From the NCBI GenBank assembly GCA_964036195.1, contig OZ038458.1, forward strand, positions 17,435,832-17,499,831: a DNA stretch of 64,000 bases. Reading direction: 5' to 3'. Positions 1 through 64,000 of the stretch are shown in pieces. Below the pieces are notes generated by a model. The model was not told the origin of the DNA, did not search any database, and saw only the letters and a program-made list of their open reading frames with translations. The position numbers and the translations under genes were made by a program. Source of the DNA: Sphaerolaimus hirsutus. Its lineage: Eukaryota > Nematoda > Chromadorea > Monhysterida > Sphaerolaimidae. The stretch's first letter is position 1; the number at the start of each line of letters is the position of its first letter.

Positions 1-254
1 TTGAACACTGACGCGGTCAACTGGCACATATTTTCTACATAAAATCTTTCACACTCCATCAGACACAGGGTACATTGAAACCGATAAAAAAGAAACGTAG
101 GCGCACAGCATAAATATTTATAATGGAACAATTTGATGCCCATTTTCTGTTATTGGAAAGGAAAATTTTGAAACACAGCGGATCCCAGTCAAGTAACTGC
201 TTTCGGACAAAGCCACGCCTCAGTTGACCGGTAAATTTGGAAAATGAATTAGTG

Positions 255-430
255 TTAATTGACAATCGAAAATCTCAAAACTGATAAATCTTTTTCAAAG
301 GCATGTGAGTTTACTATCACGAATAAATTGAGATATGTATAAAACGTAGTTGACAGACTCCTCATTCTGGTAAACTCAAATGTGTTAAAAACGATTTATC
401 AGCTTTGGAATTTTCGGTGGTCAACCACCG
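255..430. mobile_element. Palindromic ~170-bp element (TCAACC / TTTGAGTTTAC family)
   Basis: Left arm GACAATCGAAAATCTC ... CTGATAAATC faces right arm GATTTATCAG ... GAATTTTCGGTGGTCAACC. A sister copy lies at 22898-23066, and shorter relatives with ACACATTTGAG/CTCAAATGTGTT pairs are at about 41375-41500 and 63262-63370. Confidence 0.55.
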
Positions 431-1129
431 TACTTTACCGTACTTTACTTGTCACTTTGGCATTGAATTTGAAACTTCGTCCAAAATCTGTCACTTGACA
501 GGCTGATCAAGCAGGGCTGCCCGAATTGTGAATCAACACGGCAAAGTAGAACACAAATCTAAAACGATCTCCAAAAAACTTGCCCTCGAATGCGCATCTT
601 TCGACATCTGTATGTGCCCAGTGTATATGAAACAAAATTACCAAATTTTCAAGTGGAAACCAACATAAAATGAAAAGAACAAAACACACAACGGACGCAA
701 ACCATGCAAAAAAGTTGAGACGATATGACTTTAATTTTTTCTAGGACTGAAAACCAAAATTTCATAGTTTAGTCAAGTGAAAGGTCATTATCGATGAAAA
801 CGTGCTCTATAATAAATATTAGATCTAGTGAACGACCGCTATACTTTACAGAAAATATACTTTTGAAACATTTGAATGGGAAAGTTTGCCGCAAATTCAT
901 CGTTAAGGAAAAATTTTTATATAAATAAAACGTAAAGAACCAATGCGAAAATTTTGGTTCTACATTCAGATGGGACATGATAGATTTGGCTGTAGTGTGC
1001 GGTCAGTAGGATTTAAAAAAGTGTCCGAAACTCAATCCTCCATATAAATTTTTATATTCAGACATCAAATCCCATTTCCAGCCCTACAAGCCAAACAACC
1101 TGAAACCTTAAAACAAAACCTAAACCCAC

Positions 1130-4100
1130 CCTAGATAATGCAGCCCAAGGGTCATCATCAGCCTCAAACCCTAACCCTCCTTTATTCAACCTCTTATTTT
1201 CCTCACCCTCAACCCCATCCGTTTCCAAATCATTCTTGCCCGACATGTCCTTCAATTCCGTCTCCGGCTTGCGCTTTTTGAACCTCATGCAGATCTTTTT
1301 GTCCGCAGCGAATGCGCACACGACCAGTAGTGCAAAGAAAAATAGGGTTAGGAGACCTTCGACGATGGTTACTTCGCCTGTGGAGAAGGGGGTGGAGTTT
1401 ATGTGGGGTGGAGCGAATAACATGCTAAGACATGCAGTGGTTTGAGCTGTTTGTCTCAGGGAATCAAGGGTTTAGTAGGAGGGGGGGGTTGGGGGGGGGG
1501 GGGGGGTTACCCCCCCCCCCAAATCCGCCAGCTATCTATTTATCTATCCCGGAGGCCCGCTCAGCTATCTATCTATCCCGGAGGCAAAATTTTGGGCTAC
1601 TATCCCCTAAACCCCCCCCCCCCCCCAAATCGGCCAGCTATCTATCTATTAGGAGCGAGTTTTCAGAAACTATACCCCAATTTTCGCTCAAAATCGCTAT
1701 TTTTCATACCTTTATATAGATTTTCACCTCCAAAATCACTAGTTCATGCATCTAACTGCCTATTTTAAGCCATTTTTAGTACTATATGTCCTTATATACC
1801 CATTTTTCACCTACTTTGAACGATTTTTCTCCTTTTCCTCCCTTCTATGCCTATATATAGAACTCCCGCGAACCCCCCCCCCCAGAAAATTGTTCAGCTA
1901 TCTATCCCTCCGGAGGAGCGATTTGCTATCTATATGAACCCCCGCAGGGGTCAAAATCTACAAAACCCCTGCAGGGAATAATATTCAATTGGATGGTGCC
2001 ATTGATATTTTAATTATTTTACTACATTTTTTATTGGCGCCCAAGGGAAAATTTAGTTTCAAATGATTTCTTGGTTTTAGAAACAAGAATTTTAGGACAT
2101 TAGATTAGACATTTCTTATCGTTATTCGATTCGATATCGATATCGCAAACTTTTACATATCGATATCAGATCCCGCATGTTTTACAGATGCGGTTACCAT
2201 AGTTTGATGATTTCCTACATTCACATGATAAATTATACATCATCAATTCACATGATAAATTATACATCATCAATTCACATGATAAATTATACATCAACCG
2301 TTACCAATGGCGAGACGCTGCAATCCAGTGGAAAAATTATTCTTGATTCATATGGCATACATTCATACGATAGAATAAATTACAAAGTATATCTAACCAA
2401 AAGCCTACCTACATACACATCCACACCTCCCCCCCCCTGAAAAAAATGAAACCCACCTTCACTAGTGGCCATCAAAATAATCAGCAGCCAAATATAGGCG
2501 AACACAGAGAAACTGGCGGTCACGGCGAACACCATGATGGCGTCGATGCGCCTGGTGCCGGGCACGGACACGATGCACACCGCCGTTATCATTAGGAGGT
2601 TGAAGGCGGCCGAACCTGGGTTGGGGAGGGGGTGTTTGGAGGGGGAATATATTTACCTATTTGCTTCAGTAATTACCCCTCGAATAATTGCTCCTTGTTT
2701 GAGGAAAAACTAATTCACCTTTGAATAATTCCCTTTTGTTGTTTTGTTCAATTTGAACAAAAATGGTATGTTATTCTGTGAATAACGCATATTTTGTGAA
2801 ATGACGTGATAGGAATATTCTTCAAAATTTTTGTGAAATAATAATTCCCTTCCCCTTGAATAATTCCCCCCTCAAAAAAGTCTGACGAAATAATAATTCC
2901 TTTCCCCTTGAATAATTCCCCCTCGAATAGTCCCCCCTCAAAAAAAGTCCCCCCAGGGGAATTATTCGAGCAAATACGGTAAATATAAGGACGGAAGTAA
3001 GGTTGTGATTTGGGGGTGTGGGGAACTTGTTGGGTATCTTCAAGAGACGAAACAGCTTCCAGGGGTTCCAGAATCGCACCTAATTGCCTAAGCTAAATTG
3101 TAAATGCAAATATAAATAGAAATCGGACTAGTAGAAATTGTAACTACGTTTAGAGAATTACTAATCCAAAAATATTACCCGCTCAAACAGACCCACAATC
3201 GTTCCGGGGCCCAATTCGCCCGCCCTAAATCCTTTGCCAACAATCTCGATCACCGAAAGTAGGATTTCAGGCGCCGACGAACCCAACGCCATAAGGGTCA
3301 AATTTGCCACCGTAGGGTTCCACACGCGCACCTCGCGATACAGTTCCGTTTCGCTCGCGTCGTCGCCTGGGTCGGGTTACAGTTTTGGTTACAGTTACAG
3401 TTGTTAGGTCAGGGGCCGGGCCCAGACGCTGGAAAATGCCGTGTAAAATGTCGATCGACCGGTGAAAATATAATGGAAAATTTGACATTTTACAGGGTCG
3501 GGATGGCATCGGGTCCACCGCTTGAAAGTTTGCCCCGCCATATTACCTACGTTTTGTTTTGAAAATGTCTCAGTTTTTAACTTAAAAAAATAGTCACTGA
3601 TATTAAAAAGTGCCGCTGGGAACGTTTTGCATTTTTGGGGCGGTGCCAAATTAAAAAAAAACGAAAAATTAAATCTATTCGTCTTCTGTTTAGTCGATTG
3701 ACTGTATTTTCCGTCCGGCCTAGGCTTGGCTTGGGTTGCACGCGGGACGTTTTTTATAAAGCGGGCGTCTGCTGACCAAATTGTATGCATGTGGTTGATT
3801 TCTAATGAAAGACACGACCCCCACACTGCACGCGTATTAATTGCGCTGATTGAATTGACACTTTTCATGCCAACAATTTTGAGCGGAATGGATCAAAGGT
3901 TGAATGCGACCGGATTAATACTTACCATGTGTATTTACATGTTATGTCAATTCAACGTTTACATATTTAGGCATAAATCGTCGGCAATAGTGAATGAAAA
4001 CTTTTACAAAAGTACATTTTAGAAATCCATCTACAAACTTTTTATCAAGTCTAGATGTAGAGTGAGAAGATACATGAGAAGTAATAAATAAAATGGCAAG

Positions 4101-4986
4101 TAAAAATAAGGTAAACTTTGTTCTTCTCATTGTACATCGCGTTTTACTTTTTACTTGCCATTTCACTTATCACTACTCACTTCTCAAAGGATTTAACCTT
4201 TCCACTTGCGGAAATCACCCCAGATTATCGCCTATAATTCCCATGCAAACAGCTCTTAGCTCATTGCCGATCAGAATCATTTTTTACGTACATGCACAGA
4301 GTTCATGACAATCTGTGTCTGTGTCTGTTCAATGCCCATCAAAATTCTACCGGTCATAAGTACACACACAAGTCTTATTAAAGGCACCACACCCAACTGA
4401 TCCCGAGTGAGTGCAAACTTAATCCCATGGCATTCAACCTTTGATCCATTCCGCCACCGACCCCGACCTGAGTTCATCATCAAGGCGGGGTCAACGCCTA
4501 AAAAACTCCCAAGCGCAAGCGGGCAGCGAGCCAAACCGGACGGAAAGTAGAATCTAGCGTTTAGTCAAAGGTCAAAATCGCGCAGCAAAACTAATGGAAG
4601 GGATGTCTGACTGCACCCAAGCCTTCGCAACAAAGTACTAGATAATTTGTAATGAAATGGTACCTGACGCTTGAAACTATCACATAATATCCCCCAACAC
4701 CTCCAAAAAGCCCCCCTCAAAAAAAGAAAAACCAACCAAACACAGCCACATCGGGATTCTTAATCCGCACTTTCCTAGTAGCGCTAGTTATCCTCTCAAT
4801 GGCGCACATGAATACATCAGCTGCTATAGCCACGCCCACAAAAGAGTATAGAAGTCCGATTAAGTACAATATGGCCCTTGTACCCGTGGACCATCCCGAT
4901 TCGTCCGTTAGGGGCAAAATGAGACCGGACGAACAGCGATAAGTCTCGTTTGGACTGGACATTTTGCTAGTGGACGAAATGGGAAC
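1130..4986 (-). CDS. Na+/Ca2+ exchanger (SLC8/NCX family), N-terminal half, partial
   Basis: Four exons read on the minus strand: 4737-4986, 3193-3366, 2457-2615 and 1130-1377. Junctions are GT-AG and keep frame (phase 1 at the first three). Exon 1 has an extracellular N-terminus with an NET glycosylation sequon, then a first membrane helix ending [13 protein letters not shown]. Exon 2 carries the family's alpha-1 repeat, [18 protein letters not shown], which lines the ion pathway. Exon 3 reads [20 protein letters not shown] followed by a further helix. Exon 4 has the helix [20 protein letters not shown] and the basic stretch where the large cytoplasmic loop begins. The known role of the family is 3 Na+ in for 1 Ca2+ out at the plasma membrane. 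The signal-peptide exon was not found; the regulatory Calx-beta domains and alpha-2 repeat should lie left of the window. The ATG at 4962 is in frame but may be internal, because the exon is open back to an acceptor at 4987. Confidence 0.93.
1480..1940. repeat. Low-complexity intron block with poly-C/poly-G runs and CTATCTATC motifs
   Basis: This stretch lies inside the exchanger intron between its third and fourth exons. It has G and C homopolymers of about ten or more bases and repeated copies of AGCTATCTATCTATC with CCGGAGG. It is probably the remains of a palindromic element, but I could not define ends. Confidence 0.6.
2220..2296. repeat. 27-bp tandem repeat, three copies
   Basis: Copies at 2220-2246 and 2247-2273 appear identical; a third at 2274-2296 is cut short. 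Each begins TTCACATGATAAATTATACA. It lies inside an exchanger intron. Confidence 0.9.
2670..2980. mobile_element. Decayed TA-type MITE with GAATAATTCCCC arrays
   Basis: The right end reads TTCGAGCAAATACGG followed by TA at 2981-2982, matching the CCGTATTTGCTCGAATAA terminus seen intact at 47037. Inside are repeated GAATAATTCCC motifs. The left end is not clear. It spans an exchanger intron (between 2616 and 3192). Confidence 0.5.
3400..3520. mobile_element. Foldback element of the TGTAAAATG family (degenerate)
   Basis: It contains GTGTAAAATGTCGATCG facing GACATTTTACAGGGTC, an inverted pair typical of the family that makes up the whole intron at 56996-57186. It sits in the first exchanger intron. 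Ends are not precise. Confidence 0.45.
4035..4190. mobile_element. Small foldback with GAGAAG/AAGTAA motifs
   Basis: TGAGAAG and AAATGGCAAGTAAAAA on the left face TTTTTACTTGCCATTTC and CACTTCTC on the right. Similar AAGTGA/TCACTT foldbacks occur near 14350-14480, 17911-18115 and 63775-63960. It lies in an exchanger intron. Ends are approximate. Confidence 0.5.
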
Positions 4987-6972
4987 CTGGGCAGGTTTGG
5001 GGTGGGGACTATTTTAGTGTTTTATTTTTTTTCCATTGACCAGTCTCGAATTCTTTCAGCCGTCTTGTGAACCCTAAAACTTCACACAAATTTGTTCAAA
5101 TGTCCTGGTAAAATATTCCGTGTTTTACGGGATATTTTACATGACATTTTCACATTCTATCTTGCATTTTACAGTTTACATGACATTCAAACCGCGCGGA
5201 ACTTCCTCTGACTGATTCATCATTGTAAGATGAAAGGTTCAGGGTTTCACTTATGCAAAATTTGGGAATGACTAAATTTATGACTAATACCCTGCAAACA
5301 ATGCGAAAATGCATGGGTTCTAAAATGCATTTTTATTGTGTTATGTGATACTGAATTGGCAAACATGTCACACTGAAACACGTACATACGATGTGAAAAT
5401 GTAAAAATATTTGTGCAAATAACACTGAAATTTTATGTCGAATACTATTTACTTCACAACAAAAAAAATTCAGCAAACATCAAAGCAGTTTTGCTTGCAA
5501 ATCCATGTTTCAACAAAAATTTCTCAGTGTTTTACAGCTGCGATGGGGCACGCAACAGCAAAACCAAGCGAAACCCAGACGGTGGTGCACATCAAAAATA
5601 CAGTGGCCAAATGAATAACGCCATAGAGAAAATGTAATCCGTCAAAAATTCACTTTAAATCAAATCAAAATACCTAAGCTCATTACCTTGTGGCAGACTA
5701 ATATACTTATGAACATGAATATTTGAGTGGTATAAATATTTGCATAGGTCATTGAAATCTCTATGTATATTGTAGGTATTCGTGTTCAGGTGTGCACAGG
5801 TATTTGGCACCACCCTAAACAAACCTTGAATCATAGGTGGAAAATTCAGCAAATCTGCTGTAAACACCTGGGAATAATTCGCGGTCATAACCACGATTCA
5901 ATCAAAATAGTTCAGTCAACTTAATTCAAACTCTCCGCCAATGATCAGTAAAAGTGCAATCCACTAGTACACATACAGCCACGGTGTGGATTTAGTTTGC
6001 CGCCGGGTAGTATGACGCGGGCTGATCCGCCGCGTGCCATTTCGTCGCAGTCCCAATATGACTTACAGTCAGATTGTCAGAATTCAGCACGTCTCCATTT
6101 CATATGCCCCGAAATTACACGCAGCGCTGATAATTTTTGCTTAAAATATCAGTACCATGACAATTTACATATATATTTTTTACACATATGTTACATATAC
6201 TTACATAAATACCATCTTTGAGTAAAATTTTTACTCAATAAATCCATGAATACTCATAAATTGTATGTGAGATAAAAATTGCAAATCACATGTATCCACT
6301 GATTCCCCAAGCCAAAAATCCTCAAAGACTAATAGCCGCTGCGACGAAATAACACTGCGACGCATGAGCACGCGACCTAAGTACGCTCCGCGATATGCTA
6401 TGCGGCAAACCGAGAGCAAACCACAGCCACAACACATTGCGTATTCATGTCCATACAACACCACACATCACTCATACATTAGTACTGTGGTGTGGGTGCA
6501 GGTTTTCACTCTTTGCGTTTGGTGTGTTCTATAACTGTTGGGATGTTCCACTATGAACTGAAATCTGTTTAATTGAGATTTTCTCAATTTGAAAATTTTT
6601 GAGTGTTTGGGACTGATGTGGATCAAGTAACTGTTAAACGCCTTGTGTTCAATTTTGAATGTTTATGGAAAGGGTGTGAAATTTACTCATCTTTCCTAGT
6701 CACTGTACCTACTCATCTTTGTAGATGTAACTATACTTTTGCAAAAATTTACCTGAAAAACTTAGTCATAAATATATGTAAATACCTGCATAACCATAAC
6801 TCCTAACATAACTCCTCGGATAACATAAGTACCATAACTCCTGGAAAAGCATCTTTGTCTTCCTGACTGGGAACAAAAAAATCAATGTCTTCCCTGCTAA
6901 CATGTGACCTGTGTGGATATATACATCACATGAATTCTTGTAGATTAAGGTGCCTTTATGGCGCTGCACACG

Positions 6973-8607
6973 CTAGTTGACAGAGTCAACTCCATTTAGT
7001 TGACACAACCTATTTCTTAGTAGACATTTACGCAACTGCGTATGTATTAACCTGTTTTTTGTTATTTTTTGGGTAGTTAGGTCTGTTTGTTAAACGATAT
7101 TGTCAACTGCAAAAAATACATTTTCAGAGATGAGTTGACCCAGCCTTCTTTAATGCTATTTGTGTGATTTAAATGTTCCTATGTTGTTAAGCAAAATCCA
7201 TTTGATATTGTGACACTCAATTATTCATGTTAAAGTAAAGTATGATAATTTTAAAATTTATTTTCTTGTTACACATTGAAAAATTTTTAATTTGTGACAT
7301 GTGTAATTGTGTGAATATTGTTTTGGTGATTCATGTAGTATTAATATAGGGCAATTTTTTGATATAACAACATGTTTAAATGATGCCTTAATGATAGATG
7401 AAAAAATTATTTTGCATCAAACCAAAATTTATTTTTTATTGAACACAACAAATGTATATCATATTGCAAACAGTACCAGCAGAAAGATAAGAAAATTTGG
7501 AACACAGTGATCACTGAACAAAAAGAAATGCATACAGGAAACAATATATATGATTTTTAGAAAATTCTATGTATAAATATTTCAAAGTTATGTTTTTACT
7601 GCAATTTAAATTATGTAATACATGTCATTTGATAGAGGAAAAATATTCAAACATATATTTTTTAATTGTTAAGAATGGAAACATATTTGACTTTCAAAAA
7701 TGATTTTTGAAAATGAGTGAAAAATTGCTGAGTTGAGCATGAATTCATGAATTTGACAAATACAATCATAATGATATGTCAATTGAGCAATTTGGCCATT
7801 TTATCCATGACAGTCTGCATTTACCAGTCTTTATCCACTTTTTCACCTTTTTCCTCACTACTCCAGCATCAAATTACATTTTGAGTAAGTTTTGTGATAA
7901 ATTTTTTTTGAAGTTGACAAAGTTAAAAATTCATGGTTGTCAAGTGAGCGTGCGCATATGATCAGTACAAAAACCTGATGTCAACTCAAGCAAAAAATTT
8001 GGACAAAAATGTTTTTCTCAACTTTATTATAATTTTTCATGTAAAAAGTTCTTCTATGAAAGATGGAGTAAATTTTTCTCTATCAGAGTCTCAAATTACA
8101 TACATTTTCAATAAAAATTGAATTAATAAAGGTACTTTTAGAAAGTCAGGGAGTGCAGTGTCAACTAGCAAAAAAACATACTTTTTCATACTTTTTTGCA
8201 CTATTTTGAGCAGTTGACAATAAAGAGCGACTACTTGTGTCAATTGAATTTCTGTAAAATGAAAATGTCAACTAAAAACGTACACTTGCATGCACTACAT
8301 ACACATTTTTCACTAGTTGACATTTTCACTATAAAAATCAGTTATTTGAGTGCAGCAAAAATGTCAACTAAAGTTGATTTTTGCCTAATAAAATCACCCA
8401 ATTGACAAAGGTAATCATCAAGAAATGTCAACTGAATGAAAAACGTACACTTTTTAGTGCACACGTGTCATTTTAGTTGACTTGTCACTTTCTCAAAATT
8501 GTCAACTGTCCAAATTTTTCAGTTGACACAAAAAAGTGCACACGTTTTCAACTAAATAGGTTCTGGGGTCAACTCAAAAGAAAACAGTTGACTCTGAGTT
8601 GACTCAA
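6973..8607. mobile_element. Putative ~1.6-kb non-autonomous element filled with AGTTGAC motifs
   Basis: The left side reads AGTTGACAGAGTCAACTCC then TTTAGTTGACACAACCTATTT. The right side is a diverged mirror: AACTAAATAGGTTCTGGGG, then CAGTTGACTCTGAGTTGACTC. Between about 7970 and 8610 there are roughly fifteen AGTTGAC or GTCAACT words, several followed by AAAACGTACACTT. No transposase frame is visible. Ends are approximate and I could not find a target duplication. Confidence 0.5.
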
Positions 8608-10073
8608 TCGACTTCTAAAAAGTAGTGTCAACCACCATGTGGAGCGCCTATGCCACATGTTGATTTTTAGATTTCTGGGTGCGTTTCTGCTCTTTTGAGT
8701 GCGATCCAATGTCAAATTTATGGTGGAAAAATGTATTCGTCCCTTTTGTGAAAATGACAAAACAAATGAAAAACATGTTAATACAATTAATAAGACCTGT
8801 AATGCTGAAATTTTTTATCACTTATTTACAAATTAGAATGCTAAACATTTCAAAACAGCTGACAACCACTGCAATCTCAAACTCACTGTGATTTTGACAA
8901 TTGTCTGCCGTCAGTCAGCAGCCAAATATCGACCCAGCATGGTGTGTATTTTAGAATTAAAGAACAATACGAAATGTTGGCACAGTGCCAGCTCATAGCT
9001 GTGCACATTATGCGAAATGTAAAAAAGACAAAAAAATTCACGGAAGGCACTGTGTTCATGGTTAACAAAACATTGGTTATACACGCCGGATGGAGGCCAT
9101 ATTTCAACTGTGTGGGGTTGACATAATGACCCCCCTTATGTATGAGTTCCACCCCTCAGTAACCCATATTCAATGTTTGGCATGCCATAAAACCAAAAAA
9201 ATGAAAGGGACAAATACATTTTTCCAGGAGTGTAACTAGCAAAATACTATTTATTTGTAGATTCAGAAATCTATTAAGCAGGAAAAAGCCAGTGTCCCAC
9301 TAATTCTGGAACATACCAATTTCATATACGGTGTACTCAAACTTAGTGTATTTACTATAGAAGTGTTTACATAACTACCTCACTCAGTCGCCAAGGTCAC
9401 AGTACCGAGTACAGAGTGAAAGTAAAAATAATACAAGGTACTTTCCCACAATTCACGAGTTTCGCAATGAAAGAGCGGTTTGCAGTTTGCACCGACTGGT
9501 GGGTGAAATCTGCGGTTTTTGTGCGCATTTTAATCGTCCCGCGGCTTCAATTCAAAGATTACGATTTGTCAAACCTTATTTTATGTTGGATTAATATTGA
9601 TTTTTGCGGTTGGCTGAAAACAGATGGCAAATATCTGTGCAGAGGCATACCTATTTATTTATTTTGAAACGCGAGGGGAAATTGTATTCATAAAAAATCA
9701 AGTTTGTCGCAAAAGTAACAGGTCCACTTGAAATTGACTTTAAATATTTGACGTGCAGTTTAAAAACAACTGCTCAATCTGAGATTTAGTCTGTTGAACG
9801 CACATTTCACAGTAAATTCAACCATATCTTTCTGAATAAACGGTCAAACGTTTTTAAGTTCATCTCGTCACATAACTTTACACTATCGGTAAATTTGGTG
9901 CTTGATTTATTCATCAAAAAATGGTAAATACAATTCTCTGAACAGCATGCTGTTGTATCAATCTATCATGGAATGCACAGGCATTTTTGCATGGAACAAC
10001 ACATCTCGAACATCATAAAAAATGCATGTGAAGATGCATGTGCATGGTCATAAAACGGCAATACCGTATTTCC

Positions 10074-10409
10074 ACGAATTGGCCCCAGGGTGTTTTTTCT
10101 GAGTGGAACTTTTGTGGTGGGGGTTAAACGAGGGGGGTATGTCGAGCGGGGGTTTATTATTTCGCCAGAAACTCCTGGACCCCAGTACTAATTTGTAGTC
10201 TATAGACTTTTATAAATAAGTATGTATGGTATAAACCCTGTTCTAACGTAACACAGTCATTGTTTTTAACATGTTCTGCATTGCCTGGATAACAAACCGC
10301 AGCTTTTCTCATTTACGATATCTTTACACTCAATTTGGGGGAGGTATTATTGGGGTTTTGATCAGGTCATAGCGGCCATCTTGAGGGGGGGTATCTCGAG
10401 GAAATACGG
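10074..10409. mobile_element. TA-flanked MITE, CCGTATTT terminus
   Basis: CCGTATTTCCACGAATTGG at the left is mirrored by CTCGAGGAAATACGG at the right, with TA on both sides (10072-10073 and 10410-10411). The interior shares the phrase TATAAACCCTGTT and a CAAACCGCAGCTT segment with copies at 59557 and 60068. Confidence 0.7.
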
Positions 10410-10946
10410 TATATGAAAATGACAGTGGTAAAAAACTACTGTATGAACAGTTGAGTCGACATCCGACACAACGCCCGATGTCTATGGAATAAAAGATCAA
10501 ACTTGCGGAAACTTGTTTTTGAACATAAATGTTCACCCCATGGGGCCGATCCCGCTCGTGTGAAATGAACTTTGGGTGACAAATAGCAAAAGTGAAAGGC
10601 ATTTTGTTATCCTATTTTTTATGAGGAGTTTATTTTGGTATCCTCTACATTATAATACCATATATTTACCAAAAATGTACGGTATTATACCCATGATTCC
10701 AAAATCGGGATAGCTTGGCACTTGCATGACATTTGCATGGTGTGGGTACATATTTTTGGATGCAAGTGGAATTGGAATGAAATTGCTCGTCCAACCAGTG
10801 TGTAATATTGAACAAAAGTAAATAAAATACGTAGGTAAATACCTACCTAAATATAATATTTGGGTACATATTGTTACTGTAAAACTTGCGCTTTCTCCAT
10901 ACAACAGGGCTTGTGGTCAGGAAAACCTTAAAGGTAGGTATAAATA

Positions 10947-11343
10947 CCGTATTTATTCTAATAGAACGGTATACCTCCAATAGAGTCGCAGGTTGTGGCA
11001 CGTTTTGCACCCACAAAAACAATAGAACGGCAGCCTCTATTTGAACGGCACCTCCAATAGAACGGCAGGTAGAAATTATGTTGGGAGTGTGCCAAAACAC
11101 AAAAATAAATCAAAAAGGAATCTTGAGAACGTTCAAAGCATCCAAATAGGTGTTAAATCTTAAATTGACGCCCGGATATTAAAATATTGCAGAAGTTTCA
11201 TAAAAAAATACCTAATTGTAATTACAAAAATTGGTGAATAAATGGAACGGCAGTCTCCAATAGAACGGCACCTCTAATAGAACTTCAGGTAAATTAGTTG
11301 ACGAAAAGCGTAGAACGGCGCTCCTCTATTAGAAGAAATATGG
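10947..11343. mobile_element. TA-flanked MITE with AATAGAACGGCA arrays
   Basis: It starts CCGTATTTATTCTAATAGAA after a TA (10945-10946) and ends TCTATTAGAAGAAATATGG before a TA (11344-11345). Between these are several copies of AATAGAACGGCA and CCTCCAATAG. It shares the CCGTATTT terminus with other local MITEs but not their internal arrays. A short relative lies at 58835-58973. Confidence 0.7.
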
Positions 11344-11944
11344 TAAATGGATAGGAATATTAGCCAGTCATAGGTATTTTATATTACTACAGCCCACAGA
11401 GGAAATAGAAGGAAATACAGTTCATTTCCCTCACTTAATTTCCACAATCAGGGGCAAGTTTGATTAACAATTTCTCATCTCTGGGAAATAGCAGAAACGC
11501 ACTGCTGGAAAATATGTCAAATTGAATGTGAAACGGCAGGGGTATGAATATCATGCATGTGAATACCAACCCACCACATTAGAAACAAACTTGTAAAAGA
11601 CAGCTGTTGTTGAATAAAAACATTTGGATTGATTCATGGAGAGAAAGCATACAATTTTGGGGATTTCTTGAATTTACGGTAGATGGAACAAAATACCGCA
11701 CTTAAAATTTCATTGAAAAAACGCCAGAATTTGTACCGCGTTCACATAGGATAATTTTCAATGTTATAGATCTAAGCCTGAGATCTAATGAAACGCGGTA
11801 GATGAAAGCCCAAGAATACCTAGATCTGACACTGAACGCCTGAAAACCGAACATACAGCAGACAAAATTAATCACGTGCACATGGGCTTGCATGATTTGC
11901 ATTCTATCGGAGCCACAACATGCTGCAGCTGTTCATGTATCATA

Positions 11945-12483
11945 TTTCGTTGATAGAGCCCCTTCGAATAATCCCCCCATCTAAACCAGCTGGGAAATAT
12001 CGATCCCTTCTATTTCGGTTGTTTATTCGAGTGGAGGTAATTATCGTTATTGCCTATAGTTTTCTGACAGCACACCTTACAAAGAAATCTACCATAATCC
12101 ATCTGAATAAACGAACATTGGTCGTCAAATTTTTTTCTAATCACATCACATTGCTCGAGTTAGCGAATTTGATGTACAATTTTTCACGTCACCTTATTCA
12201 TAAAAATGATCTATCATTCATTGTATAGAGTTCTGTCCGTCCAGTATACGTAGGGTATTTACCTAGTAGTTGATTACACTTACTACAAAAAACTTCAATC
12301 AACTACTACACTAGGTAAGGTATATTTATATCGTGTGGATATTATTATTATCCAAATTCCCAAAGAATTCAAAGACAATAAAAGTTTGCCATGTGCCTTA
12401 AGGAGCTAATAATTGTTAGGCATTTCCGCACTCGTCTACCACGGGGGAATTATTCAAGGCGGGGGGACTATTCGAACAAATAC
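11945..12483. mobile_element. Diverged TA-type MITE
   Basis: CCCTTCGAATAATCCCCCC on the left and GGGGGACTATTCGAACAAATACGG on the right (positions 12463-12486) have the orientation expected of two ends of one element. The interior is AT-rich with no coding signal. Confidence 0.45.
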
Positions 12484-13972
12484 GGTATATTATACATTTA
12501 CTCGCACATAAATAATAAAGATGGAGGTGCGGGTACCACTTATTTTCATAAACAAACCCTAGTCACGCTTTCTCAATTCGCACAGGTAAATGCAATCCGA
12601 AACCCCATAAAATGGCGCGATTTGGAAAATTGCAGCCATCACATCATACATTACGGCAGATAAAGCAAATATTGATGGTGCCAGGTACTGGGAAATGAGA
12701 ATACGAAAGTTTCTGCAATTTACCCTGGCATTATGCCAACATCGGGACCTTCTCAGCACTTTAAGTGCCCAGAACGGTGAGTGATACAAAATTCATGAGT
12801 ACTTAAGTTGTAAATTAAGTAATGTGACAGCCGCTCTCTAATTTCTTCACCGTCGATTTCTGTTTGTTATCTTGACTTGACAATGTGTATGACAATGTGA
12901 CTTGACCGCTGGAGATGATATCGCTGCATTGTAATTATTCAGCTTTACGTCGCGGATGGCGGACGAAAACATGCAGTGCAGCATGGCGGCGCTGTTAAAA
13001 TTAAAGGTACTACAATTTTCAGCTTAATTATTTAGTAGTGCTGTGAAGTAGTCCAACAGAACATATTAGATCTGATGAAAAGGTTAATATGAGCCAAATA
13101 ATTATGCCAAGACATAAATTATGAGATTTTTCTGATTTTATTAAGGTTGCGAATGAAATGAAATGACAAGAGCAGAGTTTTGTGTAATAACGATTTTGTA
13201 CGTACAATGTGTGTACCAAAATACTTGTATTTTTGTAAAGGTAAATGTAAAGTGCAATCCAGAATGTATTTATGATATTGTGAAAAATTGAAAGAACCAA
13301 GTTAAAGCACAAAATTTCGCAAATAGAAATCGAGTCGGGAATAATTTACCTATGCAGAAGAGACAGAAAATTTTTCAACACAAAAATGGTATCTTCTAAA
13401 TAGGATACTATTGCTATCATGCCATACTTATTACACAAAAAAATTTACATATAGGTAGGTACCTAATGTGAAAATATAAAAATCCTGAATAATCTTCACA
13501 TGAAATATGTATGAAAGCTGCATGACCCGCGACGTACATGTGCTTAATTCGAACCAATTTTTAGTGAACCAATCAAATGGAACAATAACATCCTCATTTT
13601 ATCAACCCTAATAACTAATCCAAATAGTGAAAAAATCTATTTTTATCTGCAAAAGAAAAAAACAAGAATAAAAATAAATGGTAATTTTGCACCGATGCAT
13701 CGTGAATGGAAGTGAAAAAGTAGATGGCAATCATATTGAGGTTAATGTTTTACATTCTATCCTCAATGTGATTTTTTAGCATCACATGAAATGATATACA
13801 TATGCAGGTAAGTGGAAAAAATGGAGATATGCCTAGTAAATACAGTATGTATGTATACTCGAAGAAATTGAGGTAACAAACAGCGGAGAAAAAATTTTAT
13901 GAACACATCACATTCGATTCACCGTTATCAAAATCTTGTGCAAAATTTGAAACACACTTTAAAGTGAAACCA

Positions 13973-17568
<3,596 letters not shown>

Positions 17569-17910
17569 GGCAGAGAATGCCGCCGAAAATTAGTGATTGT
17601 TTTTAGAAATCTGTATTTTTTGTTCACGTGTAAAAAATATTGATAGTTATGGAATAACTATTCGATGAACCTTTATTTTTGAAATAAGCATTCGATTGAG
17701 ACAATGGGCAGATTATCTTACTGTAGCTTATCACGTAAAATGGCTGTTTAATACTAGCAGAAAATGTCAGACCAGCTGAAAAAAAAACGTGGGTCAAAAT
17801 TTCGCGCTGGGATTGAATCATACCCCAAAAAACCAGACTGTGGGGCATGATTCTTTTGAGCAAGTCTTTGAAGGTGTCGTCAAAGTTGTGGGCCGCTCGG
17901 TGCCGATTTG

Positions 17911-18115
17911 TCAAGTAGATAAGTCACAAGAAAGTTCAAGTGAAAAGTAAAGTCGCCAAATGACAAGTAAACTTATAACTGACAAGTATTACAGTCAGCA
18001 AATATTCTAGGTTAACAGATGGTTGTTAGCTCAAGTATTTTCGTTTACAGAATTAGTTGTCAATAAGTTAACTTGTCACTTGATTTATCGTTTTTCCTGT
18101 CACTATTCCACTTGG
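17911..18115. mobile_element. Foldback element with CAAGTGA/TCACTTG motifs
   Basis: TCAAGTAGATAAGTCACAAG and CAAGTGAAAAGTAA on the left face AACTTGTCACTTGATTTATC and TTCCACTTGG on the right. It lies just upstream of the AP-2 first exon. Ends are approximate. Confidence 0.5.
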
Positions 18116-21100
18116 GTCTACCGAAAAAAAACGCGCAACTTGTTGGGTGAATAAAAAAATTGCGCTCAAAAAGCCACCCCCAATAATCCCCAATCCTCCA
18201 TTAATACCTAAGGCGCCCTACAGCGCATGAAGTAGTATCGGGCGCCCTACACGCGCCCTACACTAATCAAATTAAGGCGCGAAACTTCCCGAACACCTTC
18301 CAAAAAGACACGGCCGCCCGGCCGGCTGGCTCGCGGGGCTCGGCGGCACAAACGCATGCGGCGCGCGGCCGCCGTTAGCTAATGACACATCCCCCCAGAA
18401 AACGGGGCGAAATGAATCGACCGCTAAGGCGCTAAGGGACAAAAGTGCGCATGAATGGTCTTTTATTTCAGATGTCTACCTATTTTACATTGTTTTGGCT
18501 GGCGTGGAAATATAGTGGGTAGGTTGTGAAGTGGGTAGAGGCACTTTTGTGGGTGAATTATATTTTTATATGTGGATGGATGGATTATTGCCACTTGAAG
18601 CGGCTTATCGATGGCATAGATAAATTGTTTAATTAAAGCATCGCTAAAGGTAGTAGTTATTTCAAGGTCTAGCTTCATGTTTTTGGATCTTGAAAGGCTA
18701 CAGATTATTTTGAGCCGGTTCCGCACCTTGTCAAGTGAGAAGGAAAGTTTCAAATATTAAATCAAGTTACATGTCAACTAAAAAGTTTTTTCCCAAAGTT
18801 CCATTTTTGCATCTGACATGCAATTTATAACTTTTTCGATTTTTGCCGGTAAATTGACAAGTGCGGAATTGAATCCAGGGCGCATGTTTTTCGTTTCATA
18901 CTGAAAAGTTTTTTTCATTGAAAGAAATCAGACATGAAAGGAAAAGTGCTAACTAAAACAGGTGTGCTATAATGTATTAAGTTTTTGGGTAGCGGCTGAT
19001 AAATTGTATGTATATACCTACATATTATGTTACCTGTGAGATGAATTTTTGGTGCCACTAGCTAACAAAAAATGCATGAATCCTCCCAAACAAAATGCAG
19101 ATGTGAAAGAAAATTTAGCGCTGGTTTCTAACGAAAGTTGACAAAAAGTGCCAGTGTCAGTTCTAATGACTACAAAACGTATTTAATGAAATGCATCAAT
19201 TTCATGTCTTAATATTTTGCAAAATGGAAAAATAAAAATAAAGCTTTAATGGTTAACGAACACAAGCCAATTAAACTTCACATTTATAAGTTTAGCTGAT
19301 AATTGCTAGCAAAAATACCTATTTTACAATGGCCTACATACAGCAGGCATACCTACTACATTTCATGTACCTACCTAAAGTTTTGATAGTTATTTGTATA
19401 GCTAGGGGCATCTAAAAAACTGTCCAGACAAGAAAATGCCCCCATCTTTCACATTTATCAGTGTCAGCCCATGCAAAAACTTTCTGGGTCGAAATGGCGC
19501 CACCATTCCGCCCGAAAAAAAGCACAATCGTTTTACGACAAACACAACACAAGCTGAAAACTTGTTAAATACAGGTGGAATGAAGCGTGCCGCGTGGAAA
19601 AGCGGCAGCAAAGTGAAGGCAAAGTGCTATCACCAGCTAAATATTTCCCACAGTTTACTTTACATGCGGGCCGGGCGGCGGCGGCGCCACCGGCGCGGCG
19701 TAAAACAGCGCCCAGGGGCGCGTTGTGGATAGATAGTGGTGGAGAAAACGCCATTTGAAATGGCGCCACCGGAATGTACTGGGTATTGGGAAACTGAGAG
19801 CGTGAGAAGTTTCTGGGTGAGACTTAATCTGCACCGCAGGAATGGCGCGTACTGGCGCCAGCGCCAACGCCATGGCGCTGTTCCATCGCTGCGAGTCAGA
19901 GCAAGCGGCATTGTACACGACAAGCGGCCGGGCATTGTAGCCAGTGCTGCAGCGGTGGGAAAGTGACGCGACTATTTTTCAGTTTTCACTTCACAAGTTT
20001 TGAGTCGATTGGAATATTTAGTCTTATCTTTAAAACTTATCTTATATCGAAAAACGGTTTCCAAGTCTGATCGGTTAGCCATAACTTCCCCATCAGCCAA
20101 TCGACAAGCCAAGCAGCCCATGCACGCTGTACATAAATATCAATACACTTATGTACAGGTACCTTTCGCCCGTGGCACTACACAGCAACAACAAGTAGAC
20201 ATTATGTTCTAGCTTCACATTTGATGCCACATGCCCTTTGGGTTCATCGGAAAGTTTCGGACAAATTTGCATGTGGTTTTGGTGAAAAGGTGTCTCGGAT
20301 ATTCTGGAACACACTCGCACCACTGAACTTAATATGCATAACATAACTGGCATACCTGACAGGGCAAAGCTTGTGAAGCAATAAAAAGTGCCCTGCAAAC
20401 ATACATAAATAATCGCCACACACACAGCCTAGGGCAAGAATGCAGTATAGTGTAAATATAATCAGTGGTCGATTCTAGTACCACACTGTATCACACCGCC
20501 GAAAAATAGATATTCGGCGCCGCAAGAAGCACAAAAAGGCCAACATAAAAGCTGCACAAAGACATCAAAACTCTCAACTTCGACCACACTCTTAAATTCA
20601 CGGGATTACGGTAGAGGTTCGGCGAAGCGCGTATTTACACAAACTACGGTGCACCGTGGCTGGCGGCAGGTAAAGCATGATATGATATGCTTTATTTATC
20701 GCCGTCGGGGCCATGCGGCACGAACCCGCGCGTTTGTTTACACAATGTGCGCCCGTGGGGCGAGTGCAGCGGCAGGTACATATGTACTTTGTGGAAGTTA
20801 TGTTCAAGTGGTGGGGTGGTTGATAGATAATATCGATAATAATGATAGATATCGATGAATTTTCAGTTTGAAATCGACATTTGGTCGGCTTTGATAGTGG
20901 ACACTGTGGAAGACTGTCTATTGAAATAGTATTTGAATAGTTTAACCTAGGATGCATTAAAAGTTGTGCTCTTCATACCACAACAAAATAGCTTCCTTTG
21001 TTTAAAAAGAGCTGAAAATCTAATGACATCACAAAAACGTCACAAGCTCACAGTAGGCGCAAGTCCTACACTGTTTTTGCATATTTAGATATTCATTATA

Positions 21101-22897
21101 TCTACCTATGTTTATTGGATTTATATGGAATGTCTTAGAAAGTTCGTATGTATTTTACCTCCTAGAAACTAAATTAGCCATCAAATGTCCATCAAGATAA
21201 TAATACCTACATCTATATACCTGTACCTACATACATACATAGGTATTATACATAAATACAAGTACAAATATGTATTTATGTATGTAGTAATTTAGCTGCG
21301 GGGCACCTTTCGCCTTGGGCAACTTGTAGCTGTTGCTAGGCAATTTTGCACCATCATCTATGTTTATTTTAGCACGTTGAGACTGAATTCAATGAAAATC
21401 GACGGTTATGCAATAATTTACAATGTTGCAAAAGTGGCACAAGTCTCAAAGTGAAAGAGATGAAAAAATGAAATAAGCTCAATATAAAACAACAACAAAA
21501 TATTATTCTACCATTTTCCGTATTAAATACCATTTCATCATCCTCAAAAACACGCATTACAATCCAAAAAACGTTTATCAAAAAACGCCAAAACTCGAGC
21601 ACAGTGAACCACCCGTCAAGCACAAAGGTGCGTACATCCAAGCTCAAATATAGTCTATTTAGCCTTTGATGCACATGCCCTGCAGCACTGAATCAATATC
21701 TCTTTTGCATGAGATTCAGGGGTTCAACTGAAGCCCGTGCCGGCTGGCAGCCGATTTTCGAGGCGGCAGTCATTAGATAACTTTTAATTAAGACAAAATG
21801 ATGGGCTATGTTTTAAGCAGCTACTGTCGCTGACATTTTTTTGGTTGCCATCAACAGAAGTTGATACCATGTGAATACGCATTTTAATATGGTCCCAAAA
21901 TCTCCGCACAACATAGACACTGACCAGCAAGACAAACAAACCTAATTAATTAAGTTAGCTAGTGCGCAGTTACCTAATGGTTGCGCACATGCCCTCGAGG
22001 CACATGATGAAACCAGCTGCCGCTGCACAGTGGGCTTCAGCCAACCAAGATATTTAGCATACAGGTGCTTGAGCGCGGCATACAAAAACATATACACCGA
22101 CATCTACGCATCTAGGTATATGCGTGTAGTGTATAGCGCACCTTACAAACTTTCAAGTAGGTATACTATTAAAGGATGGTGATTTTGGTCCCATTACGCA
22201 TTCAAAAAATGAAAATAACGCTCCAAATAACAATCCAATTCCACTGTAACATGCATACACAATCACATGAAACACATCATAATGATCTCCCCGCGGCTGT
22301 GCGCGTTCCAGACCGACACCGACAACAACGCGTACACAACGCTACACCGGAACGCGGTGCACCGGTATTTGAGACTGAGTGCGAGAAACCCGACCCGACC
22401 CGGAAATGAACGTCACAATCTCGCTATCACAAATTAATTGTGTAATGATGTATGTATTTGTACGACCAAAATCTTTGCTTGCAATTCGTCTCCCATTGTC
22501 TATTTCAATTCGCAATACTCAACTACGCATACTCAATGTCATATTCGCAATACGCAATACGCAACGCAACCCGACTCAAACTCAAATCCGGGTCTCATCA
22601 GACACTCTACCGTGTCGGGTCCCGGTTCCGGTTCCGGTACCCAATGCCACCCTACATATAGTAGATCACGGCGGACTGGAAGAATGTGCGCAGCGGCGGC
22701 TCCTGAAACCAGCTGTTGCTGCGCCGCGGCCGCATTTATGCGCATGAAAGCTGCGCGACACTTACCTAGTAGCCTGGGGGCAGCGCGCATGCGAGCTTTT
22801 ATCTGTGAATCCATGCTGCCGCCATGGAGCTTTGATGTCTAGTAGATGTTTGTGGAATGGGGTTGGGGGTCTGGAATGGATCTACACATATTATTTA

Positions 22898-23066
22898 ATT
22901 GACAACCGATATTTCCAAAAGTGATCAATCTATTTTGAACACATTTGAGTTTATCATAATGAACTATTTTTGAGCTCAGTCAGCAGTAGTTGACATACTC
23001 CTCATTGTGGTAACTCAACATTTATTTAAAACAGATCAGCTCTGGACATTTCTGTTGTCAACTACA
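22898..23066. mobile_element. Palindromic element, sister of 255-430
   Basis: TTGACAACCGATATTTCC and GAACACATTTGAGTTTATC face CTCATTGTGGTAACTCAAC and GACATTTCTGTTGTCAAC. Length and motif order match the copy at the left edge of the window. Confidence 0.55.
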
Positions 23067-23688
23067 TGGTGTGTGTAGGGCCAATGGGGAAATGTGAAAT
23101 TACCCCCCCCCCAAGAAGATCCAAGAATATCAGCTACAAGCTGAAGCACCAAAAAGTCGCATGGGTAAATAAGTAACCCGGAGGTCCCAAAAAGCCATTG
23201 AAAGCTACAGTAAGCTGCCCAGAAGCAGAATTTTACTCCTGAAATCTTACAAGGTGCTAAGTGGCACTTGAAAATGCATCAAACCGCAAGCGCCGCAGAC
23301 TGAACTTAGCCCGTCAAAATTGCACAGAGATTTTATTTGCACAACTCTGGCACTTATTTACCTGTAGGCGGATCATCCCTAGTGGTGCGCAAAATTCTGT
23401 ATTTAAAGGTGTTTATTTTGTACGCACAACTTTATCTTCAGCTAACTCATATGCAACTTAACAATGTTAAGTTGACTTTCAAGTTGACAGCTTTAAACTG
23501 GCGCATAGCAGTGCTTTCGGCTAAAATGTGCACAAAAGGCTGTCGCACAGAACCGCACTTCATATGTAGGTGCCCTGTTTGATTTTCAGATGATCAACTA
23601 GTCCATTGGAATACAGGGTGGACCTTAAAATGTTCCCGGTATATTTCACCGTATCAAAATAGACACATCCGATAAAAGAAAAACACTA

Positions 23689-23877
23689 AGGGGGCAATTC
23701 CGCGAGTGGATAAGAAACAAGAAAAGTGTGAGTAAAGTTGTGAGTGGTGACAAATCACTTGACTTTTATGACAAGTGTTTTCATTTATGCAGTTATTCGT
23801 CACTTGTCTGACCATTTCCAACTTTACATGTCACTTCCAACATTTGGCGTCACTTGTCCACTTTAAAATTGGCCCCA
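23689..23877. mobile_element. Foldback MITE, GGGGCCAATTCCGC-type ends
   Basis: The left end GGGGGCAATTCCGCGAGTGG is mirrored by CTTGTCCACTTTAAAATTGGCCCC. The interior is AAGTGA/TCACTT-rich. The end sequence recalls the much longer palindrome at 50663-51452 (GGCCAGTTCCGCAAGT). Confidence 0.6.
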
Positions 23878-24580
23878 GATCATTCAAGCCCAAATTATTT
23901 TCACACTTAAAAAAAAGACATTTTTGCAAATGGCCCACCCTGTGCACCGATATTGTGCCGATGGCGCCGGGCGCTGGTCGTGACGCCCGAGCGGCGACTT
24001 TTGAGATCCATTGCGCAAATAAAAACACGCCCGTTGGCAGGTATTTTGGACTGGCGGGTGGATTGACTCGAAGTTGCAAGGTGGTTCAGATGAGATTTCG
24101 ATTTTAATTTTTCTATATCAATCTCGGGAATGTTTAAACATGCAGTATCATTCGATGCACAGGGCCAAAATCACATTCAATGGGGCAACGAAAAATTTGA
24201 AATAAGTTTGAAATAACTGGATCGGGCTGCCCGAACAAATGCGTCGGGTACATGAAATTTCATACATTTAGCCACTGCAGTGTTCTTTCCCAGCAATTGA
24301 TTCTTGTGAATAGCCCTAGTGTTAATCATGGGCAAGACCCAAGTGTTCAAAATGGACCAAAAATTTGGCACACCCCGTAAAATCCCAACCATTTCATCAA
24401 TTTCACACTAGCCGAACTCAATGGGCACGCGTACGGTAAACAGTGCAACATTGCAATGCCTTAGATCGAATATTTACGAAAATATCCATAGATCTACATC
24501 CGAAAAATCGCTGTACAAATCGATTGATTCATCGATACACTAGTTTGATTGGTTGGTGCCATTCGGGAGGGGGAATTTCA

Positions 24581-24900
24581 GGGCTCGAAACCCGACCCGA
24601 AACGATTTGTCGGGTAAAAAAGTGAAACGGACGTTCAAAAAGCGTCTACATGTGCCACTCCCAAGCTCTGAAAAATTTTCAAATGTCATGCAAAGTGTCA
24701 AAAGTCATGTAAAATTCCCTGTCAATTCGCAAGCCATTTTACAGAGCATTTCACATGACCTTTGACACTGTATGAAATTTGACATTTTACAGAGTCTGGG
24801 GTGCCCCATATATCCAATAACTTCAAATTCGAATTGTGAAAACCCGGATCCAAATTTCCACCATCGATTTGATTCGGGTCGGGTCGGGTTACGAGTGATC
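24581..24900. mobile_element. CGGGT-array element hosting a nested GTGCCAC foldback
   Basis: AGGGCTCGAAACCCGACCCG on the left faces GGGTCGGGTCGGGTTACGAG on the right. The layout (terminus plus G/C-rich motif arrays in inverted orientation) resembles the hAT-like elements at 36986 and 49127, but the termini are not identical and no duplication was found. Confidence 0.4.
24652..24806. mobile_element. GTGCCAC foldback element with a 3-bp CAT duplication
   Basis: The 155-bp element begins GTGCCACTCCCAAGCTCTG and ends AGAGTCTGGGGTGCCC. Its arms carry AAGTGTCAAAAGTCATGT and mirrored ACATGACCTTTGACAC. It is flanked on both sides by CAT (24649-24651 and 24807-24809). It is nested in a larger CGGGT-rich element (about 24581-24900) and is a relative of the intron-forming copy at 56999-57186. 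Confidence 0.7.
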
Positions 24901-25539
24901 GGGTCTGCGAGCGCTCAGGGCGCTGTTGTGCTAACGGCTGTCACGCAACGCGAAATATTTACCCCGCGCAGCGCTTTTGTGAGTCGCGCAGTCGGCAAGA
25001 GATGCCGCTCCGTTCGACACATTTGGGTCGCGGCATTTTTATTTTGTTTAAATTGGACATTCGGGGGGAAATTTTCGTACAGTAATACGTTACGTTATTT
25101 CAATGTTGTGTTGGTAATTGCGTATTTGTTGACCCTTGCTGACATTTAGCCATTATACCTTATCGCTCATTTTGCAAACCCTTCCAGGCACATTCGCCAA
25201 TTTCAACCGCTCTCTCTCCAAGAAAACAAAAACACACAAAACGGAAAATTCTTTCCCAACGCTACTAGTCCCTCCCAACTAGCGTTGGGTTGTAAACTGT
25301 AACCCGAAAACTGTAACTGACCTTTTCGGATAACGCCGGTGTTACAATCGGGTTCGTCCGGATCGTCGTCCGCATCGAGGAGTGACTCCCGCGAATCTTC
25401 ACTGGGTGCAAAATCCTGAGATGCAAGGAGGGAAAGTTGGAAATTTTTGATCGAAGATTACTTCCGCCGGGGATTTGTTGTCAATGGATCTCTTTAAAAG
25501 GAAGGATGACAAGCTTAAAAATCTCAACTGACAGGTAAA

Positions 25540-25790
25540 AGTGTCATGTATGTAAAGTATCATTTGATATTTTACATGACCTTTTACACTTTGCATGGGA
25601 TCTTACAATTTACACCACACTTTACAGGGTTTTACACAACACCAGGGGCCCGTCCCGCATCCAGTAAAATGTCGGATAAAATCCTAAAATTTGATAAAAA
25701 ATGTGAAAATCCCGGGGGAATTTTCTTTTGCATTTTACCTGATTTTCAACAAATTTCATTCGACATTTTACATCCAATTCGGGGGTATGC
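25540..25790. mobile_element. TGTAAAATG-type foldback, diverged
   Basis: GTGTCATG/TTTACATGACCTTTTACAC pairs and later CATTTTACATCC mirrored by GTAAAATGTCGG indicate one or two foldbacks. It lies 3' of the last Gln/His-rich exon. Ends are unclear. Confidence 0.4.
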
Positions 25791-25868
25791 TGGCCCCAGT
25801 CTACACAAGAACCTTCCCACCCTTCAACCAAACCTTCAATCACCCCCAAACCCCCCCCCCCCACCCAC

Positions 25869-28800
25869 CATAGCAGTCCCATCATACTGCTGCAAACTAT
25901 GAGCGTGATGCAACACATCGACCCCCATGGACCCCATCAATCCTCCATGCTGCAGTAGTCCCACCCGCTGCTGGTGGTGCTGCTGCGACTGCACGTGCTG
26001 CTGGTGCAGTTGGTGCTGCTGCTGGTGGAGGTTGTGCTGCGACTGGTCGTTGTAGCTCGCGGAGGAGGGGTATAGGGGGGACGCGTTCGCGTACTGCGGG
26101 GGGGGGGGGTTGATGGTGTGTTGGGGAATTGGAGATTGGGAATGAGTTAAAAATTTGAAAATTAAACAACTTTTTGGCAACAAAAATCTAAATTCGGAAA
26201 GTCATTTTAGAAAACAACACTCAAAAATCCGGATACTTTTTTCCAGTTGCCATCTTTATTTTCCACCTTGCGAGTTTCAAATGCTCTACTAAATCACAGG
26301 TTCCAGGGAAAGTTTCAAATTCTCGGAAGTTTTCACCGCGCATCTGAAACTTCACGCCACTTGAATGGACACTTCACAAACCGTGTGAAACTGACCGGGT
26401 GGGGCTCACTAAGAATCTCAATAAACCCTTCAATCAGGAACCCAAAAAATGGCAAAAACCAACATGCTGCGCCAGTTGCGCGTAAGAATCTGCAAATTCC
26501 GCTGGGTAGCCGGGCTGTTGCCCGAACGCCCCATAAGCTGACGACGCGCACTGAAAAATGGTTGAATGATGTTTAGATTTTGTTGTTGTCTTAATTTATA
26601 GACAAGCTCGTACATTTGCGCATGCATGCAAAAGGATTTTGAAATGTGGCGGCAGCGGCGGAAATTATTTCACCACAAAAAGTGTAGGAATTAACATCTT
26701 GTTTCAGAATCGAACAATCCCCATACGGAGTTTGCGAATTCAGTTTTGGGCTACAAAGTGCCACAGAATCCACGCACAAAATTCGCAGAAAAATTCAAAT
26801 CGGATCAAAACAAAACCTACCGGACTAACGCCGACAAAATCGGCCAGGCCCCTGCTAGCTGCGAATCCATGCAAACTGCTCAAAGCCGCGGCGGCTGCCG
26901 CCTGGCTGTCCAAGCTGTGCTGCGGCGACACGTCCGGCGAGGTGTGCGCCGCGCCCCCCGAAGAGGGTACATGGTGCGCTCGGTGTGCCTGGTGCGGCGC
27001 CTGTGCAGTTAGGATACGATTGAATGGCTGATATGGTTGATTGGGTGGATATGTTAAAAAATTGGGGAATATGTCAAATGGGATAGTCAATATGTCAAAA
27101 GTCAAACTTTACGACGGCGCTTTGCGATGCGACTGGCGCTCATCTCATGCCACCGAGTATTTTTATAGGTGTTTGTATTAATATTTTAATTTATTTGATC
27201 AGTGGCAAGACTTTTTGACAGGTGATATGCCTCGAGGCAAAGTTTTGTACGCTAAACACACAAGTTTAGTCAGTTTAGTACTTAAATATTGCGCGCTGTA
27301 AATATATTTATTTCGCCCGGCGGTTCATACGCGCCCAGTTGATTGCATGAAGACATTTCTCTTGTCGCGTATTACTTTGATTAGGACATTTGTATATTGG
27401 CACGGTGTTTCGACAGAATTGGTGATCAAACTGTGGCAATGTGGCAGGCTCTCATTTACATTGTCATTAAAATAGAAAATTTATTTTTTAAGATGGTCGC
27501 CGCCAGTTTTCGCATAACATTTTACAAGCTGCATTACACAATTGCACCAGAAATTGCGAGTAACTGTGCACTAGTACGTATATTTGTCAATAAACTTCTT
27601 TACACATTCCACTGATGTCTGTGTCTATGTGTGCAAGTAGGTTGGCATATTTTTTACACGCGCCAGTGAAAAGCGCATAAATTTCGCAATTAATCGGGCG
27701 ATTTTCGAATTAATCTTAAATTTTACGGGCCATTTTTGGCTACTTTATGTGATTTTCTGTTGTTCACATTGTAAAACTGTCTAGTAAACCTGCCCAGTTG
27801 AACAAAAAACTATCTAATTGACAATATCGTGTAAAAAAATGTAGTTTCAGGTAACTTGAAAGCATGCAGAACGTGAATACAACACAACTCTTCCACAACG
27901 ACACAAACACAAAACAACAATCAAGAAAAATCAGCTCTGGGTTCCCAATGAAAGTATCGGACCTTTTTTGAGCACATTGAGCAAATTTTTGTCCATTTTT
28001 CACCGATTTTGTCAAGTTGATTTTTTTATCTCAAAGCCACATCACCCCGAATCACCCCACATTCACCACGACACAATAAAAAAACTCATTTAATCAAACC
28101 TGCGGGCTGCACTGCGCCACGCTGCCGCTATCAGTAGCCGTGGCATCGGGCGACATCTGGCAGCCGTGGCGCCGCTGCATCAACTGGCCATCGTGCGGCC
28201 GCTCGCTCGTGCCGCTGCAGTTGGCCGGGCTGCTGGGCGCGCTGCTGCCGGTGGCCGTGCCGCTGCACCCGCTGTCGTCCAGCCGCGAGCTGCAGTCGCC
28301 GGTGTGCCGCTGCAGGAGCAGGCCGAACGACTGCTCGTTGGGCGGGCGCACGTTGTGGGCGTCCATGGGTTGGTGGTCGTCTGATTGTTGTTGTTGTTGC
28401 TGCATCAGTGAAGCCATTAGACTGGCCGCGTATTTGGCATTGAAAGCTGGGTTGGCTACGATTGCGGACATTGTGTAGACCTGTGTTTTGGAAGTGGTGC
28501 AAGCATTTTTTTAAGTTAGACCGGTTTTACGATTGAAAACATGGATATAATAATTTCTAAATACGTTACATCTATGTCCAGAAACGAAATCGAATGCGTT
28601 ATCGCGGGGAATGTAAAAACGATTACAACAAATGCAGGGGATGTTGGCGCAAACAAATTACCGAAAATCAAAACGATAAATTTCGGTCGCGTCTTATAAC
28701 GCGAGACAATAAGTCGGAAGTCGGACACGCGGAAGAAAGCGGATATGCTATATCGCAACAAAAAAAACGACAAAGTTCTCAATAGCGGTGCGAAATTCAA

Positions 28801-31800
28801 CTAGCCCAACTCATTGTATTTGATATCTGAAATTATATAAGCAGACAAAAAGTTACCGTTTCCTTAAAATTTCCTCGAAATACCCCCATGAGGTTTATAA
28901 TTTCGTCAGCTAAATTATGAGGGGGGGGGGATAATTCGAGGAGAGTGCTTTGCTGGGGGGGGGATTATTATTGCAAGCATGATGTACATTATTCCAGATA
29001 AGTGTATTTCTAGGGGTGTAAATTCAAGGGAGATAATTCGATGAAATACGGTATGTTTTTATTTTCGTTGTAGCTCTAGCTAGCTAGCTAGCTGTACTCT
29101 AGCTAAGCATGGTGCTCGTGTCTATAAGCGCTAAAATCAGTACACTTTTTGCAACTAAAGTTCTGGGCAGAGGATAATTTAGGACGGAATCAAAAAAACG
29201 GGTTGCCCGACAAAAAATTTATCGGGCAAATCCAATCCCGCCCCGAAAATCCACCTTCAACACTACGCAATAATAATTATTGCCGGAACGTTCAGATACC
29301 GACAACGCGCGGCGAATGCGAATGCGAAAATGCGTTTCGCATCCAAACTGCACAAATGAAGTTTGAACGGCGGCATTTTGTACTCGCTCACGCACAGCGT
29401 GTCGCAGGTAAGATTACCTCAAAGTGAGAGCCCTAAAATGGCTGAAATGTCGCCGCGACGATAATTCAAAGCGAGCCGCCACAATGTGAGACTCGTGTGA
29501 TCGATTTACGGGTGGTCGCAACTTGACAAACTGCAATGATCAAAATGATCTAGCCGCAACTTGACAAACTTGCGGTAGACTCGAAAAGAGATCTCTATAT
29601 CCGACCCGCGTGTCACATAAAAATGACTAAAAATACCCTATTTCGGGTTTTCATTAACACCGACTAAAATCATAACGGAGCGATGATGAAATGTCAATTG
29701 AACAATTTCCTTGTTTGTTTGCAGTTTTTCCCGAAGTCAAGAAAAGCAGAATTTTTTGTGTGAATTTTGTACTGTTGGGAAAGTTTTTGCCGTTTCCCGA
29801 TCGTCTCCCATTGAATCGTCCTGGACGACCCTATCGAGGTTTCAGCTGGGTATATAAGCTGAAATTACTGCTCGACGTAAAATCGGTTGGAAACGATAAA
29901 TTGGATACTTGTAAAAATTTTATTTTTATTTCATGGTATTTTACGTGGAGCTGTAATTCCAGCTTATATCCGGCTGAAACCTCACTAGGATCGTCCAGGA
30001 CAAGCCAATGGGAGACAATCCGGAAACGGCTAAAACTTTCCCGACAGACCAACAAATACTTACTGCTTATGGCCCGCCCCAGCCGGTTTTACATACGCAA
30101 ATTCGTTTCGGGTTCACTACCCGGATGTATTCGGGTCTGCTTTCCATCACCAGCGCAGCATAACTAAGTGCTAAAGCGACAATGCATAGATCTACGTAAA
30201 GTAGCTACTGCCGCTTCATGAAAACTTCAACGGGCGTCATATGACGCGCTTCAACGGGCGTCGACTAAACGACGAGACTTTTCGTCATGCTCAAATGAAT
30301 TTTGCCGCCGCGCCGCATGGATATAGATGGATAGGTAAGGATATGATCAGATATATACGGCGGCAGAGTGTGAGAAGCGACATTTCGCTCGGCGGCCAGT
30401 CGAAGTTCGATTCGCCGTATCTTCTTCAAAGCGGCGCGTATCCAGATTTCGACTTTTTTTCGATCGAAAATACAATTGATTTCGCGAGAATCTCGCCGCG
30501 CGGCGAGAAATTGAAACTTGGGCGACCACTCGAATTAAAAGTGAAGATGCACACTGATGCATCTGAAACTGAAACAGCGGAAAAACCCACAATCATGAAT
30601 ATTGCAAATCAGTGAGCGGCCGAAAATTCGCCGGGCGCCTCGAAAGAGAAGTGAAATGTACGATGAATGGAAATACGGCCAAGGTTAGGGATGAGTGTTG
30701 CGCCGCCGCGGCGCAAACATCCGCGCGCGGCGGCGGCGGGAAATCTAAAATTGACGCTGTAATTTCGGTTGACAGGTGTTTTATAGAGTGATAGCTAATG
30801 GTTTTTTTCAATGGGTATTTTTGAGCGCAGAAAAGGATGCATTTGGGGACATTTTAAATAAGATACCTATAACTTTAGCGCGGCAAGAAATAAATAGGAA
30901 AATAGAATATTAAGAATAAGAAACAGCCACCAATCTCACAACCTGACCACACAGAACAAGATGGTCCACAATAATTGCAGACCAAACCATCCACAACCCT
31001 AAACCCCATTCCGCCAATGCACTTTTCACGCTCGCACAACACTGCGTGCAGCGGCGACATGCACTTTCACCTGAAATCTGCCGCGCAGCACATCAACCAG
31101 AACGAATGTGCGGCATTTCATGATACATGGATATTTTTGATGTCCGTGTATTGATTACAGGTGCTTGGGATATATTTTTGCAGATCAAGTGAAACTGTGG
31201 ATATAGGTAGGTACCTAGATTAATGCGAGCTTTGTGATTCAAGTAGAGTTTACAGCTTGGAGAGAAATTGAAAGTGAAGCTTATTTGAAAGTGAGAAAAG
31301 TTATAGCGAGGCATGTGATTTCCTAATTTGAATGAAAAATTCCTGATAGAAGATGAGCGAATGTGAAATCAATTTTCCGTTGTCGCATTTTCAATCAATT
31401 TGCGAAGACACTATCTCACTATCACAATCTCTCACCACTTTCACAAAACAAAATTACCGGTCGCTTAAAAGTTCACGCTTCACATTTCCTTTTTCGCCAA
31501 TCTGTAAGCGCACTTTCAGGTAAATATCGCATCCGCAATCCACGCACAGTTCACCGAATCGAAAACAAACAGCGAGATCATGTCCGCCGGTTTTCGCCGC
31601 CCGGCGACGGGGCGGCACATTTGTGGGTCGGCTGAGGTTACTGCCTCGTGGCGCGTGCGCAACAAACAAAAAATTGCTGAGAAAAATCGAGGAAATTTGG
31701 CGCCGGCGCCAAACGTGACGCCAAAAACCCAACACAAAATGGCGTCAATAAATAAACATATGCCTAGAATGGTCGCAAGTACCCGGCACACGGTTATATA

Positions 31801-33764
31801 CTCACTCGTTCCTACCTGCAGGGTGTTCACCTCGCCGCCCAAACCAGAAATGAACTCAAATGAACCTCTGGCGGGCTAAAATGACCTGAAACATGCGGAA
31901 ATGTCACTGTGCCGCGCCGCGGCGGCACAAGTGAAGGCATGGGCGGGTGAATTTGGAACGACGGCATGATATTTGGGAGTGAGGTGCGGTTTGATAGATT
32001 ATGACAGCCAATGGAATGTATATACTGAAAAGTTTGCTTGGGTGATGATCTGTTGAAGTTTTAGATGGATCTATTAAAAATACAGTGAGGTGGATATCTG
32101 CGTCAATTGCCCATTCATCAAGTTTCATAATTCTATCAGGAAAACATTGAACTGCGCCAACAAAGTAAAAAACGACAAACATAAAATCAAGTTGGACTTA
32201 ACTTGGCAATGTTGCAGAAATGGCACAGGAAATCGTGCAACGATAGTTCGCTACAAAATAAAACAGCGAAAACGCACAACCACTGAAAACGAAAACTGCA
32301 CTACTGAAGTTTCACGGCCCCCTGCGGTCATTCAAATACCTGCCGCCGAACTGCACAAATCAGTCGAAAATCATGCAAATGGCATGCAGGGATGACGTAA
32401 CTTATTACCGCATAGACACGCGCGCCACAAATCGAAATCTAGTTACACAAAAGTCGGGTTTTCTCTTTATAAACCGCCGCAAAATTGGCGGCTTATTACG
32501 TCGGGCGCCAGCGCGGTTTACTACCGCCCAATTTTTGGATAAGTTACGAGACGGTATAAGTATTTATAATGCGACGGCAAACTTTTGGCGCCATGGAGTT
32601 ATGGCGCCAAGCGACATCAAAGTCACTTCCGCGAAGTAAGGATGTTATATTTAGAATGTCAATGATTCATGCAAATTAAGTAGCCTTTTTTCATGGAAAA
32701 ATGCAACAAAGTCGAATGATCGAAACTGAAATTACCATATGAATAAAAAGTCTTGATACAATCAGCTTCAGGGGTTCTAAACGGCATATAATTCAATGTT
32801 CAAAAAACTTTTGATCAAATGTCTTTTGCACACCGCACTGCCGCAGGGAAAATCCAATGTCAAAGTGCATTGTAAAAGTGACCTATCATATCCTAAATTT
32901 AGGGAATCATATCTCCCTTTTTGATAAAAGCCGCGACCATTTTCATGCATTTTTACGTGAAAAACAATCCGTCCATTTGAAACATTATTTCCGTTCGATT
33001 TCAGCAGTAAATCACTCGGGAATTACACAGGATTGCCGCAACTTTATCGGACAAAAGATTGGATCCTTATCAATAAAAAATGGCGCTGCCACTTTGATCT
33101 TATAAAGTCTTGAATAATGCAGCGCCATTATCAAAAATTTACTTTATCGAGAATGAGGTGAATTTTTTTTAACAGTCGGACATCGGCGTGGGAAATTGAC
33201 ATTTGACAATTTAATATTTCATGACTATCAACACACATTGCGTGGACCGACACAGTAAAGTGGTGAAAACGTTATTAGTAGAAAGTCAAGTGACAGGAAA
33301 ACATTGCGACTCGTAGCACAGGTGAGAACTTCAAGTCACTCATCTCAACCAGTTACAAACTTTCTATCACTTGACCACAAGCATAATTTCCCCCTAACTT
33401 TGAAATCATCTCAGCAAAGTCAGCCGAATGCCGAACTGAGGGCACTCTCAGTCCGTGTAAAATGCCCAGTAAAGTCATGTAAAATTCCCTGTAAAATGGC
33501 AAACTCATCAAACATTATACAGGGCATTTCACATGACTTGACACTTTGCACGCCATTTGGCACTGTAAAGCACATCCCACACGGCCTGGAGATATTTAGC
33601 AGCACCTCCCCAACCCCAGCACCCACTTGTTGCCAGGCAATGATCTCCTCCGCAGTGGGTCCATCGTCCCCCTCCAGCTGCCGCTCGTCCACCAGGTGCA
33701 CTTGTCCGCGTCGGACGGCCGCTTGTTGCGTCGGCGGCACGTGAAACTGATGTAGCGACGACAT
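25869..33764 (-). CDS. Gln/His/Ala-rich regulatory-type protein, five exons, 3' end not found
   Basis: Not recognised. Minus-strand exons are 33627-33764 (starting at ATG), 28100-28480, 26821-27000, 26464-26550 and 25869-26093. All begin after AG, end before GT, are whole-codon lengths and join in phase 0 to give 337 open codons. Exon 1 encodes MSSLHQFHVPPTQQ and ends TAEEIIAWQQ. Exon 2 has a hydrophobic NAKYAASLMASLM run before poly-Gln and a Ser-rich tail. Exon 3 has poly-Ala and GLADFVGVSP. Exon 4 reads CASSAYGAFGQQPGYPAEFA. Exon 5 is Gln/His-rich and ends YDGTAM. The composition is that of an activation region of a developmental transcription factor. Position and strand suggest distal 5' exons of AP-2, but the last donor is phase 0 and I see no phase-0 acceptor in AP-2 exon 1 with a good polypyrimidine tract. 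It may be a separate gene whose domain exon was missed. The link from exon 1 to exon 2 is an inference. Confidence 0.55.
28856..29051. mobile_element. TA-flanked MITE, CCGTATTT family
   Basis: It runs from TA|CCGTTTCCTTAAAATTTCC with CTCGAAATACCCCC to GATAATTCGATGAAATACGG|TA. The G-run interior matches other copies. It lies in the putative first intron of the Gln-rich gene. Confidence 0.6.
29776..30043. mobile_element. Palindromic MITE, about 268 bp
   Basis: The left arm GGGAAAGTTTTTGCCG ... GAATCGTCCTGGACGACC ... GGTTTCAGCTGGGTATATAA is mirrored on the right by TTATATCCGGCTGAAACC ... GATCGTCCAGGAC ... CGGCTAAAACTTTCCC. Arms are about 90-100 bp with scattered mismatches. CGGGT-rich flanks at 29195-29255 and 30070-30145 suggest it is nested in a second element. 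Confidence 0.65.
33430..33600. mobile_element. TGTAAAATG-type foldback near a candidate first exon
   Basis: GGGCACTCTCAGTCCGTGT and AAATGCCC face GGGCATTTCACATGACTTGA. The left terminus resembles the introner-like element's GGCACTCTCAGA end. It ends close to the candidate exon 33627-33764 but does not coincide with a splice site. Confidence 0.5.
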
Positions 33765-35933
33765 GCCGCGCGGCGCCGCCGCGGCACGGCGGCAGTTCGT
33801 TTGCGATGCAATTTAGCCCGCAGCGTCCCCCACGCGTAGCCCCTGGGCAGCGGGGAGCGACGGCGCACTTGCAGCCGGGCGGCGCGGCGGCGCGGCGACG
33901 CGACGAGATTGCCGCTGGCCGAATTTAGGCTCTTTGCCTCTTTGATCGCGCTGCTAGCGGCTCATTGATGTGCGATATCCATCCGTAGGCTCCTAAAATG
34001 CTTGACACACTGATCGCGCAGCGGTGCGACGCGTGCATGCGCGAAATTCTCACGGGGCTAGAGCCAATTTGGAGATTTATGTGATTTGATAAAATTGTAT
34101 CAAGTTGTGCTGGGGGACGTGTCTATTTATTGAGCACTTTTTCATGTCTAGTATAGGAATTTTGATTTTTTGGGAGATTTTGTAACGATTGGTGTCAATA
34201 AGAAACGTCAATGTACCGCAAAACCAATTCATTCACACCCAAATTTTTGAAATACCAAATACAGACACCGAAAAGACATTCACATCGCTTCCACCAAACA
34301 CTAGATCTTGCAAAATTGTTTGAACAAATGCAAATTGGGATGCAGCCCAAAGCAGTGCACTGCACCTATTGCATCCACTCTAGATTACTGTAGTTATTCA
34401 GGCTATTTCACCCATCTTTCCACCCTCGGGCACCTAATAGCATTTGATTAATTCATGCATACAGCACTTGCTCATTTCAAACATAGAGATGAGCTTTCAT
34501 GATGTCACTATTCGTTTGCGCGCAGCACTGCTTGATCTAGGGTAGGGGGTGGTTCAAATTAAACCCGGGAGGTTTTTGGTGTGTGACGTTTAGATACGTT
34601 TTTTGACAGGTCACAATGAAGATTAGACAGTGATTTTTTGGGCATGTAAAAAGGAAGACATTTTTTCTTATCAACATTATGTGCATACTTGTTAAGAAAA
34701 AGTGCTCTGCTCTGACAGCCGATTGCAAGGCATTCAGTTTATTATAATGTCGGTTTGTTGCGACATAATTGCCCCCACAGTAATATCTATTCACAAAAAA
34801 TCCTCAAATCCCGATTCCAAAGGTATCATTAAAAACCCAGCCTACAAGATAACCTTTAACTTCCCCATGATAACTAGGTATTTCTCATCAAAAAATAAAA
34901 TAAAAATCATTAAACCTCCAAAAATTCCACCCGAAATCTGCGCCACACTGTACTCTAATAATGACAAGCCAGAGGGCGCGGTGCACTGCGCGCCGACAAA
35001 ATGAATGCAGTGTGGCGCCTTGCAGCTGGCCCCGCCCACTTATGGAGCTGATCCAGTTGCGCGACTGTTTTGAGGGACATTGGTGGGAATTTTTTTTGAT
35101 GTTGATGACAAATTGTGGGTAAAAGTTGAGGTTTAAAAAACGAAATGTCTAAAATAATTCCAATGGCAGACTGGAATCTGAATTGAAGCAACCCGCAAAG
35201 TGTATGACAAAAAGCCAATCCGTCGAAAAATTCCCCCAAATGACACATACTAAATAAATATAAGGGACATATTGTGAATTTGAATGAATCAAATGGTCAT
35301 CAACAGGAGTTTTGGTAATTATATTTACAAATTATCAAATGGGTATATCAGTGCATTTACATATACTTGTAGAAAAGTGTTCTTGTTCACGATTTAACGG
35401 TCATTGTTTTTTTCAGCATCACAAATCGTCAGTCAATTTTGAAAAAATTTACGAGGAAAAATAACTGTGTCAAGTCTGGTAAAAACTACCCCAATGCGAC
35501 TGATTTTCTGTAAGTTTCACCCCTCAAACCCCAACAAAAACACGCAAAATTTCCCGCCCACGCCATTCAACAAACTGACGCTGTAAATATGAAATCAAAA
35601 GATGTCCGATTTTACGCAGTCGCGGCGAAAATGTCCGTGCCGCCCACTGAGCACATGCTTAGATAAGACGGTCTTAACACTGAACTGTAATGGTATTAAT
35701 ATGGAGTGTGGTTGTTTTAATTGGGGGGGGGGGTTGAGAGGGTTGTGTCATTTTTGGCGCCACTGGATAGAGTGTGGCACGATTTGTCGATGGCGCAATG
35801 TTTTTACCCGAGGGGCTTTCTGAAAATTGCGTTTTTGAGGCATGGGGCTCTTTTTAGACGGGAAGAATCGTAAAACGTTGGTGTATTAGTTATAAAAAAT
35901 ACATACCCTTTGACGTATTTAAAAACGTAAATA
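33765..35933. other. Gene-free stretch, GC-rich at its left
   Basis: 33765-33960 is strongly GC-rich with CGGCGGCGCGG runs, as expected upstream of a start exon. The remainder is AT-rich. Open frames at about 34842-35248 are short and do not look like protein. Confidence 0.5.
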
Positions 35934-36285
35934 CCGTATTTTCTCGAAATACCCCCCCCCCCATTTTTTAGTGCATAGAGAGCGTTAATGACAAAAGCTG
36001 CCGTTTGTGATCCGGGAAACGCAGAACACACGTTAAAAACAATGACTTTGTTAAATATTTTTGTTAGAACAAAGTTTATGCAGTCTGCGTACTTATAAGT
36101 CTATGGAGTCATATTCAAGGCGGTTTTTTTGCATTTTTTTATGTCTGTGTACGTTACAAACAACAATTGAGTACTGGGTTTTCAAAAAATTTCTGGCGAA
36201 ATAATACCCCCCCCTCGAAATACCCCCTCAAAATTTCCACTCTGAAAAAAAACCCTCCCCCGGGGGATAATTCGAGGAATTACGG
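35934..36285. mobile_element. TA-flanked MITE, CCGTATTT family
   Basis: It starts CCGTATTTTCTCGAAATACC after TA (35932-35933) and ends GGATAATTCGAGGAATTACGG before TA (36286-36287). The interior has the TTTGTGATCCGGG and AACAATGACTTTGTT segments common to the longer copies. A partial relative lies at 36535-36600. Confidence 0.7.
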
Positions 36286-36825
36286 TAGATGAATTTTGTA
36301 AACCTGCATGAGTCTGCATGCCTGATGAGGACGAAAAAGAAATTTGCTATAATTCATAAAAATACATTACTTTCTAATGGCATACCTAGTTTAGCTCTGC
36401 TGTAAATTGATACTGCACTGTATACTGTATAGCATTGAAAAATCGCTGAGAGATATATATGTATTTCAAATGTCAGAACATACCTATTACAGAAGAAAAG
36501 TTTTCAGAGTTATATTTTTTCCATAGTGCAAATTTTGAGGGGGGGGGGGGTAAACGAAGGTGGTACGACGGGGGGGGGTTATTATTTTGTCAGAAATTTT
36601 CATGAAATTCACAGCACCTAGAGAATATGCCTTAAATTACCCAAAATCGGTAATAAATGTGTTCAAATATGATATATTTACACCTATCAACGTAGATTGC
36701 TAAACTAGTAAATGTGTAGCTGCGATGCAAACTGGCAGCAATAAATACATCATGTACATTGCATACATGATATACATAATGTACATTGCATACATGATAT
36801 AATGTACATTACATACATGTAGGTA

Positions 36826-38548
36826 CTTAGTCCGGCTGAAAAGTTCCCGGGCAGTGCTCTCCATTCGCGCTAGGGGTAACCTACGGTCATAAAATGTTGA
36901 CAGTTGAAGATATCATTTGTTTTGAGTTTTCACCTAAAATTTTACCCCTCTAGGAGACCTACTGGGGAACTGTGGGGGTTACAATTAGGGTTCAAACGGG
37001 ACCGCGGTCCCGGTACATGGTTCAGCAAAAAGTCGGGACTGGGGCAGTCCCGGTCCCGGTCCCGACACCCCAGTCCCGGTCCCGACAATCAAAAAAAGCC
37101 AGTCCCGGTCCCGGTCCCGACCACCCAGTCCCGGTCCCGGTCCCGGAATTTTAAAGCGGTCCCGACAAGGGATGGAAAAAACGTATTTTTCAAAAAAATT
37201 TGCCAGAAATGGCACTTTTCTAAAGCGATTTTGTAGGAACATCTAAAAAAATTTTGCGCGCAAGCGCGCAAATACCCAGCCAATGATTACTATGTATTTT
37301 TCCATAATGTGACAACGTTAGAAAGGTCCCCAACATGATTCTAGTACGAAATATTGGTATATAAAGATACCTATATTGTAGACGTTAGCGCCAACGCCAG
37401 CGCCAATACTGCCATGGCGTTGGCACCTACAACTGGCGCCGCCCCCCCCTCCGTACATTGCGTTTCATCATATATTCACAACTTTAAGTGAAGATGGCAA
37501 TGGAATACTGCTTGAATAATGTTATAAGAAAAGGCTAATACATTGAGAGTGGCTCTTCACACAGTGGAGGTGTGTGGAACAACATTGGCTGGATATTACA
37601 TACCAATAAAGTTCAAACAATACCGCGGTGCCGGTACCTGGTTTGGCAAATCCCAGTCCCGGTCCCGACCCCCCAGTCCCGATCCCGGTCCCGACAATTG
37701 AAGAAAGCCAGTCCCGGTCCCGGTCCCGACCCCCCAGTCCCAGTCCCGGTCCCGGTCCCGACATTAGAAAATTTCTGGTCCCGGTCCCGGTCCGAAAAAC
37801 TGGTCCCGTTTGAACCCTAGTTACAATTTCGGTCATTTTGTACTGAAGTACACATGGTGCTCTAGCTCAATGCTGCTTTAAGTTGTGATCATGAAACTTT
37901 GGCTAGTGTAAGCCACCAGTGTTGGCAATGTGCTGATAGTATTCAACACTTTCATCAACATCATTGCTTTTAAGGTAAAACAAATATGCAGATCAGGATG
38001 ATGTGCAAGAAACGTGTGAACTGTGATGGGTGTTTTTGATGATCATCTGAGATCATGTTGTATTGCAGTGATTTTAATGTTGTTTTGAAATGTGCAGTAA
38101 GCGAATTATGTGAATAAAATTTCCCAATAATATAGACTCCAAGAATATAGAGGTGCATAGATATCAAGGAGGGCTATTTTGAGAACGAGAGGCAGAATGA
38201 TGAAGTTGGTAGTGAGAGTAGTGACAGGAATGACAATATGGACTAGGCTTATGATATCATAGCTAATGTTGGTTAGTGCTGGCACATTGCCAACACTGGT
38301 GGCTTACACTAGCCAAAGTTTCATGATCACAACTTAAAGCAGCATTGAGCTAGAGCACCATGTGTACATCAGTACAAAATGACCGAAATTGTAATCCCCA
38401 CAGTTCACCAGTGGGTGGAGCTAGAGGGGTAAAATTTTAGGTGAAAACTCAAAACACCTGATATCTTAACCTGTCAAAATTTTATGACCGTAGCTTACCC
38501 CTAGCGCGAATGGCGAGCACTGCCCGGGGACTTCTCAGCCGGACTAAG
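36826..38548. mobile_element. Mariner-type non-autonomous element with long terminal inverted repeats
   Basis: The termini CTTAGTCCGGCTGAAAAGTT and the mirrored AACTTTTC-type GACTTCTCAGCCGGACTAAG are flanked by TA (36824-36825 and 38549-38550). The arms run about 280 bp each: TGCTCTAGCTCAATGCTGC on the left matches GCAGCATTGAGCTAGAGCA on the right. The left arm is interrupted at 36986-37819 by a hAT-like insertion; removing it restores the match across TTACAATTTCGGTCATTTTG. The unique centre (about 37980-38270) has no transposase. Confidence 0.85.
36986..37819. mobile_element. hAT-like MITE with GTCCCG arrays, nested in a mariner-type element
   Basis: 834 bp. It starts TAGGGTTCAAACGGGACC and ends GGTCCCGTTTGAACCCTA, with the 8-bp duplication GTTACAAT at 36978-36985 and 37820-37827. 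Subterminal blocks consist of CCGGTCCCGACCCCCAGT-type units. The rest is AT-rich or unrelated. The 8-bp duplication and TAGGG-type end fit the hAT superfamily. No transposase is present. Confidence 0.88.
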
Positions 38549-38574
38549 TACATAATTCCCGACAAGGAGTATCT

Positions 38575-38665
38575 CGAGGGGGGGGGGTATTTATTCAGTG
38601 ACTATTTTGATGCGGTATTTCCAGGGAGGTATATATCGAGGAGGTATTCCGAAGAAATACGGCAC
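38575..38665. mobile_element. Fragment of a CCGTATTT-family MITE
   Basis: GTATCTCGAGGGGGGGGGG, GGTATATATCGAGGAGG and GAAGAAATACGG are right-half motifs of the family. No left end is seen. Confidence 0.5.
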
Positions 38666-38669
38666 TAAG

Positions 38670-40301
38670 AACCACAATTCCGGAAATTCGACAGATTCCA
38701 CCCATTTCATTCATTCCAAAAACCAGTCGGCGATGACTTCCCCTTAAATATTTTACTCATTTGACGTGGCGCGCGTTACGGACATGGCGTGTGCGCCCCA
38801 TGGACAGTTCCTTTATCAGAATTGTATATCAACAAGTCCAGACACTCTATTTATAAAAAAAATCAGAGGCAGTAAAGTGTGAACCTTGTGAAGTAAGTGT
38901 AAAATGTCACGTGCCATCTATTGCCGCTTTCTCTCAGTCACCTTAACTGAAATTTCGCCACACTACCCAATGTTCGACAAATTTGTAAAATATTTACTGT
39001 ACAGATTGCATTGAGCCAACAGCGGAACAAAGCACAGAGAAGCGACAGACAAACCAAAGAACCAAACAAGAAACGCACCATAGCCGAATTGGGCAGGTGC
39101 GCACTCCACCGAAGGTCAGCCGAAATGAAAAGACAGCAAACGCATCAAGTCCGAACCTACCTCGAACAGCACCTTAAGAGTGTGAACAAAAATTTGTGCA
39201 CACCGACATTTAGCTCACCGATATTTGTGTTGGCTATTGAATAACAAGTAAAAAGTCGTGACGATATGTCGTGTCGTGTGGAGCGCTTTTTTCGAATGAA
39301 AGATCGACAGTGAACCTTATCAAACAACAACGAGCATCGATATAAAAATATCGATATCGACAAGAAAAGTTTTATCGTCAAAACCCCAACCAAACGGACA
39401 CATCAACAATTAACAACACTATTTCATTTGTTCATCCAAAATTTGCACGCAACAGATTTCTTGAGAAGGCATCAACCCAACATCGTGTTTAAAACACGCC
39501 GCCTTAAAAACGTCGAAAAACAACAACGCTATTCATATATAGGCCCTTAACAATTTGCAATGAGAAGAAACCTTTAAAGCAAATACATCTTATCTTAAAC
39601 AAATATAATCAACTGACTGTTTGGAATGCAACCCCGCAAAGCAGAATGCATTTTAAAATACGTTTTAATGAAAAAACATCTTTAAAAACTCCTCTGCCAA
39701 AGAAAAGTTGAATACTAGTAAAAATTAATTTGATTGAAATGCAACTGTATCATTTGAAAACACCAATTTCTCAGTATAAGACGTATATATTCAGAGAAAA
39801 AATATAGAAATACTCCCACCTCCGAACAACGAAAGCTATGAAGTAGCCGATATTCTGAAAAATCTTTATAAAATGTCTCAAGGGACTATGAGATAAATTT
39901 GATTTTCAGAACAAAGCTGCAGAAAAATGGGGGCGGGTAAACAAGCAAACAACAAATTCGCTTTAAAAAGCATCACTTTCACAAATCCTCATTTCCAAAT
40001 GGGTTGACACCGTGCAAACGCCGATCTAACGGGCCTCTGCGGGAGAAAAATGGGGTGTCAAAATCGGGGAAGGTTTGGACGTGTGAATGGAAACACCAAC
40101 CCTGGAATCCAAATGTGTTTTAGACCTTACTGTGAACAACGTGAGGAAACCCCCAAACATATAAAAATATTTAAAAACCAAAATACCAGTATCCGAAAAT
40201 TTGAAATAGGTACCGATCTCGATCCCGAAAAGTCAACCACCGCGAAACGTTACCCGAAAACTCAATCCCCAGTTACCCCCCCCCAAAAAAAAACCCCCCG
40301 C
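38670..40301. other. Gene-free stretch 3' of the CNBP-like gene
   Basis: AT-rich with no recognisable exon. It should include the CNBP 3' untranslated region next to 40301. Confidence 0.5.
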
Positions 40302-42403
40302 TTAGCACCTCCCAAAATCAATTAACGGACGTTGGCAGTCGCGGGAAATGTGTCCCGTCTCTCCGCAGTTGAAGCACTTGCGCGAATCGGCCCTGGGCGC
40401 CTGGCACTCGCGCGACATGTGGCCGGGTTGGCCGCAGTTGTAGCACTGCGATTTTGGAGTGGTGTTGGAGGGGGTTGTTGAAAAGTTCATTTTTAGAACT
40501 AGACAATAACACGGCTATTTTGGAAATTTTTTAGTGGTTTTTTAAAATTAGATTTTAAAGTGCCCAAAAAAGTGTGTTTTGAGAAATGATAAATGTTCGA
40601 TCCACCCAGGGCCCTTTCACAAAACGTCAAACCTCACACAAAAAACGCACCGTCACCTCCCTGCCGCCGCCGCGGCCACCCCCATAACCACCGCCGCCGC
40701 CCCCTCCACCCCCGCCGCCGCGCTGGGGGCACTCCCTAGAGAAGTGGCCCGGCTCGCCGCAGTTGTAGCACGTACTGCCGCCACCCCCGCCGCCGCCACC
40801 ACCACCGTAGCCGCCGCCGCCTCCACCGCCCCCTGGGGGGTTATTGCAGGGTTATGGTAGGGGGTATACGTGGTAGTGCATTCTCGATGCTGACTGTGTT
40901 GAGAATGCACGGCGCAATGACGAGTTGGGAAGTTGGAAAGGGGCGGCGCACACTAGTATTTACAACACCGAAATTTGGGAAACGTATAAATCTGTTTTGG
41001 ATACATTTGAGTTGGCCACAATGGAGGCTGCAAATACTGTTGATGGTGATCAAAAATCATTAACTGTGGTCACAACAAATTCATACCCAAATTTCAGTGG
41101 TGTACTAGTGCGCGCGGCCACAAAGTGTGGATCTATTTACCTGAATCCAACCTGAAATAAATACTACCGCGGGATACGAGTTTACAAATTCGCATTTACA
41201 AATAAACTTGAGCGCAGTTCCGCCAGTCGGTTTTCACCAAAACTGATACATTATACTAAAACGAAAAGCTGAAAACCGACTGGCAAAAGCAATCCTAACA
41301 TCACTCACACCCACACCGCCCTACCGAATAACTGGTGACGGAATTGGACATTCAATTTCTACCCTCGATAAATCCGCTTTGCTGAACACATTTGAGCTTA
41401 CAGAAATGAATCTGACGGAATGTTAGAATCTGAATGAATGTTCGAAAATGATCCACTATGGTAAACTCAAATGCGTTCAAAATTAATTTATCAGTTTCCG
41501 AAATTTCGCTCGCAAATGTAAAGTCCAGAACAAGCAAAGTCCTATGAGTGCAAACAAACTTTCACAATGTTATTTTGCACAGCTGGTTCTGAAAAACTTT
41601 CTCCAGAAACAGAAAAGTCCAATTCTACCACCAGTTGTACAAATATAGACTGGCTTATTACTTACGGCACATTCAATGGCCATTACACAAAACGAGTGCG
41701 CTCTCAGGTGCGTCTTTACGTTCGGGTGGTTACGGTAGTGAGGTCCGGATACGGTGGAAGTCGGCTGTAAAGTAAGGTAAGGGGGTAATGTTTGGTGCAA
41801 ACGCTTTCGCAAATCCTTCCTTCCGTTCTCTCGCTCCGCACTCCCATCCGCACATCTTCTCATTTCCGCATCCGCACACGTCGCATCCACAACCGTTCCG
41901 TTACCGAACACCCTAATTCCGAACGCGTTTTTTTTGTATTCACACATTTTTCCGCCAGTTTTCGTGACTATTTTTGATGAAGTGACTCTTTTTTCAAAAG
42001 CGCTTTAGTGACTTTACACGGTCGGGAAAGAACGTTTCTTTTTAATCAAAACAGATAATTTCGATAATAATTAGATAAGTTCTAACAACCACCGCACGCC
42101 AACCACAAACTCGCTCAACGGGACCGATTCACATTGGAAGCGTGCCAAGATTTGATTTACGCGTACAGAAGGCTCTCAAAACCCTTGAAATTCCCCGGGG
42201 ATCATCTAAGATAAAAATCGATTAAACCACTTTTGGCACACTTCCAAATTCATCATAAATAACCCCAATCAACGAAAAAAAACGTCAATGAACGCTCCAA
42301 AGTATCAAATACAACGAAAAACGTGTTTCTGACCTCCGCGCTGCGGGCACTCCCTGGAGAAATGTCCCGGCTGATTGCACGTATAACACACGTTACCAGA
42401 CAT
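40302..42403 (-). CDS. CNBP: CNBP-like CCHC zinc-knuckle nucleic-acid-binding protein
   Basis: Three minus-strand exons: 42334-42403, 40657-40832 and 40302-40445, total 390 nt, coding for 129 residues. There are four CX2CX4HX4C knuckles: [14 protein letters not shown] (exon 1), [14 protein letters not shown] (exon 2), [14 protein letters not shown] and [14 protein letters not shown] (exon 3). Exon 2 is dominated by two poly-Gly blocks with Tyr and Arg, an RGG-like linker. Family members bind single-stranded G-rich DNA and RNA and promote translation; vertebrate CNBP has seven knuckles and an RGG box, so this is a short, Gly-expanded version. Alanine-rich open frames across 40579-40910 are shadows of the GGC repeats. 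It is divergent with the EF-hand gene about 1.1 kb away. Confidence 0.92.
41375..41505. mobile_element. Short palindromic element in a CNBP intron
   Basis: TGAACACATTTGAGCTTACAG faces TATGGTAAACTCAAATGCGTTCAA; this is the family of 63262-63370. Confidence 0.5.
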
Positions 42404-43505
42404 CACGTAGCGTTTTTCCTGCGTCAAAATTCACGTTTACGTTTTGAAATTCTCTGAAAACGGCAGCCTAAAGTTCGATTACCTTTTAAATCGGAGTGAA
42501 GTTGAAAACAACAGTCAGTACAGTACTCGCGAACGCGGAATGAGCGAGCGACGACCGAGAAACGGCTTTCAGCGAATTTTGATTTTTATTTTTTACGGCT
42601 CAATTACGGTATCATGTCGAATGAGGATTGGTCGAAAAAATGACGTCATTATTTTCTCGAACTGCGTTCCTTCTTCTGCGGGTATATTTGCGTTGCGCCG
42701 AGTTTGAATGACTCAAACGCAGTTCCAAATGATACATACAGCGTTTCACGTCGTTTTATTCCACTAAATATACAATAAAAATCATCTGAGAGATAAGTGT
42801 TTATCTATAAAAACTCCGCCCAAACATTGAAGAATTGCAATTTAGTTTCGACTCCGCCTTAGCACTGCTGTGTACAACGTTGCAGCACATAAACATTTAA
42901 AGCATCGGGTTTATCGCTTGTTTCACGCTTAGTTATAACATTGGTTGTATTTTTGGGTAACATCAGGCAATTAACACAATTGACTGCATGGTGTAATGGA
43001 CAAAGGGCAATGAATCATTTGCGTCAATTTCAGCCACCAAATTCAATGACTTTTTGTTGTATTCTCTTTTCAATTTGTGTATTCACCTGCATTCCAACTA
43101 GGTATATAAATACATTCTCAATTACACAGTGAATACAAAACAAAAAATTATGTGCTGAAAGGTACTGCAACAATATCTGCTCTCACAAATTATTTCATGC
43201 ATACACAATGCATATAACGATGGGAACATAAATGCACAGTGTACATATAAATTATACCAATGCTTATTGCAAGCAGCAAATCACTATTTTATGGTAGAAA
43301 ACATGGTGGGGTCGATTTAGAAACCACATGATGTGTAAATATTCCCCAACACACATATTGCACATGCGTACATAAGCTCAGTCTGGCACACAATCTGCTA
43401 GCAGTAGTTGAAATTGAAATCACTTTAGTAGCAGTCAATAAATAGTAATACATTTTTACGTGATTTGTGCCACTGTAATAAATCTTTTATTGAAAGTGGC
43501 ACACT

Positions 43506-45453
43506 ATGGGCAATGTGTTGAAGAGTCCTAAGATGACAGAATTTCAGAAGGAAAAGCTCCTGTATGAATTTGACACATTCTTTGATTTGAACAAGGATGG
43601 AGGAATCACATTTCAAGACTTCAAAATTTGCCAGCAAGTAAGAAAAACAATCATCTGGATTCCCAATTCAAATTAACATAAAAATTTTTTTCAGCACATG
43701 TGCAAACTGAATGGCTGGGCAGAGGATGATGAGAAGACAAAACTTACTGAAGCTGTGTTTGCATCAATCCATGAAACCCTCATGTCAGTCTCTGATTTGG
43801 ACAAAGATGGCAGGGTCACTCCAGAAGAATGGGTATGCTGCATCTTTTATCTTATAGTTTTTCAAAAATTTCTGTCAAATGGAGTCATTTCTTTCAACAG
43901 TTTTTTGTTTGCAGCTCATCATGTGGCAACAACTGTACAAAACTGTGTTTGAGAAGAAAGACCATGAGTTGAGTGCAGAGGATTTGCCACTGTGGTGCCA
44001 CAGATATTTGCAGCAAAGATTTTACCTCTTTGACAGAACAAGTTTGTTGACATCAGTTTCAGCCTGCTACCTGCTTTTTGTTACATTGTACATGCTGAAG
44101 TATTGGGCAGTATAGATATTTTGAGACCCTAAAATTGAATTTATTCAGGGAAAGGCTTTCTTCTTAGTGGGTGCATGTGAATATGTTCAAGGTTCAAGAA
44201 ATGAACATTTTTTGATTTGCTGGGGAACATTCATCACAACCATGATACAGAAAATGCTTGAATTATCTACCTATCATCATTAAGAAAATGTATACAAAAT
44301 GCAGACTTCACTTCTTTTTAATCTGTCAAAAGTGATTGGAAGACATGGCAAGTGCTAAAACGATTATCTGCGACCAAGTTTTTCCCTGAATATGACTTTT
44401 TATCCAACTGTGAAATTATGATATTTACAAGTCTACCAGATTTATAAAGAGACAACAGATAATCTCATTTTATGTTGATAAATTCTTTCTTCATACAGAT
44501 GATGGTATTATTGACAAGGATGAGTATGAGTATGTCTTGGAGCAATTTGGTGTTTCAGCCGCTAATGCAAGACGAGCATTCACCATGATCACACAGGTAT
44601 GACTTGTCTACTCACTGCACATTGGACTGGAATCTATCATATCGCATGTGAATAATCGACCAATAAGCATACAAAGCAATTTTTGGGTTCACCAACCATG
44701 TGACATTTTTTTTATCTGATTTTTTCTATGGTATGGAATTGAACCTGTGTCACATGCACAGTAGCTGAAACGTATTCACTTCTACTCGAAAAATACGTAC
44801 CTATACAAAAAGTACCGAGTAAATAAGTTCACCCTTCCTCCCCAAAAAGTACCTTTTACATATACTTTTTAAAGTATTTGAGTACAGAAAACGTAAATCA
44901 CTATACATTTTGAAAAAAATAATGAAGTATTTTTTCAAAATATATTACCTATTCATTCCTTGAAATGTACAGGGAAGAGTAGTAGTTTTACGTTTTTTTT
45001 CAGTTAAAGTTTCAGAAAAAACAACAACATTTCCTTTAGCGTTTTCTGAGGTCAAAGGTACTTTCACATTTATTTTAGGTATGTTAAATCCAAGTAAAAG
45101 AGTTGTATTCACCCTGGTTTTCTGTACTTGGGCAGTGAGTCAATAAAAAATGCGTACCTTTCGTTAATTATACCTTGGTACCTTAACAACTCTGATCAGA
45201 TGCACATTTTGTGAAATATACAAAAATTTCTTGTGTAAAATAAAAACGATAAAAAATGTAAAAATCGAAAAATTTGCCAACGCAGCTAACGGGCGACAGG
45301 CCGTTCAATTTCGACCTGTTCAGCGAGCTCGCCACCCAGTACTACTTCACCAACGAACCGTCGGCGCCTGGAAACTTCATCAATGGAAAAGTGGACTTCA
45401 ACGCGGCCAGCGACAAAAAAGCGCACTTGAAACTCGATCTGAAAACTGTGTGA
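43506..45453 (+). CDS. Calexcitin-like EF-hand calcium-binding protein
   Basis: Five plus-strand exons: 43506-43637, 43695-43832, 43915-44041, 44499-44596 and 45286-45453; 663 nt, 220 residues plus TGA. All introns are GT-AG. Three EF-hand loops are visible: DLNKDGGITFQD (position 12 is Asp, so perhaps weak), DLDKDGRVTPEE (canonical) and DRTNDGIIDKDE (canonical, built across the exon 3/4 junction). The LPLWCHRYLQQ segment and the C-terminal FSELATQYYFTNEPSAPGNF are what I associate with calexcitin and sarcoplasmic calcium-binding proteins, cytosolic Ca2+ sensors or buffers in neurons and muscle. The N-terminus MGNVL could be myristoylated (inference). The length is slightly above the roughly 190 residues usual for calexcitin because of a basic tail. 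Xylose isomerase starts 287 bp downstream on the same strand. Confidence 0.9.
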
Positions 45454-45740
45454 AGTGTGATTTTACGGTGAATTTTTGAATGTGAAGAATGTGCGTGGGA
45501 TGCTTGAAAATGTTGATGCTTGAGGTGAATGGGTGTGAAAAGTGCCTTGCTTCAGTGTGTTTTTGCCACAGATTTGACTGTTAAATATTATCATCTGATG
45601 ACACGACGTGATTCGCCATGACAAAGTAGAATGTATCATTGGTTTTGCGCCCTGAAAATCAAGGTCATTATCAGATAACGAAACCACACGAAAATGTCAT
45701 TTCTGTAAAAAAGAAAAAAATCTCGTATTTGTATTCGAAC

Positions 45741-48700
45741 ATGTCGCACCAATTTTACGATGCGCCGCCGGGAAAATACTTCGACGGTACGTTGTATCTT
45801 TGTACTGCCAACAAATTTGACAAAAAAGTCTGGAACATTGGCACAGTGCCAAAACTATTATCTTCTCAGATGAGCAGATCCCAGCAAAAATACCTTTCAA
45901 TCCGTCGGCACCCATTGAAGATACGCTATGTTTCAGGCACTATAATGGTAGCGAAAAAGTCCTGGGCAAGCCAATGGCTGATTGGTTGAGGTAAAATGTT
46001 TTGTTTTCCTTTTTAATTATTGTGAAACGTTTTCCTGTACACAAACACATAATGCCGCACCCCACACTCAAAATTGGCAGTGTGAATTCGAACGTTTAGT
46101 TTGGACAAGACGGAAAAAGTACTTAAATTTGGGTAGATTCGGATGATTTAAGATAGCACTTTGATTTATGGCTTTGCGAAAAAACGTTCGAATTCATATT
46201 GCCAATTTTTAGTCTTAAATTATCATTTTTAGTATTATTTTAGCGCCTATAAATGAAAAAGTTTATAACAATCCAGATTCAGCGTGGTTTACTGGCACAC
46301 ATTTCGTGGCACTGGTGCAGATATTTTTGGCCCAGCGCCAACAATCTCTCGCACGTGGGAAGATGGCACAGATTCGATGGAGAATGCGAAAAGACGTGTC
46401 AATGTTGCGTTTGAATTTTTCAAGAGACTTGGCGTTCAATTTTACACTTTTCACGATAGGTTAGTCATTATTTTGGATGCTTTTTAAAAATTATTAACAC
46501 CCGATTTGATTCTTGTTCCAACGACATAGGGATGTGGCGCCCGAAGGAAAAACACTGGCTGAAACGAATGAAAATTTGGATGAAATTGTCGAGTTGTTGG
46601 CTGAGTTGCAGGCGAAAACGGGAATCAAATTATTGTGGAACACCTGCAATCTTTTCTCTCATCCTAGGTAAATACTATGCGTAATTTATTTGTTAATTCT
46701 CTTCCATAAAAATTAACTATTTATTTAAAAACAGATTTTTCCGCAAATTTCAGATATATGAATGGAGCTGCGACCAATCCCGATGCCCACGTGTTCGCTT
46801 ATGCTGGCGCTCAAGTGAAAAAGGGACTGGATATCGCCAAACGTCTCAATGTGGGTATTTCTGTGTTTTTGAGGCGGGGAAAAATTGGTATTTTTGACAA
46901 GTAAGCTATGGCATTACGGGTCAAACGGAATCGACTTTTTGAGACAGAAACCGACAAGTTATTTTTTTTGAAACTGAGACCGTCGTCTCGTCTGAAACCT
47001 GTATGGCATGCACACCCAACACTGTACCGTATTTGCTCGAATAACCCCCCTAGAGAAACATACTTTATTAACGAAATAACCTGCTATTTTTGTTAAAATT
47101 GGATTTTTTATATGCCTGAAGGGGGAATTACTTTTTTTCAATTACTTGTCCCCACTCTCTCATCTAACAGGGGGAATTTAGAGTTATTCGAGTAAATACA
47201 GTAATTTGATGTGCACGACTATTTTAACCGACGCCATCAGCCCACCTTTTCTCACTCATCCCCACAGGCTGAAAATTTTATTTTCTGGGGTGGCCGCGAA
47301 GGATTCCAGACACTGTTAAATACAAACATAAAACGAGAAATGGACCATATGGCAACGTTTTTCAGAATGGCCCTAGATTTCGGGAATAAAATTGGTTTCA
47401 CTGGCCAATTTTGCATTGAGCCCAAAGCGAAAGAGCCAATGGCACATCAGTATGATTATGATGCTGCTACTGTGATCGGCTTTTTGAGGAATTATGGATT
47501 GGAGAATGACTTTAAGGTGGCTTGTTTTATGGTCTTGTTGATTGAATTTGTTTGCTTAAGTGGATTGAATTGTGTTTGTTACACAATCAAGTTGCACCCT
47601 TCCCGAAATTTTCTGAGAATTTGCAGTCCCAATCCCGATCCCGAAACCTCAAAATTCAAATCACGATGCCGAAAAGTTAATTCTGTTTGAACCCCACATC
47701 CTTCACTAATAAGCGTGCCAATTTCAATCCAAGATTCTGAATCCTCACTAATACACAACAAAATTACCTAATCCCTCCACTAAATTCCATCCAAACTCCA
47801 CCCCCCCCAACCCAGCTGAACATCGAACCCAATCACACGATACTGGCGGGGCACGCCTACTTGCACGACGTGTGCACCGCCAACGCGTTCGGCATGCTCG
47901 GCAGCGTCGACGCCAACAGGGGCGCCCCCGATTGCGGCTGGGACACCGATCAGTTTCCCATGGAACCGAAGGAGTGCATGCTGCTGATGAAAGTGGTTCT
48001 TGATCAGGTTTGGGGGGGGGGGTTTAACTGGAGTCGATACTATTATATAAGTGAAATATTGTGCGATATAAATAAGTCGTATAAATACGATACTCTAAGC
48101 ATGCGATTTTGTAAAAACATTCAAAAATTCATTGTTGTTGTAAATATGTTAACTGTTATACTCCAGTTACTTGACACCTTGCACGCGTGGTTCCCGTTGG
48201 AAGTGTGCCAACAATGGCTAACGCGTGTGAGTTTCATAAAAAGATGACAAAATTGATGGTTGTTATAATGTTATTCTTTAACATATTCACATCGATGAAA
48301 TTTTTTCATTTTTTTATGGAAATCGCATGATTTAATAATCATTGGCACGCTTCCAACACGAGACATAAATCAGTGCGAGGGCAGAGTATCATGTACGCCG
48401 AGTATACAATAGGAATGAATTTTGTCAACTTTTTATGAAAATCGCATCCGTTATATATGCTTGGCACGCTTCCAGCGGGAACCACGCATGCAAGGTATAA
48501 AGTAACTGGAGTATACCTAGTTTTCACCGTGACTTCGTGTGAAAACTGAAATTTTTTAAAATGCAAATTAATGAACACGGTTGAATGATTTGAGTTTATT
48601 TAACTGTGAATTCAAATTAATGAAAGTTAAAATTTGAAAAGTAAAACACATAAAGCATACAAAAAGAGTACGGTAGGCTGGATGTTGCCATTTCAGTTTT

Positions 48701-50527
48701 CACATCGGTCACGGTGAAAACTAGTGTGTGTAGGGCCAATGTCTCTGGGGCCGCGGAAGTAAATTGCAGTCGACAGCATGATTTTACGCGCACCCCTGCG
48801 ACAAAAGTACATCATAATCTCGAAAAACTGCTCCCTGTTTCCTTTAGAAGTTCTTTTCCAACAACCATTACCCCCCCCCCATTTCCAGGGCGGCCTGGCG
48901 CCCGGCGGCCTAAACTTCGACTGCAAAGTTCGTCGCGAATCGACTTCAATTCGGGATTTTTTCGTGGCGCACATTGGCGCCATGGATGCACTGGCGCTCG
49001 GCTTGAAGCGGGCCGCTAAAATGAAACAAAGTGGTTTGGTTGATAATATGGTTAAGGTGGGTATGGTTTGTTTTGTTTTAGTTTTTTTTGTGTGTGTGAG
49101 ACAACCTGTTGAATATAACTACGGTGTAGGGTTCAAACGATATGACTTTTCGATATCGATATTCGATATTCGATATTTTTTTCTGAAACTCGATATTCGA
49201 TATCGATACGATATGGAACCTCGATATCGATATTCGATATTCGATATTGAAAAATGGTCGATATTCGATATTCGATATTTCGATATTTTCGATATTCGAT
49301 ATTGCGATTTGCTTTTGGTATAGCAAGGCATATTTCAAGTGGCATATTGTATTTTCATGTGGTTGCACACATGGTTAATCATCTCTTTACTGAAATGTGA
49401 ATGTTACATGTGATTTAAAAAGGTTCACATCAGTCAAAAGTAGAACATGGAAGAAAAACATGATGAACCAAAGTGTATCAGACAAATAACAATTGGTAGA
49501 TATTACAGTTCATACTTATAACCTAATTGCTTAATGGCATGTTGCAAAAAAAGCATATCAGCATTTTCTAGCTCCAAATTTAGCACTCCAACAAAAATAA
49601 CATTATAAATACTGTACTTTTACTCATCAGATACAATACTATAAGCAAATCAGATCAATCATAAATATGTCAAAATGAAAATGATAACTTAATTTAGGGA
49701 CACAATACAGGTTCGATATATCGAAAAAATGGTCGATATTCGATATCGATATTCGATATTTTTTCAAAATTTTCGATATCGATATTCGATATTTTTTCAA
49801 AATTTTCGATATCGATATTCGATATTCGATATGAAAAAATGGTCGATATCCGATATTCGATACGATATATCGTTTGAACCCTACTACGGTGTAAGGGAAC
49901 TTATGTCCATGTCAAAATGTTGACAATTTCTCTGCACATCGGGGTCAGTGATGTACAGACGACAATAACCGCCAAATAAACACTTCTTGACATTTTCGTT
50001 TATATTCTAATTTGGTTTATTAGTTTTGTAAATAAAGCGCATAAATTGAACGTTTTAGTGTTTTTTTCCTTCAATTTGACTGGGTTTTTTTCAGGAACGC
50101 TATTCGAGCTATTGCAACGGCTTTGGGGGAAGTGTTGAAAATGGTACTGCCACGTTGGAAGATTGCCAGGTGAGTGAAATCGGTAATCGCACATAGGGTA
50201 GGCAACATGTGACTTTTCTATATCGATTGTGATATTGTGGTAATTTTTCAAATATATCGATATTGATACTTTAGATCTGAAAATGTGTTTGTTGTCCGAT
50301 AGATGGCATATTTTGTTTTAGGTTCGATATTACCTATGTTGATGTTTTCGTTTTTGATTTTCCGTGCTAAAATTACTAAATACTCGATATTCAATATTGC
50401 AGTACCAAAATTAAGTTTTAAAATTTTCATCTCAATGCAGAAATATATTGAACAAAATGGCGAGCCAAAACAGAAATCTGGAAACCAGGAAAACTATGAA
50501 GTTATCATCAATCGATTTCTAGAGTGA
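45741..50527 (+). CDS. Xylose isomerase (animal nuclear gene)
   Basis: Ten exons: 45741-45786, 45870-45990, 46277-46459, 46530-46667, 46754-46850, 47268-47516, 47816-48007, 48889-49056, 50095-50169 and 50441-50527. They sum to 1356 nt, 451 residues plus TGA, with consistent phases. The protein is a TIM-barrel sugar isomerase (D-xylose to D-xylulose). The key residues can be seen: His115 in [19 protein letters not shown] near 62-74, WGGREG at 202-207, Glu246 and Lys248 in IEPKAKEP, Glu282 and His285 in IEPNHT, Asp310 in GSVDANRG, Asp321 and Asp323 in GWDTDQFP, and Asp353 in LNFDCKVRR. These are the two-metal site and catalytic positions of the family. Length fits the longer (class II) form. 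Nine GT-AG introns, some with local MITEs, show it is a resident nuclear gene and not bacterial contamination. Confidence 0.96.
46917..47690. mobile_element. Possible eroded hAT-like element split by exon 6
   Basis: GGGTCAAACGGAATCGAC at 46918 and AGTTAATTCTGTTTGAACCCC near 47690 look like hAT-like termini with CCCGATCCCGA motifs inside the right part. They lie in two different introns with exon 47268-47516 between them, so one element spanning both is unlikely; two separate decayed copies are more probable. Confidence 0.25.
47037..47201. mobile_element. TA-flanked MITE in a xylose isomerase intron
   Basis: CCGTATTTGCTCGAATAACC on the left is mirrored by GAGTTATTCGAGTAAATACAG on the right, with TA on both sides (47035-47036 and 47202-47203). 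At 165 bp this is the shortest intact copy. It lies within the intron 46851-47267. Confidence 0.7.
49127..49883. mobile_element. hAT-like MITE with TCGATAT arrays, in a xylose isomerase intron
   Basis: 757 bp. It starts TAGGGTTCAAACGATATG and ends ATATCGTTTGAACCCTA, with the 8-bp duplication CTACGGTG at 49119-49126 and 49884-49891. Both subterminal regions are arrays of TCGATATTCGATATT units. The centre is AT-rich. The terminus is shared with the element at 36986-37819 but the arrays are unrelated. It lies in the intron 49057-50094. Confidence 0.88.
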
Positions 50528-50662
50528 TCAGCTAAATATTCGAATTTTATTGATGTTTTGGATTACGGTGCTTCATTTCCGGTGCGTTTTTTGTCAGTTT
50601 TCATGCTAGGAAAGCTAGTTACCAAAAGTTCTTGAATAATTCCGTTTTGGTATGTTTCAAGG

Positions 50663-51452
50663 CCAGGGGCCAGTTCCGCAAGTAGACAAGTTAAGAGTTA
50701 AAAGTTAAGAGTTGAGTTAAAGGTTAAAAGTTGAGTCAAAAGTTGAGTTAAAAGTTAAGAGTTGAGTTCAAGGTTAAAAGTTGAGTCAAAAGTTGAGTTA
50801 AAAGTTAAGAGTTGAGTTAAAGGTTAAAAGTTGAGTCAAAAGTTGAGTTAAATGTTAAGAGTTGAGTTAAAGGTTAAAAGTTGAGTCAAAAGTTGAGTTA
50901 AATGTTAAGAGTTGAGTTAAAGGTTAAAAGATGAGTTAAAAGTTGATTAAAAGACAAATGGGTCATTCGTTGCAGAAGCGCGATACGCTGATCTTCAATC
51001 ATATTTTGTCCCCGCACGGCCATTTCGAAACAACGTTCGGCGATTTTTTCTTTTTTTAGCGATAATTTTTTTGGATACGTTATTTTCAAATGACGTGCAT
51101 ACAACATTGGCACCATGCCAGCGAACAGCCGTATCGATACCAATTTCATATTTTTATTTTTTCATATTTTTTTATCATCATTTTCCACTTGTCTCTTAAC
51201 TCTCAACTCTTAACTCAACTCTTAACTCAACTTTTAACTCTTAACTCAACTTTTAACCTTTAACTCAACTATTAACCTTTAACTCAACCTTTAACTCAAC
51301 TCTTAACATTTAACTCAACTTTTAACTTTTCTCTTAAATTTTAACTTTTCTCTTAAACTTTAACTTTTCTCTTGAACTTTAACTTTACTCTTAACTCGCC
51401 ATTTGTCTTTTTACTCAACTCTTAACTTGTCCACTTGCGGAACCGGCACCTG
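50663..51452. mobile_element. Long foldback with GAGTTAAAAGTT arrays and a unique loop
   Basis: The termini CCAGGGGCCAGTTCCGCAAG and the mirrored CTTGCGGAACCGGCACCTGG enclose arms made of about 50-bp tandem units (GAGTTAAAGGTTAAAAGTTG). The right arm is the reverse complement (CTCAACTTTTAACTCTTAAC). The loop (about 50955-51165) is ordinary unique sequence and carries a minus-strand frame from 51149 starting MKLVSIRLFAGMVPMLYARH with a Lys/Glu-rich stretch, about 67 residues before it enters the repeats. I do not recognise that peptide. Confidence 0.75.
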
Positions 51453-51459
51453 GGTCCTA

Positions 51460-52798
51460 TTTGAGTGCTTGCATAATATTTACAATTTTTTTCGTTTCAC
51501 CGTTTTGATGCAATATTACCCGGTGTGAAGTTGTCAGCCATGAGAAATGAGATTACCATGTGCGCAAAATGCACGACAATAAAAATATTGTAAAATTATC
51601 AATTTTGAAAATGAATTTATGGACCTATTCTCACAACCATTTGAACACTGCGTTGTTTATACAGAAATATTGACATCTAGAATTTTTTACGACACATGTA
51701 ATACCAATATCTATTAACAATAAAATACTTTGACACCTACAAATAAATTTTTGGAGGTGTTGATCGTTTTTACAAAGCTAGGTAACTTGCTTTACGTTTT
51801 TAACCTTTTTTATTATTTTAATAATAAAATCTTTTTTATTATTTCCCACCCAAGATCATTTCGAAAACCACGTGCATTTTGAAAAATACCATATACCTAA
51901 AAAACAACTATTTTTTGACCAACCGTACCCCCAAAAATGCTGTCTGAGATGTCAGTAAAGTTTCGTCTAATGCCGTCTAAAATGCCTCGTAAAATGCAAA
52001 GGTAAATTTTACCTGACATTTGACAAGGTGCCGCACTGGCCCCTGAGCTCGTGCTGGCACCTGCAACTTTCACAACCGCTTTCATTTTCATATGTAATCA
52101 CATTTTACGTGACAAATCACAGTTGAATTTCGACCACATCGCTGTTTTTCCTCCCTTGCGCATCCGGTATGGAATAATGATAGCTGACCACGTCCGGAGG
52201 GGAATTTGTCCGCGCCCGTCGTCTCGCGGGGAGATTTTCATTTTCCAAATGTATAGTCGGCTGATTTTCATATGAAATTTTGTCGTGACCGCTGCAGTGG
52301 AAGTGCCGCTGGGGGTACATGTTTGATCTGAAATTAAAATGTTCACGTGTTTTGTAATTGTTTTTTTTGCATGAGTTAAGATCCTTCATGTTTTGTAACA
52401 CGAAAACATAGTGAAATAAGGGGTCTGTTTGTGTAAAACAGTTGTCGTCTAAACACCTCCCCATTCAAGTATGGCAGTAAATTTTTGGCTTTGCCCCCTT
52501 CCAGCCATTTGTCAAAATTGTGGACCCCCACCCTAAAATGCAACCCTCGATTTTTCTATGGGCCTTTCTCATTGATGTGAAATGGACGCCTATATCCTAA
52601 AATTTCCGCTTTCTATCTCCCCACAGCCGGAGATAGTGCATTCAGAATTAGATCAAAAAGTGACTGTCGAACTTTAGCGGGAAGGTGTTTAAATATCGGC
52701 ATTTATATTTAGGTTGGAGGAATGCCATCATTAAATTTGGTCCTATTCGATATTTAAGCTACTCATAATCCATAATCCAACTATCAACCCCAAAAAAC
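51460..52798. other. Interval between xylose isomerase and the RhoGEF 3' end
   Basis: The two genes converge here. It holds a TGTAAAATG-type foldback remnant (about 51930-52045) and a CACCTTCCC-ended relative of the 54629-56492 element (about 52448-52692: AAACACCTCCC facing GGGAAGGTGTTT, with CACAGCCGGAGATAGTG). No exon was recognised. Confidence 0.5.
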
Positions 52799-55700
52799 TC
52801 ACAATCTACTCGCGACATTTTCGCTGTGCTGCGCACATGTGCACTGCAAATGATGCTCATCTAGTGCCAGTGTGCTTTGACATTCACTTGGTGGCTGATT
52901 TAGGGATCTTTTCTGGGGTATATTGCCATTTTTGGGTGATTTTGGTGAAAGGGAGTCACCAGTGGTGAATGAATGTCTGCTCGTTGTCGCCTCATTGACT
53001 TTTATTTGAGTTTTCGATCGAGCTAATTCACTTCTGGTGCTGTTGACGCGTTTGAAACGCTCGTCTGAAATCAGCGGCGTGGCTTTGATCATATCTTTGA
53101 GTTGAATTGACTCGTAATTTTCGATGGACTCTTGGAATTTTTGTATCCAGACGTCCTGTGTGAATTTTTTATATTTAAGATCGTATGGTTCTCGGAGGAA
53201 ATTTCCATTTATTGTATCTTAATTGATCTTTACATTTTTGAAATTCCGTATATCGAGTTGATTTTTTAATGTGCAATATCGACATCAAAAAGTGGTGTTC
53301 ACTTTACCGCTCACTTTTATAAGAACACTTGTGGTATTTACTCAATTTAACATGTTTTAACCTTCTGCTCCTTGTTCGGTGCTTGCAAAGTGTATACCGC
53401 CACAACTTGATAGAATCTGGTCAAGTGTATTATCACAAATCCATTTCGCACATTTGTAGCTGCGAGTAGGCTAAAAAGTTACATTCAAAACTAAAAGTGA
53501 CATTACAAAACCATTATCCACTAAATTCAACCTACCAACTGCATCATGTGGTCCAATGTCGCAGAAAACACACGAATCCAATGGTACCGGCTGTCTGACC
53601 ACGGTGTACTTATTGTTCCCATACGCGGGTAAACTCTGCCACAAAGTGGTAGTAACCACGTTACCACCGTGGTGCGCCTGCCCTCCCTGCACGAGGGGCG
53701 ATTGGTGCACGTGTGTCTGCGTTGGCAAGGCGCCAACTGAGCCCGTAGGGTTCAAGCGAGCTGCACTCAAGTCTGCGTTGCTCGCCGAAGAGCACGCCGA
53801 ACGTGAGCTGTTGCCTGGCGCGCATGGACTGCTGCTGCCACTGATTGAATTGTGTGGTTGTTGGGCGGCTGTGGATTTGTGGGTGGTGAATGGTTTTTTG
53901 GTTTATAGGTTACCTCGTGCGCTTGTTATCTTACGGTTAATCGTTGAGATGCGACATGAGTTCGGTGTGGTCATGGGTGGTGCGCGTGGTAACTCTTTAG
54001 ATATCTACTGTTTCGGTGTGTGACGAAACCATTTATACCACTGGGTAACTTTAACAAGTGCAATCCGAGCGTGCTACTTTTTTGGCAGTTTTTGCAAAGT
54101 CTAGCTGTATGCAATGTTTTCCGCTGTTTCGCCTAACTAGTGGCAAAAATGAGTTAGAAAGAAACATTGCATATTTTCATGTATTTTCGCACCGACCTTG
54201 AGATTTCGAAGTGCTCTGAATAGTTTGAACTGGTGGCAGAACTTTTTTACTCTTTGAAGGCTGCCCTTTCTTGCACTTTGTCAAAAGCAGCATATCATTA
54301 AATAGAAACGCGTAGATCTCCAAGTGTTTCTGGTTGGAATCGATCATTTGTAAATTGCCTTCGTGTATCAGTTTTCTCCTCGGATGTGCCAGTAGATTTT
54401 CGCAGAATTGACGCGTCAGCGCCGGTTTTAGAAACTAGAAAAATGAAATTTTAATTTTTTGGGAGCCTGAAATTTACACGAGTGCCGAAAATTTGCTCAC
54501 GTCGGGCACATAAGTTTTCGGATCCAGTTCCGAAATCGGCGGCCACGCGAGCTGTTTTTGCAGTTCTTGGATCCGTTCAAAGTTATGAAGCCATTGAATA
54601 CTGTCGTCGATTGATCCTGGAGGTAGTGTAAATAAACACCTTCCCGGACAAGTTCACCACCCATTTTTTTATTTCACTTTGAACGCAATATCTCCGTCCA
54701 TGGGGGTGTTATAAGGCTGAAACGTTGTATATATAAAGTTGTAAGACCCCCTTACTCCCCAACAATGGGGGGAGGTGCGGCGACTCACAACAGGGTGGGT
54801 CGCCCTATATGCAACAATTTTTGTGGCGTTTTTGGTGTCCCAAGCAAGTTCACCACCTACTTGATAAGCTACACTTTAAAGGCTATATCTCCAGCTGTGA
54901 GGGCGGTAGAAAGCTGAAATTTGGGGGATGTCTTGCCAACAACCCCCCTCACAATACACCAGTGGGGCGGCTGCCGACGACTCACTAAAGCATGGGTCAC
55001 TCACTGCATATAAAGTTTATAATTTTTTTAAGAACAGCCCAAGTGTCAGAAACAAGTTCGCCACCCAACTGCATTACAAAAAAATGTTGTGAGAACATAC
55101 CTGATATAAAATTGAATGAGATTTGAACCCTAGTTCTGCTCATTAAATTTTTTTCAGTAGGGCACCCACCCTGTCCCATAAACAGCAGACTGAAAATTTC
55201 ACTTTAAACCAAATTTTTGTTTCACACTTTAAAAGTTGGTTTACAAAGTCCCATAGAGAAGTGTTTAAGGTTCAACATTGCGTAAACAACATAACCTCTA
55301 AAATGCCCCAATAAAGAAATTTATTTGGGGTGAATTTTATGACATCATAATGACATCACCACAGGAACAAAATTTGTCAAAATTTTCATTTTTTCATTCA
55401 CCCCAAATAAATTTCATTATGGAGGCATTTTAGAGGTTATGTTATTTACGCAATATTGAACCTTAAACACTTCTCTATGGGACTTTGTAAACCAACTTTT
55501 CAATTGTGAAACAAAAATTTGGTGTAAAGTGAATTTTTTGTCTGCCATTTAGGGAGGGGGTGAGTGTCCCATTCAAGTTTGCCAGTGCCTACAGAGAAAA
55601 TTTCGATCAGGAGATCTAGGGTTCAAACTGGATATAATTTTTCTTCTGGGATTGGGATCGTTACTGGAGGGTTGTCTGGGATCATATTTTTTTCATATCG

Positions 55701-58700
55701 GGATTTTTTTATTTATTTGAGATAGGGATCGTGACTGGGGTCTGTGTGCGGTATTGGGGTGGGGGTCATTCTGGATAGTTTTTCATTCAGATTTTTCATA
55801 TTGGATACTTTTTGAATTATTCAAGATTGGGATCAGGACTAGTTCACGGTCTGAATAGTTTTTTTCAAATGTTTGATGAAATTTTTTATAATTATTTGGG
55901 ATCAGGATTTGTGTTTAGTTTCTGGGGTCAGGATTGTGGGTCCCAATGGTGTCTGGCTTCACATTTTTAATCAACCAAAGCATTTAAAAAAGGTGGTGGA
56001 CTGCTTTAAACAACTTTACTTTTTCTTTAAAGTCTAAACCATGCACTTTTACAAACGCAATCAGGTGGTGAACTAGTGTGGGACACTCAGGTCGTTTAAA
56101 AAAAAACAACTTTAAACGCAGCGACCGATGCTGTAGTTGGTCGCCGGCTGTCGTCCCGCCGGTCAATAGTGAGGGGGGTGTTGTCAAGACATCCCCCAAA
56201 TTTCAGCTTTTTAACCCCCCCACAGCAGGAGATATGGCCCCCGTAGTGCAGCCAATCAAGTGGGTGGCGAACTTGTTTGGGACACTAAAAACGCCAGAAA
56301 AAAATGTTGCATATACGGCGACCCTCCCTGTAGTTCGTCGCCGTGCCTCCCCCCATTGATGCGGAGTAGGGGATTGTTGAAACTATATATATACAAACTT
56401 TCAGCTCTTTAATCCCCCCATAGCCGCAGATATTGCGTCAAGAGTAAAATAAAAAATTGGGTGGTGAACTTGTCCGGGAAGGTGTTTATGTACACAAGTA
56501 CACATTATGAAATGGTGCGGAAAATTTATCTGCATAGCGGAGTGTTTGCTCCTTTCCTATGAAGTGCTTTTTCTCAAACGAATACCGTATATAAAGAGTA
56601 TTTTTAATTATACTCGGCGGACCGCAAAGTATGCGCAGAATCCTTCCACAATTTAATGAATAAAATTTTGTGATCATTTCATAATTAATTTTTCCACACG
56701 TAAAAACGAAATGTTATGGTGAAAAACTGTACAATCTTTGGTTCAGTATTCAGATGGGTTATGGTAGTTTTCCATACTGTCTGCGATGTCCGCCGAGTAT
56801 ATCGATGTACAACCCTGTCCCCAATACAACGCACTCAACGCATCGCTCATAGTCTCCAAAACCCTGTTGAGTCCAGCGGCGGCCACCTGTGCGCGTCTGT
56901 CTTGCTGGGCCTCGACCCTGGCACTGTCACCGCCGGCATTACCATTGCTGACCATCGCTGCGGCTTTGAGTGCTTGCCGCGAGAGTAGGGGAAGCCTGAG
57001 GCACTCTCAGAGGCTGTGAAATGCACTGTAAAATATCAAGTGTCATGTGAAGTGTCAAAAGTCATGTGAAATGCTTTGGAAAATGGCAGCGAGTTTGCCA
57101 TTTTACCGGGCATTTCACATGATTTTTGACACTTCACATGACATTTTACATTTTACATGGCATTTTACAGAGTCTGGGGGTGGCACCTGGTGATTCTGTG
57201 CAGCGGAGCTATGAGAAGGTCTTCAAGACGGCGCTTTTGAGAGCGCTCGTCGCTGTTGCACAGCTGGGGATTGTTTTTTTGTTGTGTTTTAATTGGTTTT
57301 ATTTAAAAACCTTGTTTTATTTTTTAAAAACAACAATGTCTCGTATTGGGTTGGGTGGAAAAAGGGTCGCTTTAGAATTACGTTAGAAATACGGTAATTG
57401 TGGCGAGGGAAACCCATTATTTAACCACAGCGACTCGTAACCCATCGTCTCGTAAGCCAAAGTGCATCAAGATTTAACCCAAAGTACCTCGTCTCGTAAG
57501 CCGCAGCCAATCATTCAACTCGTCACCCAAAGTGTGTCATTATTTAACCCCACTGTGTCATTATTTAAGCCATGAGTACATAGTACAAATTTTGTGTCAT
57601 TATTTAAGCCGTGTGTACACATGTATTTAGTTCATATTTGTGTATTTTTTGAATGCCAGCGAATACATAGCACTGATGTGCTGGTGCGGAACCAACGTAA
57701 ATATGTGTTTACATGGTGACCAATGATACTTGCAATGTGGGATGAACAAGGGAAATAGATATATTTATCTAGGTAACTCACAAATTTCATTTTAAACATA
57801 TCGCGCCCACTTTCAAATCAAATCAATTTTATTACCCCCCTTGAAAAATGCATAAGAAACATATGCAATGGAAAATAATGTGGATAGAAATGAACAGCTT
57901 TTTCTCTCCATTTGATACTCTCATGCATGAAACACTCTTTATGTCTGTTGTCCATTTCGCTTTATTAGGACCAAAAGTATCCATGAGCCACTTACTCGAG
58001 CCCACCAGATATTGACCACAGATGTCCAAGTGCATTAGCCAAAAACGACTGATCTTACCGCCACATGTAATGTCTATACATCCATCTTATATGTATACAT
58101 GTTATGTATTTACCTGTACTGCGGCTTACGAGTCGACACATTGGGTTGAATAATGAGGCACAATGGCTTAAATAATGACACACTTTTTCACGTTAATTGT
58201 GGCTTAAATGTCGCCATACTTTGGCTTACCTAGCGAGGTACTTTGGCTTTACAGTCGATGGGTTAAATCTCGGGTAGCTTAAATCTCGCTATACTCTCAT
58301 TGTGGCTGACCAATGGCCACTTTTGTTTGCTCAGGAGATTAGTGCAGCATTTGCATGTTCACTGCTATGGAGCCAGGCAAAGAACACTTTTTTAGATTGT
58401 GAATTGAGCAGGGTGGGTCAAATATAAATTATGACATAAAGGATACGGAAAAAAGTCAATGTTTATATTGATGTTTATAAAGATTGTGAATTGTGGTGTT
58501 GTTCAAATAAATGTTCCAAGGCAGAATAATAAAAAAGGTAGTCAGCGATGAACATGTAATGTCATAAAAACTTGGAAGTCCACAANNNNNNNNNNNNNNN
58601 NNNNNNNNNNNNNNNNNNNNNNNNNNNNNNNNNNNNNNNNNNNNNNNNNNNNNNNNNNNNNNNNNNNNNNNNNNNNNNNNNNNNNNNNNNNNNNNNNNNN

Positions 58701-61700
58701 NNNNNNNNNNNNNNNNNNNNNNNNNNNNNNNNNNNNNNNNNNNNNNNNNNNNNNNNNNNNNNNNNNNNNNNNNNNNNNNNNNNNNAACATAAAGATGTTA
58801 TCAAAATTCTCCAAAAAAGTTGATGATGCAGATAACCGTATTTCTTCTATTGGAGGCTGCCGTTCTATTTTTTTCACCGACTTTTCTCACACATTTTTCA
58901 TTTGAAATTGACCGTTTTTAGTGAAACGTGAACAATATTTAAATATTAGAGCATCAATTCAAACAAAATACGGTAGTGGAGAGTTTGAAAAAGTATAATT
59001 TTCAAAAATATGAATACGAATGCTGCTCAATAATACGGTTTGCAATCCCGAAATTTTTAATTCGCTAACTACCTTTCATACTTCCACCCATGAACCTTTA
59101 TTTGAACCACCCGACAATGAATACACAAATGCTGAATGAATCTGCACAAATATTACAATCAGAAATGATGTCGCAGTCGGATTATACGTGATTAAATCAT
59201 GATCCGGCACCGATGACCACTTCAAAAGCGGAGCCGAACTCCGCCTCATCGATAAATACCATATTCTTAAAGCGACCCTTTTTCCCCCCAGCGTCGTATT
59301 GGCTTGTTTTGAACATGCACTGTATATATGACCCACTATGTTTTGAGTAAGTCGCGAATTCAATCAGCTAATTAATTGAGTCAGGGAAATTGTGGGCTGA
59401 GTAAACGGTAGATTGAGTAATTGCGCGGGCAATTCAGTCAGCGCAGGTATCGATTGAGTAATTCACGTATTGAGTCAGCGCTGTATTTAGTTTCATATGC
59501 ATCAATTAAGTCAAAGAAGGGAGTATTTGTCTAATGTCTATGTCATTCCGTGAATAACCGTATTTCCTCGAAATATCCACTGGGGGTGATTGTTTCAGAG
59601 TGAGAATTTTGAGGGGGGTATTTCGAGGGGTGCTTATTAATTCGCCAGAAATTTTTTGAACACCCAGTACTAATTTGTTTGTAATGTACGCAAACGTAAA
59701 TACAAAAATGCAACAATAAGTACTATGTATGCATAAGAGCCTATAGACTAATATAAGTATGTGTAGATGGTATAAACCCTGTCATAACGTAACACAGTAT
59801 TGTTTTTAATGTGTGTTCTGTCTGCATTGCCCGGATCACAAACCGCAGCTTCAGTCATTTATGTCCCCTTTACACTCAATTGTGGGGATATTTTGAGGTG
59901 GGTGGGTAATAAATTCATAGTGCTCATTTTGAGAGGGGGGTATTTTGAGGAAATGCGGTAAGTGAAAAAATCCACAATCCGACTAACGCGTCAACGTTTA
60001 CTGTGAAGCGACTTTTCCAATCTTCAAGCCGCCCAAAATTTTCCATACCGACAACAAAATGCACATACCGTATTTCCTCGAAATACCCCCGGGGGGTTGA
60101 TTGTTTCAGAGTGAGAATTTTGAGGGGGGGTATTTCGAGGGGGGGTTTATTATTTCGCCAGAAATTTTTTGAAATCCCAGTACTAAAATGTCGTCTGAAA
60201 CGTACGCAGACGTCGAAAAATGCAACAAAAATAGCCATTTATAAGACTCTAAAGACATTTATAAGTGTGTAGACGTACAAACACTGTTCTCACATAACAG
60301 AGTCATCGTTTTTAACGTGTGTTCTGCATTGTCGGGATGACAAACCGCAGCCTTTGTCATTTACGTTCTCTATACACTAAATTTGGGGGGGGGTATTTCG
60401 AGGGGGGGTTTATAAGTTCATAGTGTCCATTTTGTGGGGGGGTATTTCGAGGGGGGGTATTTCGAGGAAATACGGTATTTTGCATCGCGAAATACTTTTC
60501 TGCAACAAACAATTCCATTTTCCGGATTAATACAGTTATTATTCCATTATTATCGTTATGATTATAAAAGCGTGTCGCTTTCTATTTGAAGTTCTCAAGT
60601 GCACGCGGCCACACTGCATCCGGTTTATGCATACGCGGCATGACGCAGTGTCTTGACTCAATCTATACCTTCAATTGAGTCAGAGCACCTATGCTTATAC
60701 TTTGCATTGGGACAAATTGATACCCCACCTTTAGACGAATTTTCCGCTGTGTGATTCAATCTTCCGTTTTTCTGCGGAATTTATTAGCTGATTGAATCCA
60801 CAACCAAAGTTGCGGAGTTATTTACGTGATTCAATGCACCACATAGCGGAGTCGGTATTTCCCCGTATATATTCACTTTCGGAGCTTGGTTAACCAGGCA
60901 CTGCTTTATAACATTCTATTCAAGCATTTCTCTATGTATTCAAACACGGCTCTGCATTGAAGAGTGACACTCAAAACAAGCTAATTCGATATATGCAACC
61001 TTTTCAAATTGAACAAATCTATCATCTCGCTGTCTGATGTTCTCCAAATATTCCATGGTCGCTTTGTAATTGATGCAATAGGCTTGGTATGCCGCCAGGT
61101 TTCCCGAACCTCTAGCGAACTTTGTGGGGAGGTTTTCTTTTTTAAATGAAGCCAGAAATTTGTGATTTTACGTTTAAAAAAAAATTTTTACGCACCTTTT
61201 CCATGACTGTGGTAACAATTCCGATTGGGTCATGTTTTCCACGTTCTACGTGTTCTTGTATTAATTCGGAATAATGCTCGCAGACTCTGAAACTTATCTG
61301 TGTGTTAGTAAATAAATACTGTTTATGGGAGTTTTTGGGTGGAACTTATTGACAAATCATTAAGAAATTGCCGTTGATTAACATCTTGCCTGCTATTTAC
61401 ACAAAAGCTTTATGATAGCTTGCTGAACATGGTTTTTGAATGTATTCACAGGAAACGTAAATCACTAATGTTCGCTGACAATTCTACTCAAAAACCGGGA
61501 ATTATGTGGCAGCTCACTCATTTACATTGTTTTACATTTCCCTGTGATTTTCAAGAACAATTTGAGTTCCTGATTTGTACTGCAAGTTTAAAAAAGGTTT
61601 TTAATGGTGTAAAAATAAAGGCTTTGTCTTAATTTTCAATATCAATAACACTGCATTGACAATTCCCTTCATCACCTAATCTCACCTGACATAATTCATC

Positions 61701-62943
61701 CAAATTTCCAAAAAGTAAGTCTGGTTCCACAAACAATAACAGTCCTTCCACTTGGCAATATTTCAAAGGCTCCTTGTAAACATTTCTGATGACTAATAAA
61801 TGCTTTAGGAGAAAAACCAGCTCAGTGTGAAAAAGTTCCCAAAGTGCCTTTAATCTTTGCTGCTCGCACACATTCACTGATGAATAATGTGGGAATAGAT
61901 CTGTCCATGATTGTTTCTGTGTGCAAAATTGAGGGATTTTAATTAACTCTAATTATTAATTACAATTAATTATTTTATTAACGTTTATTAATTCTAAGTT
62001 ATAAACTTATATTGATTAACTGATAAAACTGTAAGGACATTATGAATTCTTCAATATTTACCATGTATTTATACTAAAATGTGCTCATTTACAGATTAGG
62101 GTGTTCCCGTGACCTACTGTCATCAAAACATATTTCTTCTAGCTGCCCTGCAAAATTTAACAACCAGTTTTTCAAAGCCTTCTTTACATCCTGTTAAATG
62201 TTCAGATGTGGTTAAGTAACCTGGTACCAAACCACCCCCCCTCCTCAAATAAAACCCCACCCCCAGCCAACCGCCCAATGTCCAATCTGCACCTCGTCAT
62301 ACTCAGTGTCGTTTTTACACAGCGCCCTAGCCGCGTGCACGGCCACGTGTCTAGTTTTCGCCCTACTCGACCAATCGTAAAGGCGCTTTATCAGCCAGGG
62401 CGCCTTTTTGCCCCCTGATGACGAATGAATGTGCGCCCTACACGATTTGTTGCACGCGGCGCCAATGGGGTGATCGTGCTCTAACACGTCTAACATGCAG
62501 GGACCTGAGGGGGTGTACAGTGTGTTTTGAGGGTGTTTTGGCGTGGGTTTGTTATTGTTGTGTAGGTCATATAGTATTTATTAGTGTCACTCAACAAATC
62601 AGGTGCCACTCTCAGACACTGTAAAATATAAAATGTCATGCAAAGTGTCAACAATCATTAATATCGCCAAGTGTCATGCAAAGCGTCATGTAAAGTGTCA
62701 AACCACTGGTAACAAAAATAAAAGAAAATAAGTATGACATAAATAAATACAGGGATAGGAGGACACCAGGTAACTCGCCCCCCCCCCAACCCACCAGTAT
62801 CCGCGTAGAATGCCTGCGCGGCGACAGTGGCCTTGTGCAGGTCGGCTAGCAAGCCGCGGCCGGCCGACGTGACCGCCCTGTTGTACAGGTGCCCGTGCGC
62901 CGGCTGCATGTGCGGCACTATGATCACGTTGTCGTACGCCCGG
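52799..62943 (-). CDS. Dbl-family Rho guanine nucleotide exchange factor (DH-PH), 5' end incomplete
   Basis: Twelve minus-strand exons: 62795-62943, 62293-62504, 61686-61916, 61196-61297, 61000-61119, 57187-57263, 56814-56995, 54501-54616, 54197-54434, 53536-53868, 53362-53459 and 52799-53155. They total 2215 nt with every phase compatible, 737 residues plus TGA from the window's first exon. The DH domain starts near QQRLKALWELFHTELVFLL, runs through VEGLLLFVEPDLLFGNLDEL and YCINYKATMEYLENI, and includes the conserved helix RLEDLLIAPLHRITR/LPLLSRQ. The PH domain follows (RRKLIHEGNLQMIDS, YAFLFNDMLLLTKCK, GFVIIHLTRFYQVVAVYTLQ, WIQKFQESIENY), with a Ser-rich insert in its middle and a short tail. 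The family loads GTP on Rho GTPases at membranes and controls actin. It looks closest to PLEKHG5/GEF64C-type proteins, from memory only. The two most 5' exons encode a region I do not recognise. Confidence 0.9.
55160..55570. mobile_element. Palindromic MITE nested in the 54629-56492 element
   Basis: Arms of about 180 bp: GGCACCCACCCTGTCCC, TTTACAAAGTCCCATAGAGA and ACATAACCTCTAAAATGCC on the left are mirrored by GGCATTTTAGAGGTTATGTT, TCTCTATGGGACTTTGTAAA and GTGAGTGTCCC on the right. The loop contains GACATCATAATGACATCACC. There are few arm mismatches, so it is probably young. Confidence 0.8.
55616..55975. mobile_element. One-sided hAT-like end with GGGATCGGGAT arrays
   Basis: TAGGGTTCAAACTGGATA begins at about 55617 and is followed by degenerate GGGATTGGGATCG units. 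No matching right terminus is seen downstream. A separate right-type terminus, TTTGAACCCTA, ends at 55131. These are probably truncated or rearranged copies of the family at 36986 and 49127. Confidence 0.45.
56999..57186 (-). mobile_element. Introner-like element: a foldback MITE that is the whole intron
   Basis: On the minus strand the 188-bp element begins GTGCCACCCCCAGACTCTGT and ends CTGAGAGTGCCT. It is flanked by CAG at 57187-57189 and CAG at 56996-56998. The inner arms carry AAATGTCATGTGAAGTGTC and its mirror. The intron of the RhoGEF DH domain is 56996-57186. Its 5' splice site is the first CAG followed by the element's own GT. Its 3' splice site is the second CAG. Splicing therefore removes exactly the element plus one duplication copy, and the codons ATC ACC AGG CTT CCC read through the RITRLPLL helix. 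Confidence 0.8.
57397..58291. mobile_element. TIR element with GTCTCGTAAGCC / ATTATTTAACCC arrays
   Basis: The left arm (GTGGCGAGGGAAACCC, ACCCATCGTCTCGTAAGCC, AAAGTACCTCGTCTCGTAAG) is mirrored on the right (CTTACGAGTCGACACATTGG, GCTTACCTAGCGAGGTACTT, GATGGGTTAAATCTCG). TA precedes the left end and follows the right end. The loop (about 57600-58100) is unique. It lies in the long RhoGEF intron between 57264 and 60999. Confidence 0.65.
58586..58785. other. Assembly gap, 200 N
   Basis: Exactly 200 Ns; the round length suggests a placeholder for an unknown distance. It lies in a RhoGEF intron and does not interrupt a recognised exon. Confidence 0.99.
58835..58973. mobile_element. Short CCGTATTT-family MITE with TTCTATTGGAGGCTGCCG
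   Basis: It begins ACCGTATTTCTTCTATTGG and ends CAAAATACGG before TA (58974-58975). The subterminal sequence matches the AATAGAACGGCA element at 10947-11343. Confidence 0.55.
59557..59958. mobile_element. CCGTATTT-family MITE, long form
   Basis: ACCGTATTTCCTCGAAATATCC faces GGTATTTTGAGGAAATGCGG. The interior shares ATGGTATAAACCCTGT and CACAAACCGCAGCTT with 10074-10409 and related text with 60068-60475. Confidence 0.7.
60068..60475. mobile_element. CCGTATTT-family MITE, long form, near-intact
   Basis: CCGTATTTCCTCGAAATACC at the left and GGTATTTCGAGGAAATACGG at the right are perfect mirror images with TA on both sides (60066-60067 and 60476-60477). GGGGGGTATTTCGAGG is repeated several times inside. 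It is the best reference copy of the family in this window. Confidence 0.8.
60500..60999. other. Intron sequence of the RhoGEF gene, no feature recognised
   Basis: AT-rich with a few GATTGAGTCA/TGATTCAAT words shared with 59365-59520 (ATTGAGTCAG, GATTGAGTAATT), which may be the arms of one more foldback. Confidence 0.4.
62603..62766. mobile_element. GTGCCAC foldback element, diverged copy with CAG on both sides
   Basis: GTGCCACTCTCAGACACTGT follows CAG (62600-62602); the far end GGATAGGAGGACAC is followed by CAG (62767-62769). The interior has AAAATGTCATGCAAAGTGTC units. It lies inside the RhoGEF intron 62505-62794 but does not fill it. Confidence 0.5.
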
Positions 62944-63261
62944 CTAGGGGGGAGGGTTGGGGGATTGGGGTTAGGGGCTGAGGTACCGTTTTGGTGGTAT
63001 AAAAATACTTTTCATCATTTTGAAGCTTATTCGAAGTAAGAAATGTCGTCAGTTTTCGCCGGATTTTTATCGAGTTGTAGAGATCATATTTTTTCGCGCG
63101 TTTGACACTTGGCTGGCGATTTATTGGCACTTGTAAATAAAAAGAAAAAGTGTGAAATTTCTGAAAATAGAAAAGTAGAGGTGTATGGAAAGCGTGAACT
63201 GTCGAGTCTGGAAACAAAGGCGCTGCACACACTTGTTTACTTCGAGCAAACACAATATTTG

Positions 63262-63425
63262 GTCAACTCGGCTTTGAACACATTTGAGGTTACCGGAATG
63301 AGGTGTCTCTTAATTGCAGTAAGAGAATATAAAAAATAACTTTTACGGGTAAACTCAAATGTGTTCAAAGCATACTTATCATGAGTTTACAAAATATTCA
63401 TATTTTGTAAACTCATGATAATATT
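63262..63425. repeat. Palindromic element ending in a perfect 22-bp inverted repeat
   Basis: TTGAACACATTTGAGGTTAC faces GTAAACTCAAATGTGTTCAA. Adjacent to it, 63376-63397 and 63400-63421 are perfect 22-bp reverse complements (TTATCATGAGTTTACAAAAT...) with only a 2-bp spacer, a potential cruciform. Confidence 0.75.
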
Positions 63426-63774
63426 TCCTTGGTAAACTACTTTTCAGCGATGAAGTTTCAGATGCTTTTTCACATTTAGTAAGCATTTTTACATAGATTT
63501 TGAAGTTCACCGAAATTAACCACGTGACAATGGACAAAGCATCGATTTAGAGGGTCCTAAAATAAATATGTAAATAAATATTTACCTACTTTAGTTCACA
63601 GACTGCATACTTTGCGCTAAAATCTACCAAATCACACATTGTGATCCCAAATCTCACATTATTGTTCAAAATATCAGAAAATTCTGCGCGGAGCTTGTAG
63701 CCTGCTTGTTTCAATGTAAATTTTGAAAGAAATATGTAGCATATTCATCAATTTTCTGGTGAAGATGCGATAAG

Positions 63775-63965
63775 CGCAAGTTGAGAGGTAAAAAACAAAC
63801 AATTTATAAGTAAAAAGTTTCACTGCTCATTTAAAAATTTACTTTTCCTTTAACTTGTCATTTCTAATTTATAAATATACGTGAAAAATTTACTTGCCAT
63901 TTCACGTCTCGCTTATAATTTTACTTTTTTAAGTTCTACATATCATTTTACCTCACCTACACGTT
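63775..63965. mobile_element. Foldback with AAGTAAA/TTTACTT motifs
   Basis: ATAAGCGCAAGTTGAGAGGT and ATTTATAAGTAAAAAG face TTTACTTTTCC, TTACTTGCCATTTCACGTC and CGCTTATAATTT. It resembles 4035-4190. Confidence 0.45.
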
Positions 63966-64000
63966 ACCTCAAATGTAGACTGTAGCTACTCAAATGTTCA

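Follow-up and report, generated by a model that had tools for sequence, protein, structure and literature searches.

In the window analysed here, a stretch of 64,000 nucleotides from Sphaerolaimus hirsutus, one intron of a RhoGEF gene is very probably a foldback DNA transposon copy, non-autonomous and acting as an introner. The element belongs to a family for which an introner nature is the best reading, and we infer that exonic copies of this family are removed by splicing, with TG plausibly serving as 3′ splice site in some of them. The origin of new introns is a long-standing question, for which animals looked almost inert. Judged from the genomic sequence, a hairpin transposon with thousands of copies that lands in coding genes and is apparently removed as a ready-made intron would give a direct view of intron origin in an animal.

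The first-pass annotation described the intron as one foldback element plus one duplicated CAG, and the coordinates in Table 1 fit this description. Read on the minus strand, the locus has the order ...ATCACCAG / GTGCCACC...GAGAGTGCCT / CAG / GCTTCCC, with an element of 188 bp. Excision of the element together with one CAG restores the RhoGEF DH domain (PF00621), as the exons joined over the element match the profile from position 2 to 154 with 9e-21 and 75.3 bits, while the score drops to 64.7 bits when the protein ends at the element. By sequence, the top solved relative is ARHGEF12 (4.5e-8). The remaining borders read from the DNA of this gene are ordinary ones, with GT at two other donors and AG at three acceptors. 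The arms of the window copy measure 87 nt each, are 83 % complementary and are spaced by 7 nt, and its predicted RNA fold of −95.1 kcal/mol (z −16.8) was equalled by none of 200 shuffles. By itself, this copy is compatible with a duplication of either 2 bp (AG) or 3 bp (CAG); other copies have 3 bp, in agreement with the duplication length first claimed, and the 2-bp version was rejected. Duplications and restored codons support an intron that would have been created by insertion into an exon.

Table 1. Positions of the RhoGEF gene parts, the element-intron and the clear element relatives in the window.
Feature	Positions	Strand	Remarks
RhoGEF DH exon, open part	61686..61952	minus	5′ limit not fixed; donor CAG/GTGAGA
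RhoGEF DH exon	61196..61297	minus	3′ limit from translation only
RhoGEF DH exon	61000..61119	minus	donor AAAAG/GTTGCA
RhoGEF DH exon upstream of element (LCNSDERSQKRRLEDLLIAPLHRIT-R)	57187..57263	minus	
Exonic CAG copy of target duplication	57187..57189	minus	ends upstream exon
Intron, entire element plus one CAG duplication	56996..57186	minus	GT 57186–57185, AG 56997–56996
Foldback MITE copy	56999..57186	minus	85 % identity to 189-bp family consensus
Second CAG copy	56996..56998	minus	would act as 3′ splice site
RhoGEF exon downstream of element	56800..56995	minus	3′ limit not fixed
PH domain	54270..54413	minus	PF17838, 7e-6; taken as same DH-PH gene
Clear relative of element	24652..24806	plus	CAT/CAT duplication (24649–24651, 24807–24809); outside recognised coding sequence
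Clear but diverged relative of element	33434..33599 (or up to 33605)	minus	start at about the end of a putative first exon in another gene (GAG/GTGCTG)

The RhoGEF gene is present a second time, as either a true duplicate or an unresolved haplotype, in inverted orientation about 179 kb away (L009/L002; region of C14:17672072), and this copy contains the same element intron. The two copies are 96–98 % identical in their exon parts, 88 % in the element and 91–93 % in the adjoining stretches; 71 of the 75 bases of the upstream exon that adjoin the element are the same, and a single amino-acid change was found in the stretch compared. With exons at 96–98 % and the element at 88 %, the element thus evolves like an intron, while the exons stay constrained. 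Directly upstream of the element-intron, the neighbouring intron holds a second, longer element (57438–58265) with arms of about 130 bp that are 69 % complementary, and a run of 200 N at 58586–58785 marks an assembly gap within a RhoGEF intron.

When the genome (348,482,957 bases in 762 contigs) was searched with the 29-base element end including CAG, 11,185 sites were found at up to three mismatches, compared to 0 for the reversed pattern used as whole-genome control, and the exact 26-mer end is present at 1,122 sites. Copies were then drawn in two samples. The first one comprises 39 copies from a BLAST list and is biased to window-like copies, the second one 79 of the first-listed exact 26-mer sites, all located on contig C1 and unselected by flank, with near-adjacent repeats and one copy already contained in the first sample skipped. 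Of the 79 copies in this second sample, 62 allowed their ends to be located, and removal of duplicates left 58. The family consensus of 189 bp (GTGCCAGTCCCAGACCCTG...CAGGGTCTGGGACTGCCCC, GTGCCA...TGCCCC) is predicted to fold into an almost perfect hairpin of −166 kcal/mol, and the ends pair by at least 12 pairs in all 87 folded copies (140–215 nt). These ends are imperfect inverted repeats, GTGCCA versus GGGGCA in the consensus, that differ at two positions, reading GT on the left and GG on the right. Being short and non-coding, with terminal inverted repeats, target site duplications and a high copy number, the family has the features of a MITE. Initially it had been called recent and multi-copy; the 11,185 end matches bear out the second attribute only, since even copies with a perfect 26-base end show a median identity to the consensus of 88 % (with 27 of the 58 aligning over nearly their whole length). 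The bulk of the copies is therefore not very young, and a strong claim of recency was rejected. The element end gave 0 matches in viral and prokaryote contigs, and the gene content fits the animal host proposed at the outset. The last contig of the assembly, read over 10,000 of its 14,754 bases, is 82 % A+T and contains a frame of 520 aa, taken to be COX1, that stays open under each of the codes 5, 9 and 13.

Among the 79 unselected copies, the left flank reads CAG in 34, CTG in 29, TAG in 6, CGG in 5, CCG in 3 and CAT and TTA in one each, so that CWG, scored here with no triplet-preference rule, accounts for 63/79. A recount of both flanks in 94 non-redundant copies, in which C..G triplets within 1 base were preferred on the right side, yielded CAG/CAG (34), CTG/CTG (25), CTG/CAG (14), CCG/CAG (5), CGG/CGG (2), CAG/CTG (2), four other types once each and 8 unclear cases. 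CWG stands on both sides in 75/94 copies and is identical in 59 of those. Genome-wide, the ratio of CAG to CTG is 1,291:1,106 before the left end (CAG 54 %) and 1,277:884 after the right end (CAG 59 %); CAG is hence commoner on the right (p=0.0004), a p value that serves as a guide, since some copies belong to both sets and duplicates are included. Such an excess after the right end is expected if AG acceptors are favoured. The mixed flanks are skewed in the same direction, with CTG/CAG outnumbering CAG/CTG by 14:2 (p=0.004), by 9:1 in the BLAST set and by 5:1 in the unselected set, the latter being too few alone. Both asymmetries are in keeping with acceptors moving to AG, by drift or by selection, and with retention of the exonic CTG.

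To see the other copies in their coding context, the element and one duplication were removed, the join was translated, and 38 sense and 12 antisense peptides, some chosen by eye from open frames and others by codon score, were scanned with Pfam. A domain runs through the exact join (E < 1e-4) in 11 of the 38 sense peptides versus 1 of the 12 antisense ones. The sense loci comprise four with CTG/CTG flanks, L064 (OSCP1, 4e-17), L097 (7TM Srx, 1e-6, a receptor fragment), L098 (E1_dh, 2e-5) and L099 (Xan_ur_permease, 4e-14), and one with CGG/CGG, L117 (Helicase_C, 4e-14). CTG/CAG is found at L074 (CHGN, 1.5e-14), L121 (AMP-binding, 2e-11), L014 (GH63, 7e-23) and L045 (Glycos_transf_2, 5e-19), CAG/CAG at L017 (Ion_trans, 1e-10) and L119 (Carn_acyltransf, 2e-16). 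Srx is a GPCR family known from nematodes and weakly hints at the phylum of the host. On a level finer than the Pfam family, we take genes at the tested loci to be BCKDH, GALNT, Kv, SLC23, SNF2 and DNAJC. Both the peptides and the frame test described below are based on an earlier duplication call, from which the strict recount differs at L011, L019 (there CTG/CAG), L029, L101 and L111.

A few further sense peptides gave weaker matches across the join (E 0.002–0.02). No join-spanning domain at E < 1e-4 was found in 27 of the 38 sense peptides, including all ten next-best by codon score, and none of the peptides chosen by that score had a domain below 0.005; many of the domain-negative sense peptides may lie outside known domains. 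The antisense positive is L042 (Myb, 3e-11), while the domain at L105 does not cross the join. L042 and L044 are near-identical Myb/SANT loci, presumably of a DNAJC-like gene, with an antisense element whose GT end is mutated to AT. Within the 58 resolvable unselected copies, a domain spans the join at L064, L074, L097, L098, L099, L117, L119 and L121, setting the exonic share at no less than 14 % (8/58) as a lower bound, and many of the sampled copies are without coding signal.

Agreement in reading frame was assessed with a codon model trained on 13 loci with leave-one-out, which chooses strand and frame for each side by itself; an expectation-maximisation version was too weak and was dropped. 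For 98 loci, some of them duplicates, and with no threshold applied, 32 agree on both sides (26 sense, 6 antisense), 15 share the strand in another frame and 51 differ in strand, chance agreement being one sixth (16). When both sides score above 2 (30 loci), 15 agree (13 sense, 2 antisense), none is shifted on the same strand and 15 differ in strand. Exact joins thus prevail over shifted ones. Strand assignment by the model is noisy, and it places even the RhoGEF locus (W0, L009) on the wrong strand. A bias of the exonic copies towards the sense orientation is supported in these modest samples. With domains that rejoin exactly at 11 sense loci and with frames that agree, the expectation that further copies sit at intron-like borders has held up; together with the window gene, the 11 sense copies point to many introns that are alike up to both splice borders, as introners are.

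These features suggest how an intron could arise from the element. Insertion would take place at a CNG trinucleotide, mainly CAG or CTG, which becomes duplicated. As the left end begins with GT, a 5′ splice site would lie right behind the duplicated CNG, and behind the C-rich right end, the three bases of the second CNG would close the intron. In the transcript, a predicted hairpin of about 90 pairs would set both splice sites side by side and bury the AGs of the element itself, 19 and 31 nt upstream, in its stem, and removal of the element with one duplication would bring the original codons back. The spliceosome would act as remover, the hairpin as helper and a PHIS/NuwaI transposase as mobiliser. 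The earlier proposal that the element supplies GT and the duplication AG holds for the CAG class; it does not extend to CTG and CGG copies, which also lie in coding sequence and for which acceptors other than AG, or some other route of removal, would be required. Among the CNG duplications only CAG yields a GT-AG intron. The CTG/CTG copies (25/94) likewise break conserved coding sequence in sense, and exact removal would leave GT...TG there and GT...GG at CGG/CGG copies.

Alternatively, copies of the CTG/CTG and CGG/CGG classes could be spliced at canonical sites located within the element or close to it, thereby adding or exchanging residues, which we consider rather unlikely while giving it more weight than any other rival. 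Open in-frame GT..AG pairs are indeed available at L064, L097, L099 and L117; most would add 15–25 residues, and one at L117 would swap bases at unchanged length. At the antisense locus L042, a GT 18 nt inside the element could pair with the CAG acceptor at the cost of 6 extra residues, and owing to this canonical in-frame option non-canonical splicing was rejected as a necessity there. At L098, however, each of the 6 in-frame GT..AG pairs in the range searched contains a stop, and pairing the first GT of the element with either of its own AGs (−19, −31) results in a frameshift. Extra residues would moreover hit matches that are of equal length in protein and profile (OSCP1 42, E1_dh 57, Srx 85). 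Use of TG as acceptor at CTG/CTG copies is thus a plausible prediction. Taken further, the spliceosome might accept any CNG left by insertion (CAG, CTG or CGG) as 3′ site, aided by the hairpin that joins the intron ends, whereby nearly every sense insertion of a single MITE family would become an intron and thousands of GT-TG introns would later drift to GT-AG; we put this forward tentatively, as a conjecture that falls just short of an even chance.

It is improbable that the copies within coding sequence stay unspliced, being for the most part harmful or heterozygous insertion alleles or parts of decaying gene copies, with the GT and AG of the RhoGEF intron a coincidence of the CAG target. 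Several loci being near-identical duplicates and CTG/CTG copies having no AG acceptor would agree with such a scenario, yet the sense bias (13 of 15 coherent loci, and the Pfam result), the CAG excess after the right end and the conservation of the RhoGEF exons around the element in both gene copies speak against it. Precise somatic excision at the DNA level is more improbable still: although it would restore genes whatever the duplication and need no AG, the copies are present in the assembly itself, and sense bias and right-end CAG excess are what RNA splicing, but not DNA excision, would lead one to expect.

For the origin of the element, the NuwaI group of PHIS (PIF/Harbinger-related) transposons is of interest, for which 3-bp CWG duplications and a distribution mainly in animals are described (PMC4482050). 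The family shares these CWG duplications, as the flank counts above demonstrate, and differs from that account of NuwaI by additional CGG/CGG, CAT/CAT and mixed CTG/CAG flanks; we treat NuwaI (PHIS) membership as putative. DDE_Tnp_4 (PF13359) transposases are abundant, with 163 matches in the genome. More than 100 Harbinger-type PF13359 matches are near-equal in score; in most of them, 147 profile positions correspond to 633 nt that include four in-frame TGA. They may stem from a recent expansion of a gene that carries an intron. A single 3.2-kb transposase region was read for an autonomous partner and had no ends matching the element; GGGGCAGTCCCAGACC, flanked by CWG duplications, is the end pattern by which such a partner, expected to encode DDE and Myb/SANT proteins, may be recognised.

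In the survey by Gozashti et al. 2022 (PMC9860276), introners are described as multi-copy intron families with similarity reaching to both splice sites, terminal inverted repeats, target site duplications and an mRNA that is usually restored; they were reported from only two animal groups, with 5 to >2,000 copies per family. The element-intron resembles the type in Figure 2C of that survey, in which the 5′ site comes from the element and the 3′ site is co-opted, and differs from the introners covered there by >11,000 end sites that are not all genic, by a hairpin that takes up the whole element and by exonic copies lacking AG. The non-canonical introns of Fritillaria borealis (PMC13326754) likewise occur in an animal and have a triplet at both borders, mostly without AG; their triplet is YAY with termini AG/AC and AG/AT, whereas here CNG, a GT start and ordinary GT and AG borders of the window gene are found. 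Introner elements of Amoebophrya (PMC7789003) carry inverted repeats capable of forming a hairpin, direct repeats of 3–5 nt at the borders and non-canonical ends, in a protist and with repeats of 8–20 nt and variable borders, in contrast to the present elements, which form one defined family and have arms about 93 nt long. Human introns that start with GT and end with TG are a further likeness; in these (PMC2374985), TG functions only if an AG lies no more than 28 nt away, whereas the AG here is 19 nt upstream in the predicted stem. No title or abstract on introners or MITE-born introns reports the family in our search, which covered mainly open-access main texts, and "introner" together with "Harbinger" retrieved one paper only, which deals with fungal genomes. 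A family that combines more than 11,000 end matches with a defined target motif and with CAG, CTG and CTG/CAG states side by side could make intron birth watchable in one animal genome, and it would at the same time show how far acceptors other than AG are tolerated and how they are repaired to AG.

Relatives of the element are also spread across the window as anticipated, two of them clear (Table 1) and five weaker or partial (25498–25796, 62603–62710, 3411–3576, 5036–5207 and 51917–52060). The relative at 33434 is perhaps another element-derived intron start. Two inverted arms of 113 bp, 99 % complementary and with 348 bp between them, occupy 37821–38394 and perhaps represent a young foldback or TIR element. 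Further strong foldbacks detected by self-complementarity are located at 55160–55569 (393 bits), 29772–30047 (224 bits) and 50663–51453 (204 bits).
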